Below the pieces are notes generated by a model. It was not told the origin of the DNA, ran no database searches, and was given only the letters and a program-made list of their open reading frames with translations. Positions 1-64,000 of a stretch of 64,000 nt of DNA are shown here, piece by piece. The DNA comes from Rhodanobacteraceae bacterium (lineage in GTDB: Bacteria; Pseudomonadota; Gammaproteobacteria; Xanthomonadales; Rhodanobacteraceae): NCBI GenBank assembly GCA_016790075.1, contig JAEUPP010000038.1, positions 1-64,000 of the forward strand, read 5' to 3'. Position 1 is the stretch's first letter. Every line of letters begins with the position of its first letter. Position numbers and translations under genes: made by a program.

Positions 1-447
1 GAAGCCCGGTGTAGTGATATCGATCGCGCGTCCGCTATGGTGTTCGCTATAGCCGGGGGCTGCGCTGACTTCAAGTATCTGTGCCAGATTCTGGCCGCGG
101 GCGAGTTTGCGTTCGATGATGCCGACCTGATAGTCGATCGAACGGAATGCCGAGACCAGTTGCAGTTCGATCTGTCCCAGCGCTGCGCTATGGCGCATGC
201 GCAGCCAGGCCTGCGCCGCGCGCGGCGTCAGCCATTGCGCACGCTGATGGATGTCGTAGCCGACGAAGCGTAGCTGGCGTGGTTCTCGCACCGGCCGTAG
301 CCCGCGACCGCGGGCATAGTCAGGGCCAATACCCAGCTCCACTACGCGCTGACGCAGCGCGCGCAATTGCACCGCATCGGCAGGGGTGGGTTGTTGCAGG
401 TCTGTTGGCACTGGCGTTGCGTAACGGATAGTCCGGGAGGCGTTCAT
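1..447 (-). CDS. M15/VanY-family D-Ala-D-Ala carboxypeptidase (C-terminus outside window)
   Basis: Reading leftward from the ATG at 447 gives 149 uninterrupted codons running off the window edge, so the protein is partial at its C-terminus. Near residues 136-145 it has the block S-E-H-H-S-G-R-A-I-D, which matches the SxHxxGxAxD zinc-binding signature of the VanY/M15B peptidases; the His and Asp are metal ligands. Family members trim D-Ala from peptidoglycan stem peptides in the periplasm. No signal peptide is evident at this start, so a cytoplasmic LD/DD-carboxypeptidase-like role is also possible. It starts 31 bases after the PH-like gene and probably belongs to the same leftward operon. The family call is firm, the substrate is not. 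Confidence 0.85.
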   Translation of the reverse strand, partial: MNASRTIRYATPVPTDLQQPTPADAVQLRALRQRVVELGIGPDYARGRGLRPVREPRQLRFVGYDIHQRAQWLTPRAAQAWLRMRHSAALGQIELQLVSAFRSIDYQVGIIERKLARGQNLAQILEVSAAPGYSEHHSGRAIDITTPGF

Positions 448-478
448 GCGGATGATGGTAGCCCAGCCAACTGCCGGC

Positions 479-1048
479 CTAGCGGCGTGCGTGCAAAGCA
501 TCCAGAAGCGTCTGTGGTTGTTGCAGTTCCAGCAGCAGATCGAAGTTCAGCTGGGTCGGCAGCCACAGCGCGCGCCTGCCGCCAAAGATGGCCACAACGG
601 CGCGACGGCGGTTGCGTAGCAGGTGCCAGCCGCAGCTGAGGCCGGGCAGGCCAATCCCCCAGAGTCGGATCAGGGGGCGCAGCTCGGTGCGTTCATTCAG
701 ATCAACGATGCGCGCGCGGCTCAGATCGATCTCACTCAATGCAACCTGCTTGCGCGTGTAGGGAATGGCTACGTCCAGGCGATTGCCGGATAGCCTGACT
801 TCTTGGCGTTCGATGCTGCGGGCCACTAGCAGCCAGGCTGCCAATGGCACGATCAGCATCGCCGCGGCGCCAGCCAGCATGGCCCCGGCGCTGAGGGTTG
901 CTGTGGTCTGGGTCAGCACCAGGGTGTATGCCAGACCTGCTATGCCAATGGGCAACAGCAGGGTCAGGACCACTAGCCAGGTCTTTGCGGAAGCCGGTAT
1001 GGGGTTCAGTGGAAAAGTCACGGAGGTCTCTGATGCCAGTGGCTTCAT
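479..1048 (-). CDS. PH-domain-like membrane protein
   Basis: A 189-residue protein with two strongly hydrophobic segments (about residues 24-46 and 53-75), followed by a soluble region starting near residue 80. That region reads as short beta strands with a basic/hydrophobic pattern typical of bacterial PH-like (bPH) domains. The first ATG overlaps the stop of the upstream ribbon-helix-helix gene by 4 bases, indicating translational coupling. The order SPFH protein, RHH regulator, PH-like protein suggests a membrane-associated unit that is co-regulated. The exact function is unknown; the PH assignment rests on general pattern and context rather than on a diagnostic motif. Confidence 0.75.
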   Translation of the reverse strand: MKPLASETSVTFPLNPIPASAKTWLVVLTLLLPIGIAGLAYTLVLTQTTATLSAGAMLAGAAAMLIVPLAAWLLVARSIERQEVRLSGNRLDVAIPYTRKQVALSEIDLSRARIVDLNERTELRPLIRLWGIGLPGLSCGWHLLRNRRRAVVAIFGGRRALWLPTQLNFDLLLELQQPQTLLDALHARR

Positions 1049-1227
1049 GGATCTTTCTCCTCGATCGGTCGGGCGCTGCGCGGCAATCGCCCGTTCTTGC
1101 GCAAGGCTTCGCGCAGCACGTATTCGATCTGCGCATTGAGCGAGCGCAACTCGTCGTCGGCCCAGGCCTGCATGGCATCCAGCACGGCGGCGTTGATGCG
1201 CAGCGGATAGGCTTTCTTCTCGCTCAT
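1045..1227 (-). CDS. Ribbon-helix-helix (Arc/HicB-like) DNA-binding protein
   Basis: A 60-residue protein. Residues 6-12 (AYPLRIN) form the likely DNA-contacting beta strand. Two helices follow (about residues 14-27 and 29-43), with the S-L-N-A-Q-I-E-Y turn and second helix typical of Arc/MetJ-fold repressors. It lies 3 bases after the SPFH gene and overlaps the PH-like gene by 4 bases, so it is an operon member. Its most plausible target is the operon's own promoter, where an 11-bp tandem repeat with a TTGATATCAA palindrome sits in the spacer between -35 and -10. Autoregulation is inferred; the fold is well supported by sequence pattern and size. Confidence 0.8.
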   Translation of the reverse strand: MSEKKAYPLRINAAVLDAMQAWADDELRSLNAQIEYVLREALRKNGRLPRSARPIEEKDP

Positions 1228-1230
1228 GGC

Positions 1231-2097
1231 TCAGTGATGCAGCGTGCCGGTGTTGACAACGGGCTGCGTACCGCGTTCGCCACAGAGCACGACGAGCAGG
1301 TTGGATACCATGGCCGCCTTGCGTTCCTCGTCGAGATTGACGACACCGCGGGTGCTGAGCTGTTCCAGCGCCATCTCGACCATGCTCACCGCCCCTTCGA
1401 CGATGCGCGCCCGCGCAGCGATGATCGCCCCGGCCTGCTGACGTTGCAGCATGGCCTGGGCAATTTCCTGGGCATAGGCGAGGTGGCTGATGCGCGCTTC
1501 GACCACCTGGACACCGGCCTTGCCCAGACGTTCCTGTATCTCGTCACGCAGATGCTGGTTCACTTCCTTGCCGTGGCTGCGCAGGCTGGGTGCGCCGGAG
1601 TCGTGTGCGTCATAGGGATAGCTGGTTGCCATCTGGCGCAGCGCCGCTTCGGACTGGATCTGGACGAAGTTCTCATAGTCGTCGACCTGGAACACGGCTT
1701 CAGCCGTATCGACGACCTGCCAGACCACGACGGCGGCGATTTCAATCGGATTGCCGTCGTTGTCGTTGACCTTGAGCTTGGACGACTCGAAGTTGCGTAC
1801 ACGCAGCGACACGCTGCTCTTGGCATAGAAAGGATTGGTCCAGCGCAGGCCTTCGTTGCGCACGGTGCCGGCATAGCGGCCAAACAGCTGCATGACCTTG
1901 CCCTGGTTGGGCTGCACCTGAAAGAAACCTTTCATCAGGAAAATGAGCAGGCCGAACAGCAGTATGCCGCCGACAGGGCCAGCCGGGTCGCGGGTAGTGG
2001 CTCCACTGACAAATACGGCGGCCGCAACCACAAAGCCGACGATGAAGGCGAGCAGCGTGGGGATTCCAGGCAGAGACCAGGCAGTGTTCTCGTTCAT
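1231..2097 (-). CDS. SPFH/band-7 (stomatin/flotillin-like) membrane protein
   Basis: A 288-residue protein with an N-terminal membrane region (about residues 10-32 and 41-58) followed by an SPFH domain. The opening '[19 protein letters not shown]' and the later '[16 protein letters not shown]' segment are characteristic of band-7 proteins. A helical, Ala/Glu/Gln-rich stretch around residues 195-255 would mediate oligomerisation. Members scaffold membrane microdomains or protease complexes. The protein lacks a long coiled-coil flotillin tail and has no NfeD partner next to it; its partners here are an RHH regulator and a PH-like membrane protein. An AGGAG sequence precedes the ATG, and a promoter with an operator-like repeat lies just upstream. 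Confidence 0.93.
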
Positions 2098-2122
2098 GGC
2101 ATTGCTCCTGAGGATTGGATGG

Positions 2123-2151
2123 ACGATATCAATTTGATATCAATTTGCCAA
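2123..2151 (-). promoter_or_regulatory. Promoter of the SPFH operon
   Basis: Read leftward there is a -35-like TTGGCA (2151-2146), a 17-base spacer and a -10-like TATCGT (2128-2123), 26 bases before the SPFH start codon. The spacing is ideal for a sigma-70 promoter. The operator-like repeat fills the spacer, so repressor binding would block polymerase. Confidence 0.55.
2125..2146. promoter_or_regulatory. Tandem 11-bp operator repeat (GATATCAATTT x2)
   Basis: The unit GATATCAATTT occurs twice head-to-tail without a gap, and the junction creates the perfect palindrome TTGATATCAA (2134-2143). An 11-bp period is about one helical turn, which is the geometry used by ribbon-helix-helix repressors binding as adjacent dimers. 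The co-transcribed RHH protein is the natural candidate ligand. Confidence 0.6.
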
Positions 2152-2236
2152 TGGTGGCAGGCCGGTGAGTGCCGCTAGCATGCGCGCGGGAATCTCGATC
2201 AATGGCGGGCAGTAAATGGGTGAGCGGGAAGTGGAC

Positions 2237-3358
2237 ATGCCAGCGGTGAACGCGCAATCCATCTGGCGGGATGGGCTTGACTTGGGTGTGGCCGCTTGTG
2301 ACGGCGAGCTGACTGCGGACGCCTGCGTAATTGGTCTCGGCGGTAGCGGACTCAGTGCATTGGAGACCCTCCGCGGCGCGGGTCTGCGCTGCATCGGCCT
2401 GGATCGCCACGGCATTGCTGCCGGTGCGGCCGGAGCAAACGGGGGCTTTCTGCTCGCAGGACAGGCGGCGTTTTATCACCGGGCACTAGCCCGCCTCGGG
2501 CGCGAGCGTGCACGCGGCATCTATGCGCTGACACAGCAAGAACTCGCCCAGCGCTACCTTGCGGCGCCCGATCTCTGCCAGCGTACGGGTTCGTTGCGTA
2601 TTGCCGCCGATGCGCAGGAAGAACGCGACTGCGTGCAGCAGATCGAAGCCATGCAGCGCGACGGATTGCCGGCAGTGCCTTACCTGGGGGCAGAAGGCCG
2701 CGGCGTCCTGTTTGCCGACGATGGCTGCTTTGATCCGGCACGCTACTGGCGCCGCCTGGCGGCAACGTTGATGGATGGCGGCGTGCAGTTGCGTGACGGC
2801 ACCGTCGTCGACATCGCACCCGGCGTCGTCACCACGACGAGCACGCGTATCCATGCGGATATCGTGCTCGTCGCCGTCGACGGCGGCCTCGAACAGCTGC
2901 TGCCGCAACTGGCAAACGAGGTGCGTTCTGCGCGATTGCAGATGCTGGCGACGGCGCCTGATACGGGCCTTGCACTCGCACGGCCGGTGTACTTCCGCAA
3001 TGGCAATGACTACTGGCTGCAGCGTGGCGATGGCTGCATTGCTCTGGGCGGCGGGCGTGATCTGGGGGGCGATGAGGAATGGCAGGCAGAATCCGGTGTT
3101 TCTCCGCGGGTGCAGAGGCATCTTGATCACCTGCTGCGCGAGCACCTGCACAGCAGCGCCGCAGTTACACATCGCTGGTCGGCGCGGGTGGCTTTTACCC
3201 AGCGCGGTTTGCCGGTGTTTGGCGAGCTGGCGCGCGGTGTATTCGTGACTGGCGCTTATGACGGCACCGGCAACCTGCTCGGTGCGGTATGCGGCAGGGC
3301 GCTTGCGCAGTGGGCGCTGGGCCAGCGCGGCGAATTGGTCGAATGGCTTGCGGGCTAG
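2237..3358 (+). CDS. FAD-dependent oxidoreductase (D-amino-acid oxidase/DAO family)
   Basis: From the ATG at 2237 the product is 373 residues. An in-frame ATG at 2216 is less likely because a GGGAAG ribosome site precedes the second one. A Rossmann FAD-binding motif (CVIGLGGSGLSALE) lies at about residues 31-44. A DAO-family C-terminus follows, with a 'HRWSARVAFTQRGLPVFGEL' stretch and a 'GAYDGTGNLLGAVCGRALA' FAD-contacting segment. The family oxidises amine substrates such as D-amino acids, glycine or N-methyl amino acids. The substrate cannot be read from the sequence. It is transcribed divergently from the SPFH operon, with only about 140 bases between start codons. Confidence 0.88.
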   Translation: MPAVNAQSIWRDGLDLGVAACDGELTADACVIGLGGSGLSALETLRGAGLRCIGLDRHGIAAGAAGANGGFLLAGQAAFYHRALARLGRERARGIYALTQQELAQRYLAAPDLCQRTGSLRIAADAQEERDCVQQIEAMQRDGLPAVPYLGAEGRGVLFADDGCFDPARYWRRLAATLMDGGVQLRDGTVVDIAPGVVTTTSTRIHADIVLVAVDGGLEQLLPQLANEVRSARLQMLATAPDTGLALARPVYFRNGNDYWLQRGDGCIALGGGRDLGGDEEWQAESGVSPRVQRHLDHLLREHLHSSAAVTHRWSARVAFTQRGLPVFGELARGVFVTGAYDGTGNLLGAVCGRALAQWALGQRGELVEWLAG

Positions 3359-3364
3359 GACGTT

Positions 3365-4267
3365 TTATGGCGCCACATTCAACCGCAGCAGTGGCGCGGG
3401 CCAGCGTTCACCCGTGACATAGACCGTGTTGGCATCCGCTGCGAATGTGATGGCTTCGGCCTGAGCGAGCAGGGCGATGGGAAAACTGCGCGGCTCGCGC
3501 GCGAACGCCTGGGCCCAGCTTTCACCCGCGGCGCGCTCATAGACCCAGACCGAGGCATAGGTCAGCACGGCGGCGCGGCGTGCATCGCGGCTGATCGACA
3601 GCGCGGTGGGACGACCGGGTTTCAGGCGGCGCGCAACGTTGTCCGTAGGCAGCCCCTCGTCGGGAGCCTGCAGATTGCCGACCCAGGTCGCGATGTTTTC
3701 CTTGTTCCTGCCGGGCCGCAGCGGTAGCGACCAGATCTGCGGCGGTGTGGTGCGCTTGCTGAGCAGCAGTGCCGTTTCACCGGGCACGTCGATGCCGACG
3801 GCTTCGACATCATGCGGTTCGTCCGGGTAGCGGAAGGCAATGCGCCAGGCCGGTGCTGCGGTCAAAGCGTGCTCCTGCGCAGCGGCAGTGAAAGCCGGTT
3901 CCTCGACGACGACGAGTTCGGCCGACGGGCGCACGCCCGCGTTGTCGCCCGTATCGGCCAGCAGCAGCCAGGATTTTCCGTCGAGGGCGAAGGCGGCCAT
4001 GTCTTCCCAGTCGACCGGCTTTACGCCACGGAGGTCCAGTTTTGCCTTGACGCGGCCGCTGCTGTCGATGGCGAACACTTCGGCGCTGGAACTGGAATCG
4101 TTGTGTACCCAGAAGCGGCCGGGCACTGATGCCGAAGCCGCCAGGCCGCTGATCTCGGCCAGGCGCTGGTCACGCAGAAATCCAGCCAGTTCGGGAAGTG
4201 CTGATGCAGCTGGCGTAGTGGTTGGCGCTGTGAGCAGCACCGCGGCGAGGGCCAGAACTGTCAGCAT
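3365..4267 (-). CDS. Secreted beta-propeller-like protein of unknown function
   Basis: A 300-residue protein with an N-terminal hydrophobic leader (about residues 1-22, ending in an Ala-rich cleavage region). The mature part alternates hydrophobic and polar strands with repeated blocks such as 'ISGLAAS...FWVHNDSS', 'VDWEDMAAF...LLLADTGDN' and 'DVEAVGID...LLLSKR'. This pattern is seen in periplasmic or extracellular propeller proteins. Its start codon overlaps the stop codon of the upstream transglutaminase gene by one base (TAATG), so the two are translationally coupled and probably act together in the envelope. No catalytic motif is recognised. Confidence 0.75.
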   Translation of the reverse strand: MLTVLALAAVLLTAPTTTPAASALPELAGFLRDQRLAEISGLAASASVPGRFWVHNDSSSSAEVFAIDSSGRVKAKLDLRGVKPVDWEDMAAFALDGKSWLLLADTGDNAGVRPSAELVVVEEPAFTAAAQEHALTAAPAWRIAFRYPDEPHDVEAVGIDVPGETALLLSKRTTPPQIWSLPLRPGRNKENIATWVGNLQAPDEGLPTDNVARRLKPGRPTALSISRDARRAAVLTYASVWVYERAAGESWAQAFAREPRSFPIALLAQAEAITFAADANTVYVTGERWPAPLLRLNVAP

Positions 4268-5730
4268 TACTTCGCCGATACGGTGACGGGTTCTACCGCC
4301 TCTACGCGCAGATTGCCCAGCGTGGTCACCCCCGAGAAGAAACGCCAGGGATCGCCGTCACCGACACCGAGTGCGATATGTCCGGTGTCAAAGCGGCCCA
4401 GTGCGGCATCAAAACTCTGCCAGCGCCCGTCTATCCAGGCCTGTACCCAGGCATGGGGCACGAATACGCGTTCGGCCTCGCCAAAGGACTCGACGAAGGC
4501 CAGGCCCGTTGCGATACGTGTGGGAATGCCGTGTGCACGCCCCAGCGCCGCCAGCAGCAGCGCATGTTCGGTGCAATCGCCTTGGCGCGATTTTGCGGTC
4601 TCCAGCGCCGACGCATAACCCACGTTAAGCCCTTTCTTGTCGATATAGCCGAATACGAAGGCTTCCAGATCGCGCATGCGTTCTATGGGTTTCTTGTCGC
4701 CGGACGAGGCCTGATTCGCCAGTCGTGCCACCTCATCGGCGCTGGACTGCAGCCAGGCATTGGGCTGACTGTCGGCAGCGAGCGGTTGCGGTTCGGCGCT
4801 GGCAGGTGCCTGCGGCGATACAGTCACGATGTAACCGTCGCCGTGGCGTTCGACCTTCTGCTCCGCGGTAGCGGGGAAACTCAGCACCGTTTCGCGGCGG
4901 CGCGCCTTCAAGGTATAGCGTTGCGGTTTGCTCAGATCGTCGCGATCCAGGCTCGGTGGGGCTGCAACCAGTGCCTGCTGCAGCGCGTCGCCCGGCTGGT
5001 TCGGGGCAAGGGCACAAGCCTTGTCGCAAGCCAGTACTTCAAGCTTCAGGCCCAGCTGCAGCAGACTCACCTTGTGGACGCGGTACTGCTTGTCCATCCA
5101 GTCGGTACTGGTCAGTGGCAAGCCCGGTACCTTGAGTTCGCGCTCGACGCGGAACAGTTCGCGCCGTCCGCCCGGCAGGTCGACGTATTCCGCTGGCCGC
5201 ACCGTCGTGGTCAAGGGATAGGCGGCGAGGTTCAATGCCTGGTAGGCGAGGCTGTCGTAGCGCGTGCCAGGTTTCAGCCCCTGGGCAGCAGCCTCCAGGC
5301 GCAGCCCTTCGTTAAACAGTGCGCCCGCGGGCCAGCTCGCGGTCTTGCTCTGGCTAAGGCCGCCGACGCTGCTGGTCACATGAATGGTGCCGTCGGCATC
5401 GACCTTGCCTTCGCTGGTGGATTCCACGCCGGACAGGCGCGAGCGCGTGCGGAATACGAGCGGCTTGCCGTCGTGGGTTTCCTCGTGGGTTTCGCTGACT
5501 TCCAGGGCGACCGTGACGCCAGCCCGTTCTATGCTGAGGTTCATGTCCTGCGTCGTCACGACGCGTTCATCCTTGATCTCGCGCCGGTTCAGCATATGCC
5601 CGATCTTGCGTCCATCCAGCGTGACGCTCATCCAGGTTTCTTCCGCCGCGGCGTAGGCGGACGTGGAGCAGAGCCCCGGGATCATGAGCACAAGGGTTAG
5701 CAGGCAGGCGAGACGAACGGATAGACGCAT
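4267..5730 (-). CDS. Exported transglutaminase-like domain protein
   Basis: From the ATG at 5730 the product is 487 residues with a clear signal peptide (MRLSVRL followed by a hydrophobic core, cleaved after about residue 28). The N-terminal two thirds are beta-rich. The C-terminal transglutaminase-like core has Cys386 in 'SRQGDCTEHALLLAALGRA', followed by the His region 'VPHAWVQAWIDG' and an Asp-containing strand. This is the Cys-His-Asp triad layout of bacterial transglutaminase-like proteins, many of which act as peptidases or are inactive scaffolds. The longer open frame upstream of 5730 lacks sense and overlaps the divergent purT promoter region. It is coupled by a 1-base overlap to the following secreted protein. 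Confidence 0.88.
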   Translation of the reverse strand: MRLSVRLACLLTLVLMIPGLCSTSAYAAAEETWMSVTLDGRKIGHMLNRREIKDERVVTTQDMNLSIERAGVTVALEVSETHEETHDGKPLVFRTRSRLSGVESTSEGKVDADGTIHVTSSVGGLSQSKTASWPAGALFNEGLRLEAAAQGLKPGTRYDSLAYQALNLAAYPLTTTVRPAEYVDLPGGRRELFRVERELKVPGLPLTSTDWMDKQYRVHKVSLLQLGLKLEVLACDKACALAPNQPGDALQQALVAAPPSLDRDDLSKPQRYTLKARRRETVLSFPATAEQKVERHGDGYIVTVSPQAPASAEPQPLAADSQPNAWLQSSADEVARLANQASSGDKKPIERMRDLEAFVFGYIDKKGLNVGYASALETAKSRQGDCTEHALLLAALGRAHGIPTRIATGLAFVESFGEAERVFVPHAWVQAWIDGRWQSFDAALGRFDTGHIALGVGDGDPWRFFSGVTTLGNLRVEAVEPVTVSAK

Positions 5731-5905
5731 GAGTGCAGGGAGGCCGGCAGACAGGAATGGGGTGGCGCAATCGGGAGCGGCGAGTGTGCCAGAGCGGAGT
5801 CGGCGAAAACCGTGTCTACGACCACGTGGTGCCGTTCGTGTTCCCCGTCTGACCTGACGCGCCGCCGGCCCGTACAATCGCGCTCTTTTCCTGGTGGAGC
5901 AGGTC

Positions 5906-7087
5906 ATGAAACCCTTCGGCACCCCGGGCTCGCCCGGCGCATTGCGGCTGTTGCTGCTGGGTTCGGGCGAACTCGGCAAGGAAGTGGCGATCGAGGCACA
6001 GCGTTACGCGGTGGAAGTCATCGCCGTGGATCGGTACGCGAACGCGCCGGCCATGCAGGTCGCGCATCGCAGCCATGTCATCAATATGCTCGATGCTGAC
6101 GAGCTGCGGAGGGTAATAGAGCGCGAAAAACCCGATCTGGTCGTGCCCGAGATCGAGGCCATCCACACGCCGACCCTGATCGAACTGGAACGCGGCGGGC
6201 TCAAGGTGATTCCCACCGCACGCGCGGCCTGGCTGACCATGGACCGAGAAGGCATACGCCGCCTTGCGGCGGAGACGCTGGGTCTGCCGACTTCACCCTA
6301 TCGCTTCTGCGACACGGCCGAGGCATACCGCGACGCCGTGCAGGCACTGGGCCTGCCCTGTGTGGTGAAGCCGGTCATGAGCTCCTCGGGCAAGGGGCAG
6401 AGCGTGGTGCGCAGCGCGGCGGATATCGACGCCGCCTGGGACTATGCACAAAGCGGCGGCAGGGCCGGGCAGGGCCGCGTCATCGTCGAAGGTTTCGTCG
6501 CGTTCGATTACGAAATCACCTTGCTGACCGTGCGCCATTGCGGCGGTACTGCTTTCTGCGCACCTATAGGCCATCTGCAGGTGGACGGGGATTATCGCGA
6601 GTCCTGGCAGCCGCAGCCAATGCCGCCACTGGCCCTGGAGCGCGCCGAAGCGATAGCGCGCGCTGTCACCGACAATCTCGGCGGTCATGGCGTGTTCGGC
6701 GTGGAGCTGTTCGTGCGTGGCGACGAGGTCATTTTTTCCGAAGTATCGCCGCGGCCGCACGATACGGGTCTGGTCACCCTGATCGCGCAGGATCTGTCGC
6801 AGTTTGCACTGCATGTGCGGGCGATTCTGGGGCTGCCGGTAACCGGTATCCGCCAGTTCGGACCATCGGCTTCCTGTGCGGTGCTGGTCGACGGTGATGG
6901 CGCTGGGCCCAGTTATCACGGCATCGCTGAGGCCTTGGCCGAGCCCGACACCATGCTGCGCATCTTCGGCAAGCCCGAAGTCCGTGGGCGCCGGCGCATG
7001 GCCGTGACGCTGGCGCGTGCCGACGATATCAACAGCGCGCGCACCAGGGCGCGGGCTGCTGCGGCAAAGATCCACGTTGAAGTCTGA
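5906..7087 (+). CDS. purT: Formate-dependent phosphoribosylglycinamide formyltransferase (GAR transformylase 2)
   Basis: PurT uses formate and ATP to formylate GAR in the third step of purine synthesis. From the ATG at 5906 it is 393 residues, matching the usual length of about 392, and a GGTGGAG ribosome site lies upstream. The N-terminal motif '[19 protein letters not shown]' and '[19 protein letters not shown]' are PurT hallmarks. An ATP-grasp core follows, with '[14 protein letters not shown]' binding nucleotide and '[18 protein letters not shown]' plus '[10 protein letters not shown]' binding metal and substrate. The gene stands alone, divergent from the transglutaminase gene. Nothing unusual is seen. 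Confidence 0.97.
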
Positions 7088-7147
7088 ACGCGGCCGGCGG
7101 GGTATCAGCACAGCGGTGCCCCGCTGCAGACGGTGATCGGAGCAGGG

Positions 7148-7174
7148 CGCAGGGCAAGAGAGACCCGCCCTGCG
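7148..7174 (+). terminator. Hairpin after purT
   Basis: Inverted repeat CGCAGGGC/GCCCTGCG with an 11-base loop, about 60 bases past the purT stop. No T-run follows, so it is at best a weak or Rho-assisted terminator. Confidence 0.3.
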
Positions 7175-7356
7175 GACCACGCTGCATGACGATGGCAATG
7201 GCGATGCTGTATGCGAGGGCAGCGAGCCGCTGCGGTGGTTGTCGCCGCTGCGTCTGGTGCTTGAGTAATTCCCGCAACGATCTCGATCGGATTCTTTGTT
7301 CGACCGATTATCGAGCCACTACATTAGTATCTGCCCCAGCCTCGGTGGAGCCGCGT

Positions 7357-8871
7357 ATGGAAACCAGTCTCGCCGGATGGGTCATCGGCACGATAGAACT
7401 GATGGCAGCGCTGTTCCTGGTCGTGGCCGGCACGCTGCTGCTGGCGACCCTGGTGTTCTTTGTGGTCGACCGCAACCAGACACGCAGCGCCGTGCTGCGC
7501 AACTATCCGGTCATAGGCCGCTTCCGTTACTGGTTTGAACATCTGGGCGAGTTCTTCCGTCAGTATTTCTTCGCCATGGATCGCGAGGAGCTACCGTTCA
7601 ACCGCGCGCAGCGCAGCTGGGTCTATCGCGCCGCAAAGAACGTCGATAACACCCGCGCCTTCGGCTCTACCCGCGACCTGCGCCCCGAAGGCACGGTGTT
7701 CTTCGTCAACACGGCGTTTCCCACCCTGGACGAAGACGCCGTTGCGCCACAGCCGCTGCTGATAGGCCCGTATGCGCGCGAACCGTACGCACACGCGGCG
7801 TTCTTCAACGTGTCGGCGATGAGTTTCGGCGCGATCTCGGCCCCGGCGGTGCGCGCACTGACTACGGGGGCAGGCAAAGCTGGGATCTGGGTCGATACGG
7901 GGGAAGGTGGATTGTCGCCGTATCACCTGGAAGGCGGCTGTTCCCTGGTATTTGAGATTGGTACCGCGAAATACGGCGTGCGGGATGCAGCTGGCCGCCT
8001 GGATGACGACAAGCTGCGAGCCATTGCAGCACATTCACAAGTAAAAATGTTCAATCTTAAACTCGGTCAGGGGGCCAAGCCGGGCAAAGGCGGGGTGCTG
8101 CCCGGTGCCAAGGTCACGCCGGAAATAGCTGCTATTCGCGGGATTCCGGTCGGCCAGGATTCGATCAGCCCGAACCGCCATCCGGAAATCGACGGCGTGG
8201 CTGATCTGCTGGATGTGATAGCTCATATCCGAGAGGTGACCGGCAAACCGACCGGGTTCAAGGCGCCGCTGGGTGATCTGGCCTGGATCGCCGAGCTCTG
8301 TGCCGAAGTGCAGCGCCGCGGCGTGGCCAGCGCGCCGGATTTCATTGTCGTCGATGGCTCCGAGGGTGGTAGCGGCGCAGCACCGCAGTCGCTGATGGAC
8401 GGCGTCGGTTTGCCCTTGCGCGAGGCCTTGCCGCAGTTGGTCGATACCCTGACACGGGGCGGCCTGCGCGAGCGCATCCGAGTGATCTGTTCCGGCAAGT
8501 GTATTACGCCATATGAGGTGGCCTGGGCGCTGGCGATGGGAGCCGACTTCGTCAATTCGGCGCGTGGCTTCATGTTCGCGCTGGGCTGCATCCAGGCCTT
8601 GCAGTGCAACCGCAATACCTGTCCTACCGGCGTGACCACACACGATCCGCGTCTGCAGCGGGGCCTCGTCGTCAGCGACAAGGCCGAACGTGTGGCGCAT
8701 TACGCCCGCAACCTCATGTACGAAGTGGGCGTGATCGCCCATGCTTGCGGTGTGCGCGAACCCCGCGAATTGCGCCGCTGGCACGCCCGTGTCGTCGGCA
8801 ATGATGGTCTGTCGCGGCGTCTTGACGAGCTGTATCCCTATGCCACTGATCCCACCGGAGCGCGCCTGTGA
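7357..8871 (+). CDS. FMN-binding glutamate-synthase-family protein
   Basis: From the ATG at 7357 (preceded by GGTGGAG) the product is 504 residues. It begins with a membrane segment (about residues 8-35), followed by a glutamate-synthase-like alpha/beta barrel. Recognisable blocks are 'MSFGAISAPAVRAL', 'DTGEGGLSPYHLEGG', 'KLGQGAKPGKGGVLPG', 'DSISPNRHPEI' and 'DGSEGGSGAAPQSLMD', plus the [Fe-S]-type cysteine cluster 'CIQALQCNRNTCPTGV'. It lacks the amidotransferase domain of true GltB, so it is not a complete glutamate synthase; such stand-alone proteins have uncertain substrates. It overlaps a 91-residue protein gene by 4 bases. The 269 bases before it hold only the purT hairpin. Confidence 0.93.
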   Translation: METSLAGWVIGTIELMAALFLVVAGTLLLATLVFFVVDRNQTRSAVLRNYPVIGRFRYWFEHLGEFFRQYFFAMDREELPFNRAQRSWVYRAAKNVDNTRAFGSTRDLRPEGTVFFVNTAFPTLDEDAVAPQPLLIGPYAREPYAHAAFFNVSAMSFGAISAPAVRALTTGAGKAGIWVDTGEGGLSPYHLEGGCSLVFEIGTAKYGVRDAAGRLDDDKLRAIAAHSQVKMFNLKLGQGAKPGKGGVLPGAKVTPEIAAIRGIPVGQDSISPNRHPEIDGVADLLDVIAHIREVTGKPTGFKAPLGDLAWIAELCAEVQRRGVASAPDFIVVDGSEGGSGAAPQSLMDGVGLPLREALPQLVDTLTRGGLRERIRVICSGKCITPYEVAWALAMGADFVNSARGFMFALGCIQALQCNRNTCPTGVTTHDPRLQRGLVVSDKAERVAHYARNLMYEVGVIAHACGVREPRELRRWHARVVGNDGLSRRLDELYPYATDPTGARL

Positions 8872-9143
8872 GCGATACGCAATACGCGGTTTTCCTCTAT
8901 CCACAAGCGGTCGAGGCGCTGGGCGAGCCGATCAAGCCGTTCTTGCTCGACGGCTCCGGCGGCCCGCACATCGTCTGTGCCGAAATCGATACCTCCGGGC
9001 CGTTGTTTGTCATGACCCTGGCCGGCAAGGACGCGCGCGGCGCGCCCAGCGAGCTCGAAATCATGGTTCCGCACGCGATGATTCGTCTGGTGATCTCGGT
9101 GCACAGCGATCAGGGCATAGGTTTCGCGCCCTACGCGAACTGA
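8868..9143 (+). CDS. Small conserved-looking protein coupled to the FMN glutamate-synthase-like gene
   Basis: A 91-residue protein starting with GTG at 8868, which overlaps the upstream stop codon (GTGA). It is acidic and appears soluble, with short beta-like strands ('QYAVFLYP', 'PHIVCAEIDTSG', 'PLFVMTLAG', 'LEIMVPHAMIRLVISVHS') and no membrane segment or signal peptide. No catalytic motif is recognised. The tight overlap implies co-translation and a functional link, for example as a partner or activator of the oxidoreductase. Confidence 0.75.
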   Translation: MSDTQYAVFLYPQAVEALGEPIKPFLLDGSGGPHIVCAEIDTSGPLFVMTLAGKDARGAPSELEIMVPHAMIRLVISVHSDQGIGFAPYAN

Positions 9144-9221
9144 CTGCGGCCAGCGACTGCCCGCCGCAACGCGTCTGCACAGTGGAGGGCGGGAAACTCC
9201 TTGCCGGGACCACGCACGCGA

Positions 9222-9509
9222 CTACATGGCAGCGCCGTCGATGCGATCAGCCAGCACGATGACACGGCTGTACTGCTGGCTGCGCATCTCGATGCGGCCG
9301 TCGTCATGACAGGCGGTCACGATGCCCGAGAGGCTTTGCCCGTTGAAGAACAAGGTGACGCCGCGTTTTTCGGCGGCGCTGGCTTCGAGCAGTGCTTTGA
9401 ACGGACCTTTGCAATTCACGGTGCTGGATTCCTTGGCAGGGGTCTGGGCGTGGGCGGCAACCGTGGCACCGAGCAGAAGGGTCAGTAGCAGGCGGGACGA
9501 GCGCGACAT
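9222..9509 (-). CDS. Small exported protein of unknown function
   Basis: A 95-residue protein with a textbook signal peptide (MSRSSRLLLTLLLGATVAAHA, cleavage after residue 21) and a GGAG ribosome site 9 bases before the ATG. The mature part of about 74 residues has two cysteines, at 'NCKGPFKALLEA' and 'TACHDDGR', which could form a disulfide. It ends in a compact beta-like stretch ('IEMRSQQYSRVIVLADRI'), which resembles an Hfq/LSm-like or SH3-like barrel strand pattern. That comparison is only impressionistic. It stands alone between convergent and divergent neighbours. Confidence 0.7.
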   Translation of the reverse strand: MSRSSRLLLTLLLGATVAAHAQTPAKESSTVNCKGPFKALLEASAAEKRGVTLFFNGQSLSGIVTACHDDGRIEMRSQQYSRVIVLADRIDGAAM

Positions 9510-9580
9510 GGAGGCTCCATTGCGGTGGCGGCGAATGAGTGACAGAACGCTGCGGACCGTGGCGAGCGAACAGCGGGCGG

Positions 9581-10303
9581 TTATCCTTGTTCTTCGGTTC
9601 GGTCGAACGCTACCCAGTCGCCGCGTACCAGCAGTTCCAGCGGCCGATAGCGGCGCTTGTAGTCCATTTTTGCGTGGTCGGCGATCCAGTAGCCCAGGTA
9701 GAGATGCGGCAGTCCTTCGCGCGCGGCCCAGGCCAGCTGCGACAGGATGGCAAAGGTGCCGAGGCCGCGTGTGGTTTCCGCCGGGTCATAAAAGGTATAC
9801 ACGGCCGAAAGTCCTTGCGCGCAGACATCGGTCACGGCGACGGCCAGCAGCCGGCCGTTGCAGCGCAGTTCGAGAAACTGGGTCGGGCTCCAGTCGGTGT
9901 AGAGAAAGCGGGAGAAGTCTTCAGCTTGCGGCGAGTCCATGCCGCCGCCGCGGTGCCGGCCCAGCAGATAGCGCTGATAAAGGTCGAAATACTCCAGCGT
10001 AAATCGCGCGGGCTCGATGTGGACCTCAAGGTCGGCGTTACGCGCGCGGCAGCGCCGTTGGCTGCGGTCAGGCGCGAAGCCTTGCACCTCGACGCGGCAG
10101 GGCACACAGGCGCGGCAATTGCCGCAATGCGGATGGTAGACATGGCCGCCGGCACGGCGGAAACCGCGGGCCAGCGCCAGACCGTACACCTCGCCCAGAC
10201 GCGGTGCGCTGGGGTCGATGACCAGGTTCTGCGCAATGCGACCCGCAAAATAGCCACAGTCGTGGGGCAGAGTCTGGAACAGGCGGACTACGTCGGATTT
10301 CAT
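9581..10303 (-). CDS. bpt: Aspartate/glutamate leucyltransferase
   Basis: Bpt attaches leucine from Leu-tRNA to proteins with N-terminal Asp or Glu, marking them for ClpAP through the N-end rule. The 240-residue length is normal. The N-terminal Cys-rich element 'DCGYF...HPHCGNCRACVPCRVEV', followed by 'RRCRARNADLEV', is diagnostic of arginyl/leucyl-tRNA-protein transferases. The C-terminal acetyltransferase-like fold contains 'LAVAVTDVCAQGLSAVYTFYDP' and 'YLGYWIADHAKMDYKRRYRPLE', both strongly conserved. The gene appears monocistronic, though the downstream DUF2007 gene is on the same strand. Confidence 0.96.
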   Translation of the reverse strand: MKSDVVRLFQTLPHDCGYFAGRIAQNLVIDPSAPRLGEVYGLALARGFRRAGGHVYHPHCGNCRACVPCRVEVQGFAPDRSQRRCRARNADLEVHIEPARFTLEYFDLYQRYLLGRHRGGGMDSPQAEDFSRFLYTDWSPTQFLELRCNGRLLAVAVTDVCAQGLSAVYTFYDPAETTRGLGTFAILSQLAWAAREGLPHLYLGYWIADHAKMDYKRRYRPLELLVRGDWVAFDRTEEQG

Positions 10304-10380
10304 GGGCGCATCCCGGGACGCCGTCGCGAAGGATTCTACGTCGCCGCGCGCGTTTTGGGCCTAGGTCGGAGCCGGCGACT

Positions 10381-10824
10381 TCAGTGCGTCGTGACAGGAA
10401 TAACCTGTGGCTTGGGCGCGTCTTCCTGCGGCTTGAACGTATTGCAGGAACGCAAGGTCAGCAACATCGCGGCAATGCCGACCAGGGACAAGGTCACCAG
10501 GCGCATGCGACTGGCGACAGCGCGGTGGCGTGCCTGTCCCGTCAGGGGCTCGCGCGAGGCGGCGAGTTCTTCCGCATAGCGCACCGGAGGTTCAATGCCG
10601 GCTTCGCGCAGCAGCTCGCGCGCGCGCGTCTGGTCGTTGGCATTGACTACCCAGACCTGCGGCCAGCTGCTCGCGTCCGGGCGATTGGTATAGCTGAAGC
10701 GCTTCCAGTCGCTGCCTTTGTAGTTGGCGCGGTTGGTCACCGAGGTCTCGATGCCGTATTCGCTCATGAGCGCGACCACGCGATCGATGTTTTCCTGGCG
10801 CAGCGAAGTGTAAATCTGTCTCAT
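10381..10824 (-). CDS. DUF2007-like 'pathogenicity-like' membrane protein
   Basis: A 147-residue protein. The N-terminal 80 residues resemble the DUF2007 putative signal-transducing fold ('IDRVVALMSEYGIETSVTN', 'PQVWVVNANDQTRARELLRE'), in which a ferredoxin-like domain has a conserved final helix. A basic linker, a single transmembrane helix (about residues 109-125) and a Pro-rich tail follow. Similar proteins are labelled pathogenicity-like in xanthomonads without experimental function. Start codon and length look complete. It sits between tesB and bpt on the same strand, with 34 bases to tesB. Confidence 0.75.
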   Translation of the reverse strand: MRQIYTSLRQENIDRVVALMSEYGIETSVTNRANYKGSDWKRFSYTNRPDASSWPQVWVVNANDQTRARELLREAGIEPPVRYAEELAASREPLTGQARHRAVASRMRLVTLSLVGIAAMLLTLRSCNTFKPQEDAPKPQVIPVTTH

Positions 10825-10858
10825 CGATAGCTAATCCGTCAGGCCCACGGAAGGTCTG

Positions 10859-11719
10859 TTATTTCGTGAGGCGTATGAGGCCTTCCTGCACCGTGCTCGC
10901 GACCAGCACCCCGTTGTGGTCATAGATCATGCCGCGCGCAAGTCCCCGGGCATTCTGCGCGCTGGGGCTGTCGCAGCTGTAGAGCAGCCATTCATCGGCG
11001 CGGAACGGGCGGTGGAACCAGAGCGCGTGATCGAGGCTGGCCATCTGCACCTTGGGCTGGAAATACGAAATGCCATGGGGAAACGTGGCGGTACCGACCA
11101 GGTGGAAGTCCGAGGCATAGGCCAGCAGGGTGCGATGCAGCTCAGGAGAGTCGGGCGCGCGCTCGGTCAGGCGAAACCAGACCTGCTGGTACGGCGGCCG
11201 CTTGGGTGGGTTGAATTCGTCACGCGGATAGACATGGCGAAACTCGAACGGCCCCTTCAAGCCTAGCCAGCGCTGCAGCTTGACCGGCACGCGTTCGAGT
11301 TGTTCCGGCGGAACAGGCGCCGGCGGCGCGAGGTCATCGGGCTTGGGCACCTCGGGCATGGATAGCTGATGCTCCACGCCGTCTTCGTCAATCTGGAAAC
11401 TGACCGAGCAGGTGAAGATGGGCTGGCCATGCTGGATTGCCACCACGCGGCGTACGGAAAAACTGCTGCCGTCGCGGGTGCGCTCTACCGAATAGACGAT
11501 AGGGGCGTCGATGTCGCCCGCACGCAAAAAATAGGCATGTAGCGAATGGGCATGGCGCGGCGCTTCGACGGTTTTCTGTGCGGCCGACAGTGCCTGCCCC
11601 AGAACCTGGCCGCCAAAGACGTACTTGGTGCCTATATCCCGGCTTTGACCGCGAAACAGGTTGTCCTCCAGGCGTTCCAGCGCGAGCAGATCTATGAGTT
11701 CATCAACGACGTGTGTCAT
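10859..11719 (-). CDS. tesB: Acyl-CoA thioesterase II
   Basis: TesB hydrolyses medium- and long-chain acyl-CoAs to free fatty acids and CoA using a double-hotdog fold. From the ATG at 11719 the product is 286 residues, the typical TesB length. An upstream in-frame GTG at 11767 would overlap the DUF502 gene and is less likely. Typical blocks are 'LFRGQSRDIGTKYVFGGQVLGQAL' at the N-terminus, 'RTRDGSSFSVRRVVAIQHG', and the C-terminal 'SLDHALWFHRPFRADEWLLY' and 'ARGLARGMIYDHNGVLVASTVQEG', which carry the active-site Asp, Thr and Gln regions. It is the last gene of a run kinase-DUF502-tesB on the minus strand. Confidence 0.95.
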   Translation of the reverse strand: MTHVVDELIDLLALERLEDNLFRGQSRDIGTKYVFGGQVLGQALSAAQKTVEAPRHAHSLHAYFLRAGDIDAPIVYSVERTRDGSSFSVRRVVAIQHGQPIFTCSVSFQIDEDGVEHQLSMPEVPKPDDLAPPAPVPPEQLERVPVKLQRWLGLKGPFEFRHVYPRDEFNPPKRPPYQQVWFRLTERAPDSPELHRTLLAYASDFHLVGTATFPHGISYFQPKVQMASLDHALWFHRPFRADEWLLYSCDSPSAQNARGLARGMIYDHNGVLVASTVQEGLIRLTK

Positions 11720-11756
11720 CGGAGCAGGGCAGGCATGGGATGGTGCATTGTACGGG

Positions 11757-12428
11757 CTAGCTGTCACGCCGCGCGGCTACGGCCGGAAATACACCATCCG
11801 GAGCGACAGCACCGACGGAAAGTACGAAGGCCATGGCCTGATCGACGCTCCAGTCGGTCACGGTAAGTTGGTTGACCGGGACGATTTCGAGATAGCCACC
11901 GGTAGGGTTCGGCGTCGTCGGCACATAGACCGAGGCGAGCTGGACACCGTCGGCGCCCTCGAATACCCGCGTGACGAAGCCGACGGATTTTAGACCTGGC
12001 GACGGAAAGTCGATAAGCACGACACGCTGGGTTCCATCGGGCTTGTTCTGCAACAGCGCCATCAGCTTCTTGGTGCCGCCGTAGATCGAATGCACCAGCG
12101 GAATGCGGTCCATCAGCGCATCCAGCGCCGCCAGCAGGCGCTGGCCAAATACGCGGCTGGCGACGAGTCCGATCAGGTAAAGAATGACCAGCGTGGCGAC
12201 AAAGCCGATGCCGTTGACAAGCCAGGCCTCGGCGAACAGCGGGCGCAAGTGTGGAAACCTGGCGGAGATCCAGGCGAACAATGCCCCAATCAGCGGCGAA
12301 CCCAATTCGGACAGTATTGACGCAACGAAGCGGAACACGATGAACGTGATCCAGAGCGGCACCACGGTCAGGATGCCGGCGATCAGGTAGCGCTGCAGAT
12401 GCAGTGGTCGCCTTGGGGGCGTGGTCAT
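11757..12428 (-). CDS. DUF502 family inner-membrane protein
   Basis: A 223-residue protein with two transmembrane helices (about residues 13-38 and 69-94) and family blocks 'YLIAGILTVVPLWITFIVF', 'IPLVHSIYGGTKKLM', 'FPSPGLKSVGFVT' and 'VYVPTTPNPTGGYLEIVP', which are diagnostic of DUF502. The function is unknown; homologues occur widely in proteobacteria and plants. The start codon overlaps the stop of the upstream protein kinase gene (ATGA, 4 bases), so the two are translationally coupled. That link to a membrane kinase is not a general feature of the family and could be lineage-specific. Confidence 0.93.
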   Translation of the reverse strand: MTTPPRRPLHLQRYLIAGILTVVPLWITFIVFRFVASILSELGSPLIGALFAWISARFPHLRPLFAEAWLVNGIGFVATLVILYLIGLVASRVFGQRLLAALDALMDRIPLVHSIYGGTKKLMALLQNKPDGTQRVVLIDFPSPGLKSVGFVTRVFEGADGVQLASVYVPTTPNPTGGYLEIVPVNQLTVTDWSVDQAMAFVLSVGAVAPDGVFPAVAARRDS

Positions 12429-14668
12429 GGGGTCGCCTTGGCGGCGGCCACTGCACCGAGTTCGCGCACCAGCCGGAAACCTATGGTCGTATAACCCGTA
12501 TCGACATCGCTGCTGCCGCGCCGGCTGGTTGCGGTCTCGTCGGGGCCGTCGCGCCAGGAGGTGCCGCGGAACACACGTTCAGAGCAGTCCTTCGCGTCAC
12601 AGGCCGAGGTCCACTCACTGGCGTTGCCGGCAAGATCGTAGGCGCCCAGCGAACTGGCGCGATAACGGCCTACCGGCGAAGTATGCGCGCGGCCGTCTGA
12701 GCACTTGTGGCGGCTGGCCAGGGTCCAGCGCATTCCCATGCTGGCATCGGCGACGTTGCCCTGTTCGCAGCTTGCACCGCGCGTAAGGCTGGCAGCCGCG
12801 TGCAGCCATTCGGCTTCGGTGGGCAGGCGATAGTTCGCACCGGTTTCATTGCTGAGCCAGCGCGCGTAGGCATTGGCGTCCTTCCAGCTTACGCAGACCA
12901 CGGGTTCGTCTTCGTCCTGCGCAAAGTCCGGATCACGCCACTCAAGGCTTTTCAGCCGTGACAGCGGGCGCAGCGGTTCGCGACAACGCGCGGCAGCACG
13001 GCCGGTTGCGCGTACGAAGCGCGCGTATTCGGCCCGTGTGACTTCGGTGCGGCCAAGCTCGAAGGCGTGGTCCAGCTGCTTGCCGTCCAGCTCCGCAGGC
13101 ACGAATACCAGATCGGGTTCGAGTTCGCTGCGTTGCCGTGTGCGCGAGCTGAGTTCGCGCTCGGCCGCTTGCCAACGTGTGAGCAGGTTGGCCTGATCCT
13201 GGGCCAGCACCTCTGCGGCGGGCTTCAGTGCAGCGAGTTGTTCCGCCAGGCCTGCCTGCTGCGCTGCGTGCAGGCGCTGCTCGAACGTGCTCTGGCGGCC
13301 GGCGAGAAACCCGGTCCAGGCTGGGCTGTCGCGCAACTGGGCGCGGTCGGCTACCAGCCGGGCCTGTTCATAGAGGCTGCGCATGCCGGCGCTGTCGCCA
13401 GCCTGCAGCGCCTGATCGAAATTTGCCCCGAGGGTGACGAATACCTTGCTCATGCCCTCACCGGCAGTCGTATTCGCAGGCTCCAGCACCAGTGCCGCGA
13501 GATAGCTTTCGGCGGCATTGTCGCCGGCCGGTGCCACAACCTTGCCTTCGCTGAGCTGGCGCGCGCCCTTGTCGAGCAGGCCGCCCAAACGTGCCGCTGC
13601 GGCGGCTGCCGCAGCCTCTGGGCTTTCGGTTGTCGTGACGGGTGTTTCGGTGGCCGCCGGGATCGTCGTTTCGACCAATGGCGGCACCGTGACAAAGCGC
13701 GCATCCGGCGATTGTCCGCCCTTGGGCCACAGCAGCATGGCGAGCAGCACCAGGGTGCCGGCGATAGCTACCACACCGACCCAGATGCTTGCCGGCCACT
13801 CGCTGACGCGTTCGCGCCAGGTGGTCACGACGGGTGCTTCCTGACGATGCCGCAGTTCACGTTCGACGGCGTCAAGATCCGTCAGGAGTTCATCCGCCGT
13901 GGCGTAGCGCTGTGCAGGATCCTTGGCCAGCAGTTTGTCCATGACCGGCTGCCAATGCTTGCGCTGCGGCGGCAGGCGTGGCGCCGGCTGTTCCACATGG
14001 GCCAAAGCGACGGACAGCGCGTCCGGGCCATGAAACGGCAGATCGCCGGTCAGAAGCTCGTAGGCCATGACGCCCAGGCTGTACAGATCGGAGCGGCCGT
14101 CGAGTACCTGGCCGCGGGCCTGCTCGGGGCTCATGTAGCCGGTCGAGCCCAGGGTCGCGCCCTCGCGGGTCACGCGCACATCGGAATGGCGGACGAGCGC
14201 GATACCGAAATCGGCGAGCTGCGGCCGGTCGAGCTTGTCAAACAGCACGTTCTCCGGCTTTACGTCGCGATGCACGATGCCGTGCCGATGGGCGTGACCC
14301 AGCGCATGGGCCAGATTGCGCAGGATCCCGACTATCCGCTCCTGGTCGCCGCTGTCCTTGCGCTTGGACAGATCGCCATTCGGCAGATAGGGCAGGGTGT
14401 AGTAAAGATGTCCGCTTGATGCGCGGCCAACCTCGTAGATGCTGACGATATGCGGATGGTCGAGCTTGGCAATGACGCGGGCTTCGTTCTCGAAGCGCTT
14501 GATCAGATCCTCGCTGGGAGCACGGTCGGCACCGAGCACCTTGATGGCAACCTCGCGGTCCAGCGCGTTCTGCACCGCCAGATACACTGTCGCCATGCCG
14601 CCCTGGCCGAGCTGGCGAACGATGCGGTACCCGGGAATTTCAAACGGAATGCCCGGATTGGCGGTCAT
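12425..14668 (-). CDS. Membrane Ser/Thr protein kinase fused to a SUMF1/formylglycine-generating-enzyme-like domain
   Basis: From the ATG at 14668 the product is 747 residues. The kinase domain (about residues 14-270) is complete: glycine loop GQGGMATV (21-28), Lys43 in AIK, HRDVKPEN (133-140, catalytic Asp135) and DFG (153-155). It ends with the 'GYMSPEQARG' activation segment. A single transmembrane helix (about 295-314) separates it from a helical, Ala-rich extracytoplasmic stalk and a C-terminal SUMF1/FGE-sulfatase domain (about 525-735: 'ELGRTEVTRAEYARFVRATG', 'YRLPTEAEWLHAAA', 'SLGAYDLAGNASEWTS'). In related proteins the FGE-like domain acts as a C-lectin-like sensor. Coupled to DUF502 downstream by a 4-base overlap. 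Confidence 0.93.
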   Translation of the reverse strand: MTANPGIPFEIPGYRIVRQLGQGGMATVYLAVQNALDREVAIKVLGADRAPSEDLIKRFENEARVIAKLDHPHIVSIYEVGRASSGHLYYTLPYLPNGDLSKRKDSGDQERIVGILRNLAHALGHAHRHGIVHRDVKPENVLFDKLDRPQLADFGIALVRHSDVRVTREGATLGSTGYMSPEQARGQVLDGRSDLYSLGVMAYELLTGDLPFHGPDALSVALAHVEQPAPRLPPQRKHWQPVMDKLLAKDPAQRYATADELLTDLDAVERELRHRQEAPVVTTWRERVSEWPASIWVGVVAIAGTLVLLAMLLWPKGGQSPDARFVTVPPLVETTIPAATETPVTTTESPEAAAAAAAARLGGLLDKGARQLSEGKVVAPAGDNAAESYLAALVLEPANTTAGEGMSKVFVTLGANFDQALQAGDSAGMRSLYEQARLVADRAQLRDSPAWTGFLAGRQSTFEQRLHAAQQAGLAEQLAALKPAAEVLAQDQANLLTRWQAAERELSSRTRQRSELEPDLVFVPAELDGKQLDHAFELGRTEVTRAEYARFVRATGRAAARCREPLRPLSRLKSLEWRDPDFAQDEDEPVVCVSWKDANAYARWLSNETGANYRLPTEAEWLHAAASLTRGASCEQGNVADASMGMRWTLASRHKCSDGRAHTSPVGRYRASSLGAYDLAGNASEWTSACDAKDCSERVFRGTSWRDGPDETATSRRGSSDVDTGYTTIGFRLVRELGAVAAAKATP

Positions 14669-14791
14669 CGGCCGTGACGAGACAGGGGGAAACGGTGTGT
14701 ATTCTATCGGAAGCCTTGTGTCGTAAGGGTTGCTCTGCGTCGAAAAATCGCGGCTGGCGCGCCGATCGTGCACGTGGCAGGCTAGTCGGCC

Positions 14792-15388
14792 ATGAGCTCC
14801 GCATTGACTCCCGTTCCCGCCGCACTGTCCGCACCTCCGGCAGCGGTCACCGGAAAACCAGTGGTAGTCGCCCTGATCGGGCTTCCCGGTGCCGGCAAAA
14901 GTGTGGTCGCGCGGGCTCTGGCTGACCAGCTCGACTACCGCCGGGTCGACCGCGACGCCATTCGCCATGCCATGTTCCCGCGCTGCAGCTACAGCTTTGT
15001 CGAAAAGCGTGCCTCGTTTCGCGGCGTGTTGCTGGCGCTGGAAGTGAACTGCATGCTCGGCGAGTCCAGCGTTATCGACGGCTGCACGTTTTCACGCCGT
15101 GCTGACCTCGCCCGGGTCGATCAGGTTGTGCGTCAGTACGCATATACGCCTGTCCCGCTGTTCCTCGATTGTCCTTCCGAACTTGCGCGTGAACGCATCG
15201 CGCGGGATGTGGCTGAGAACCGCCATCTTGCGCGTGATCGCAATCCCGACGTGGTCGGCGAAGTGCTGGCGCGCATGGAGCCCCCGCCGCCAGGGGCGCT
15301 GACCATCGATGCACGTTTGCCCGCGACTGAAGTCTGCCGGCTTGCCGTCGAAGCGGTCGCCCGCATAGCCGGCATAGGGTCGCGTTGA
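14792..15388 (+). CDS. P-loop kinase (AAA_33 / adenylylsulfate-kinase-like)
   Basis: A 198-residue protein with Walker A motif GLPGAGKS (residues 30-37), preceded by a hydrophobic strand 'PVVVALI'. It is followed by an Asp-rich 'RRVDRDAIRHAMFP' segment like the substrate lid of small-molecule kinases, a Walker-B-like 'SSVIDGCTF' and a late 'LDCPSELARERIARDV' element. This order is typical of the APS-kinase/gluconokinase/zeta-toxin-like AAA_33 group, which phosphorylate small molecules. The substrate is not predictable. The first 20 residues are a Pro/Ala-rich tail. It is divergent from the membrane kinase gene (123 bases apart) and has no obvious operon partner. Confidence 0.85.
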   Translation: MSSALTPVPAALSAPPAAVTGKPVVVALIGLPGAGKSVVARALADQLDYRRVDRDAIRHAMFPRCSYSFVEKRASFRGVLLALEVNCMLGESSVIDGCTFSRRADLARVDQVVRQYAYTPVPLFLDCPSELARERIARDVAENRHLARDRNPDVVGEVLARMEPPPPGALTIDARLPATEVCRLAVEAVARIAGIGSR

Positions 15389-15485
15389 GGCGCATTTTGT
15401 GCCTGGATTGCACGCGGCGAATTCCGGTTTTCCGCAACAGTCCCAAGTCGCCGTATCGGGCCCGCAGAGGGAAACCGCAACGGAC

Positions 15486-15953
15486 TCAGTCGGAGCTGCG
15501 GCGATGCCTCTTGCGCCGCACATACAGTTGCTTGCGCACGCGTGCAACCAATTCGCCACTTGCCGTCTTCACCTCGGTATCAAACCAGCGCAGGTATTTC
15601 TCGCCATTTGCCGTCGCCGCACGTAGCTCGTCGAGAGCCTGATCCTCGACGACGAATTCCGCATAGACGTCCTCGCGGCCTGCAGCAACGAAATCTATCG
15701 TTGCTGATTGGTCCCAGACGACGTAATCGCGGCCCAGGCATTCCATCACGAGTATCATCCAGAACGGATCGGTCATCGAAAACAGGCTGCCGCCGAAATG
15801 TGTTTTTACATAATTTCGGTTGTACCAGGCGAGCCGCAGGCGCACGCGGGCACGGCGCCAGTCAGATGAAATCGCCTCCACGCGCACGCCGCTGAACAGG
15901 AATGGTGGCCAGAAATTCATGATGCGGCGCAGCCGTGCCGGCGTCATTTTCAT
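15486..15953 (-). CDS. DUF4442 hotdog-fold thioesterase-like protein
   Basis: A 155-residue protein matching the DUF4442 pattern: 'MNFWPPFLFSGVRVEAIS' at the N-terminus, 'VRLRLAWYNRNYVKTHFGGSLF' (the hotdog central helix and preceding strand), 'DPFWMILVMECLG' and 'VVWDQSATIDFVAAGRE'. These proteins have a hotdog fold and are presumed acyl-CoA or acyl-carrier thioesterases. The C-terminal tail is basic (VRRKRHRR). The gene starts 8 bases after cnoX, so the two probably share a transcript. Confidence 0.88.
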   Translation of the reverse strand: MKMTPARLRRIMNFWPPFLFSGVRVEAISSDWRRARVRLRLAWYNRNYVKTHFGGSLFSMTDPFWMILVMECLGRDYVVWDQSATIDFVAAGREDVYAEFVVEDQALDELRAATANGEKYLRWFDTEVKTASGELVARVRKQLYVRRKRHRRSSD

Positions 15954-15961
15954 GCATCACC

Positions 15962-16822
15962 TTAGAACAGTACCGCCGACATCTTGCGCCGGTAGGTGCT
16001 GACGAGATCGGCGTCGTCGAGGATGGTGAAGGCTGCAATAAGCCGCTTCCTGGCCTGTCCGTCCTGCCAGTCGCGCTGCGCCTTGAGTATGTGCAGGAAT
16101 TGGTCCAGACCTTCCGCGGTTTCGCCTGCAATCAGCAGGCGCACGCCCAGCAGGTCGCGTGCCGCAAGATCGTTGGCATCGCGCTGCACCCGCGCAACGA
16201 GTTCGGCCAATGGCGGTGCGCCATCGAGTGCACGGGCGAAGTCTAGCCGGCTGCGCAGGCGCTTGGCCTTGTCATCCGCCGCAAATTTCGGTGGCAGGGC
16301 GTCAAGCTCGGCTTCAGCCGCATCGGCATTGCCGGCCTGCATCAGTGCTAGCGCGAGATCGAGCCTGAGTTCGGGCTTGTCCGGATTGGCCGCGATTTCC
16401 TGCTCCAGGCGGTGGACGGCCTCGGCCGGGTTTTCGTCGATAGCAAGATCTTCGGGCTGCTCTGTCATGGCAGCACCCGGCACGATGCCGTGCTTGGTCA
16501 GGAACTCCCTTACCGCGGATTCGGGTAGCGCACCCATAAAGCCGTCGATCATCTGGCCGTCCTTGAGCAGCACCACGGTCGGCAGCGAGCGGATACCGAA
16601 AATCGATGCGAGCTGCATCTCGGACTCGGTATCGACCTTGGCCAGCCGGAACGCGCCGGCATAATCGTCAGCCAGCTTTTCGAGCAGGGGCTTGAGCTGG
16701 CGGCAGGGCGCGCACCATTCAGCCCAGAAATCGACCAGCACGGGGGTCGTCAGCGAGGCCTTGATCACCTCGCTCTCGAAGTTGGCTTGGGTGGCGTCGA
16801 AGACGTGGGCTGACTCAGCCAT
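15962..16822 (-). CDS. cnoX: Chaperedoxin / co-chaperone with thioredoxin domain
   Basis: CnoX (YbbN) combines a thioredoxin fold with TPR-like helices, protects substrates from oxidation and hands them to GroEL or DnaK. From the ATG at 16822 (AAGGAG upstream) it is 286 residues, the normal length. The thioredoxin domain (residues 1-110) has the active-site region 'FWAEWCAPCRQLKPL' with the CxxC redox pair, unlike E. coli YbbN which has lost it, and a cis-Pro in 'RSLPTVVLL'. The C-terminal 150 residues are Ala/Leu/Asp-rich TPR-like helices. A DUF4442 gene follows 8 bases later. Confidence 0.94.
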   Translation of the reverse strand: MAESAHVFDATQANFESEVIKASLTTPVLVDFWAEWCAPCRQLKPLLEKLADDYAGAFRLAKVDTESEMQLASIFGIRSLPTVVLLKDGQMIDGFMGALPESAVREFLTKHGIVPGAAMTEQPEDLAIDENPAEAVHRLEQEIAANPDKPELRLDLALALMQAGNADAAEAELDALPPKFAADDKAKRLRSRLDFARALDGAPPLAELVARVQRDANDLAARDLLGVRLLIAGETAEGLDQFLHILKAQRDWQDGQARKRLIAAFTILDDADLVSTYRRKMSAVLF

Positions 16823-16977
16823 GGCAGGCTCCTTGAAAGAACGTCGCGATGTGGGTGCGCGAGGGTAAGCGATCAAGGGGGAGTTTGGGGCTTGTGGTGT
16901 GTGGTGGCGGCGGAAGTCCCGTGAACCCGGGCTTGCGGGAAATCTTCAATCTGCCCTCACGGTCATGAGCCTTGTCA

Positions 16978-17649
16978 TCAACGCCGAGCTGGCGCGAGGT
17001 CGGGGGCCATGCTGATTCCAGTGCAACGCACCGGAGCTAACTCGCCTGTTGCTGACAGCAGCACATCGCCTTGTTTAGTCCTTATCAGCAGTGCGCCACT
17101 TTTCTGCCGATACGCTGCTCTTGGCTGCCCGGGCAAACCGTGAAGACGCCGGGCTCGGACGCGACCGTCCTCATTGCCGATCAGGTACACGTAGCCATCG
17201 TCCTCAGACATATGCGCGTAGCCCGCAAGCGCAATCGTGCCGAATGGCATTGCAAAGAAGTCGATCGGGCCACTGTCGATGACAACATAGGGTTCGCCTT
17301 TATTCGGCACGAAGACGACCTCCCCGCCCCATTCCCCGCGGTGATCACCGAGTAGCCAGCCATCGCGATACCGAATACCGAGCGTCGCCCGATGCGGGAC
17401 AGTGGATGGCTCCGCTTCTTCGCTCGTGGACGATCGCCGAGCATCAAGCGGGTAGTGAAACTGCAGCAGTGCATCGCTTGGCGATGCCGCGCTTCCGCCG
17501 AATTTTTGCTCGTCGGAAGCCGCCGCACGTTCGCTTGTGAGGCATGACATATCGTGCCAAGGGTGGGCGGCGTGAGTTGCCGGTGCCACTACGACAAGCA
17601 GGGACGCCACTGCATTCCGGCACAGGGTGCGCGCGGCGGCGCGCAGCAA
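16978..17649 (-). CDS. Exported hypothetical protein abutting an IS1595 remnant
   Basis: The frame that ends at 16978 encodes about 223 residues if begun at the TTG at 17649 (or about 210 from GTG codons near 17610). The N-terminus then reads as a signal peptide: basic 'LLRAAARTLCRN', hydrophobic 'AVASLLVVV', and cleavage after 'PATHA'. The mature part looks beta-rich and globular ('LGIRYRDGWLLGDHRGEWGG', 'VVFVPNKGEPYVVIDSGPIDFF', 'GYVYLIGNEDGRVRARRL'). No family is recognised. Upstream, the same frame runs directly into the C-terminus of a broken IS1595-type transposase with no stop between them. The original promoter and start may therefore have been displaced by the insertion, and the start is uncertain. 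Confidence 0.6.
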   Translation of the reverse strand: MLRAAARTLCRNAVASLLVVVAPATHAAHPWHDMSCLTSERAAASDEQKFGGSAASPSDALLQFHYPLDARRSSTSEEAEPSTVPHRATLGIRYRDGWLLGDHRGEWGGEVVFVPNKGEPYVVIDSGPIDFFAMPFGTIALAGYAHMSEDDGYVYLIGNEDGRVRARRLHGLPGQPRAAYRQKSGALLIRTKQGDVLLSATGELAPVRCTGISMAPDLAPARR

Positions 17650-18290
17650 CCGTGACGGAATCACAGTGAGATCGAAGCGCCGGTTGAAGCGATAGCAAAA
17701 CTCGGAGAGGTAGCGTTGCAAATCCATGGGACTGAGCGTCTGGTAGATGCCGTGCAACGCATTCTTTACGTTTCCTAGCATGGTGTTGACCCACGTGAAT
17801 CGCTCGTCATTGGGAACACGCCGCCGGTCGCGATGGCCAGATGCGTGCAGGCCGCGTCGGTGTCTGCAGTGAAACAACTCAAGCCATCCGACACCACCGC
17901 GCTGCCGGGTGCCAAGTGACACGTGGCCCACGCGGCCAATTCGGTTGTGCGGAACCCCAGCCACGACTTCCATGCACATAGCCGCCGGATGACCTTGCGA
18001 CGCGCATTGCACAGTCGCCACAAATGGCGTCTTGCCGGGCTGCCGCGGCCCACGGCACCTCCATGACGCTCGCCACCCCAAGAGGCATCATCGATCTGTA
18101 TGTTGCCGCTCAGGGACCGTGTTGCGTCGCGCTCGACCATGACCTGCATCAGAAACCGGACCCGAAAAGGGAGCTTCGTGTCGGCGAAAAGTGCGCCACT
18201 CGACAGCGATGTCTGGTGTTTGCAGCGATTGCACTGGAACACGTCACCTGCGCCGCCGCGCGATGCACGTCAGTGCTTGCGCAACCAAGG
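17647..18290 (-). pseudogene. Degraded IS1595/ISXO2-type transposase
   Basis: Three frame changes are needed to follow the protein. It begins with the zinc-ribbon end 'FQCNRCKHQTSLSSG', then 'ADTKLPF', and then jumps to 'MQVMVERDATRSLSGNIQIDDASWGGE', so roughly 40 residues usually present between these blocks are missing. It continues in a second frame with 'GKTPFVATVQCASQGHP', returns to the first for 'CHLAPGSAVVSDGLSCF' and ends in the second with 'WVNTMLGNVKNALHGIYQ' and 'YLSEFCYRFNRRFDL'. These are the ordered blocks of ISXO2-like DDE transposases. The deletion and shifts make it non-functional. Terminal inverted repeats were not identified. Confidence 0.88.
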
Positions 18291-19556
18291 GATACGCGAG
18301 CGCATTGGGACCGGCCCGACGTCCATCAGGCACGAGGCGTCGATCACGTCATGATGGACCTCGCTGAACTCGTCGAGCCGGCGATCGAGATTCTTGACTC
18401 GTTGCGGGTCCACAGCAATGACATTCTGCACGGCCCAGTCGGGACTGACGTCGACGCGTCGCCGGCGACGTGTCTCAGGTTCGAACAGCCAGATGCAACT
18501 GCGGTGGATGTCGATCGCACCGTACAGGCCGCGGTCGAGATGCAGCACGTTCTGCAGCCATTCCCCGAGGCCGGCGCGGCCTTCGGCGGGTTCGCTGGCG
18601 TCGATCACCAGCACGCTCTTCACGTCGAATCGCTCGTCGAAGAAGATCACCTGGCCGCGTCGTGTATCCGTGACCACGTATTCCCCGCGCCAGCCGGGTT
18701 CGAAGCCGTGTGGATTGAGCAGGCCGCCGAGTACCTCGCGCGGCGTGCCGTCGGCACGGTTCACCAGTACCGCTCGGCCGTGATGGAACAGGGTTATGAG
18801 AATGCTGTCGTCGCTACGATAGCGGGCGTTGTTGAGATGTGCGGCCGTCAGTCCCGTTGGAAGGCCGAAGCCGTTCCAGGCGGCGGGATCGTCAACGATG
18901 AGGCAGTCGGGTGTGGCGTTTCTACCGGCCCCGCCGCGGCGCACGCGCGTGCCGGTCGGCGAGACGTCATAGCCGTGGTCCCAGGCGTTCCATACGAGCG
19001 TGAACACCTCGCGCTCGATGTCGAACTCGAACACGGTGTCGAATCCGGTCGAAACGACAAGCAGGCGCTTGCCGTCGGCCGAGAAGTACACTGAATGCAG
19101 CTGGGCAAACCAGGGATTGTGATAGATATGCGTCGTCTGTGCGCCCGCGTCGTAGATGCGCACCTGGTCACCGGCGGCCACCGCGAGGCGTAGGCCTGAC
19201 TGGTCCAGCCCAAAGGGTTCCTGGAGATACATCTTCTGGGTGATACCGTTGCGCAGCGCGTGTTGCACCAGCAACCCGTCGCGGTATGGGCGCGGCGTGC
19301 GGCCGCCCAGCGCCTTCATCGACTGTCCACCCTGCAGCCGCCGACGCATGATGCGGTTGAGGGCGTGCTGTTGTTCGTGCTTTACGGTGAAGACCAAGTC
19401 GAGGCCGTTACCGAGTGCCGGATCCTGTTCGTAGTCGCGCAGGTGCTGGCAGTGCAGGGTTCCGGGAAGCAGGCGTAGTGTGGACAGCACTTTGCGTATC
19501 CATCCGCCGCGCAACAACTGGTCAGCTCGATTGACTCGGAGAATGCGTCTGAGCAT
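18270..19556 (-). CDS. Beta-propeller-like hypothetical protein of the accessory island
   Basis: From the ATG at 19556 (GGAAGA upstream) the product is 428 residues, with no signal peptide or membrane helix. Repeated strand-turn blocks, for example 'GLRLAVAAGDQVRIYDAGAQ', 'HSVYFSADGKRLLVVSTGFD', 'RGEYVVTDTRRGQVIFFDE' and 'LYGAIDIHRSCIWLFEPETR', suggest a propeller-like fold of WD40/NHL type. No family or catalytic motif is recognised. The same-strand order metallophosphoesterase, broken phosphopantetheinyl transferase, this gene suggests it once belonged to the polyketide island. It appears intact even though its neighbours are decayed. Its 3' end touches the IS1595 remnant, so the original C-terminus may have been altered. 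Confidence 0.65.
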   Translation of the reverse strand: MLRRILRVNRADQLLRGGWIRKVLSTLRLLPGTLHCQHLRDYEQDPALGNGLDLVFTVKHEQQHALNRIMRRRLQGGQSMKALGGRTPRPYRDGLLVQHALRNGITQKMYLQEPFGLDQSGLRLAVAAGDQVRIYDAGAQTTHIYHNPWFAQLHSVYFSADGKRLLVVSTGFDTVFEFDIEREVFTLVWNAWDHGYDVSPTGTRVRRGGAGRNATPDCLIVDDPAAWNGFGLPTGLTAAHLNNARYRSDDSILITLFHHGRAVLVNRADGTPREVLGGLLNPHGFEPGWRGEYVVTDTRRGQVIFFDERFDVKSVLVIDASEPAEGRAGLGEWLQNVLHLDRGLYGAIDIHRSCIWLFEPETRRRRRVDVSPDWAVQNVIAVDPQRVKNLDRRLDEFSEVHHDVIDASCLMDVGPVPMRSRIPWLRKH

Positions 19557-19715
19557 GGTGATCGATTCTTCCAAGTGGCGATCCCTCGCAGGCTCCGACG
19601 ATGTCGGCCCCCCACATCGCTTCGTAGCCACACTGCTGGAAACGATCTGATCATCGCGTCAGACGGATGTCAACGAGCCCCCCCGCGACATCGCCATATC
19701 AGCCACCGCGCAGGC

Positions 19716-20198
19716 TCAGAGGACGTATGTCGGTCCAGGTAGCATGACGTAGGCGAAGCAGGTTTCCTCACTTCCTGTCGGGCCCGCCTGGCGCCAGCCC
19801 AACTGCCGAGCCTTGTCCAGCGGCCACAGCGAATATCGCAGGGACTTTGGCCAAGACAGGGTCGTTGAAAGCGTGCGCGGCGCACGTCGTCGAGCCGCGC
19901 CGTAGCGATGAAATGCAGCGTGCACGCATCACGGTGCCGCTCGGCGATGGCCGGCCAGCCGTAGTCGTTGACGTTGAAGCGCCAGTCGGCGGCGGCTGCC
20001 GGCGCGTAGCGCGACAACGTCGCGCGGACCTCGCGTGACCAGATAGCGCAGGCGGTCGCGCTCGAAATAGAAGCGCGCCATCTGTACGCATTCCTCGTCG
20101 GTCGGCAATTCGCGATAGCTCTTCGGCAGGTTCGGGCCGACGAAGCGGTCGTAATAGGCCAGCTACAAGTGCACTTCTCCGGGCGCGAGCGTGAGCAT
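19716..20198 (-). pseudogene. Broken Sfp-type 4'-phosphopantetheinyl transferase
   Basis: Reading leftward from the ATG at 20198, the opening 'MLTLAPGEVHL' is followed by an in-frame TAG where the family has Trp (HLW). It then continues 'LAYYDRFVGPNLPKSYREL' and 'ARFYFERDRLRYLVTR'. A frameshift follows, and the next frame reads 'VRATLSRYAPAAAADWRF', 'NVNDYGWPAIAE' and 'CTLHF', which are the conserved blocks of Sfp-type transferases. The catalytic core (the ISH and GxDxE regions) is missing or unreadable. Such enzymes load the pantetheine arm on PKS/NRPS carrier proteins. The gene begins 4 bases past the metallophosphoesterase stop, so they formed an operon. Confidence 0.85.
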
Positions 20199-20201
20199 CG
20201 G

Positions 20202-20963
20202 TCAGGCATCCAGTATCGCCGTAAGGTGCTTTGCAGCAATGCGCTCTTCATGGGGATAGCCGAAGGCGTTGTTGATGTAGGTGACGCCGTCGATTAGCCG
20301 TTGGCGGTTGATATGGCTGTGTCCATAGACGTGCATCTGCGAGTTCAGGCGGCGCAGTTGTGTATCTATGTGTGTCGATCCGAGCACGGGAAAGAGCATG
20401 CGGTGCTGGGCGGGAAGTGAGCTCGGCAGTAGGTCGATCCTTGGCACGAAGTGCGAAAAGGTGAGCACGCGCGCAACGTCTTCCGGCACCCGGGTCTGGT
20501 TCAAAGCGCTGAAGTGCAGGCTGATCTCCTCGGGTTCGAACCCATCAGGCCAGCGGCAGGCGACGAAATCCATCCAGGCGGCGCGCAAGGCATCGCTGGG
20601 CGTGCCGAACGTATAGTCGTACCAGCTGAAGAGTGGAACGATGTAGAGAGAGTCGCGGCGGAACGGTTGCATCGACACGCCGGCGTCTTCGGCGACGACC
20701 GCAACTTCGCGGAATTTGTCGAGGGATGTCTTGTCCGGCGTGTCGCGCAACAACCACAGATCGTGATTGCCTGGCACGAAGAGGACCTGCCTGAAGCATC
20801 GCGCGAACCGTTGCAGACACCAGCTCAGCATGGACAGCCGGTCGCTGACATCTCCTGCGAGGATCAGAATGTCGTCGCGGTAGTCGGCGGCCGAAAGATT
20901 CTCCACCCAGCGCGCATTGCTGTCGTAATCAACATGTATATCGGAAAGAGCGAAAATGCGCAT
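20202..20963 (-). CDS. Calcineurin-like metallophosphoesterase
   Basis: A 253-residue protein with all metal-binding blocks in order: 'ALSDIHVDY' (Asp8, His10), 'LILAGDVSD' (Asp38), 'FVPGNHDLW' (Asn66-His67) and a late 'HVYGHSHINRQ' (GHxH). It is a cytoplasmic phosphodiesterase or phosphatase with unknown substrate. A close comparison is with other predicted phosphoesterases found beside Sfp-type phosphopantetheinyl transferases. Here the next gene downstream is exactly such a transferase, now broken, so this gene may be the surviving half of a pair. The frame is intact and shows no sign of decay. Confidence 0.92.
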   Translation of the reverse strand: MRIFALSDIHVDYDSNARWVENLSAADYRDDILILAGDVSDRLSMLSWCLQRFARCFRQVLFVPGNHDLWLLRDTPDKTSLDKFREVAVVAEDAGVSMQPFRRDSLYIVPLFSWYDYTFGTPSDALRAAWMDFVACRWPDGFEPEEISLHFSALNQTRVPEDVARVLTFSHFVPRIDLLPSSLPAQHRMLFPVLGSTHIDTQLRRLNSQMHVYGHSHINRQRLIDGVTYINNAFGYPHEERIAAKHLTAILDA

Positions 20964-21406
20964 CGCGGACGGCAGTCACAAGGCCGGCATGGAACACGCA
21001 GTCTATCAAGCTGTCACGAATCCGCGGTCGCTGCTGCCACGATTCGTGCACTCGACATGGTTCGAGTTGCGTTCGCGCCGATCACCGCTCGTATCCATGC
21101 AACACGGGCTGACCAAAGCTGGCACGTGTGACGCAAGAGCGCCGCGCGCCAGCGGTCCGTTCACAACACTGGAAACAGCCACAACTACAGGTTTCTGGAC
21201 ATTGCGATACTCGTTGGGACGGTGATAGAGTCTTCGAGCCACGATCAACGAGATGTCGTTCGCGAAGTAAACGACGCCGGGGAGCGTCGTCAATCTGCAG
21301 TACCTGATTATGCCGACGGATCCACCTGCGCAGTGCTGGGATCGTAGGCACGATTCCCGTAGCGGGCCGGATGGTTTCGCCGGGGAATGAGCTAGGGGGA
21401 TAATTG
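20964..21406. other. Intergenic region between divergent genes
   Basis: About 440 bases separate the metallophosphoesterase (leftward) from the malonyl transferase (rightward). No reading frame with recognisable protein content is seen on either strand. A strong AGGGGGA ribosome site lies at 21393-21399, before the transferase ATG at 21407. The region presumably holds both promoters, but no convincing -35/-10 pair was identified. Confidence 0.6.
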
Positions 21407-22267
21407 ATGGTGGCGTTTGTTTTTCCCGGCCAGGGATCGCAGAAACGTGGCATGGGAGAGGAGCTTTTCGATCTTAAGGAGTATCAGGCGGCCGAGCGTG
21501 ATGTCGACGATCTCGTTGGCTACTCGATGCGACGCCTGTGCAAGGAAGACACACAGGATCAGCTAAAAGACACGCGTTACACTCAGCCTAGCCTGTATGT
21601 CGTCAACTCGCTCTATTTGACGAAACACACGCTCGCGTTCGGAAATCCGACGCACGTCGCCGGTCACAGTCTGGGTGAGTACAACGCGCTGCTGGCAGCG
21701 GGCGTGTTCGATTTCATGACCGGCCTGCGCCTAGTGCAAAAACGCGGCGAGCTCATGGCGCAAGCCACGAACGGCGGCATGGGCGCTGTGATCGGATTGA
21801 GCCGCGCAGCGATCGAAGCCGTCATGCGGCAGCACGACCTGAACAGCGTCGACGTCGCCAATTTCAATTCCCCGTCGCAGACCGTGATTTCCGGGCCTGT
21901 CGCCGATCTCACGCGTGCCGGCCAGTTGCTGGAACAGGCCGGCGCCAGGATGTACATGCCGCTGCAGGTCAGCGCAGCATTCCACTCGCGCTACATGGCG
22001 GAATACGCCGACGAATTCGCGCGCTTCCTGCAGCCCTTCACGTTCTCCGCGCCGCGGATTCCCGTGGTGTCGAATGTAACGGCGCAGCCCTATCCCTCCG
22101 ATAGCGAGGCCATCAAGTCCTTGCTGGTGCGCCAGATAACGCAGTCCGTGCAATGGACGCAAAGTGTGCGCTATCTGCTTGCACAGGGCGTTACGGATCT
22201 CAAGGAGGCCGGACCGGGCAACGTGCTGACTCGCCTGATCCAGCAGATCCAGCGGGAAAAAGACTGA
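21407..22267 (+). CDS. Trans-acting malonyl-CoA:ACP acyltransferase of a trans-AT PKS
   Basis: A 286-residue acyltransferase. The start is the ATG at 21407, 7 bases after AGGGGGA. The catalytic Ser88 lies in GHSLGEY (86-92), the N-terminal 'FPGQGSQ' forms the oxyanion region, Arg113 lies in 'QKRGELM' and His193 in 'AAFHSRYM'. These are the catalytic residues of FabD-type enzymes and are all present. It loads malonyl units onto carrier proteins. The deletion-marked PfaD, ACP and ketosynthase genes downstream mark it as the free-standing AT of a trans-AT polyketide cluster rather than the housekeeping FabD, which normally sits with fabH, fabG and acpP. The gene itself is undamaged. Confidence 0.9.
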   Translation: MVAFVFPGQGSQKRGMGEELFDLKEYQAAERDVDDLVGYSMRRLCKEDTQDQLKDTRYTQPSLYVVNSLYLTKHTLAFGNPTHVAGHSLGEYNALLAAGVFDFMTGLRLVQKRGELMAQATNGGMGAVIGLSRAAIEAVMRQHDLNSVDVANFNSPSQTVISGPVADLTRAGQLLEQAGARMYMPLQVSAAFHSRYMAEYADEFARFLQPFTFSAPRIPVVSNVTAQPYPSDSEAIKSLLVRQITQSVQWTQSVRYLLAQGVTDLKEAGPGNVLTRLIQQIQREKD

Positions 22268-22434
22268 CACAAAGGACTGCGCACCGCCGTCGAAGGTGTA
22301 ATACAGAGGGTTGCAAACCCATGAAGGCGACACTGACGTTTAGTGTGTGCGGTGCCGAGTTCCAGTTCGAAATTGCCATGTTTCTCGCGCCGGTGGTCGA
22401 ACTGGCGAAACTTGCTGCAGTTTCCCCGTAGGGA

Positions 22435-23334
22435 TTGCCGGTGCGACCGCTTCATCCACTCCGTGTCGATGCCACCGATGGTGTCGTTCCGGCATTTACC
22501 GCCGATGTGCTGGGCGACGCGCAGTTCAGATCCGACCATGGCTTGCGCTATGCCTATCTGGCGGGAGCCATGTACAAGGGCATTTCGTCGAGTGAGTTCG
22601 TCATCGCCCTCGGCCGTGCCGGCATGCCGGGTTATCCCGGTACCGCCGGAAGACATCGTGCGCGCCTTGCTGGCTGCCGGGCGCATCACCGCGACGGAAG
22701 CCGAACTGAGCTGAGGCATCCCGATGGTGGAGGAGATCTGCGCCGAGTCGGACTCCGGCCGACATACCGGCCAGGGCGTCGCGTTCGCGCTGCTGCCGGC
22801 GATGTTTGCGCTGCGCGACCGGCACGGGCCAACAAACTCTACGAGCTCTACCAGCGATTCGGATCGATCGAAGAGGTCGACGAACGCACCCGGCAGCAGA
22901 TCCAGGAAAAATACTTCCGGCGGTCCTTCGACGACGTGTGGAACGAGACCCGCTCGTACTGCCCCCGTGCGGCCCCGCAAAGCCTGCAGGAGATCGAGCG
23001 TAGTCCGGAGCCGAAGATGGCGCTGATCTTCAAATGGAACTTCGTGCATACGACGCGGCTTGCCATGCAGGGTGTTCCCAATCAGCAAGTCGACTATCAG
23101 ATCCACTGTGGCCCGGCGCTCGGTGCGTTCAAACAATGGATGAAGAACACGCCGCTGGAATCCTGGCGCAATCGCTACGACGCCGATCTCGGCAAGCGCC
23201 TGATGGAGGGTGCGGCGGAGTTCTTGAATCAGCGCTTCGCCGCGCTGCTGGGTGCCGGTCGCGCGGGCGCTGGCGGCACCGGTGCAGATCCTTCCCATGC
23301 CGCGGATGCGGCCGCAATAGCGAGAAGACCATGA
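22435..23334 (+). pseudogene. Truncated PfaD-type trans-acting enoyl reductase
   Basis: The first 70 codons encode 'PVRPLHPLRV', 'FTADVLGDAQFRSDHGLRYA' and 'YLAGAMYKGISSSEFVIALG', the N-terminal FMN-barrel start of PfaD-family enoyl reductases. A frame change follows after about codon 68 ('PPEDIVRALLAAG'). A short piece in another frame then reads 'ICAESDSGRHTGQGVAFALLP', a conserved central strand. A return to the first frame gives the C-terminus 'ANKLYELYQRFGSIEEVD', 'MALIFKWNFVHTTRLAMQG', 'VDYQIHCGPALGAF'. Around 200 residues of the normal 450 or more are missing from the middle. The 3' end runs into the ACP gene. The reductase cannot be functional. Confidence 0.87.
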
Positions 23335-23579
23335 ACAAGCAAGACATTATCGAGATAGTCGGCAAGCACGCAGCGGAAGTGCTGCCGGACCTCGAAGGCC
23401 ATCGGTTCGTCGAAGGCGACCGGCTGCAGGATCTCGGCGCGAATTCCGTGGACCGGGCCGAAATACTGACCATGGTGCTGGATTCGCTGTCGCTGGCGAT
23501 TCCGCGCGTTGAACTGTTCGGCCCGCGCAACATCGGAGAACTGGCCGATCTGTTGCTGCGTAAGCTGCAGTCGGCGTAG
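23331..23579 (+). CDS. AcpK-like stand-alone acyl carrier protein
   Basis: An 82-residue acyl carrier protein. The phosphopantetheine attachment site is Ser39 in 'LGANSVDRAEI', and the D-L-G-A-N-S-V-D-R-A-E form (instead of the housekeeping DSLD) matches the dedicated ACPs of HMG-CoA-synthase (beta-branching) cassettes in trans-AT polyketide pathways, such as AcpK. It lies just after the broken PfaD gene; the ATG at 23331 overlaps that frame by 4 bases. Its preserved frame contrasts with the decayed neighbours. The only Sfp-type transferase in the window that could activate it is a pseudogene, though the host AcpS or another transferase might still do so. Confidence 0.88.
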   Translation: MNKQDIIEIVGKHAAEVLPDLEGHRFVEGDRLQDLGANSVDRAEILTMVLDSLSLAIPRVELFGPRNIGELADLLLRKLQSA

Positions 23580-23730
23580 TCGGCGGTCGGGATCGACCAA
23601 GAGGAACCTCTGAGCAAGTCGAAATTTGGATTTGCAGCCCGTTGGTTCAGGGGGCGGCCTGATGCTTGCGCCGCATGCGTTTGGCGGGGTTGTGGCGGAG
23701 AGAGGCGGGGCGCAAGAGGCGCGCCTGCTC

Positions 23731-24322
23731 AGAACTTCCCATACGAACACTGGACGGTGCGCCTGCTGCACATGCCGGTGGACGGGCAGGGCAGTGCCTG
23801 GGTGTATCGCAACGGCGGCGTCTACGTTAGCGTCGGCGGCGCCGGTGGACTCGGCGAGGTGCTCAGCGAGCATCTCGTCCGCGGGCACGCGGCGCAGGTC
23901 GTATGGATAGGCCGGCGCGACAGCGACGCGGGGATCCGCAGCAAGCAAGATCGAGCGTCTGGCACAACTCGGTCCGGCATCGCACTACATCCAGGCCTAT
24001 GCGACGCAGCGGGCCGGCCTCGAGCGCGCCAGGCACTGCCCGGTCAAGGTCAGGGGCTACTGGGGCAGCGTTGGAATTGTCGCAACCAGTGATACGCTGC
24101 AGCGCATGGTGCAGCTCGGGGGGCTCGATCGAAGCGACCGAGGGCATCGCAGCGCTGGACCAACGGCTGGCTGGCCCGTTCACCCAGCTCGCGTTCGTGA
24201 AGTCGCGGCGCGATGCCGGTACGCCCGAGACGACTCCCGAACAGATCGTGGAATTGCCGGCCGACGCGCCGGTGGTGGATGCATCGATCTTCTCCCGAAA
24301 ACGGACCGTGCATGGCACATGA
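23731..24322 (+). pseudogene. Remnant of a multidomain trans-AT polyketide synthase (ketoreductase region)
   Basis: After about 150 bases without recognisable content, fragments of a PKS ketoreductase region appear: 'WVYRNGGVYVSVGGAGGLGE' (the NADPH-binding GGxGGLG motif) and 'QVVWIGRRDSD'. A frame change follows, then 'IERLAQLGPASHYIQAYATQR'. A junction leads to 'YWGSVGIVATSDTLQRM', and another frame change gives 'SIEATEGIAALDQRLAGPFT' and 'QLAFVKSRR'. These occur in this order in trans-AT PKS modules but with most of the domain, including the catalytic Ser-Tyr-Lys, missing. The fragment ends at 24322, overlapping the ketosynthase start. It is what remains of a much larger gene. Confidence 0.85.
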
Positions 24323-25529
24323 CGTAGTGATAACCGGCGTGGGCGTGACGTCCGCGATCGGCCAGGGCAAGGCGGCATTCCTTGCCGCCCTGCTGGACGG
24401 ACGCAGCGCGTTCCGCGTGATGCGCCGGCCCGGCCGGCAGAAAGACACAAACTTTCTCGGCGCGGAAATCGACGATCTGGCGATGCCGGCTTCGCTGTCG
24501 CCATCACTGGTCCGAAGCGCTTCGTACTCCGGCAAGGTGGCACTGGCCACCCTGCACGAAGCCTGGGACGAGGCGCGTCTTGGCGATGTCGATCCGCATC
24601 GCATCGGTCTCGTCGTCGGCGGCTCCAACTTCCAGCAGCGTGAGCTGCTGCTGCTGCAGGAACAGTACGCCGGCCGTGAACGCTTCCTGCGCCCGACCTA
24701 CGGCATGATGTTTATGGACACCGACCTCGTCGGCCTGTGCACCGCTCAATTCGGTATCCACGGCCCATCCTATGGCCTCGCCGGCGCCTCGGCGAGCGGG
24801 CAACTGGCCGTGGTGCAGGCCGTGCAGGCCCTTCGCGCCGGCCAGGTGGATGTCTGCATCGCGCTGGGTCCGCTCATGGATCTGTCGTACTGGGAATGCC
24901 AGGGCCTGCGCGCACTCGGTGCGATGGGATCGGACCGCTACGCCGATGCGCCCGCCGACGCGTGCCGGCCCTTCGATCGCGACCGCGACGGGTTCATCTA
25001 CGGCGAAAACTGCGCTGCCCTGGTACTGGAACGCGCGGGCGCTTCCCGGCGCGACGGGGTGACGGCCTATGCGGCGGTGGCAGGCTGCGGCGTTGCAATG
25101 GACGCCAACCGCAATCCCGATCCATCGTTCGAGGGTGAGACACACGCCGTTCGTGCGGCGCTCGCCGACGCGCACTGTGCCCCGCAGGACATCGACTACG
25201 TCAACCCGCACGGTACCGGTTCGCCGCTGGGCGACGAGACCGAGCTGCGCGCGCTGCGCGAATGCGGGCTCGAAGCGGCGGCCATCAATGCGACCAAGTC
25301 GGTGACCGGCCATGGCCTGTGCGCCGCGGGTGCGGTGGAGGTCGCTGCCACCGTGCTGCAGATGCGCGCCAGCGCATTGCATCCCTGCCTCAATCTGGAT
25401 ACGCCGTTCGATCAGGCTTTCAACTGGGTGCGCGAGGCACGCACCCGACACACGATCCACAACGCGTTGACCCTGAGCATGGGCTTCGGCGGTATCAATA
25501 CCGCGCTGTGCCTGCGCCTTCCGGATTGA
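24312..25529 (+). CDS. PksF-like decarboxylating ketosynthase (active-site Cys replaced by Ser)
   Basis: A 405-residue thiolase-fold ketosynthase. Around residues 151-166 the sequence reads GPSYGLAGASASGQLA. The position of the catalytic Cys (normally TACSSS) is Ser160, as in PksF-type free-standing ketosynthases that decarboxylate malonyl-ACP to acetyl-ACP for beta-branching. Both catalytic histidines are present: His300 in 'NPHGTGSPLGDETE' and His334 in 'KSVTGHGLCAAG'. Together with the AcpK-like ACP, this defines the start of an HMG-CoA-synthase cassette. The expected synthase (PksG) and enoyl-CoA hydratases (PksH, PksI) are absent. The frame is intact. It is not FabF, which would keep the Cys. 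Confidence 0.9.
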   Translation: MAHDVVITGVGVTSAIGQGKAAFLAALLDGRSAFRVMRRPGRQKDTNFLGAEIDDLAMPASLSPSLVRSASYSGKVALATLHEAWDEARLGDVDPHRIGLVVGGSNFQQRELLLLQEQYAGRERFLRPTYGMMFMDTDLVGLCTAQFGIHGPSYGLAGASASGQLAVVQAVQALRAGQVDVCIALGPLMDLSYWECQGLRALGAMGSDRYADAPADACRPFDRDRDGFIYGENCAALVLERAGASRRDGVTAYAAVAGCGVAMDANRNPDPSFEGETHAVRAALADAHCAPQDIDYVNPHGTGSPLGDETELRALRECGLEAAAINATKSVTGHGLCAAGAVEVAATVLQMRASALHPCLNLDTPFDQAFNWVREARTRHTIHNALTLSMGFGGINTALCLRLPD

Positions 25530-25582
25530 GCAACGAGGAGAGAACCGACACGGCAAATCGCTAGCATCCCAGCGGCAACCTT

Positions 25583-25815
25583 GTGTGGAATGGGGTATCG
25601 GCATTCCACCGCAACGGCCAATTGGCCTGGAACGGCCGCAACGCCTTCCACGACAACAGCCAGCTCGCCTGGAACGGTCAGACCGCGTTCTACGACGACG
25701 GCCGCTTCGGGGCGCCCTCGAACTCGAACTCGGCCTCGGCACTCGCGCCAGCTTCGGCCTCGACGGCTTCCGCCTGTACATCTATGGTATGTCCCTGGTC
25801 GGTGGCTGAGTCCGT
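25583..25815 (+). pseudogene. Broken protein with tandem WNG-type repeats
   Basis: One frame (from 25583) encodes three near-identical units of about 14 residues: 'VSAFHRNGQLAWNG', 'RNAFHDNSQLAWNG' and 'QTAFYDDGRFGAP'. After the third, a frame change leads to 'LELGLGTRASFGLDGFRLYI' and 'YGMSLVGG' with a stop near 25807. The repeats resemble short beta-hairpin repeats of the YwqK/MORN type, with the pattern [FY]-x-[ND]-x-x-[QR]-[LF]. No RBS or start fits the gene as it stands. It is probably the 3' part of an originally longer gene, disrupted by a frameshift. No function is assigned. Confidence 0.6.
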
Positions 25816-25921
25816 GCCGGCACGAAGCGCAAGCAGGCCAGCGCCAACGCATCCCCGGTCATGACATCACCGTGGGCCTGGTGCCTGCAGCGGCGCAGGG
25901 TCCGGCTCGAGGAACGATCCG

Positions 25922-26743
25922 ATGGAAGAACACTGTCTGCTTGCCGTCCTCATCGACGCCGATAACGCACAGCCCTCCGTGGTCGACGCCCTGCTGGCGG
26001 AAATTGCGAAATACGGCACAGCCAGCGTGAAGCGGATCTACGGCGACTTCACCTCCACGCGCCTGACGCAATGGAAACAGGCCCTGCTGCGCCACTCGAT
26101 CACGCCGGTACAGCAGTTCGCCTACACCACCGGCAAGAACGCCACCGACAGTGCCCTGATTATCGACGCCATGGACCTGCTCTACACGGCGCGCTTTGAC
26201 GGATTCTGCCTGGTGTCCAGCGATTCCGACTTCACGCGACTGGCCCAGCGCCTGCGCGAGCAGGGCAAGACTGTCTACGGATTCGGTGAGAAAAAGACCC
26301 CGGACCCCTTCATTCAGGCCTGCGACAAATTCATCTATACCGAACTGCTGCGGACCCAGACGGCCCCGCAAGCACCCGCAGCCCCCAAGCCCAATCCCCC
26401 CAAAAAGAACAAGCCTGCTCCCGCCGCGGCGAAAGCCAGCCCAGCACCGGCCGGCGAGCCACCCGCGAGCGAGCCGACCACAGCGCCGCAAGCGGAAACC
26501 GGCAATCTCGCGCCCCCCGTCGAACTGTTGCGCCGCGCCATCGACGAATCCTCCGACGAGCGTGGCTGGGCCAACCTCGGCGCCGTGGGCAGCTACATGA
26601 CCAAGGTCCAGCCCGACTTCGACCCGCGGCTATACGGCAATCGCAAGCTCAGTGATCTGCTGCGCTCGCTGGAACGTGTATTTGGGCTGGAGGAGCGCGG
26701 GCCTGCAGGGAGTCCCAAAGCGATATATGTGCGGAATTTGTGA
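25922..26743 (+). CDS. NYN-domain (PIN-like) protein with C-terminal LOTUS/OST-HTH domain
   Basis: A 273-residue protein. The N-terminal NYN nuclease-like domain (residues 5-140) has the acidic blocks 'VLIDADNAQ', 'ATDSALIIDAMDLL' and 'LVSSDSDF', which would coordinate a metal in PIN-type RNases. A Pro/Ala/Lys linker (about 145-195) connects to a LOTUS/OST-HTH domain (about 200-270, 'LRRAIDESSDERGWANLGAV' and 'LYGNRKLSDLLRSLERVF'), thought to bind RNA. Related proteins act in RNA turnover. The gene looks complete and undamaged, and marks the right border of the decayed polyketide region. Confidence 0.92.
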   Translation: MEEHCLLAVLIDADNAQPSVVDALLAEIAKYGTASVKRIYGDFTSTRLTQWKQALLRHSITPVQQFAYTTGKNATDSALIIDAMDLLYTARFDGFCLVSSDSDFTRLAQRLREQGKTVYGFGEKKTPDPFIQACDKFIYTELLRTQTAPQAPAAPKPNPPKKNKPAPAAAKASPAPAGEPPASEPTTAPQAETGNLAPPVELLRRAIDESSDERGWANLGAVGSYMTKVQPDFDPRLYGNRKLSDLLRSLERVFGLEERGPAGSPKAIYVRNL

Positions 26744-27038
26744 CGGGGCGGCGAGCGGCAATTCGCGCAAGGCGTTGTGTCTGCTCGCCAGTGAATCGAC
26801 TGATCGCCATGTTTCTCGTGGCAACTTCCGCCCGTCGAAATTCTTCTTGCACTCAATGGGCGAAAGAACAGCTCATGTGGCTGTATTTATGGAGGCCCTA
26901 GAAGTCGCTGATCCATCACTTCCCTGTCGATGCTGGCCGCCCCATGAAACGATCGGCGCCCAAGGCACAGCTCAATAGGAAAGCTCTCTTAAGCGAGCAC
27001 CGGATGCCCAACCACGGACTCTCTGCCAAACAACGCGC
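26744..27038. other. Intergenic spacer without recognisable gene
   Basis: The 295 bases after the NYN gene contain no reading frame that reads like a protein on either strand, and no clear terminator or RNA structure was seen. Confidence 0.5.
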
Positions 27039-27185
27039 TTAGCTCAGCGCAGGCTCGATCACCAGCAGCGACAGCATCAGCACGATCGCCGCGAAAAAAG
27101 TACTGGTGTCCGTGCGCGAAAAGTCCCATGCCAAGAAGTTCTTCTCCACCATTTCACGCGCCTCGGTATGCGCGCGATCACCCGA
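27039..27185 (-). pseudogene. C-terminal scrap of a membrane protein
   Basis: Leftward, the frame ending at the TAA at 27041-27039 reads 'AHTEAREMVEKNFLAWDFSR', then 'TDTSTFFAAIVLMLSLLVIE', then 'PALS'. This is a plausible soluble helix followed by one transmembrane helix, with a protein-like codon pattern. No start codon with context fits upstream, and the frame loses sense beyond about 27185. The likely interpretation is the tail of a deleted gene; the family is not recognised. The segment from 27186 to 27383 has nothing recognisable. Confidence 0.4.
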
Positions 27186-27383
27186 CCTCGAATGCGTGAG
27201 CGGCGGTCCAACAGTATGGATATTGTCGGCTGGGTGAACTGATCTATCGGTCTGGAGCAGGTATCCGTACTAGTTTCGACCAGCGTCCACGATGTGCGAC
27301 CACTGGCCTCTGCGGTTCTGCTGGCCAGGGGGCCGATTCCCCAGCCGGTCGCCGCGACGGCGGGCTTGAGCCCGCCCTGCGGT

Positions 27384-28685
27384 CTAGGGCATGCGATAGA
27401 CCACGCCATCCTTCATGACGAAGCTGACCTTTTTCATCAGACTGATGTCCTGCAGCGGGTTGCCTGGTACCGCGACGATGTCGGCGAACTTGCCGGCGGC
27501 GAGGCTGCCCAGGTCCTTGCTGACGCCCAGCAGTTCGGCCGCGTGGGTGGTGGCGGCCTGTAGCGTGAACATCGGCGGCATGCCGGCTTGGACCATGAGC
27601 TCGAATTCGCGCGCGTTCTGTCCGTGGGGGAACACGCCGGCATCTGTGCCGAAGGCGATCTTGACCCCGGCCTTGTAGGCGGCGCCGGCCGTGCCCTTGA
27701 TCTTGGGGCCGATGGCGAGTGCCTTGGGGCGCACGACTTCGGGGTAGTAGTCCGGCTCTGCGGCGGCTTTTTCCGAAACGAAGGTGCCGGCGATGATGGT
27801 AGGAACGTACCAGGTGCCGTACTGTTTCATCAGCGGAAACAGATCGCTGTCCATCTGCGTGCCGTGCTCGATGGAGGTGACTCCGCCGAGAATGGCGCGG
27901 CGCATGCCTTCCTTGCCGTGGGCGTGGGCGGCGACGGTGAAGCCGTAGTCCTTGGCGGTATCGACGATGGCGCGGACTTCCTCGACCGTGAACTGCGGGT
28001 TGTCGCCGCTCTTGGCGTAGGACAAGACGCCGCCGGTAGCGGTGATCTTGATCAGGTCCGCACCGTCCTTGTAGTGCTGGCGTACTGCCTTGCGCGCGTC
28101 ATCGAGGTTGTTGATGACGCCGTTCTCCGGACCCGGGTCGGGCATCAGTCCGCGGCGGGCGCCGTTGCTGGGGTCGCCGTGGCCGCCGGTGGAGGCGATG
28201 GTCTTGCCGGCCGTGAAGATGCGCGGCCCGCGCAGCATGCCCTGATTGACCGCATTGCGCAGGGATACCGACACACCGCCGCCACGCTCACCAAGATCGC
28301 GCACCGTGGTGAAACCGGCCAGCAGTGTGCGTTCCGCGAACACCGCGCTCTTGAACGCTATGTCGGCGTCGTTGAGGCGGAAGCCTTCGGAATAGGCGTC
28401 GCGATTGGTTTCCGAGGTCAGGTGCGTATGCATGTCCATGAGCCCGGGCAGGCAGGTTGTGCCGGCCGGCAGTTCGATCACGCTTGCGCCGGCCGGCGCA
28501 GCCGTGCCGGCGCTGACCTCGCGTATGCGGTTGCCGTCTATAACTACGGTTGATGCGCCCAGCAGTTTGCCGGACACGGTGTCGACGAGGGCGGGGCAAT
28601 GCAGCGCCGTGACCGGGTCGGCAGCTGCAGCGGGCAGGGCGGTGAATAGCGCAAGGCAGAGGGTAGTACGGGTCAGCGGCTGCAT
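27384..28685 (-). CDS. Exported metal-dependent amidohydrolase (imidazolonepropionase-like)
   Basis: From the ATG at 28685 the product is 433 residues, with a signal peptide (MQPLTRTTLCLALFTALPAAAA). The amidohydrolase metal site is complete: 'GLMDMHTHL' (HxH), Lys in 'DLIKITATGGV' (the carbamylated Lys region), 'VAAHAHGKEG', 'SIEHGTQMD' and 'FGTDAGVFPHG'. The C-terminus returns to the small beta-sandwich ('GSLAAGKFADIVAVPGNPL'). Related exported enzymes hydrolyse dipeptides (Xaa-Pro or Xaa-Arg/Lys) or cyclic amides. Two zinc ions would sit at the active site. It is divergent from leuS. Confidence 0.93.
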   Translation of the reverse strand: MQPLTRTTLCLALFTALPAAAADPVTALHCPALVDTVSGKLLGASTVVIDGNRIREVSAGTAAPAGASVIELPAGTTCLPGLMDMHTHLTSETNRDAYSEGFRLNDADIAFKSAVFAERTLLAGFTTVRDLGERGGGVSVSLRNAVNQGMLRGPRIFTAGKTIASTGGHGDPSNGARRGLMPDPGPENGVINNLDDARKAVRQHYKDGADLIKITATGGVLSYAKSGDNPQFTVEEVRAIVDTAKDYGFTVAAHAHGKEGMRRAILGGVTSIEHGTQMDSDLFPLMKQYGTWYVPTIIAGTFVSEKAAAEPDYYPEVVRPKALAIGPKIKGTAGAAYKAGVKIAFGTDAGVFPHGQNAREFELMVQAGMPPMFTLQAATTHAAELLGVSKDLGSLAAGKFADIVAVPGNPLQDISLMKKVSFVMKDGVVYRMP

Positions 28686-28843
28686 GGATAGTTTCCCGGC
28701 GGAGGACGCGAAGGCCCGATCATAGCGGGCGGCGGGTGCTGGGCCTCTGATCTTGTGTGTTCCTGACTTCCTCGCGGACTTCCGGGTCCCTGGCCTGGGC
28801 CTGCCTGGCACGCAGGCTTGGCGGGGTTGCTGCGCTGCGGTAG

Positions 28844-31636
<2,793 letters not shown>

Positions 31637-31637
31637 C

Positions 31638-32138
31638 ATGCGCATCTTCGGTCGAACAGTTCTCCTTGCTGCGCTATCCGTGCTGGCTGGTTGCGGTTTT
31701 CATCTGCGCGAACAGGCTCAACTGCCGGACAGCCTGAAGCGGCTGCATCTGGAGGTCGCTGATGCGGGCAGCCTGTTGCTGCGCGATCTGCCCGATGCGC
31801 TGGAACGGGCCGGCGCTAGCGTGGAGTCGGCGACAGGGCCTGGCATCGCCGCATTGCGTGTTCCGCTCAGCACACTGGGGCCCGAAGCGCTGTCTGTTGG
31901 TGCGACGGCACGTGTGCGCGAATACACCATGCGCTACAAGGTCGAGATCGAGGCGGTCGACGCGAACGGCGCGGTCGTGCTGCCGCGCCAGCTCATCGAG
32001 CTTAGCCGCGACTACACTTTCGATGAGAGCCAGGCCGTCGGCGTGGCTGCGCAGGAAGACGAGCTCAAAAAGCAGCTGCAGCGCGACATGGTTCAGGCCA
32101 TCCTGCGTCGCCTTGCGGCGCTGGGCCGGTCTGGCTAG
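31638..32138 (+). CDS. lptE: LPS-assembly lipoprotein
   Basis: LptE plugs the outer-membrane LPS translocon LptD. The 166-residue product starts with ATG at 31638, one base after the leuS stop, and has a lipoprotein signal ending in the lipobox LAGC (Cys19). 'CGFHLREQAQLPDSLKRLHL' is the conserved opening of mature LptE, and 'TARVREYTMRYKVEIEA' and 'LIELSRDYTFDE' follow as family blocks. The leuS-lptE-holA order is standard in gammaproteobacteria. Confidence 0.95.
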   Translation: MRIFGRTVLLAALSVLAGCGFHLREQAQLPDSLKRLHLEVADAGSLLLRDLPDALERAGASVESATGPGIAALRVPLSTLGPEALSVGATARVREYTMRYKVEIEAVDANGAVVLPRQLIELSRDYTFDESQAVGVAAQEDELKKQLQRDMVQAILRRLAALGRSG

Positions 32139-32142
32139 ACCG

Positions 32143-33162
32143 ATGAGCTTCAGCCTGTCGCAACTGCGCCAGCATCTGGCCGGCGACACGCTCAGGCCGG
32201 TCTATTTCCTGGCCGGCGAGGAGCATCTGCTGCTGATCGAGGCCAGCGACGCCTTGCGCGCGCGCGCGCGCGCGCTGGGCTATGCTGAGCGCGAGATCCT
32301 TGACGCCGAAAGCGGTTTTGACTGGGACGATCTGGCGCGCGCCGCCAGCGGCATGTCGCTGTTCGCCTCGCGCAAGCTCATCGACCTGCGTGTGCCGACC
32401 GGCAAGCCGAACAAGGACGGCGCCGCGGCTATCATCGACTATTGCGCCCGCCCGCCGCCGGATACGGTGTTGCTGATCACGGCCACGCAGTGGAGCAAGC
32501 AGCACCATGCAGCCTGGGTCGACAGCATCGAAGCCGTCGGCGTGTTTGTCCCGATCGCGCCGCTGAAACCTGACGATCTGCCTGCCTGGATAGGGCAGCG
32601 CATGGCTAGCCGGGGCGTAAAGGCAGGGCGCGATGCGATAGACGTACTGGCCGAGCGCAGCGAGGGCAATCTGCTTGCCGCGGCGCAGGAAATCGACAAG
32701 CTCGTGCTGCTTGCCGGGGATCAACTGCTGGATGCCGCAACACTGGAGGATCTGGTCGCCGACAGCGCGCGTTATGACGCGTTCAAGCTGACCGATGCGG
32801 CGCTCGCGGGAGATGCGGCGCGCGCGCTGCGCATCGCCGCTGGACTGCGTGCGGAAGGCGAGCAGGTGCCGGCGCTGATGGGCTTGCTGCTGTATCAGCT
32901 GCAGTTGCTGGTGCGTCTGGCCGCGGCGCCAAATCCAGCGCAGGCGTTTCGCAGCGAACGCATCTATCCGGCACGCGAGGCGATTTATCGCAAGGCGCTG
33001 CAGCGGGGCGGCCTGCCGCACTGGGAGCGTTGCCTCGCCCAGGCGGCACGTATCGATCGCGTCAGCAAGGGGCGTGGCGCGGGTGATGCCTGGGTTGAAC
33101 TGGAGCGACTGCTGGCCGCCATGGCCTTGCCGCGCAGTTCGCATCTGCTGGCCGCGAACTGA
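32143..33162 (+). CDS. holA: DNA polymerase III delta subunit
   Basis: The delta subunit opens the beta clamp during clamp loading. The ATG at 32143 lies 4 bases after the lptE stop and gives 339 residues, the usual size. 'LRPVYFLAGEEHLLLIEASD' near the N-terminus and 'LAERSEGNLLAAAQEIDKL' (domain II) are diagnostic. The C-terminal collar domain contains 'LLLYQLQLLVRLAAA'. nadD begins 2 bases after its stop. Confidence 0.96.
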   Translation: MSFSLSQLRQHLAGDTLRPVYFLAGEEHLLLIEASDALRARARALGYAEREILDAESGFDWDDLARAASGMSLFASRKLIDLRVPTGKPNKDGAAAIIDYCARPPPDTVLLITATQWSKQHHAAWVDSIEAVGVFVPIAPLKPDDLPAWIGQRMASRGVKAGRDAIDVLAERSEGNLLAAAQEIDKLVLLAGDQLLDAATLEDLVADSARYDAFKLTDAALAGDAARALRIAAGLRAEGEQVPALMGLLLYQLQLLVRLAAAPNPAQAFRSERIYPAREAIYRKALQRGGLPHWERCLAQAARIDRVSKGRGAGDAWVELERLLAAMALPRSSHLLAAN

Positions 33163-33164
33163 GC

Positions 33165-33815
33165 ATGTCGCAGCGCCCGCTCGCGCTGTTTGGCGGCACG
33201 TTCGATCCGGTCCACTACGGCCATCTGCGGGCGGCCTGGGAAGCGGCTGAACGCCTGGACGCGGAAGTGCGTCTGCTGCCCGCCAATGTGCCGCCGCACC
33301 GCGCGCAGCCGGTGCTCGATGCCGACCAGCGAGTGGAGCTGCTGAGGATTGCGCTCGCCGGGCAATCGCGCCTCAGCCTCGATACGCGCGAACTTGGCCG
33401 CGCTGGGCCGTCCTACACGGTCGACACGTTGCACGGGCTACGCGCCGAGATCGGTCCGGAGCGGCCGTTGATTCTGCTCGTCGGCGCGGACGCCTTTGCT
33501 GGCCTGCCGAGCTGGAATCGCTGGCTGCGTTTGTTTGATCTTGCGCATGTCGGTGTGCTCACCAGGCCGGGCCCCGCACGCGCACTGCCGCCCGAACTCG
33601 AACAGCAGATCCAGACACGCCACTGCGCGCTCGATGGGGTCTGGCGGGCGCGGGACGCCGGCTGCATCGTTTCGCTGGACGTGACTGACCTCGACATTTC
33701 CGCGACCGCGATACGCGCCGAATACGCGGCGGGGCGGGAGCCACGCTTCCTGCTGCCGGATGCGGTACGCGAGCGGATAAATGCCCGCGGCTGGTATGCG
33801 GTGCCCGGCGGCTAG
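33165..33815 (+). CDS. nadD: Nicotinate-nucleotide adenylyltransferase
   Basis: NadD converts nicotinate mononucleotide and ATP to deamido-NAD. The 216-residue protein has the nucleotidyltransferase signature 'LFGGTFDPVHYGHLRAAWEA' (HxGH-type), 'PANVPPHR' and the late 'DISATAIRAEYAAG' (the ISSTxIR equivalent). The start follows the holA stop by 2 bases. In most relatives rsfS comes next; here a 7.2-kb toxin-like gene separates them. Confidence 0.97.
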   Translation: MSQRPLALFGGTFDPVHYGHLRAAWEAAERLDAEVRLLPANVPPHRAQPVLDADQRVELLRIALAGQSRLSLDTRELGRAGPSYTVDTLHGLRAEIGPERPLILLVGADAFAGLPSWNRWLRLFDLAHVGVLTRPGPARALPPELEQQIQTRHCALDGVWRARDAGCIVSLDVTDLDISATAIRAEYAAGREPRFLLPDAVRERINARGWYAVPGG

Positions 33816-34041
33816 AGGCCGTTCAGCGGTAGCCTAAAGACGATCTCCGGTGCAAGCCCAGTGCGGCTTTTGCGTGCGCCATGTGATGCGCACCTTGCGC
33901 GAGTCCCTGATCGAATTCGGTTCCGGCCTATTCGTTACTGACGTGCCTCGCTGAGGACGAATGGCGGATTTTCGACTGGTGGAGCGTATCGAGGCAGACC
34001 GCGTGCTCGTCCGAGCGGCGCCTGTACTGGAGATTGTTGTT

Positions 34042-37000
34042 ATGTTCGTTCGTCGTTTACTGCTGTGTGCCGCGGCGGCGGCCACCGTAGTGCTTTGCTC
34101 GCCGCCGACGCAAGGATCGATGCCGAATGCGGCGACCATGACCTTGCCCTTGCATCTGCTGCTGCCTGCGGCGCCGGAGGATGATCCGCCGGGATTGCCA
34201 GGTGACCTCACAGCATTGCCCATGCCCAGTTCGCCGGTGTCGCAGGGCGCCATAGCGGGATACTTGCAGGGCAGCGCTTCGGTCAGTCCAACCGGCCAAT
34301 ACGGGTACACGATACCCCTGGATGTACCCGCGGGACCCGCGGGCTGGCAGCCCACGCTCACTTTGAATTACAGCAGCGACGCCGGCAACGGCCCGGTGGG
34401 GCGCGGCTGGAGCATCGCTGGCAGCGAATCGCGGATCACCCGTTGCGGCAAGACCCTCTCCACTGACAACCTGCAGAGCGGTGTGCACTTCGATGCCGAA
34501 GACCGCTTCTGCCTGGACGGCGCGCGTCTGGTGGTCATCGCCGGCACCTATGGTGCAACGGGTTCGGAGTACCGCTTCGAAAACGACAGCATCACGAAGA
34601 TCGTCGCCGGAGACGCCAGTGCACAGGGGCCGCAGCGCTTTGATGTGTGGACCAAAGACGGCACCCACAGCGAGTACACCAGCGAGACGGCCACGCGCAA
34701 TACCATGACCGTGAATGGTATCGGCAAGTATGAAGACGTACGCCTGCTGTGGTTGTTGCGGCGCAAGACCGACGGGTCCGGAAACGTCATCGAGTACGAC
34801 TATCACGTCAACAAATTGTCGGACGCTGACAACGCGATTGAGATTCTGCCGCGTCAGATCAGCTATTCGACGGCCAACGCGGGATCGCGTTGGCGCCTGG
34901 TCAAATTCATCTACGACGGTTGTGATGCAGTTACCTGCGATCGGCCAGACCCCATCATCGTATGGCAGTCGGGCGTGCGCCAGGAGACGCGCAAGCTGCT
35001 GCGCTCCATCGAGCTGCACGCGCCGCGTCCTTCGGCGACGTCGATGGTGTGGCGGTATTTGTTCACCTATGAACAAGGAGCCATCACCAAGAACAGCCGC
35101 CTGACCTCCGTGCGCAAATGCGGATATATGGGCGCATGTCTGCTGGCCAAGAATTTCGTCTGGTCCGACGAAATACCGAAATTCACCGATCGCGTGATCG
35201 AATCGGATTTCAAACCCAAGATCGCGCCGCTGTTTGCGTATGTCTGGTATCCGAAGGCGGCCGGGCGATACCCGACGAGACCGCAACCCAGCGGGCAGAG
35301 CGAGCCGCCAATGGTCATGAACGCTGGCGACATGAACAACGATGGCGCCGACGACATCATTTACTCACTGGGTGAAGGCCCTGAACGCCCCAACGCCAGC
35401 AGCTGCTGTACGAATTCCCCGGGACATTACTTCCTGCGCAGCGTTGCCAGTCCGGTGGCGATCCTGCCGCTTAACAGCAAACATCTTTTCAACGATTACG
35501 ATCACTACGAAAGCCATGCCGGCAGCAAATTCACCGATCGCAATCTGGTGAACAGCCGTATCGTCGATATCGATGGCGACGGCATTGTCGAGCTGTGGGC
35601 GGCGCGCCAGCGTGTCGATAGCACGGTCGAAGAACCCCGCGCCGGCGATTTCTTTCATTGGGACTGTGATGACCCGTCCACGACCGGCTCCTGCGACCCT
35701 AGCTTGCCCGGCCAATTGGTCATCGGGACCAGTTCCGGCAGTTTCGACTACACGACGAATCTGCAGGGCGACCCAACGACGCTTGATTTCGCCGACCTCA
35801 ACGGCGACGCGCGGCCGGATACGTCGCAGATCGCAGCGCTCGGCGCGTACAGCGAATTCGGTCCGGACTTCCTCTGGTTCACCAATCTCCAGGACGGTTC
35901 GCGTCTGTTCGGCCCTCAGCAGCTGCTGACGCCAGACCCCACCAAACGCGTATGCCCTATGGTTGCGGTCGACCTGGACGGCGACGGACGCTCTGAGCTG
36001 TTGACCGGTGATATGGGCGATCTTATCGGGAGCGGCGATCGTCATCCGACCTGTTCAAGCACAGTCGCCGGACGCGTGCTGCGCTATGACGACAGCGGTA
36101 GCGGTGTGATGACTTCGTTCGGAGACGGCCGTTATCCGGTCCCGCCGATTTCCTATGCGGACAACGGTGCCAATCTGTCGGGTACGATCAACGGCCAGCC
36201 CATCATTCCGCTGACCGAGACCTGGGAGCAGGAAAAAGAGGAGCTGTACTTTGGCGACTTCAACGGCGACGGGTTGACCGATGCGGCGATGGTCGGATGG
36301 AGCGGCAAGCCGTCGCAACCGTATCCACATATCAACATCCGTACGAATTCGGGCAACGGCTTCGGCCCGCCGCAGGAGTTCTCGCGTCTGCCGACGTGGC
36401 CGCACATCTGGGAGCTGCGCGACAAAGGTCTGCGTATCGAGGACATGGACGGTGACGGACGATCCGACTTTGTGTTCTTCCACGTCAACTCCACCAGCAC
36501 TCCCTGGGGCACGAACTACGCTGGCATCACGATCCTGCACGCAACCGGCGCCCGCATTGCCTTGCCGGATCGCGCAAATCAGGCGCAGGAGTACGTATCG
36601 GACCTTGGTCAAACGAATTACGGCGACTGGCGTCTCTCAAAACTGGGCGACTTCAACGGCGATGGACGCCCCGACATCATCACTTACCGCGGCAACGGGC
36701 GCACTCAGAACGAGCTGGTGCTGATCGAGAACGAGGTCGACCCGGTGAGCACCGGCTACCACAACGACAGCCTTACGGCCGACCAGGCCGAGCCCGGCGC
36801 CTCGGACCTTCTCGTCGAAGTGTGGGATCAGGGCACCCTGTGGGCGCGCGAAGAAATCGGCTACGCGAAAGAATGGTCAGCACGTCCGCGTTCGGACCAG
36901 GGATGCGGCGGTCTGGTGCATCCGGTCTCGTTTCCGCGCAATTGCCTGCATCGCGGCATGGCCTTCGTGCGCAAGACCCGGACCCGGGATCACCTGCTGA

Positions 37001-40000
37001 ATCCGGCCAGCGATCCCATGGCCAGCGACAGCACGGCCTATGTGCGCGAATACTCCTATGAGGAACCGGCCATCGATATGCGTGGCCACGGTTTTCTCGG
37101 CTTCCGCCGCACCCGTATGTGGGACCCGCAGCGTCCGATGGAAACCATCGCCTACTACGATCATGAACTGGTCGACGGCAAGTACTATCGCTATACCCGG
37201 ACGCCGCGCAGCGTGCGTACGGCCATCCCGATCCTACTGCCGGCACAGGTCATCAGCGGCCCCAAGCGGATCAGGGGCAAATCGCTACCCAGCGATGATC
37301 GAACCGATGGCACGGCACGCGTCACCTCGACCTTGTACGAAGACGAAGTCGTGACGTTTCACAGCGGGCGCACCTATGTCGTACGCCCGAAGAAGGCTAT
37401 TACGGAAGAGTGGGAAGAGGATGTCCTGATCGACGAACACATCAACTTCGGCGACAACGGCTATGGCCAGCATATCCTGTCGCGCGAGGGGTTCGACCTC
37501 AAAGGCTACGTCGGCGACGACGACACCGGACTGCGCCGCAGCGAAGTAACGACCACCTACTACCCGGATGCCTATGACAATCCAAAGACGGTCACGACCA
37601 AGATCGCTGGTGGCAGCGAGGGAACGATCGTGTACACCTACGACAACGACACCGCGGCGTGGCGTATCGGCCAACAGAGCAGTATCAAGGTAAAACGCTG
37701 GGAATCTGGTGGACTCGCCAGTGCCGTGACGCGAACTACTGGTTTCCATCGCGACGCCAGTGGCCGAATCGATCAGATCACGATCGAGGAAGGCAGCTCG
37801 AACCTCGACATTCCGGAAACGATCACGATCGGCTATCTGGCGAACGGTTCGGAAAAGAGCATCAAGCGCGAGGCCTATGACCGCGATCTCGCCCGCAACG
37901 TCACGCGCGAGATACGCTACGACTATACCCAGCGATATCCCGGCGCACCGGACGAGCAGATCTTCCCGAGTCAGATCTTCATGCAGCACACACCGCTGAA
38001 TCAGCGCTCCTCGCAGTGGGTCGCGGTGCACCCAGCGTACGGCGTCGCTGTGGCGGAGCTGGATATCAATGGCGTTCGTGCGACTGCCAGCTATGACGAC
38101 CTCGGCCGCCGGCTAAAGCTGGAAGTCCCTGGGCAGCCGGCAGTAATCTCCACGTATTCCCTGCGCACCGACAGTTTTGGCGGCACCAACGGAAACAAGG
38201 TCGACACCTCGCAGGAAACCTCGCCCGGCACGGGCGGCGTTCCGGTCAAACAGATCCTCAGCGAAATCACCGATGCACGCGGATTGCAGATCCGTTCGTC
38301 GCAGAAGGGTTTCGATGGCACCGTGACCAAGGTCGATACCGAATACGACCTGCTCGGCCGCCGCAGCCGTGAGAGCCGTCCGTATACCGGCGCCAATCCC
38401 ATCGACTGGACCGAAACCCGCTACGACACGCTCAATCGCGTATACGAAGAGCTGGACGCAGCTGGCGTCGTGCTGCGTACGCATACACACAGCTTCTACG
38501 AGCAGCGCACGACGGATGCGGAAAACAAGGTGAGTTACATACAGCGCGACAAGGACGGCCGTGTCTCGAAGGTCGGCAATGTCGTTGCCGCCGGCCCGGA
38601 CGTGACCACGCGTTTCACGTACTCGCCGTTCGATCTGCCGCGCACGATCACCAATGATCGCGGCAAGGTGACTACGCTCGAGTACGACGTGCGCGGCCGG
38701 CGTACCTCGATCAGCGATCCGGATCGCGGTATCACTACGACTTCGTACAACGGCTTCGGCGACGTCCGCCGTGTCGAGCACGCGGCATCGGCGACGGTTC
38801 TGACCCACACGTTTGACGATATGGGGCGCGTGCTGACGACGACGAACCCGGATGGCATCACGCGGTATACCTATGACACCAGCGCGAACGGTATCGGCAA
38901 GCTGGCGACGACGGCGAGCCCGTTCCAGGTCAATACCACGCACCGCTACGATTCCTACGGGCGCTCCACCGGTGCCGACTACGTCGATGCTGCGACGTCG
39001 GCGAGCTACGCGATCACCGCGAATTTCGATCCGGTCTATGGGCGACTCGATACCCTGCAGTATCCGGAAGCCTACGGCCGCTCGCGCTTTACCGCGAAAT
39101 TCAAGTACACCAACTGGGGCGCCTTGAAGGAAGTGGGTGATGCCTCGACCGGCGCGCCGTACAAGGCGTTGTGGACGGTCAACGCGCGCAACAGCGATCT
39201 TGCTCTGACCGACGGCACGCTCGGCAATGGCGTGCGCTTGACGCCGAGTTACGACCCCGAGCGTGGAAGGCTGACCGGCTTGCTCGCGACTGGACCAGCG
39301 GTGGGCGGCGGTGCAGCGCCGACACTGCTGAATCTCGCCTATGAGTACAACGCCGACGCAACACTGAAACGCCGCAACGATGTGTCCAACCTGCGCGACG
39401 AGCGTTATCACTACGATGAGCTTGGCCGTCTGCGCGAGTGGCGCTTGAAGTGGGACAGCACCACGGATATCTACACCTATCGCTACGACACGCTGGGCAA
39501 CCTTACCGAATGGCTGAAGAACGCGGTCTCGGCGGAAACTTTCGGCTACGGCACACCTGGCGGCGATCTGCCGCACACCCTGGCGTCGCGCACGGCTGGC
39601 GGGTCCTCGGTGTCGTTTGTGCACGACAAGCTCGGGCGCATGACCGCGGGTCTGGGCCGTGCGATCACCTACACGGCCTTCGATCTGCCGCGCACGGTAT
39701 CGCTAGGCGGCAACACCTGGACCCTGTCCTACGATGCCTTCGGCAATCGCTTCAAGCGTGCACAAGGGGCGAATTCAACTGTCTCCATCGCCGGGTTGTA
39801 TGAGAAGCGGGTGAACAGCAGTGCGGTGCACCATGTATTTCACGTCCCCACCGGCGACTCGGCGCAGGCACAAGTGACCTATCGCGAACCGTCGGGGGCA
39901 GCGCCGGCGAGTGCGGTAGTGAACTATGTGATCACCGACAAGCTCGATACCGTCGGCCTGATCACCAAGGCTGATGGCACCGTGGACCAGAAGCGCTACT

Positions 40001-41238
40001 TCGATCCCTGGGGCAAGATCATCACCCGTGAAGGGGCGACGGCCGCAACGCCGGCCGGACCGGTCACCCGGGGCTTCACCGGGCAGGAACACGATTTCGA
40101 TGTTGGACTCGTGAACTTCCGCGGCCGCATGTACGACGCGTTGCTGCGCCGTTTTCTTTCGCCGGACCCGGTGGTTTCCAATCCGTTCTTCACCCAGGGC
40201 TGGAACCCCTACAGCTACGTGCAGAACAGCCCGATCAACATCACCGATCCGAGTGGATATCAGGTCTCGTGCCCGCATTCGGGCGGCGGAATGCATGTCT
40301 GCACACCGATGGAGATCACTGCTTCGGTGGGATCGGCGCGCAACCCCTATGGTATGGGCGGTAGCGGATCGGGCTCTGCAGGCAGCGCCTACGCCAGTGG
40401 CAAGACCGCCGATATGCTGGCCGGCGAACGGGCGGCGCGCGGTATCGGTCCCGCGCCAGCTGGACCGTCGCCGTTTGCGCCGGGTGGCATGAGTACGACC
40501 CAGGCCGCGCAGGCGGATGAGGATCACCGCAGTGATGCGACGGCGCGCGCCGTGCCGCTGCCGGCGGCGGGGGTGGGGCAGGCCTCCGTGGCCGATGCGC
40601 TAGGCTGGACCGCGGATCACCTCGGCAAACCTGCGGAGTACCTGGCGCATCGCTACGAGAACATCCATGTCGATCCGAGCGTCGTGCACAAGCCGTTTCT
40701 AGGCTTCCTGCCTTCGCGGCGCAACAGCATGTTCACAGCGGGCGCGATGATGAAGGTGCTGGGCGGCGTCGGAAAAATCGTCGGCGGCGTGCAGAACGAC
40801 GAAACCCTGGACCTGGTTGGTGGCACGCTGGACATCATCGACGGCAGCGGAGCGATGCTGGATTTCTGGGGCGGCTACGCCAAGCTCGGCAAGGTCGGCG
40901 GTGCGGCTGGTGTCGCGTCCGGCATGCTGGATATGTACAAGGGCTTCACCCGCGCGCAGGAGGGCATCGACAAGGACAACTGGATCATCCGGCTCGATGG
41001 CATCAGCACCTACTTGAAGGGGGCGTCCGGCGCGATATCGGCCGGTGCCGGACTGGCGGGTTCCCATCCGATCGTGGCGGGCTCCGCATTCTCGTTCTCT
41101 TTTGGCATGGTAGCCGGCGAGACGGTAGCGCCGTGGGTGTTTGGTTCGATGGACGGCGACGCCCATTTTGAAAACGACTGCTCGCCGAACTGCACGGTCC
41201 AGTTCGGCGGCATCGTCGGCTATCTGCTCAACAACTGA
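34042..41238 (+). CDS. Giant exported SpvB/FG-GAP/RHS-repeat toxin-like protein
   Basis: The ATG at 34042 (GGAG 9 bases upstream) gives 2398 residues with a Sec-type signal (MFVRRLLLCAAAAATVVLCS). Order of domains: SpvB-like region (about 75-330, 'GQYGYTIPLDVPAGPAGWQP'); about seven FG-GAP/VCBS calcium-loop repeats (roughly residues 430, 509, 586, 643, 739, 800 and 870, of D-x-[ND]-G-D type); a TcdB-middle-like segment; RHS/YD repeats from about 1350 ('YDDLGRRLKLE' to 'YDAFGNRFKR'); and the RHS core end 'RGFTGQEHDFDVGL...DPSGY' near 2009-2073. The last 325 residues form a variable, Gly-rich and partly hydrophobic tip that matches no known toxin. An upstream start at 33961 would hide the signal peptide. 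No immunity gene follows. Confidence 0.92.
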   Translation: MFVRRLLLCAAAAATVVLCSPPTQGSMPNAATMTLPLHLLLPAAPEDDPPGLPGDLTALPMPSSPVSQGAIAGYLQGSASVSPTGQYGYTIPLDVPAGPAGWQPTLTLNYSSDAGNGPVGRGWSIAGSESRITRCGKTLSTDNLQSGVHFDAEDRFCLDGARLVVIAGTYGATGSEYRFENDSITKIVAGDASAQGPQRFDVWTKDGTHSEYTSETATRNTMTVNGIGKYEDVRLLWLLRRKTDGSGNVIEYDYHVNKLSDADNAIEILPRQISYSTANAGSRWRLVKFIYDGCDAVTCDRPDPIIVWQSGVRQETRKLLRSIELHAPRPSATSMVWRYLFTYEQGAITKNSRLTSVRKCGYMGACLLAKNFVWSDEIPKFTDRVIESDFKPKIAPLFAYVWYPKAAGRYPTRPQPSGQSEPPMVMNAGDMNNDGADDIIYSLGEGPERPNASSCCTNSPGHYFLRSVASPVAILPLNSKHLFNDYDHYESHAGSKFTDRNLVNSRIVDIDGDGIVELWAARQRVDSTVEEPRAGDFFHWDCDDPSTTGSCDPSLPGQLVIGTSSGSFDYTTNLQGDPTTLDFADLNGDARPDTSQIAALGAYSEFGPDFLWFTNLQDGSRLFGPQQLLTPDPTKRVCPMVAVDLDGDGRSELLTGDMGDLIGSGDRHPTCSSTVAGRVLRYDDSGSGVMTSFGDGRYPVPPISYADNGANLSGTINGQPIIPLTETWEQEKEELYFGDFNGDGLTDAAMVGWSGKPSQPYPHINIRTNSGNGFGPPQEFSRLPTWPHIWELRDKGLRIEDMDGDGRSDFVFFHVNSTSTPWGTNYAGITILHATGARIALPDRANQAQEYVSDLGQTNYGDWRLSKLGDFNGDGRPDIITYRGNGRTQNELVLIENEVDPVSTGYHNDSLTADQAEPGASDLLVEVWDQGTLWAREEIGYAKEWSARPRSDQGCGGLVHPVSFPRNCLHRGMAFVRKTRTRDHLLNPASDPMASDSTAYVREYSYEEPAIDMRGHGFLGFRRTRMWDPQRPMETIAYYDHELVDGKYYRYTRTPRSVRTAIPILLPAQVISGPKRIRGKSLPSDDRTDGTARVTSTLYEDEVVTFHSGRTYVVRPKKAITEEWEEDVLIDEHINFGDNGYGQHILSREGFDLKGYVGDDDTGLRRSEVTTTYYPDAYDNPKTVTTKIAGGSEGTIVYTYDNDTAAWRIGQQSSIKVKRWESGGLASAVTRTTGFHRDASGRIDQITIEEGSSNLDIPETITIGYLANGSEKSIKREAYDRDLARNVTREIRYDYTQRYPGAPDEQIFPSQIFMQHTPLNQRSSQWVAVHPAYGVAVAELDINGVRATASYDDLGRRLKLEVPGQPAVISTYSLRTDSFGGTNGNKVDTSQETSPGTGGVPVKQILSEITDARGLQIRSSQKGFDGTVTKVDTEYDLLGRRSRESRPYTGANPIDWTETRYDTLNRVYEELDAAGVVLRTHTHSFYEQRTTDAENKVSYIQRDKDGRVSKVGNVVAAGPDVTTRFTYSPFDLPRTITNDRGKVTTLEYDVRGRRTSISDPDRGITTTSYNGFGDVRRVEHAASATVLTHTFDDMGRVLTTTNPDGITRYTYDTSANGIGKLATTASPFQVNTTHRYDSYGRSTGADYVDAATSASYAITANFDPVYGRLDTLQYPEAYGRSRFTAKFKYTNWGALKEVGDASTGAPYKALWTVNARNSDLALTDGTLGNGVRLTPSYDPERGRLTGLLATGPAVGGGAAPTLLNLAYEYNADATLKRRNDVSNLRDERYHYDELGRLREWRLKWDSTTDIYTYRYDTLGNLTEWLKNAVSAETFGYGTPGGDLPHTLASRTAGGSSVSFVHDKLGRMTAGLGRAITYTAFDLPRTVSLGGNTWTLSYDAFGNRFKRAQGANSTVSIAGLYEKRVNSSAVHHVFHVPTGDSAQAQVTYREPSGAAPASAVVNYVITDKLDTVGLITKADGTVDQKRYFDPWGKIITREGATAATPAGPVTRGFTGQEHDFDVGLVNFRGRMYDALLRRFLSPDPVVSNPFFTQGWNPYSYVQNSPINITDPSGYQVSCPHSGGGMHVCTPMEITASVGSARNPYGMGGSGSGSAGSAYASGKTADMLAGERAARGIGPAPAGPSPFAPGGMSTTQAAQADEDHRSDATARAVPLPAAGVGQASVADALGWTADHLGKPAEYLAHRYENIHVDPSVVHKPFLGFLPSRRNSMFTAGAMMKVLGGVGKIVGGVQNDETLDLVGGTLDIIDGSGAMLDFWGGYAKLGKVGGAAGVASGMLDMYKGFTRAQEGIDKDNWIIRLDGISTYLKGASGAISAGAGLAGSHPIVAGSAFSFSFGMVAGETVAPWVFGSMDGDAHFENDCSPNCTVQFGGIVGYLLNN

Positions 41239-41252
41239 CAACACGGGACGTG

Positions 41253-41278
41253 ACGCGTGCGCCGGCAGGCGCGCGCGT
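41253..41278 (+). terminator. Hairpin after the RHS gene
   Basis: An 11-bp stem ACGCGTGCGCC/GGCGCGCGCGT (one G-U wobble) with loop GGCA, 15 bases past the stop at 41238. The following T-run is poor, so it is a weak intrinsic or Rho-assisted terminator. Confidence 0.45.
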
Positions 41279-41476
41279 TGCTCGCCCGGGTCGGTATACA
41301 GCGCCGGCCAGCACAGAGTGGATCTAAACGGGACCTGCTCCACGCGAGCCCTGGCAAAATGGAGCACTTCACGCAGCCCTGTTTGCCATTCGTGACGCCG
41401 GATACGACCGGCGCGGGTAGGCAGAGGCGATGCCTCCCGTATACTGTGGCCTCCGATTTTCCAAGGTAGCGCACGC

Positions 41477-42163
41477 TTGGCCACGACCAAAAAGCCGCAG
41501 TCTTCGACTGCGTCCGAATCCAGAACCCGTTCGCGCGCCGCCGCGCCGGCGGCAAAAAAGACCGTTGTTGCGAAGAAGTCGCCGGCGGTAAGGAAATCCA
41601 CAACGAGCGCTGTCCCCGCGCAGAAGTCCGCGAGCAAGCCGGGCAAGGCCGTGCTGGCCAACCGTGCCGCGGCCAAGCGCGCCGCAGTCGAGCGCGCCGC
41701 CAAGACCAGCGCCGAGCCCGCAGCAAAGAAGCCGCGTAACACGGCCGGCGCCCCCGTGGCTTCGCCGCCGCAGCCCAAGCCGCGCAAACCCGGCAGCAAG
41801 GTGGCCAAGGCCAGCGATGTCGTTGAGCGCCTGCGGATTGAAGTGCACAACGCGCTGGAAGGGCTGAAAGCCAAGGACATTACCGAGCTCGATGTGCGCG
41901 GCAAGACCTCGATCGCCGACTACATCGTTGTGGCCAGCGGCACCTCGACACGGCACGTGAAATCCATAGCCGACGAAGTCATCAAGTTCGCCAAGAAAGC
42001 CGGCTCACCGCCGCTGGGTGTAGAAGGCCAGCGTGAGGCCGAATGGGTGCTGGTCGATCTCGGCGACATCATCGTCCACATCATGTTGCCGCGGGTACGT
42101 GAGTTCTACGGACTGGAGCGGCTCTGGTCTGTCGGTGGCGATGCCGGGGTCGTGGCTGCCTAG
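41477..42163 (+). CDS. rsfS: Ribosomal silencing factor with unusual Lys/Ala/Pro-rich N-terminal tail
   Basis: RsfS binds ribosomal protein L14 (uL14) and blocks subunit joining in slow growth. The C-terminal 110 residues are a normal RsfS: 'DITELDVRGKTSIADYIVVA', 'SGTSTRHVKSIADEV', 'WVLVDLGDIIVHIMLPRVRE', 'FYGLERLW'. The first 115 residues form an extra Lys/Ala/Pro/Ser-rich tail ('AAAPAAKKTVVAKKS', 'ASKPGKAVLANRAAAKRAA') like bacterial histone-H1-like proteins. Start is TTG at 41477 with AAGG upstream; a GTG start near residue 109 would give a conventional protein, but the tail is an uninterrupted frame with strong compositional bias. Followed by rlmH after 20 bases. Confidence 0.9.
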   Translation: MATTKKPQSSTASESRTRSRAAAPAAKKTVVAKKSPAVRKSTTSAVPAQKSASKPGKAVLANRAAAKRAAVERAAKTSAEPAAKKPRNTAGAPVASPPQPKPRKPGSKVAKASDVVERLRIEVHNALEGLKAKDITELDVRGKTSIADYIVVASGTSTRHVKSIADEVIKFAKKAGSPPLGVEGQREAEWVLVDLGDIIVHIMLPRVREFYGLERLWSVGGDAGVVAA

Positions 42164-42183
42164 GCGGCGGGTTCGTCTGCTTT

Positions 42184-42654
42184 ATGCGTGCGCGCCTGAT
42201 TTCCGTCGGCGAGCGTATGCCGGCCTGGGTTGCCGAGGGTTTTGCCGAATACACCAAGCGCCTGTCGCGTGAACTGCCGCTGGAACTGGTCGAACTGAAA
42301 CTCGGTGAGCGCGGCAAGGGCCGCGATCTGGTCCGAGCGCTGGAGGACGAAGGTGCCGCGATGCTGGCAGCGATTCCGCGCGGCACTCAGGTCATTGCGC
42401 TGGATGGCCGTGGCAAAGTCTGGTCGAGTGAAGATCTGGCGGCGCAATTGGCGAACTGGCGTATGGCTGGCCGTGACCTCGCATTTCTGATCGGTGGTCC
42501 GGACGGGCTCGCAGCACCGGCGCTCGCACGAGCCGATCAGCGCTGGTCGATAGGCGCGCTGACCTTGCCGCATATGCTGGTGCGGCTCATCGTCGCCGAG
42601 CAGCTGTATCGCGCCGTGAGCTTGCTCGGCAATCATCCTTACCATCGTGCCTGA
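42184..42654 (+). CDS. rlmH: 23S rRNA (pseudouridine1915-N3)-methyltransferase
   Basis: A SPOUT methyltransferase acting on m3Psi1915 of helix 69 in 70S ribosomes. The 156-residue size is normal. Knot motifs are present: 'FLIGGPDGLAAPALARADQ', 'SIGALTLPHMLVRLIVAEQL' and 'YRAVSLLGNHPYHRA' at the C-terminus. It overlaps the region upstream of maf closely and lies in the rsfS-rlmH-maf-rng cluster. Confidence 0.97.
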   Translation: MRARLISVGERMPAWVAEGFAEYTKRLSRELPLELVELKLGERGKGRDLVRALEDEGAAMLAAIPRGTQVIALDGRGKVWSSEDLAAQLANWRMAGRDLAFLIGGPDGLAAPALARADQRWSIGALTLPHMLVRLIVAEQLYRAVSLLGNHPYHRA

Positions 42655-42667
42655 ACGGAGTTGCCGC

Positions 42668-43237
42668 ATGCTGTACCTTGCCTCGCAATCGCCGCGCCGG
42701 CGCCAGCTGCTGGAGCAGCTCGGCCTGCGTTTTGCGGTGCTCGACGTCGATGTGCCCGAGCTGCACAGGGCCGGCGAGCCGCCGGAGGACTATGTAAGCC
42801 GGGTCGCGCGCGAAAAGGCCGGTGCAGGATTGCTGCAGGTTGCTGCTGTGCCCGGCGCCATTGTGCTGGGGGCTGATACCGAAGTCGTACTGGATGGCGA
42901 AGTGTTCGGCAAACCCGCCGATGCGGCTGCAGCCGGGGCCATGCTGCGGCGCTTGCAGGGGCGCCGGCATCGCGTGATTTCGACCGTGTGGCTGCTCAGC
43001 GGCAGCCGCGAGGAACAGGCAACCTCGCAGTCAGAAGTCAGCTTCGCACCGATGGACGAGACCGCCATAGCGGCCTATGTCGCCAGTGGCGAGCCCTACG
43101 GCCGGGCCGGTGCGTATGCGATACAGGGACTGGCGGCTGCACACATCGATCACCTGTCCGGCAGTTTCACCGGCGTCATGGGACTGCCGCTATACGAAAC
43201 CGCGCAATTGCTGCGTCATTTCGGTCACCCCGTTTAA
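42668..43237 (+). CDS. maf: Maf/YhdE-type nucleotide pyrophosphatase
   Basis: Maf proteins hydrolyse non-canonical or dTTP/UTP-type nucleoside triphosphates. The ATG at 42668 starts 'MLYLASQSPRRRQLLEQLGL', the family signature (S-x-S-P-R-R), 189 residues in total. 'VLGADTEVVLDGEVFGKP' and 'GRAGAYAIQGLAAAHIDHL' form the active-site segments. An upstream in-frame start at 42647 would overlap rlmH and is less likely. Downstream rng is 140 bases away. Confidence 0.95.
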   Translation: MLYLASQSPRRRQLLEQLGLRFAVLDVDVPELHRAGEPPEDYVSRVAREKAGAGLLQVAAVPGAIVLGADTEVVLDGEVFGKPADAAAAGAMLRRLQGRRHRVISTVWLLSGSREEQATSQSEVSFAPMDETAIAAYVASGEPYGRAGAYAIQGLAAAHIDHLSGSFTGVMGLPLYETAQLLRHFGHPV

Positions 43238-43377
43238 CCTCCTGCGCGCTTTCATGCGCGCTGCATCGACAAGTCCCGCGCGCCGCGGCTATAACCGGGC
43301 GCATGAATGGCCGAGCGGCGCTTTCTGCTTTCCCCAGAACCAGGCGCGGTTCAGCCGCCTGCTGACAAGGTAGTCCG

Positions 43378-44865
43378 GTGAGCGAAGAAATCCTGATCAA
43401 CGTGACGCCGCGCGAAACCCGCGTGGCCGTCGTCGAAAACGGCATGCTGCAGGAAGTGCATATCGAGCGCGCGCAGCGCCGTGGATATGTTGGAAATATA
43501 TACAAAGGTAAAGTTAGTCGTGTCATGCCGGGCATGCAGGCCGCGTTCGTCGAGATAGGCCTGGAGCGCGCAGCGTTCCTGCATGCATCTGACATCGTGC
43601 GTGCGGCGCCTTCGCTGGTCGGTGATGCGACCGCCGAGGGCAGCAACCCTTCAGGACCGACACCGCCGATACTCGACCTCGTGCGTGAAGGGCACGAACT
43701 TGTGGTGCAGGTGGTCAAGGATCCGATAGGCAGCAAGGGCGCGCGGCTGACCACGCATTTGTCGATTCCCTCGCGCTATCTCGTTCTGTTGCCGTATTCG
43801 CGCATGGTTGGTGTATCGGTGCGCATCGAGGACGAAGCCGAACGCGCGCGGCTCAAGGAAAGCCTGCAGCAGCTCGGCCGTGACGGCAGCCTGGGGTTCA
43901 TCGTGCGCACGAATGCGGAAGGGCAGACGCATGAAGCGCTGGCCGAGGACGTCGACTACCTGGGCCGCCTCTGGCAGGCAGTGCAGGAGGGCATCAGCCA
44001 GGCCCGCGTCGGTACGCGCATTTATGAGGACCTGCCGTTAAGCCTGCGAGCCCTGCGCGACCTCATGCGCCGCGATATCGAAAAGGTTCGTGTCGATTCG
44101 CGCGAGACCTTCGACAAGATCCACAGTTTCACCCAGCAGTTCATGCCTGAGCTTGTCGAGCGCATCGAGCACTATCCGGGCGAGCGGCCGATCTTCGACC
44201 TCTACGGCGTCGAGGACGAGATTCAGCGTGCCCTGCGCAAGGAGGTGCCGCTGAAATCCGGCGGTTATCTGATCGTCGACCAGACCGAGGCAATGACTAC
44301 CGTCGACGTGAATACGGGAGCATTTCTCGGTCATCGCAATCTCGAGGAGACTGTCTACCGGACCAACCTCGAGGCGGCACAGGCCGCGGCGCGGCAGCTG
44401 CGGCTGCGCAATCTTGGCGGCATCATCATCATCGACTTCATCGACATGACGGACGAGGAGCACAAGCGCCAGGTATTGCGCACGCTGGAAAAGGCGCTCG
44501 CGCGCGATCACGCCAAGACCACGGTCTACGACATGTCGCCGCTGGGCCTGGTCGAGATGACGCGCAAGCGCACCACCGAAAGCCTGGAGCGCCAGCTCTG
44601 TGAACCCTGCCATGAGTGTGGCGGCCGCGGCAGTCTCAAGACAGCCGAGACCGTAACCTATGAGATCTTCCGCGAGATCACCCGCGCCGTGCGCCAGTTC
44701 GATGCCGAAAAACTGCTGGTGCTGGCGGCGCCGAAAGTGGTCAGCCGTATCCTTGATGAGGAATCGGCTGCCGTTGCCGAGCTCGAGGAATTCATCCGCA
44801 AGACCATCCGCTTCCAGCCGGAGGAGCACTATTCGCAGGAACAGTTCGATGTGGTTTTGCTGTAA
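43378..44865 (+). CDS. rng: Ribonuclease G
   Basis: RNase G processes 16S rRNA 5' ends and degrades mRNAs. The GTG start at 43378 gives 495 residues, near the 489 of E. coli. The S1 domain region includes 'GYVGNIYKGKVSRVMPGMQA'. The catalytic magnesium site has 'TVDVNTGAFLG' and 'LGGIIIIDFIDM', and the zinc-link cysteines are in 'CEPCHECGGRGSL'. It lacks the long C-terminal scaffold of RNase E, as expected. yhdP follows 33 bases later. Confidence 0.97.
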   Translation: MSEEILINVTPRETRVAVVENGMLQEVHIERAQRRGYVGNIYKGKVSRVMPGMQAAFVEIGLERAAFLHASDIVRAAPSLVGDATAEGSNPSGPTPPILDLVREGHELVVQVVKDPIGSKGARLTTHLSIPSRYLVLLPYSRMVGVSVRIEDEAERARLKESLQQLGRDGSLGFIVRTNAEGQTHEALAEDVDYLGRLWQAVQEGISQARVGTRIYEDLPLSLRALRDLMRRDIEKVRVDSRETFDKIHSFTQQFMPELVERIEHYPGERPIFDLYGVEDEIQRALRKEVPLKSGGYLIVDQTEAMTTVDVNTGAFLGHRNLEETVYRTNLEAAQAAARQLRLRNLGGIIIIDFIDMTDEEHKRQVLRTLEKALARDHAKTTVYDMSPLGLVEMTRKRTTESLERQLCEPCHECGGRGSLKTAETVTYEIFREITRAVRQFDAEKLLVLAAPKVVSRILDEESAAVAELEEFIRKTIRFQPEEHYSQEQFDVVLL

Positions 44866-44898
44866 GTCCGTGCCTCCTGCTCACCAGCAAGGCTGCCT

Positions 44899-47800
44899 GT
44901 GAAGCCCTGGCGCCGCCGGCTGCGTCGCGCACGCATCGCGCTGACCGTGTGCCTGGCCTGTGTCGTGATCGCCGGCGCCATGCTGGTCGGTTTGCTGCGG
45001 CTGTTGTTGCCGCAAGTGGGACTGCACAAGGCACGCGTCGAGGCGATGCTGTCCGAACAGCTGCAACGTCCGGTCAGTATCGACCAGGTGCAGGGTTTCT
45101 GGGGGGATGGCGGTCCGCTGCTGCGGCTGGACGGTGTACATGTGGCATCGCTCGACGTCGGCATTGCACCGCTGGTGATTCCGCAGGCCGAACTCGGCAT
45201 CGACTTTGGTGCCTGGCTCAGCAGTAGCCGGCGCTGGAGCGAATTCCGCATTGACGGTATCCGCTTGGATCTCCTGCGCGATGCGCAAGGGGACTGGCAG
45301 TTGTCCGGCTTTGCTGCGGCTGACGGCGACAGCGGCGACAGTCCCCTGCTTGCCTTGGGGGCGGTAGTGCTGCGCAATGCGCAGGTGCGTGTCGTTGATG
45401 CAGAGCAGGCGGTCGATGCGCTGGTACACATCAGCGAGCTGCGTCTGCTCAACGGGGATGGCCGTCACCGTATACAGGCGTTGCTGCGGCGCGATGCACC
45501 CAAAGCAGCGCCGCTGCAATTCGTTGCCGAATTCGATGCAGGATTCCGCCGCGGCGAGGTTAATCTGGGGGGCGAGGCGCTGGACCTCGGCCTGTTGGCC
45601 CAGGGTTTCAACTGGCGCGGCAGCACGCTGCGCGCGGGCAACGGACGGGCGCAGCTATGGGCGCGGATCGAACAGGCCGCCGTGGTTTCGGCCCATGCCG
45701 CGTTCGATCTTGCTGGTATCGAGCTGGCACAAACTGCTACGGGGCCCGGCAACAGCGCCAGGACGCTGACACTGTCGCAGCTCAGCGGATTGGCGCGTTG
45801 GCAGCGCGACGGCAGCGGGTGGTCGGCTGATCTTGCCGACTTCCGCGCAGCGCGCGTAGCAACGAATCCGGTCGCGACTGCGCTGAACTTGCGCCACGAC
45901 GGTGAGCACTATCGCTTGTCTGCGCCGACGCTGGATCTGACCAGTGTGGCCGCGTTGCTGCCGTTCCTGCCTGAATACAGCAGCGATTGGCCGCTGCGCG
46001 CTGCGTTGCAGGGCCAGCTCCGCGAAGTGGCTCTGCGCTACACCGGCAACGACGACTTTGACTACAGCGCGAGGCTTGAGGGGCTGAGCTTTCTCGCCGT
46101 GGACAAGGTGCCCGGGCTGAGCGCCGTGCAAGGGGAGCTCTACGGTGACCCGGCCGCCAGTGTGATTGAACTGCCGCCGCAGCAAGTCACCCTCAACTAC
46201 GCACGCAAGTTTCGCCAGCCGCTGCTGCTGCAGCGCCTGGCCGGGCGCCTGGCGGCGTTCCGCCTGGCTGAGGGCGGCTGGCGCATCGAGACCGATGCGC
46301 TGGACGTCGATGGCATCGGTTTCTCCACCCAACTGCGCGGCGGCGCCGAGCTGGTAGCCGATGGCGGCAAACCGTTGCTCGATGTCTACGCTGTCGTTTT
46401 GCCGGGCGATGTGCCGGCAGCAAAACAGTTCTGGCCTATCGGCGACATGTCGCAGAAAGCCATGGATTGGCTGGATCGCGGTCTGGTTGCCGGGCGAATC
46501 GACGGTGGCCGAGCGGTGATCCGTTGCGATCTCGACGACTGGCCGCAGCTCAATTTCGCCGGCCAGTTCAAGGCGCGCGTGGAAATCAGCGGCCTTACGC
46601 TCGACTACAACCCCGCCTGGCCGCGAGCAGAAGATGTCTCCGTTGTCGCCGAGTTCCTTAACTCCAGCATGCATGCGGTAGCCACTGGTGGCCGCGTGCT
46701 GGGCACCACGACCAAGCGCGCTATTGCCGATATCCCCTCATTCACAGGCGCCGTGCTGACGCTTGATGTCGAAGGTGAAGGCAAGGGCGCCGACCTGCTC
46801 AGCGTCGTCAACGCGTCGCCGCTGGGTAAACGTTTCGCCAAGGAGCTCAAGGGACTGGAGATAGGCGGCATGGCGAACGTGGCATTCCGCCTGCTGCTGC
46901 CCTTTGCTCCGGATAAGCCAAGTACGGTCAAGGGCGAGATCGAGCTGGTCGACTCGGCCATTGTCGCCAGGAAGTGGGACACCGATTTTGCCCATGCCAA
47001 CGGCAAGCTGAGCTTCAGCGATACGGGGCTGCGTGCCGGCCCGCTGGCTCTGGAAAAGGCGGGGCATCCGGCAGCATTTTCATTGCTGATCGGGGACGAG
47101 GTCGCCGATAGCGCCAACGTGGTCGAAGCCCATTTGCAAAGCAACCTGCCCATGGACATCGTGTTCCGGGGCGCCAACGTGCTCGAACCCTGGTGGCCGC
47201 GCTTCTCCGGGCGTTCCGACTGGAGTATCGCGGTAGCCGTGCCGCGCGGTGATCTGCCGACCCAGCTCAGTCTGCGCTCCGAATTGCGTGGCACGGCGAT
47301 CGACTTGCCGGCGCCGTTGGACAAGCCGGCGGGTGATGCAATGCCGGTTGAAGTCCGCCTGCAGTTGCCGATGGAAGGCAGCCCACTCGCGGTGAACGTG
47401 GCCGACGTGCTGCGCCTGCGCGCCAGATTGCCGGACGCACAGCAGGAGTTTGCCGGTGCGATTGCGCTGGGCGACACCCAACCCGAGCGCTTGCCGGAAG
47501 CGGGCCTCAGTGTGAGTGGTCGCGGCAAACGTGTTGACCTCCTCGGCTGGGCTTCCATCGGCATCGGTGCTGGCGCGGGGCCAAGCCTGCTGCGGGCGGT
47601 CGACCTGCGTGCGGACAAGGCCACGATAGGTCGACGTGAGTTCAGTGATCTGGGCCTGGTGCTTGCGCGCCAGCCGGATCAGGTCGGCATCAGCTTCAGC
47701 GGTGCGCAGTTGCAGGGTACGTTGCAAATTCCAACGGAAGATCTTTTCAAACGTGGTATTACGGCGCAATTTGAACATTTGCACTGGCTTGATCCGCCAC

Positions 47801-48807
47801 GCGCGCCGGGTATGCCGCCTGACGAGACCGATCCGCTTGATGGCGTGGCGCCCGCGGCGATTCCACCGCTGCACCTGTGGATAGGTGATTTTCGCCTCGG
47901 CAGTGCGAACCTTGGGGAGACGCGGCTGGAATCGCTGCCAATCGCCGGCGGCATGCGCATCGACCAGTTTGAAACCCGCTCCGACGACATGGAAATGCAT
48001 GTGCGCGGCCAATGGAGCGGCGACGGCCGGCAGCATCGTTCCGACGTCGATCTCGACCTGACTTCGGAGAATATCGGCCGCATGCTCGCCGCCCTGGGTT
48101 TTGCCGGACTGTTCGACGGGGGCCAGACGCTGATGCATCTCAACGCGTACTGGAATGGTTCGCCGGCCTCGTTCGCGCTTGCACGCCTGGAAGGCAAGCT
48201 TAAGCTCAGCGTGAGCGCCGGGCGCGTTCTCGATGTGGAACCGGGCATGGGGCGCTTGTTCGGTCTGTTCTCGGTGCGGGAAATTCCACGCCGTCTGGCG
48301 CTGGATTTCGGCGACTTCTTCCGTACGGGGATGAGCTTCACCTCGATCCAGGGTGATTTCGCCCTGTCGGGTGGCAATGCGCAAACCGAAAACCTGCTTA
48401 TTGCGAGCCCTGCTGCGGATATCCGCATCCGCGGGCGCACCGGACTCAAGCTGCGTGACTACGACCAGCATATGGTGGTCACGCCGCGGGTCGGTGGTGC
48501 GCTGACTGTCGTCGGCGCGCTGGCCGGCGGACCCGCGGGCGCCGCCGCAGGGCTTGCGATGCAGACGCTGTTCAACAAGGCAATCAATCAGGTCACGACC
48601 GCGCGCTACCACGTGACCGGCAGCTGGGAAAAACCCGAGATCACCCTGATTGCGCGCGAAGGCGGACGGCGCGATGCGCAGCGTGAAGCAGAAGCAGAAG
48701 CTAGCCCTGCGCCGCCGGCTGCAGGTGCGTCGACGCCCGTACCAGATCCGCCGTCACAGAACGATTCCTCGCGCGGCAGCGGCGAGGATGTGTTGGGAAC
48801 GTATTGA
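44899..48807 (+). CDS. yhdP: YhdP/AsmA-like inter-membrane transport protein
   Basis: YhdP is a TamB-family, bridge-like protein that carries phospholipids across the envelope. The GTG at 44899 gives 1302 residues, close to the typical 1260. It has an N-terminal membrane anchor (about residues 12-37, '[20 protein letters not shown]'), a long beta-taco body of the DUF3971 type, and an AsmA-like C-terminal part with '[17 protein letters not shown]', '[20 protein letters not shown]' and '[18 protein letters not shown]', which are conserved in the family. The last 80 residues are an Ala/Glu/Pro-rich tail. Between rng and tldD, as usual. Confidence 0.95.
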
Positions 48808-48907
48808 TGTGTTTGCGTGCGGCGGTTGCACGGCGCTTGCCTGTGATCGCCTTGTGGCCTACCGTTCCGGCCCTTATCTCTCCTGTTTCGCCTTAGCTGG
48901 AATACCG

Positions 48908-50350
48908 ATGAACTCGATGATCGCGCAAGCGAGTGAACGCCTGTTGCGCCCTGGCGGCCTGTCCACCACGGAGCTGGAGCGCGTGTTCGCGCGGTTGATG
49001 GGCCCCGGTGTCGATGCGGCTGATCTGTACTTTCAGCATGCGCGCTCCGAGCACTGGGTGCTCGAAGACGGCATTGTCAAGGAAGGCAATCACTCGATAG
49101 AGCAAGGCGTGGGCGTGCGCGCGCTAGCCGGCGAGAAGACCGGGTTTGCGTATTCTGATGAGATCGTGCTGCCGCAGCTGATCGAGGCCGCCGGTGCTGC
49201 ACGCGCGGTCGCCAAGGCGGGGGCGAACGGCGTGGGCCAACCGCTGGCGATTCGCAATGGCCGTGCCCTGTACCGGCCGATGGATCCGATCGACAGTCTC
49301 GACAGCGCCGGCAAGATTACGCTGCTGCGCGAAGTCGATGCGTTCGCGCGAGCGCTGGATCCGCGTGTGACTCAGGTCATTGTCAGCGTAGCCGCCGGTG
49401 TCGACACCGTGCTGATCGCCGCTGCAGACGGCACGCTGGCTGCCGATGTGCGGCCGCTGGTGCGGTTCAATATTCAGGTCATCGCCGAGCAGAATGGCCG
49501 GCGCGAAACGGGCAGCGCCGGCGGTGGCGGCCGCTACGACTATGCCGAACTGCTGGCGAACGGCCGGGCCCAGGCCTGGGCGCGCGAAGCGGTGCGGCTT
49601 GCGCTCGTCAACCTCGATGCCGTGGACGCGCCGGCCGGCAGTATGCCTGTCGTACTGGGTTCGGGCTGGCCGGGCGTGCTGCTGCACGAGGCCGTCGGCC
49701 ACGGACTTGAAGGTGATTTCAACCGCAAGGGCACTTCGGCCTTTTCTGGCCGCATCGGCCAGCGCGTCGCTGCGCCAGGGGTCACTGTTGTGGATGATGG
49801 TACTTTGCCCGGATGTCGCGGATCGCTCAATGTGGACGACGAGGGCGTGGCCAGCGAAAACACTGTGCTTATCGAGGACGGCATCCTGCGCGGCTACATG
49901 CAGGACAAACTCAACGCACGGCTGATGGGCACGCGCTCGACCGGCAACGGCCGACGCGAATCCTTTGCTCATCTGCCCATGCCGCGCATGACCAATACCT
50001 ACATGCTGGCGGGGTCGCGTGATCCAGCCGAGATCATTGCGTCGGTCAAGCGCGGCTTGTACGCGGCCAATTTCGGCGGTGGCCAGGTCGACATCACCAA
50101 TGGCCGCTTCACTTTCTCGGCAAGCGAGGCCTACCTGATCGAAGATGGTCGGATCACGCGGCCGGTCAAAGGCGCAACCCTGGTCGGCTCAGGCCCCGAG
50201 GTCATGACTCGCATCAGCCTGATAGGCAATGACCTGCGGCTTGATGAAGGCGTGGGCGTCTGCGGCAAGGACGGGCAGAGTGTACCGGTAGGCGTGGGGC
50301 AGCCCAGCCTCAAGATCGACAGCATTACGGTCGGTGGAACGGCAGCGTGA
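48908..50350 (+). CDS. tldD: Metalloprotease subunit TldD
   Basis: TldD and TldE (PmbA) together form a heterodimeric metalloprotease that matures microcin B17-type peptides and degrades CcdA. From the ATG at 48908 the product is 480 residues, the usual size. The zinc motif HExxxH is '[15 protein letters not shown]' at about residues 259-272, so this is the catalytic partner. '[20 protein letters not shown]' and '[20 protein letters not shown]' are both strongly conserved. A longer open frame upstream overlaps yhdP and was rejected. Its partner pmbA lies 600 bases downstream, separated by darP on the opposite strand. Confidence 0.96.
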
Positions 50351-50366
50351 ACACTGGGCCGTGGCC

Positions 50367-50909
50367 TTATCCACCCGCGTTGTCCGCCGCACCTTCAAGC
50401 AGCGTGCGCAGCTCGCGGAACAGTTCGCGGAATGCGTGGGGCGGCCGATTGTCATGGCGCTCGCTGCGTGCCTGGCGCGCGAGCTGGCGCAGGTGCTGGC
50501 GGTTGGCTGACGGAAATTGCTGCAGCAGTTCGCCCAGGGCATCGTCGCCTTCATCGATGAGTCGCTCGCGCCATTCTTCGATGCGATGCAGTTCGGCGGT
50601 TTCGCGGCGTGCGAGCTGGCGGTCGTGGTCCAGCTGTGCGCGCAGCGCGGGGAGTTCGTCCTCGTGCCGGCGCATGATCTTGGCCAGATACTGGATCTGG
50701 CGCTTGCGTGCAATTTGCTGCGTGATGCGGCGCGCTTTTTCGACTTCGCCGAGCAGGTCCTCGTCCAGCGCGAGCTGGCTGAGCTGCGCGTCCGTAAGAG
50801 CAACCAGGCGTTCGGCCAGCTCGAACACGGCCAGCGCGTCGCGGCGCCGCTGGCTGCGGCTGACGGCGTCATGATGGTCTTCAGGAAATTCGTCGTCGTG
50901 TTTGCGCAT
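50367..50909 (-). CDS. darP: Ribosome-associated protein DarP (DUF615)
   Basis: DarP (YjgA) binds late 50S assembly intermediates around the peptidyl-transferase centre. The ATG at 50909 gives 180 residues, all-alpha, with 'DEFPEDHHDAVSRSQRRRDA', 'FELAERLVALTDAQLSQLAL', 'ARKRQIQYLAKIMR' and 'PPHAFRELFRELRTLL' as in other DUF615 proteins. An open frame extending upstream past 50909 lies antisense to pmbA and was rejected. It is divergent from pmbA (39 bases apart), the same arrangement as in E. coli. Confidence 0.96.
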   Translation of the reverse strand: MRKHDDEFPEDHHDAVSRSQRRRDALAVFELAERLVALTDAQLSQLALDEDLLGEVEKARRITQQIARKRQIQYLAKIMRRHEDELPALRAQLDHDRQLARRETAELHRIEEWRERLIDEGDDALGELLQQFPSANRQHLRQLARQARSERHDNRPPHAFRELFRELRTLLEGAADNAGG

Positions 50910-50948
50910 GACGTGGTGCCGTGCCAGCAAAGAGTGAAAGGATAGGCT

Positions 50949-52310
50949 GTGAGTGCAGAGATCGCCAATATCGCCGACAAGGACGCCAGCCTGGCCGAGC
51001 TTGAACGGCTTGCGGAAGTTGCCCAGGACGTGCTCCGGCGCTGTCGGGCTGCGGGCGCTGACGAGACCGAGGTCGCCGCCAGCGTCGACGTAGGGCTCAA
51101 TGTCAGCGTACGTCTCGGCGAGACCGAGACTATCGAGCACACGCGCGACCGCTCGGTCGGCGTTACGGTGTATTTCGGCAAGCGCAAGGGTTCGGCCAGC
51201 ACGGCGGACCTCAATCCCGATTCCATCGCGAAGACGGTCGAACAGGCCTGCGCGATCGCGCGCTATACCGAGCTTGATCCAGCCGCTGGCCTTGCCGACG
51301 CCGCGCGCATGGCGCGGCGGTTTCCGGATTTCGACCTCTGGCATCCCTGGGATATTGATGTGGAGCGCGCGATTGCACTCGGTCTGGAAATCGAGGATGC
51401 AGGCCGCAGCGTAGCCGGTATCACGAATTCCGAGGGAGCTTCGGTGCAGGCAGGACAGGCGCTGGCCGTGTATGCGAACTCGCATGGTTTTGTCGGCTGC
51501 GAGCGCGGCACGCGTCATATGCTGTCGGTGTCGCTGCTGGCCGAGGACGCATCCGGTATGCAGAGCGACTACTGGTACGACTCAGTCCGCTCGCCCGGCG
51601 ATTTCCAGCCCGCAGCGAGCATAGGCCTCAGGGCGGCCGAGCGTGTGCTCTCGCGCCTGGGCGCGCAGTCGCTGTCGACGCGCCAATGCCCTGTGCTGTT
51701 CGCGCCGGAAGTCGCACGTTCGCTGATAGGCCACCTGCTCAGTGCCGTGAGTGGTGGCGCGTTGTACCGCAAGGCAAGCTTCCTGCTCGATGCCTGCGGC
51801 AAGCGTGTGCTACCCGAGTTCGTGGACCTGATCGAAGAACCGCATCTGCTGCGCGGGCATGCATCGGCGGCGTTTGATGCGGAAGGTGTCGAGACCAGGC
51901 GCAGCGCGCTGGTCGAAGCCGGGGTGCTGCAGCGCTATCTGCTGTCGAGCTACTCGGCGCGCAAGCTCGGACTCGAATCCACCGGCAATGCCGGCGGTGT
52001 GCACAACCTTGTCGTGCGCAGTGGTCCCGATGATTTTGCGGCGATGCTGCGCCGGCTGGACACGGGCCTGTACGTCACCCAGCTGATGGGGCAGGGGGTC
52101 AATGGTGTCACCGGCGACTATTCGCGCGGGGCTGCGGGCTTCTGGGTCGAGAACGGCGCTATCGTGTATCCGGTCGACGAAGTCACGATTGCGGCTAATC
52201 TGCGCGATGTATACGCCGGCATCGTGGCCATCGGCAACGATGTCGATCCGCGCTCGCATCTGCTCTGCGGCTCGATACTCGTCGAGCGCATGACTGTTGC
52301 CGGCGCCTGA
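50949..52310 (+). CDS. pmbA: Metalloprotease subunit PmbA/TldE
   Basis: Non-catalytic partner of TldD in the TldD/E protease. The GTG at 50949 gives 453 residues. Characteristic blocks are 'DVGLNVSVRLGETETIEHTR', 'VYFGKRKGSASTADLNPDSI', 'LLSSYSARKLGLESTGNAGG', 'LYVTQLMGQGVNGVTGDYSR' and 'GAAGFWVENGAIVYPVDEVT'. It lacks the HExxxH motif, as expected. zur follows after 24 bases. Confidence 0.96.
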   Translation: MSAEIANIADKDASLAELERLAEVAQDVLRRCRAAGADETEVAASVDVGLNVSVRLGETETIEHTRDRSVGVTVYFGKRKGSASTADLNPDSIAKTVEQACAIARYTELDPAAGLADAARMARRFPDFDLWHPWDIDVERAIALGLEIEDAGRSVAGITNSEGASVQAGQALAVYANSHGFVGCERGTRHMLSVSLLAEDASGMQSDYWYDSVRSPGDFQPAASIGLRAAERVLSRLGAQSLSTRQCPVLFAPEVARSLIGHLLSAVSGGALYRKASFLLDACGKRVLPEFVDLIEEPHLLRGHASAAFDAEGVETRRSALVEAGVLQRYLLSSYSARKLGLESTGNAGGVHNLVVRSGPDDFAAMLRRLDTGLYVTQLMGQGVNGVTGDYSRGAAGFWVENGAIVYPVDEVTIAANLRDVYAGIVAIGNDVDPRSHLLCGSILVERMTVAGA

Positions 52311-52334
52311 CCTGGCCTGCCGTCCGGATTTGCC

Positions 52335-52859
52335 ATGAGCGACTGTCACGACCACGATTGCGCCGACCACAAGCATGGCCGGCACGAACACCACCACGAC
52401 GCGACGTCCTTTGTTCGCGCGGTCGCTGCAGCCTGCGAAACACGCGGCCTGCGGCTGACGCCACTGCGCTTGCGTGTGCTCGAAATGATTGCAGCCAGCG
52501 ACAAGCCGGTGAAGGCCTACGATCTGCTGGACCGGCTCAAGGACGAGCGTGCTGGTGCGGCGCCACCAACTATTTATCGCGCCCTGGATTTCTTGCTGGA
52601 AAATAGCTTTATTCACAAATTGGAATCGATCAACGCCTATGTGTCCTGCCACCACCCGGAGGAGGCGCACCAGGTACCATTCCTGATCTGCGACACCTGC
52701 GCGAGTGCGGTGGAAATCTGCGACGATGGCGTTGCTGTCTTGCTTGCCCGGCAGGCGCGTGAACACGGCTTCCGGCCGCGCGCGCAGACGCTGGAGGTTC
52801 ATGGGCTGTGCGCCGCATGCCTCACTGCTGCGGAACGGGAATCGTCAGCCGCAAGCTAG
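52335..52859 (+). CDS. zur: Zinc uptake regulator (Fur family)
   Basis: A 174-residue Fur-family repressor with a His-rich N-terminus (MSDCHDHDCADHKHGRHEH and more His) that could bind extra zinc. The winged helix (about residues 35-95) includes 'LRLTPLRLRVLEMIAASDKP' and 'PPTIYRALDFLLENSFIHKL'. The regulatory and structural zinc site has 'YVSCHHPEEAHQ', 'CDTCASAVEICDD' and 'HGLCAACL' with two CxxC pairs. The Cys/His layout and lack of the Fur iron signature favour Zur. A Zur-box-like palindrome at 63.6 kb and TonB/MerC-like genes near it support this assignment. Confidence 0.9.
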   Translation: MSDCHDHDCADHKHGRHEHHHDATSFVRAVAAACETRGLRLTPLRLRVLEMIAASDKPVKAYDLLDRLKDERAGAAPPTIYRALDFLLENSFIHKLESINAYVSCHHPEEAHQVPFLICDTCASAVEICDDGVAVLLARQAREHGFRPRAQTLEVHGLCAACLTAAERESSAAS

Positions 52860-52896
52860 TGTGGTGTCTCACACATACCATTAAGCAGAGTCTGAA

Positions 52897-53709
52897 GTGC
52901 GCCGTGCAATGGCGCAGTCTTCCAGCTGGAGAGTAGCCCAGCCCGGCAACTATTGCTCCGGCCGGTAGCAACCGAAGCGGCGGTGTAGGTAACGAACCGC
53001 CGAAGCCTTCGGTGCAAAGGGTTGTGAAAGCGACTCGGCGAGCATGCAGGCCGTAACGAGAGGGAACGCTGAGTCGGCTGCTCAATACGGGATACACCGA
53101 GGTGGTCGATGCGGATCTGAGAGACTACTTCGGCTGCGTGCCGCACGCCTAGCTGATGCGCTGCCTGGCATGTCGGATCGTCGACCGCCATTTGCTGGCA
53201 CTGATTAAACAGTGGCTGGTGATGCCGGTGGATGAAGACGACGGTCGCGGCGGTACGATGCGCACGACGACGGCGATGGATGACAAGCGTGGCACGCCGC
53301 AAGGCGCGCCGATTTCGCCGTTGCTGGGCAATCTGTACCTGCGCCGCTTTCTGCTGGGATGGAAGGCACTGGGCCTGGAGCGCAAGCTGCGGGCTCAAAT
53401 CGTTTCCTGTGCCGATGACTTCGTCATCCCGTGTCGTGGCAGTGCAGCGACAGCCGATGCTGCAATGCGCAGCATGATGCAGAAACTGAAGCTGACGGTG
53501 AACGATGCCAAGACCCATACGCGCTGAATACCGGCGGAACGTTTTGACTTCCTGGGTCACACTTTCGGACGCTTCTGCTCAGCGAAGACTGGGCGGGCCT
53601 TCATCCACACGCGTCCGTCCGCCAAGAGCATTCGTAAGGTGGTCCGGACGATCCACGATTTCACCAGTCGACGCAGGTTGCAGCTGGATGAACGTGAGCG
53701 GGTGTGAGA
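52897..53709 (+). pseudogene. Degraded group II intron with reverse-transcriptase remnant
   Basis: A GTGCG, the 5' group II intron consensus, occurs at 52897, 38 bases after the zur stop, followed by GC-rich paired elements. A frame from about 53096 reads 'EVVDADLRDYFGCVPHA', a stop codon (53150), then 'LMRCLACRIVDRHLLALIK', 'DKRGTPQGAPISPLLGNLYL', 'IVSCADDFVIPCRG' and 'MQKLKLTVNDAKT'. A stop at 53525 follows, then 'RFDFLGHTFGRF'. These are the domain order of LtrA-type maturase reverse transcriptases. The catalytic YADD is CADD here, the N-terminal domain is missing, and the thumb/maturase domain is lost after 'RRRLQLDERERV'. A 3' domain V was not identified. Confidence 0.85.
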
Positions 53710-53814
53710 AATGCGGGCTAGCCTGACACTGGTGGTGAGGCATGACGGCAAGTTTGTGCGGTGCTGGAAGCGCACGGGGCACTGCCCGCACCGCATGCCT
53801 TGTTGAGTACAGGC

Positions 53815-53841
53815 GAAATGCCGCGTCGTGAGCGGCATTTC
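53815..53841 (-). terminator. Hairpin terminating the first S8 protease gene
   Basis: Inverted repeat GAAATGCCGC/GCGGCATTTC with a 7-base loop, 6 bases past the protease stop (minus strand). The stem ends in AAA/TTT, giving a short U-rich end in the transcript. Confidence 0.6.
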
Positions 53842-53847
53842 TGCGCG

Positions 53848-56800
53848 CTACTGAAACCTGCTCCTGAAAATCACATCGATGGCGCCGGCAGGGGCCGCCG
53901 GCAGCAGACACCAGCGATGGATTGTGCCCACATTTCCATTGGCTGAATCGACGACTTTCAAGGTCCATTGGCCTGACAATTCCGCGCCGGTAAAAGCGGA
54001 AAGCGGGGTGTCGGGTTTGTAGGCCGCTCCGACGGTGTAGGCTGGTGCGGGGTCTGCAGCGCAGTGGGTCTCCAGCATATTGCCAGCGTCATCATCGGCA
54101 ATCAGCAGCAGGTTGTCGCCGCTGCATCCGGAATCGCCAGTGTTAGGAGTGTTGCCTGGGCGCTGTAGCAGGGTCACCGTGGTATCACCCTTGCTCAGGC
54201 TTACGGTCAGATCGCCCACATAAGTGTGCGTCAGGTTCAGCCACAGCCGCAGGCGGGGTAATGTGCCCGTGGTGCCGACGCGTAGGCTGTCGCTGATGCC
54301 ACTTGCATCGTTGTCACGAATGTTGAGCCCTGGCGAGCGGCAAATCGCTGTCTCCGTCGTAAAGGAAAATACCGGAGACGACGGCGCTTCACCGCAGGTA
54401 TTGATGGCTACGACGCGCCAATAGTAGGTCGTATTGGGGCTCAGTACGGTTGTCGGGGTGAACGTGGTTGTCGTTACGGTCTGGTTTTCTACCAGGTTCG
54501 CGAATGCCGACGAGGTGGATAGCTGGAAACGATAGCTCAACGCCGCCGCTGCAGCGTCCCAACTGAAGGTCGGTATGAAGGTTATGCCGCTTGCATAGTT
54601 GGCCGGTGCAGTCAGCTGAGTAGCGGGCGGAATGGCGGGGGAGATATTCAGTGTCGCTGAGACCGAACGATCCAGCGCGGGTGATGTCGAGCTGCCTTGG
54701 ATAAGAAGACGGTATGAGCCTCCCGCGACGCCGCTCGTATTGTCGATCTTCAATGTGCTGTTTACAGCAGGGTTGGCTGGAACTACCGAGGCGGGCGTGA
54801 ATGTCGCGCTGGAATTTTCGGGCAAACCGGCGACGGACAGTGCGACTGGGCTGCTGAAGCCGGAGAAACCCTGTGCCCCGATCGTGAAATCTGCCGGTTG
54901 GCCTGCGCAGATGTCGCGGGCAGTTGGGGTTGCCCTCAACTCGAAGTCCGAATAGTTGAGGCCGACACGGAAATTGCCGGTCGCAGCGAGGGCGTATTTC
55001 TGCTCTCCCAGGGGTATGCTGATGCCGTTCACGCGAATCTGGTAGGCGCCGGCCGCCGGTGCGGAAAAGCGCACGCGCTGCACAGTGTTGCGGTTGTCAT
55101 AATTGGTAGTCGTTGTGTCAGCGCTAGGATTCGCGTTCCTCACACTGAAGTCAGGTGGCAGCTTTTGTGACCAGACCTCACCGTTGGGTGCGACCACTTC
55201 AAGGCGCAGCGAGTTAACCAGTGCTGGGTCTGCATTGACTGCTGCGGCCTCGTCGGTCCAGGTCAAGGTGACGTCAAACGGCGTACCTTCGGAGACGACT
55301 AGCGTGTGGTAGTCCCTGTCGCCGGTAATCAGCCCTCGCGGTGAGTCATGGATATACAGGCGGCTCGCATCGCCCTCGAAATGGAGTGAATCGTCCAGCA
55401 GAATGCGGCCGAAGCCTTGCGACTGGCCGGGGCTGGCGCCGGCGCCGGCGCCGCTCATCGTGGCGGCGCCGGAAATCAGGATGGCCTTGATCAGCGCGCC
55501 CGAGGGATTCGGAATGGCGTTGGCTGCGACCTTCTTTCCGGTCGGGTAGAAGCCGCGCTGCAGGTATTCGCGTACCAGGGCGGCAAGACCCGCCGCAGTT
55601 GGCGTGGCCATGGAGGTGCCGCTCATTGAGAGCGTGCCGCAGGCGTCGCGCTGGGCGGAAACGATGCCCACTCCTTGAGCCGTAATATCGGGTTTGGTGC
55701 GGCCGTCGATCGTTGGTCCGCGGGAGGAAAAGTCCGCCATCGCGTTCGCGTCGGATCCCCGGCCTGTCGCACCGACCGTTAACACGTTCTTGGCGTTGCC
55801 GGCTGCACCCATATTGTTGCCGGCTGGGCACCGTGTGCCGTCATTGCCAGCAGCAAACAGCACGAGTAGATCGGGGGCTTCCCGCATAATTCGGTCGGCA
55901 TCGCGGGTATATGCCCCGTAGGTAACGCGGCAGTTTGGAATGCAGGCGCCAAGTACGGTGCACCCAGCTCCCCAGGAGTTGCTGTGCAAACGAGCGCCAT
56001 TGTCGTAGGCGGCTTTTGCGGCGTGATACGGATTGCCATTCTGGGAATTGAGATAGAAAAGCGAGTTACCCATTTCCTGCATTACGAGCTTGGCGCCTGG
56101 TGCGGTTCCATCGAGATCCGTGTTGCCGCCCGGTGTTGTGAAATTACTGCAATCGACAGGGGCAGCGGGATTCTGGCCGAGGATAGAGCCGGCCACATGG
56201 GTGCCGTGGCCACCGTCGTCACCAGGCAGGCTACCCTGCCGATTTGACCACTTGTAGTAGGCGATGACCTTACGCGCGGCCTGATTGGGTTCGGCGATCG
56301 TCGGGCAGCTGCTGCCGGTGGTGCACGCACTCAAGGGCGGTGGTTGTGCGGTATCGTTGAATGAGCAATGGAGAAAATGTAGCCCTGTATCAAGCGCACC
56401 GATAACCTGACCGCAGCCGAACAGGCCATGATCAAATACCGAGCGCAGCGGTCGCGGGGTAACGATATTGCTCTGGTGCAGCCAGCCGGCCTGGGAGTTC
56501 TCCAGGCGTGCAGGCAGGCGCAGGCCGACAGCGATGACCTCGTCGTTGAGTGCAAGTTGCTTGATGCTGGTACTGAGCTGTGTGCTATCGAAACGGGCAA
56601 TAAAACGCGACTCGCCGCCCGATTCCACGTGGCGTACGTCAGTCAAGCCCGCAATCGCCTGCACGGTGCTTTGTAGTTCAAGGCGTTTTGCGGTATCCAC
56701 GAGGCTGATCTCAAGCTCGTCGCTGCCAAGCGCTTGCGCGAGGTTGCCGTGTTGCAACTCGTTGGCGATGTTCGGATCGATCTTGAATGCCGGCAGGAAT

Positions 56801-57150
56801 GCGCCACTCCAGATAACTCCAGGTATTGCTCGGGCGCGTGTGTCGAGGTCTGGCGCCATGCGCACGATGTAGGCATGAAACGGGGCGTAGCCGACGATCT
56901 GCGCGCCTAGCGATTCCACTGCGGAGCGCCGTACCGCATCGATGGGGCCGTCGAATTTGATCAGACGCAGCGTTGAGGCTTTCGCCGCATCGATGTCCGC
57001 TAGCACATCAAGGTGTGAGTTGATGCGCGTAACCTTGGTGTTGCAGACGTTTAGCTGTGCGGAGGAAAAGGACACAACACAGCGTTCGTCGTCAGCAATT
57101 GCATTCTGTGACAACGCCAGGCCGATGCTCAGAAACAGTGCTTTGCGCAT
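53848..57150 (-). CDS. Secreted S8 (subtilisin-family) protease with FnIII and P domains, copy 1
   Basis: From the ATG at 57150 (GGAG 6 bases upstream) the product is 1100 residues. Signal peptide (MRKALFLSIGLALSQNAIA) and a prodomain-like region (about 25-240) precede the catalytic domain: Asp254 in GALDTGLH, His315 in GGHGTHVA, Asn436 in AAGN and Ser513 in SGTSMATP, all intact. Beta-rich modules follow, then a fibronectin-III domain (about 890-985, 'PTFSWDAAAAALSYRFQLST') and a proprotein-convertase-type P domain (about 1000-1095, 'LWLNLTHTYVGDLTVSLSKG'). It ends in 'DVIFRSRFQ', a tail shared with copy 2. Extracellular peptidase, paralogous to the next gene. Confidence 0.95.
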   Translation of the reverse strand: MRKALFLSIGLALSQNAIADDERCVVSFSSAQLNVCNTKVTRINSHLDVLADIDAAKASTLRLIKFDGPIDAVRRSAVESLGAQIVGYAPFHAYIVRMAPDLDTRARAIPGVIWSGAFLPAFKIDPNIANELQHGNLAQALGSDELEISLVDTAKRLELQSTVQAIAGLTDVRHVESGGESRFIARFDSTQLSTSIKQLALNDEVIAVGLRLPARLENSQAGWLHQSNIVTPRPLRSVFDHGLFGCGQVIGALDTGLHFLHCSFNDTAQPPPLSACTTGSSCPTIAEPNQAARKVIAYYKWSNRQGSLPGDDGGHGTHVAGSILGQNPAAPVDCSNFTTPGGNTDLDGTAPGAKLVMQEMGNSLFYLNSQNGNPYHAAKAAYDNGARLHSNSWGAGCTVLGACIPNCRVTYGAYTRDADRIMREAPDLLVLFAAGNDGTRCPAGNNMGAAGNAKNVLTVGATGRGSDANAMADFSSRGPTIDGRTKPDITAQGVGIVSAQRDACGTLSMSGTSMATPTAAGLAALVREYLQRGFYPTGKKVAANAIPNPSGALIKAILISGAATMSGAGAGASPGQSQGFGRILLDDSLHFEGDASRLYIHDSPRGLITGDRDYHTLVVSEGTPFDVTLTWTDEAAAVNADPALVNSLRLEVVAPNGEVWSQKLPPDFSVRNANPSADTTTTNYDNRNTVQRVRFSAPAAGAYQIRVNGISIPLGEQKYALAATGNFRVGLNYSDFELRATPTARDICAGQPADFTIGAQGFSGFSSPVALSVAGLPENSSATFTPASVVPANPAVNSTLKIDNTSGVAGGSYRLLIQGSSTSPALDRSVSATLNISPAIPPATQLTAPANYASGITFIPTFSWDAAAAALSYRFQLSTSSAFANLVENQTVTTTTFTPTTVLSPNTTYYWRVVAINTCGEAPSSPVFSFTTETAICRSPGLNIRDNDASGISDSLRVGTTGTLPRLRLWLNLTHTYVGDLTVSLSKGDTTVTLLQRPGNTPNTGDSGCSGDNLLLIADDDAGNMLETHCAADPAPAYTVGAAYKPDTPLSAFTGAELSGQWTLKVVDSANGNVGTIHRWCLLPAAPAGAIDVIFRSRFQ

Positions 57151-57737
57151 GATCAACTCCGCTCTAGTGCGTTACAAGGCGATTGCGTCGACAGGATCGG
57201 CGTGTCCGAGCAAAAGCCGAGAATTTTTGGCTGGATAGTGTGCGGCGATTTTTTCATTGAATGTCAATTTATTTACTTTATAAATAGATAAATTTGACTT
57301 AGTTGTTTTTACGCTATCAGCGTAATGCATCTGTTCGAGTTGCGGAGGCGGGCACCTGGCGGTGAGCTGGCGCAGGATTTCGCTGGGCTGTGACCCGTTG
57401 CGTTTCCCTGCGGGCAAGCGATTGTTTGAAGCAGCTTCAGACGCAACGCCAACATGCCTAGCTGTTATTACCCGACACGGGTCTGGACTCCGCCATGGCA
57501 GGAGGTTTGACGAAAGCGGGTCGGGCCGAAGCCGTAGCATTGAAGCCGGGCGCGGCCCCAGCGAGTGCGGCAGAATTCGGCGGCGACGGCATTGCCCCGC
57601 TGCCGTTTCGGCAGATGGGTAAGCGCGAGGTTGAGCCGCGAGCGATGGCGCTCAGACCACCTGAGTTTGACGACGCTGATGCAAGAGGTGGCTGCTGCAG
57701 CCAGCCGTCTACGCCTATGATGCGGTAGACGTCCTGG
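57151..57737. other. AT-rich intergenic region between the protease paralogues
   Basis: About 590 bases without a supported gene. The part 57240-57310 is strikingly AT-rich compared with the rest of the window ('TTTATTTACTTTATAAATAG') and lies 90-160 bases upstream of protease copy 1, which makes it a plausible regulatory region; no confident -35/-10 pair was fixed on the minus strand. The remainder (57400-57737) contains short open frames only, without protein character. Confidence 0.5.
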
Positions 57738-57763
57738 AAAGCGCCGCGCATGCGCGGCGCTTT
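57738..57763 (-). terminator. Perfect 26-bp palindrome terminating protease copy 2
   Basis: AAAGCGCCGCGCA/TGCGCGGCGCTTT, a perfect 13+13 inverted repeat starting 5 bases past the stop codon of protease copy 2. The AAA/TTT ends give a U-run in the transcript; it works as an intrinsic terminator in either direction. Confidence 0.75.
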
Positions 57764-57768
57764 CGCCG

Positions 57769-60700
57769 CTATTCGTATCCGTCCTTGAAAACGGTGTCCG
57801 CTGCATTGGCTGGCGCTGCCGGCATTACGCACCAGCGATTGAGCGTACCAACGTTCTGGCCTGCCGAATCAACAGCCTTCAAGGTCCAGGTGCCCGACCG
57901 TTCCATACCGTCGAAGGCAGCCAGCTGCTTGTTCGGTTTGTAGGCTGCCCCCGGGGCATAGGCCGGATTCGGGTCGGAGCTGCAGTTGGCTTCCAATGTC
58001 TTTGTCGCCGTATCGTCAATCAGCACCTTGGCATTGTCGCCACTGCAGCCGGTGTCGCCGGTATCAAGCGCATTGCCGGGGCGCTGCAGGACGATTACCG
58101 AAGTAACGCCTTTGTTCAGTGTGAGGGTCAGGTCGCCAACATAGGTATGCGTCACGTCCAGCCACAGGCGAAGACGGGGCAAGGTACCCGTTGCGTCTAT
58201 GCTCAGGCTGTCGCTGACACCGCTGGCACTGTTGTCACGAATTTCAAGCGCAGGCGAGCGGCAGTAGGCCACCTCCGTCGTAAACGTGAAGGTCGGGGAT
58301 GTCGCAGCGTCGCCGCAGCCATTGATCGCAATAACGCGCCAGTAGTAGGTCGTGTTGGAATCCAGCGCCGTCGCCGGAGTGAATGTCGTTGCGGCCACGA
58401 TCTGGTTCTCCAGGAAATTTGTGAACGCTGGAGTGGTGGACAGCTGGAAGCGGTAACTCGACGCGGTGGCCACGGCTGCCCAGATAAACTTGGGCACTAT
58501 GGATACGCCGGTTGAGTTGTCTGCGGGCCTGGCCAGGATTGCGGCAGCGGGAGCCGCGCTTGCGACGTTCAGCGTCGCCGTGGTTGATCGCAACAGCGCG
58601 GGAGAGGTGGTCCTGCCCTGAACCACAAGGCTGTAGGCGCCGTCGGCTACGCCATTGGTATTACTGATCGCAAATGTACTGTTGGCTGCTGGATTCGCCG
58701 GAACCACGACAGGCGGGCTGAAGCTGCCACTGGAATTTCCCGGCAGGCCCAGGACCGATAGCGTGACCTGATTGGTGAAGCCGGCGAGGCTTTGCACGCC
58801 GATCGCGTAGTCGGTGGATTGGCCGGCGCAGATATCCCGCGATTCAGGAGTTGGAAGCAAGGTGAAATCAGCCGACGTCTCGCCGCTACGGAAATTGCCA
58901 GTTGCGGCGAGGGCGTACTTCTGCGGGCCCTGGGGCACGCTGATGCCGCGCACGCGGATCTGGTAGCTCCCTTCAGCCGGCGCAATGAAACGGACGCGCT
59001 GCACGGTGTTACGGCTGTCGTAGTTTGCTGTCGTCGTATCCGCGAACGGATTCGCATTGGTGGCGCTGAAGTCTGGTGGCAGCTTCTGGGTCCAGACCTC
59101 GCCGTTTGGCGCAACAACTTCCAGGCGTAGCAAGTTGACGATTGCTGGGTTCGCGTTGACTGCGGCGGCTTCGTCGGTCCAGACCAAGGTAACGTCAAAG
59201 GGCGTACCCTGGGAGACGCTCAGTGTGTGCTGGTCCTGGCCGCCGGTGGCAAGGCCCTGCGCAGCGTCGTGTATGTACAAGCGGCTCGTGTCGCCGTCGA
59301 AGTACAGGGAGTTGTCGAGCAGAATTCGGCCGAAGCCCTGTGACTGGCCCGGCGATATGTCGGTGCCGGAACCATTCATCGCTGCGGCGCCGGAAATCAG
59401 GATCGCCTTGATCAGCGCGCCCGAAGGATTGGGGATCGCGTTCGCCGCAACTTTCTGACCAGTAGGATAGAACCCGCGCTGCAGGTATTCACGTACGAGG
59501 GCGGCAAGCCCGGCCGCTGTCGGCGCAGACATCGAAGTGCCGTTCTTGATCGTCGTGCCACATGCATTGCGATCCGCGGAAACGATCCCTTCGCCTTGTG
59601 TTACAAGGTCGGGTTTGGTGCGGTTGTCCTGAGTCGGACCGCGCGAGGAGAAACCGGCGATCGCGTTCGCTGCTGTGCCTCGGCTGGTTGCACCAACAGT
59701 CAGTACGTTCTTTGCGTTGCCGGGACTGGTCAGGTTGGTGCCGGCGGGGCAGGTCGCACCGGCGTTGCCAGCGGCAAATAGCAGCAGCAGGTCCGCGTTG
59801 TCTCGCATGACCCGATCCGCGTCACGCGAGCGCGCGTTGTAGGGCACGCTGCAGTTCTCGACGCAGCTGCGGGTCAAAGGGCTGAAGCAATTGTCTCCCC
59901 AGGAGTTGCTGTGCAGGCGAGCCCCGTTGTTATAGGCGGTCTGTGCCGCGTGATACGGCGTACCGCCCGCATTGAGGTAAGCGAAATTGCTGCTGAATTC
60001 CTGCATCACGAGCTTGGCGCCCGGGGCTGTACCATCGAGATCGGTATTGCCCCCGGGTGTGGTGAAATTCGTGCAGTCCACCGCGGTGGCCGGGTTCTGG
60101 CCGAGGATGGAGCCGATCACGTGCGTGCCGTGGCCATGGTTGTCAGCTGGCTGATTGCCGGGCAGGCCAGACCACTTGTAGTAGGCGATGACCTTGCGTG
60201 CGGCATTGTTCGGTGCAGTGATTGTCGGGCAGTTGGCACCCGTAGTGCAGACGCTTACCGGGGGTGCCTGTATGGCATCGTTGAATGAACAATGTGGAAA
60301 ATGCAAGCCTGTATCAAGAGCGCCGACGATCTGACCGCAACCGAACAGGCCATGGTCGAATACGGGGCGTTGCGGCGATGGTGTGTCGACATTGCTCTGA
60401 TGTAGCCAGCCGGCCTGGGAGTTTTCGAGATACGACGGCAGGCGCAGCCCGATTGCGATGACCTCGTCGTTGAGCGCGAGTTGCTCGACGCTGGTCCGCA
60501 GCTGTGCGCGCTCGAATCGGACTACGAGGCGCGACTCGCCGCCGGATTCTATATTGCGAACAAGGGCCAGGCCGGGTATCGCCAGCAACGCGTTCTGCAC
60601 TTCAGGGCGTTTGGCTGGGTCCACCAGGCTGACCTCAAGCTCGTTGCTGCCAAGTTCGTCGGCGAGCCTGCCGTGCTGCAGTTCGTATGCGATGTTCGGA

Positions 60701-61074
60701 TCGACCTTGAAAGCAGGCAGGAACGCACCGCTCCAGACAACCCCGGGTATGGCGCGTGCGGCGACATCGACGGTCGGCTTCATGCGCACGATATAGGCAT
60801 GAAATGGCGCATAGCCCAGGATTTGTGCACCGAGCGATTCAACCGCAGCACGCTGCGCTGCATCGATAGGGCCGCCGAACTTGATCAACCGCAGAGTCGA
60901 CGCCTTGGCTGCCTCCGTGCTGGCGAGCGCGGCGATTTGTGAATTGATATGCGCGATCGTGTCGGTGCAGATGTTTTGCTGCGCGGCAGCGAAGGACACG
61001 ACACAGCGTTCATCGTCCGCCGCTGCATTCAACGACAGCGCGAGGCCGATGCTCAGGAACAGCGCTTTGCGCAT
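57769..61074 (-). CDS. Secreted S8 (subtilisin-family) protease with FnIII and P domains, copy 2
   Basis: From the ATG at 61074 (a G-rich ribosome site precedes it) the product is 1101 residues, colinear with copy 1 over its full length. Signal peptide MRKALFLSIGLALSLNAAA; catalytic Asp254 (GALDTGLH), His315 (HGHGTHVI) and Ser514 (NGTSMSAP) are intact. Fibronectin-III ('PKFIWAAVATASSYRFQLST') and P-type domain ('LWLDVTHTYVGDLTLTLNKG') follow, ending in 'DTVFKDGYE'. The two genes are probably a tandem duplication followed by divergence in the surface regions. An upstream in-frame start at 61152 has no signal peptide context and was rejected. Confidence 0.95.
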   Translation of the reverse strand: MRKALFLSIGLALSLNAAADDERCVVSFAAAQQNICTDTIAHINSQIAALASTEAAKASTLRLIKFGGPIDAAQRAAVESLGAQILGYAPFHAYIVRMKPTVDVAARAIPGVVWSGAFLPAFKVDPNIAYELQHGRLADELGSNELEVSLVDPAKRPEVQNALLAIPGLALVRNIESGGESRLVVRFERAQLRTSVEQLALNDEVIAIGLRLPSYLENSQAGWLHQSNVDTPSPQRPVFDHGLFGCGQIVGALDTGLHFPHCSFNDAIQAPPVSVCTTGANCPTITAPNNAARKVIAYYKWSGLPGNQPADNHGHGTHVIGSILGQNPATAVDCTNFTTPGGNTDLDGTAPGAKLVMQEFSSNFAYLNAGGTPYHAAQTAYNNGARLHSNSWGDNCFSPLTRSCVENCSVPYNARSRDADRVMRDNADLLLLFAAGNAGATCPAGTNLTSPGNAKNVLTVGATSRGTAANAIAGFSSRGPTQDNRTKPDLVTQGEGIVSADRNACGTTIKNGTSMSAPTAAGLAALVREYLQRGFYPTGQKVAANAIPNPSGALIKAILISGAAAMNGSGTDISPGQSQGFGRILLDNSLYFDGDTSRLYIHDAAQGLATGGQDQHTLSVSQGTPFDVTLVWTDEAAAVNANPAIVNLLRLEVVAPNGEVWTQKLPPDFSATNANPFADTTTANYDSRNTVQRVRFIAPAEGSYQIRVRGISVPQGPQKYALAATGNFRSGETSADFTLLPTPESRDICAGQSTDYAIGVQSLAGFTNQVTLSVLGLPGNSSGSFSPPVVVPANPAANSTFAISNTNGVADGAYSLVVQGRTTSPALLRSTTATLNVASAAPAAAILARPADNSTGVSIVPKFIWAAVATASSYRFQLSTTPAFTNFLENQIVAATTFTPATALDSNTTYYWRVIAINGCGDAATSPTFTFTTEVAYCRSPALEIRDNSASGVSDSLSIDATGTLPRLRLWLDVTHTYVGDLTLTLNKGVTSVIVLQRPGNALDTGDTGCSGDNAKVLIDDTATKTLEANCSSDPNPAYAPGAAYKPNKQLAAFDGMERSGTWTLKAVDSAGQNVGTLNRWCVMPAAPANAADTVFKDGYE

Positions 61075-61456
61075 AATCACCCCCCTGGTGGACAACTCAG
61101 CAGACATGCTGGTGCGATCGGTACGACCGCACGAATCCGGGTGACAGACCACGATGGCAGGCGTGATTCTGCCACAACGGAATTGCCTGAAATGCCACTA
61201 GTTACCCGGTTTGCAGGCTGAGCGCGCCAGGCTTCACAACTCGTCACGATCAAAGTTGACGGTAGCGTTGCCGGTCTTGCGGGTTTCCGCGAGACACCAT
61301 CCCCGACGCCACAACGTCAGGGCCCGCGCCTGGTAGCGCAGGACGCTGGCCGGCTGCCGCGGAGGCGGAGGGGCCCTTACTATTTTCTGCAGCCTGGCAA
61401 GCCGCTGCGGCAGCGCGCGTGGCGCCGGCTCGTGGTCGAGCGTCGGTGTCGCGGGG
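61075..61456. other. Intergenic region upstream of protease copy 2
   Basis: No supported gene between the protease start and the terminator of the TonB receptor. An open frame on the minus strand (61234-61503) overlaps the terminator and has a composition typical of GC-rich noise with no recognisable motif. Confidence 0.45.
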
Positions 61457-61486
61457 AAAAAAAGGGGGCGTATGAGACGCCCCCCC
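61457..61486 (-). terminator. Intrinsic terminator of the TonB-dependent receptor
   Basis: On the minus strand: GGGGGCGT/ACGCCCCC stem with a 5-base loop, followed directly by a run of seven T (A at 61457-61463 on the plus strand). It lies about 100 bases past the receptor stop codon. Classical rho-independent structure. Confidence 0.8.
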
Positions 61487-61585
61487 AGTCCGGTACTCCA
61501 CACGGAGGGAGAGGGAGACCGGATAGCTCACAGATCAGGGGATGCAGTTAGGTGGCGATCAAGGTGATTTGTATATTTGTTTTTG

Positions 61586-63583
61586 TCAAAAGAATGCGCG
61601 CACGCCAAACGCCAGGGTTCGGCCGGGCAACGGCGCCTTGTCCTTGATATAGGAGGTCGACAGGCGCGCCGTCTGGTTGGTCAGGTTGCTGCCATCGGCA
61701 AACAGTTCCCAGCTCGTGTTGTCCGACGAGTCGATCGTATAACTCAGATGGGCGTTGACCAGCGTGAAGCCATCGGTCGCGGTCTCAAACGGAGCCGGGC
61801 GGTCTTGAGCAAGGTAGCGAGTAACGCCTGCACTCGCGCGCCACGCCTGGGCAGACCACTTCAGGTCGGCGCCAAAACGCGCGGGCGCCATGCGCGGCAG
61901 ATTGCCCCCGCTGTCAAGGGAAGCTCGCACCGTATCGCCCCAGACGCGCAGGTCGTAGTGGCCGGTCGCACCTTCGGACAGCTTGAATAGGGCTTCGCCT
62001 TCAAATCCGTGAAAACGTGCATCGGCCTGTGACCATTGCCGCAGCGGCAGCTCGTCCTGGATCTCGCCGGTATCGGCGAGGTAGATGTAGTCGCTGAAGC
62101 GGTTGACGTAGCCTGATACCTTGGCGTCGACAAAGTCGCTGTGGAAGTGCAAGCCGAGCTCGACCTGATGAGAGGTTTCCTTGTTCGCCTGCGGCAGGCC
62201 GACTTCGAATGACTCGGTCGCAACGTGCGGGCCGTTTGCAAACAGTTCCTCTTCTGCCGGTGCGCGTTGCGCACGGTCGAGGTTGAGGTTCAGGTGCCAG
62301 CCCTCGGCGAGCCTGAAGGCCGCGCCGGCCGACAGGCTCAGCGGCGAGAAACTGCGTTTGGCCCCGTCACTGGGGTCGCTAACGTGGCGATCAATGCGTG
62401 CGCCGAGATCCAGCTTCAAACGGTCCCATTCGCGCTGTTCCATACCAAACAGCCCGTAGCTGCGTGTCTGGGACGGCGGTACGAAGGCTTCTTCACCGAT
62501 CGCTCTGAAGTCACGATGCAGGAACTGCAGGCCGAACGCACCGCGCCAGCCGGCGACTTCACGCTGCACGAATTCAACCCGGCTTTCGTTGGACTGGCTC
62601 AGAAAGACCGTGCCAATTTCGTCACCTTCAAATTCAGTGTGCCGATAGTCGGTATGGCTTGTGCTGATGCGTACCGCTTCGATCGCACCCGCATCGAGAT
62701 TCAGGCCACCCTTGAGGTCATAACGTGTCTGCTGCAGTTGCAGCGTGACAGCGGCTTCATCCTCGGCGGCGTCGCCGGGCTCGGCGGGATTACCGTAGTG
62801 GTTGAGGAACCGCGAAACTGCCAGCCCCAGGAATCCCCGATCACCGATCCATGCGCCACCGATTGATCCGGACTTGGTCGTCAGAAAGCTGTTCTCGATC
62901 TTGCCGTCGGGGCCATCATAGTCGTCCGTATCGCGATAGGCGCCGTCCGCATGCAGTACGAATTGACCGCTACTGAGATCGAGCCTGGCCATGCCCGTGC
63001 GCTCATTCGCCGCGTCATTGCCACGCAGTTCGGCGCGGCCCGAGAACGGTCGGTCAGGCAACCTGTCGGGGACACGCCCGTCGACAACATTGACGACACC
63101 GCCGATTGCGCCCGAGCCATAGAGCAGGGTGGCAGGCCCCTTGAGCACTTCGATCTGGTCGGCGAGAAACGGTTCTATCGAAACAGCGTGATCCTGGCTA
63201 ACGCTGGAAACATCGCCGGAACTCACCCCGTTGGACAGCACGCCGACACGCGGGCCATCCAGGCCACGAATCACCGGGCGGCCCACACCGGGCCCGAAAT
63301 AGGTGGTTTGTACGCCTGGCTGTTTTGCCACGGTTTCACCCAGCGTGCCGGCTTTGGCATCGTCCAGAGCGGCACCGGCAAGTACGCTGACAGGAGCAAT
63401 GACATCATCGGCACCTTGTTTGATCGGCAGCGCATACACCTGCACCTCATCGAGCTGGTGCGCCTGTTGCGGCGAATTGCGCTCAGCGCCGGTCGTGCTG
63501 CTTGGCGCAGTCTCCGTCGTGGCAGCTGCTGTTGCGGTATTCAGTGCAGCTAGGATGGTCAGCGATAGCACAGCCTGTTTCAT
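61586..63583 (-). CDS. TonB-dependent outer-membrane receptor (ZnuD-like, probable zinc uptake)
   Basis: A 665-residue protein with a signal peptide (MKQAVLSLTILAALNTATAA), a TonB-box-like region around residues 43-52, a plug domain ('GETVAKQPGVQTTYFGPGVG', 'GRPVIRGLDGPRVGVLSNGV', 'IEVLKGPATLLYGSGAIGG') and a 22-strand-type barrel ending in 'LPGRTLAFGVRAFF' with terminal Phe. The plug details ('SQDHAVSIEPFLADQIEVL') match ZnuD-type receptors for free zinc or zinc-heme. A Zur-box-like site lies 36 bases upstream of the start, so expression under zinc limitation is expected. It is divergent from a MerC-like gene, and zur is encoded in the same window. Zinc specificity is inferred. Confidence 0.92.
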   Translation of the reverse strand: MKQAVLSLTILAALNTATAAATTETAPSSTTGAERNSPQQAHQLDEVQVYALPIKQGADDVIAPVSVLAGAALDDAKAGTLGETVAKQPGVQTTYFGPGVGRPVIRGLDGPRVGVLSNGVSSGDVSSVSQDHAVSIEPFLADQIEVLKGPATLLYGSGAIGGVVNVVDGRVPDRLPDRPFSGRAELRGNDAANERTGMARLDLSSGQFVLHADGAYRDTDDYDGPDGKIENSFLTTKSGSIGGAWIGDRGFLGLAVSRFLNHYGNPAEPGDAAEDEAAVTLQLQQTRYDLKGGLNLDAGAIEAVRISTSHTDYRHTEFEGDEIGTVFLSQSNESRVEFVQREVAGWRGAFGLQFLHRDFRAIGEEAFVPPSQTRSYGLFGMEQREWDRLKLDLGARIDRHVSDPSDGAKRSFSPLSLSAGAAFRLAEGWHLNLNLDRAQRAPAEEELFANGPHVATESFEVGLPQANKETSHQVELGLHFHSDFVDAKVSGYVNRFSDYIYLADTGEIQDELPLRQWSQADARFHGFEGEALFKLSEGATGHYDLRVWGDTVRASLDSGGNLPRMAPARFGADLKWSAQAWRASAGVTRYLAQDRPAPFETATDGFTLVNAHLSYTIDSSDNTSWELFADGSNLTNQTARLSTSYIKDKAPLPGRTLAFGVRAFF

Positions 63584-63618
63584 GCGTGACTCCGAACGAC
63601 GGCATAGCGAGTGAATTC

Positions 63619-63641
63619 GATATGTTATACTGTATCAAATC
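63619..63641. promoter_or_regulatory. Zur-box-like palindrome
   Basis: GATATGTTATAC followed by TGTATCAAATC. The two halves are imperfect inverted repeats (the right arm reads GATTTGATACA on the other strand), with the GNNATGTTATA core of Zur operators. It sits between the divergent TonB receptor (start 63583) and MerC-like gene (start 63746) and can control both. Confidence 0.65.
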
Positions 63642-63745
63642 GACCGCTGGCAATGCCTGTCGAAAGTCACGCCTGGATTCCGCGGCAGTCGGCGCGGGTG
63701 GCCATCGGCGTCGTAAGCTGTTCCCCTGCCTGTTGAAGAGTCCAC

Positions 63746-64000
63746 ATGCGTTACGAGGTCTGCGACGTGAATTCAAGCGAGCCTTCCGGTACTGACGCGC
63801 GCCGCCCGCGCGCTGGCGGATTTGCCGCGCTCGCTGACCGTTTTGGTGCGACGGCGTCCTTTCTCTGTGCGATTCACTGCGCCCTGCTGCCGTTTGTGAT
63901 TACGCTGTTACCGGCACTGGGGTTGGCAGTGCTCGCCGATCATGCGTTTGAGCGCGGCTTCGTCGTGTTTGCTTGTTCGCTCGCCGCGCTGATGTTGCTT
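63746..64000 (+). CDS. MerC-family membrane protein (3' part outside window)
   Basis: From the ATG at 63746, 85 codons run to the window edge without a stop. After a soluble N-terminus (about 30 residues) the sequence 'GATASFLCAIHCALLPFVIT' carries the conserved C-x-x-H-C motif of MerC-domain proteins in the first transmembrane helix, and a second hydrophobic segment follows ('FVVFACSLAALMLL'). MerC proteins are four-helix membrane proteins that move metal ions such as mercury; relatives near Zur boxes may handle zinc. The partial length prevents full assignment. Confidence 0.85.
   Translation, partial: MRYEVCDVNSSEPSGTDARRPRAGGFAALADRFGATASFLCAIHCALLPFVITLLPALGLAVLADHAFERGFVVFACSLAALMLL

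What the first reader, a model, noticed from the sequence alone, without database searches (positions are those of the whole stretch)
19716..25529. Relic of a trans-AT polyketide pathway in an otherwise ordinary chromosome
A malonyl transferase, PfaD-type enoyl reductase, AcpK-like ACP, ketoreductase fragment, PksF-like ketosynthase and Sfp-type transferase occur within 6 kb. Three are intact and three are frameshifted or deleted. The mix fits internal deletions that removed most of the megasynthase while sparing its small accessory genes. The order (AT, ER, ACP, PKS piece, KS) is that of trans-AT clusters with beta-branching.
Basis: partly seen in the sequence, partly recalled or inferred. 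Interest (0 to 1): 0.8.

Follow-up and report, generated by a model that had tools for sequence, protein, structure and literature searches.

The report
Polyketide relic may replace lost fabD
A bacterium carries the wreck of a foreign polyketide gene cluster, and since its own copy of a normally essential fat-making gene (fabD) has been deleted, one well-preserved enzyme of that wreck may be doing that job instead.

Summary
Window 19.7-25.5 kb has an intact PksC-type malonyl transferase (AT), AcpK and PksF-type ketosynthase (Ser active site), a PfaD-type reductase in three pieces, a ketoreductase remnant, and a broken PPTase beside an MbtH-like fragment. It is a decayed trans-AT/HCS-cassette cluster inside a ~10.5-kb insertion. 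Four of six Tahibacter relatives have 168-296 bp at that site, and no relic gene was matched there in any of the six. No HMG-CoA-synthase match worth the name was found in the genome.

The chromosome is not ordinary: in the same assembly the housekeeping fabD between fabH and fabG is a ~120-bp stub. The window AT is the assembly's only FabD-type hit over cut-off, and it descends from trans-AT acyltransferases, not from Tahibacter FabD.

Best reading: a dead cluster whose AT survives because it supplies malonyl-ACP in place of FabD. Close rival: the MAT domain of the genome's PfaA; PfaA MAT covers for FabD in Photobacterium (PMC8174602). The fabD deletion and the AT's ancestry are shown; the takeover is inferred.

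The parts
16880..27395 (.). ~10.5-kb insertion between a thioredoxin-family gene (15965-16822) and an amidohydrolase gene (27387-28685)
   Evidence: Homology to 4 relatives stops at 16879-16890 and resumes at 27382-27400. Spacing between the two genes is 168-296 bp in 4 of 6 relatives and 1.8 kb in G007; G004 has no match to the amidohydrolase there. Gene names:
19719..19925 (-). MbtH-like fragment
   Evidence: PF03621 30.2 bits, cut-off 27
19910..20195 (-). Broken PPTase: two pieces in different frames, one with a stop
   Evidence: tblastn of the G003 cluster PPTase: 52% over 40 aa and 39% over 56 aa, E 4e-12
20205..20963 (-). Intact metallophosphoesterase
   Evidence: PF00149 48.8 bits, cut-off 21.5; 57% to a gene in the G003 PKS cluster
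21407..22267 (+). Intact stand-alone malonyl transferase (PksC type), proposed substitute for FabD
   Evidence: TIGR00128 332.3 bits; only over-cut-off hit in the assembly; tree; catalytic motifs; PDB relatives include PksC 5dz6 and DisD 3rgi
22498..23331 (+). PfaD-type enoyl reductase remnant: three pieces, two internal deletions, frame changes, a TGA
   Evidence: TIGR02814 pieces
23331..23579 (+). Intact AcpK-type acyl carrier protein
   Evidence: NF005502 113.6 bits; 0 departures at 16 near-invariant columns
23603..23695 (+). Copy of a dispersed ~110-bp repeat, lying between AcpK and the PKS remnant
23805..24202 (+). Ketoreductase remnant of a PKS module: start and end kept, middle lost, three frames
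   Evidence: tblastn of a G004 KR region, residues 142-215, 308-342, 344-370
24312..25529 (+). Intact PksF-type ketosynthase with Ser in place of the active-site Cys
   Evidence: NF005490 599.8 bits; GASASG and both His motifs

Best explanation
A trans-AT polyketide cluster with an HCS (beta-branching) cassette was inserted between a thioredoxin-family gene and an amidohydrolase gene in a Tahibacter lineage, then shrank by deletion: the megasynthase, reductase and PPTase are debris. Its small malonyl-CoA:ACP transferase stayed intact. In the same assembly the native fabD of the fab operon is reduced to a stub, so malonyl-ACP for fatty acid synthesis has to come from elsewhere. I think the captured polyketide AT is the most likely source: it would take malonyl from malonyl-CoA through Ser in GHSLGE, with the malonyl-binding Arg (KRGELM) and the His (AFHSRY), and pass it to the housekeeping AcpP. 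Shown: the relic, the insertion, the fabD stub, the AT's polyketide ancestry, its being the only FabD-type hit over cut-off, its intact motifs. Inferred: that it loads AcpP in the cell, and that this is why it was kept.
For: fabD reduced to a stub between fabH and fabG (names confirmed): a ~63-bp start piece (62.5 bits to G007; 50 shuffles reach at most 28.3) and 16 bases on a ~40-bp end piece, ~0.7 kb missing. FabD lies intact between fabH and fabG in 5 of 7 relatives; in the other 2 (G002, G005) it is cut by contig ends. TIGR00128 over cut-off in 143 of 147 family genomes, a count that includes the window AT and the PksC-type hits of G002 and G005. In the own assembly the window AT is the only over-cut-off hit; the other five lie in frames of 2012 aa or more. 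AT falls with trans-AT transferases (97/99) and with G004's AT (99/94; 75% identity), apart from FabD of five relatives (100/100). Motifs kept; 2 departures at 68 near-invariant columns, range 0-4 among 32 rows. NG86 dN/dS ~0.10 against G004. PDB relatives include PksC and DisD.
Against: AcpK, KS and the phosphoesterase are intact too, so the AT may merely not have decayed yet. The genome has a true PfaA (TIGR02813 1334 bits, cut-off 1010.1) with a MAT domain, and PfaA MAT covers for FabD in Photobacterium (PMC8174602, abstract and passages). Five of 7 relatives (G002-G006) carry a PksC-type stand-alone AT; three of them (G003, G004, G006) have intact fabD, so having such an AT does not by itself lead to loss. 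One genome, one event. At 95.65% completeness a moved fabD is not excluded. The end piece of the stub alone is barely above shuffles (28.3-36.8 bits in four relatives against 28.3), and at the start piece the stub's identity to four relatives (0.67-0.83) overlaps theirs to each other (0.75-0.86). The AT's terminal branch is twice its sister's (0.23 against 0.11). dS is high and compared pairs differ in distance. No promoter-like match upstream of the AT on its strand.
Confidence: 0.46

Rival explanations
1. The relic is debris at mixed stages of decay. The MAT domain of the genome's PfaA (contig C47) supplies malonyl-ACP for fatty acid synthesis, and the window AT is a bystander that has not yet broken.
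For: PfaA-type protein of 1981 aa over the family cut-off with a MAT domain (TIGR00128 203.3 bits; PF00698 128.3 bits) beside a PfaD-type gene and a 2016-aa partner. In Photobacterium profundum fabD is dispensable, fabD and pfaA mutations are synthetically lethal, and pfa genes complement E. coli lacking fabD (PMC8174602). AcpK, KS and phosphoesterase are intact without a known use.
Against: Five relatives (G003-G007) have a Pfa-type MAT by score; four of them have intact fabD and the fifth (G005) has it cut by contig ends. A stand-alone AT needs no large complex to act on AcpP. Not every PUFA-synthase AT can replace FabD: an AT-like domain of Thraustochytrium subunit B could not (PMC8003026, abstract), though that is not the PfaA MAT.
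Confidence: 0.3
2. Both enzymes share the load: window AT and PfaA MAT are redundant, which made fabD dispensable.
For: Both candidates are intact in the same genome.
Against: G003, G004 and G006 also combine a stand-alone PksC-type AT with a Pfa-type MAT and have intact fabD.
Confidence: 0.13
3. An intact fabD was moved to an unassembled part of the chromosome, or the C67 gap is an assembly fault; the relic has no role.
For: Completeness 95.65%, 83 contigs. The stub's start piece is not much more diverged than relatives are from each other.
Against: The stub sits in order between fabH and fabG and its conserved GQGSQ motif is changed, which a misjoin would not give.
Confidence: 0.07
4. No enzyme replaces FabD: the strain depends on outside fatty acids.
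For: Staphylococcus fabD mutants are described as fatty acid auxotrophs (passage in PMC8174602).
Against: fabH, fabG and fabF are intact in this genome, which would be idle in such a strain; not tested further.
Confidence: 0.04

Closest known systems
PksC / DisD-type stand-alone malonyl transferases of trans-AT polyketide synthases
   Same: Sequence family, size and catalytic motifs; PDB matches 5dz6 and 3rgi; tree clade
   Different: The megasynthase it would serve is gone and the housekeeping FabD is gone too
HCS cassette (AcpK, PksF, PksG, PksH, PksI) of trans-AT clusters such as bacillaene
   Same: AcpK and PksF-type KS(Ser) present and intact, preceded by AT and PfaD-type ER in the order of 3 of 55 fetched loci
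   Different: No HCS match worth the name in the genome and no ECH gene called in the insertion; without HCS the branching chemistry cannot run
PfaA MAT covering for FabD in Photobacterium profundum SS9 (PMC8174602)
   Same: A secondary-pathway malonyl transferase covers for loss of FabD
   Different: There genetics in the laboratory with a domain of a megasynthase; here a natural fabD stub beside a stand-alone AT from a dead cluster, function inferred

Membership tests
trans-AT polyketide cluster with HCS cassette | Stand-alone malonyl AT, PfaD-type ER, AcpK and PksF-type KS(Ser) clustered | tested here: met
   (ER only as remnant)
trans-AT polyketide cluster with HCS cassette | HMG-CoA-synthase homologue (PksG) | tested here: not met
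   Query: the G004 cassette protein (TIGR01835 235 bits, below its cut-off of 360); best hit in own genome E 0.04, 14 bits
trans-AT polyketide cluster with HCS cassette | Two enoyl-CoA-hydratase homologues (PksH, PksI) | not tested
   None seen among the genes called in the insertion; no genome-wide search
trans-AT polyketide cluster with HCS cassette | AT-less modular megasynthase | tested here: not met
   Only a ~400-bp KR remnant was found at the locus; elsewhere in the genome only AT domains and KS relatives were searched
FabD (malonyl-CoA:ACP transacylase), by sequence family | TIGR00128 over curated cut-off; GQGSQ, GHSLGE, Arg and His motifs | tested here: met
   330.7 bits; motifs
Orthologue of Tahibacter FabD | Groups with FabD of the fab operon | tested here: not met
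   Separate clades; 35-38% identity
Functional substitute of FabD | Loads malonyl onto AcpP and supports growth without fabD | not testable with these tools
   Needs complementation or enzyme assay

The most novel reading that the evidence does not exclude
A natural replacement of a core fatty-acid gene by a polyketide enzyme: native fabD was deleted and the malonyl transferase of a dead, horizontally gained trans-AT cluster took over. Boldest form: the three surviving genes AT, AcpK and KS(Ser) are kept as a unit that loads malonyl onto a carrier and decarboxylates it to acetyl-ACP, feeding fatty acid synthesis with both extender and primer.
Probability: 0.42. Interest if true: 0.75.

Novelty: new variant of a known kind. 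Interest (0 to 1): 0.58.

Why it matters
Fatty acid enzymes serving polyketide pathways are well known (recalled); for the reverse, a secondary-pathway enzyme covering a core step of fatty acid synthesis, I found one laboratory precedent (PfaA, PMC8174602). If right, dead biosynthetic clusters can hand enzymes to primary metabolism, FabD need not be essential where such clusters spread, and the interface between trans-AT transferases and the housekeeping ACP becomes testable with a natural pair.

Tried and rejected
Intact cluster at the same locus in relatives: not seen in six examined; G002 was not examined there. The neighbouring NYN gene as a synteny anchor: its G007 relative sits elsewhere. 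A trans-AT megasynthase elsewhere in the genome that the small genes might serve: the AT searches found, besides the window AT, AT domains in large frames on C10, C12 and C39 and the Pfa proteins on C47; a full search for AT-less KS modules was not made. The large unknown gene 18273-19631: one plasmid record, 34%, not in a polyketide cluster. Promoter scan: one match, 1.0 expected, on the other strand. YN00 dN/dS failed; NG86 only, and no dS was obtained for the AT-L052 pair; the G001 row of the fabD start comparison was out of register and is not used. Column test: the ER fragment had 5 departures of 32 (one of 13 rows higher, one equal), the high end but not outside its homologues, so this test cannot date the decay; MPE had only 5 rows. 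The repeat search of the IS-like stretch found only itself. Paper searches for a trans-AT transferase replacing FabD or for loss of fabD: no listed title or abstract start reports it, nearest the PfaA case; the library lacks most subscription journals.

Full report
WHERE IT IS. The window is contig C53 of a 5.62-Mb, 83-contig genome (95.65% complete). Its nearest relatives are Tahibacter: LeuS is 82-89% identical in seven same-genus genomes, and three KS relatives at 61-66% carry the names T. caeni, T. aquaticus and T. harae.

WHAT IS THERE. AT, AcpK and KS are intact and score over the curated cut-offs of TIGR00128, NF005502 and NF005490. The KS has GASASG where FabF of the same genome has TACTTA with its Cys, and keeps both His motifs; members of its family are known (recalled) as the decarboxylating KS of the HCS cassette. 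The PfaD-type reductase survives as three pieces with two internal losses. The ketoreductase keeps its start and end, in three frames. The PPTase is in two frames with a stop, beside an MbtH-like fragment. A metallophosphoesterase is intact; a 57% relative lies in a G003 (T. aquaticus) PKS cluster next to an AT and two genes from the KS.

WHAT CLUSTER IT WAS. Of 55 loci fetched with the KS, 42 have an AcpK match beside it, and 3 (L022 Brevibacillus, L035 Paenibacillus, L037 Holophagae) have the order AT-ER-AcpK-KS on one strand. In those three, AcpK and KS adjoin; in the window a copy of a dispersed ~110-bp repeat (23603-23695) and the KR remnant lie between them. That repeat has 14 matches in the genome, counting the query itself and one inverted match on top of it; six cover about 100 bases or more. 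It may mark a deletion or rearrangement joint (inference). G004 has a full cassette, HCS, two ECH-type genes, AcpK, KS and AT; the HCS protein scores as HMG-CoA synthase (TIGR01835 235 bits, under its cut-off) and the two ECH as NF005498 and NF005496 over theirs. In the window's genome the HCS query finds nothing better than E 0.04. So the beta-branching pathway looks dead.

WHERE IT SITS. Between the thioredoxin-family gene and the amidohydrolase gene (names) the matches in relatives are 278 bp apart in G001, 195 in G003, 296 in G006 and 168 in G005; in G007 1843 bp; G004 has no amidohydrolase match there and LeuS begins 211 bp from the thioredoxin match. In the window they are 10.5 kb apart, and homology to four relatives stops at 16879-16890 and resumes at 27382-27400. 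No gene called inside the insertion has a match at E 1e-15 in the stretches of the six relatives (40 kb each, 6.3 kb for G005). G002 was not examined there.

THE UNEXPECTED PART. Searches for AT domains and for FabD did not show a housekeeping FabD. The fab operon on C67 has fabH, fabG, an acpP-like frame and fabF, but only ~310 bp between fabH and fabG. That gap holds a stub: a ~63-bp piece matching the fabD start (62.5 bits; best of 50 shuffles 28.3) and, 16 bases on, a ~40-bp piece matching the end (28.3-36.8 bits in four relatives, so weak alone, but in the right place), with about 0.7 kb gone. In frame the start reads GLGSR where relatives have GQGSQ. At the start piece the stub is 0.67-0.83 identical to four relatives, which are 0.75-0.86 identical to each other, so the decay is not old. 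Five of seven relatives have intact fabD at this place; in G002 and G005 it is cut by contig ends, in G002 without its middle seen. Across the family 143 of 147 genomes have a FabD-type match over cut-off; this count includes the window AT and the PksC-type matches of G002 and G005. The four without are G089 (by its E-value) and G136, G153 and G157 (no match at 1e-60), in 120 to 530 contigs. In the window's genome the only over-cut-off match is the window AT.

IS THE AT A MOVED FABD? No. It is 35-38% identical to FabD of five relatives and 75% to an AT of G004 that lies one gene from a 10,415-aa frame with KS domains. In a tree of 61 rows it falls with the trans-AT transferases (97/99) and with G004's AT (99/94), while FabD of five relatives forms its own clade (100/100). 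Its catalytic Ser, Arg and His motifs are kept. Arg at this place marks a transferase rather than an acyl hydrolase (PMC11775670, passages). Its closest solved relatives by sequence include PksC and DisD.

IS IT STILL WORKING? At columns that 95% of homologues share, AT departs at 2 of 68 (range 0-4, 32 rows) and KS at 3 of 113 (range 0-6, 49 rows); AcpK departs at none of 16 at the 90% level (44 rows). NG86 dN/dS is about 0.10 for AT against G004 (0.173/1.787), 0.28-0.34 for KS (G003, G005), 0.43 for AcpK (G006) and 0.26 for the phosphoesterase (G003); the pairs differ in distance and dS is high, so this is weak. The broken ER fragment lies at the high end of its homologues but not outside them, so intactness alone does not prove use.

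WHO MAKES MALONYL-ACP? The candidates are the window AT and the MAT domain of PfaA on C47 (TIGR02813 1334 bits, cut-off 1010.1). In Photobacterium profundum fabD is dispensable, fabD and pfaA mutations are synthetically lethal, and pfa genes rescue E. coli without fabD (PMC8174602, abstract and passages). Five relatives (G003-G007) have such a MAT by score, four of them with intact fabD; five (G002-G006) have a PksC-type AT, three of them with intact fabD. So neither explains the loss on comparative grounds alone. I favour the AT because it is free-standing, of FabD size and score, conserved, and sits in a cluster that gives it no other use; the margin over the PfaA rival is modest.

VERDICT. 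Relic confirmed (about 0.95). Takeover of FabD's job by the relic AT: a little under one in two, testable by one complementation experiment.

Noticed in passing
G000:C67 ~144356-144476 (L102 11357-11477, minus strand): Stub of the housekeeping fabD between fabH and fabG.
   Followed up: yes
window 16978-18242 (-): Broken frames of an IS1595/ISXO2-type transposase (PF12762 in two frames, 39.1 bits over and 21.7 bits under the cut-off of 27) at the left end of the insertion; the stretch 16880-19700 has no other match in the genome.
   Followed up: partly
window 18273-19631 (-): Gene of ~400-450 aa in the insertion without a Pfam or NCBIfam match; 34% to a hypothetical protein on an Eleftheria terrae plasmid.
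   Followed up: partly
window 25922-26740 (+): Intact NYN plus OST-HTH/LOTUS gene inside the insertion; its 72% relative in G007 lies at another place.
   Followed up: partly
G000:C9:13385-13505, window 23603-23695 and 11 other places: Dispersed ~110-bp repeat, MITE- or REP-like by eye, in this genome.
   Followed up: partly
G004:C1 ~3444700-3551000 and ~3632000-3709700: Two very large PKS regions with stand-alone ATs in one Tahibacter genome, with frames up to 10,415 aa.
   Followed up: no
window 34363-41235 (+): Frame of 2291 aa with FG-GAP and RHS repeats next to the conserved leuS-nadD block, without a match in the relatives' stretches compared.
   Followed up: no
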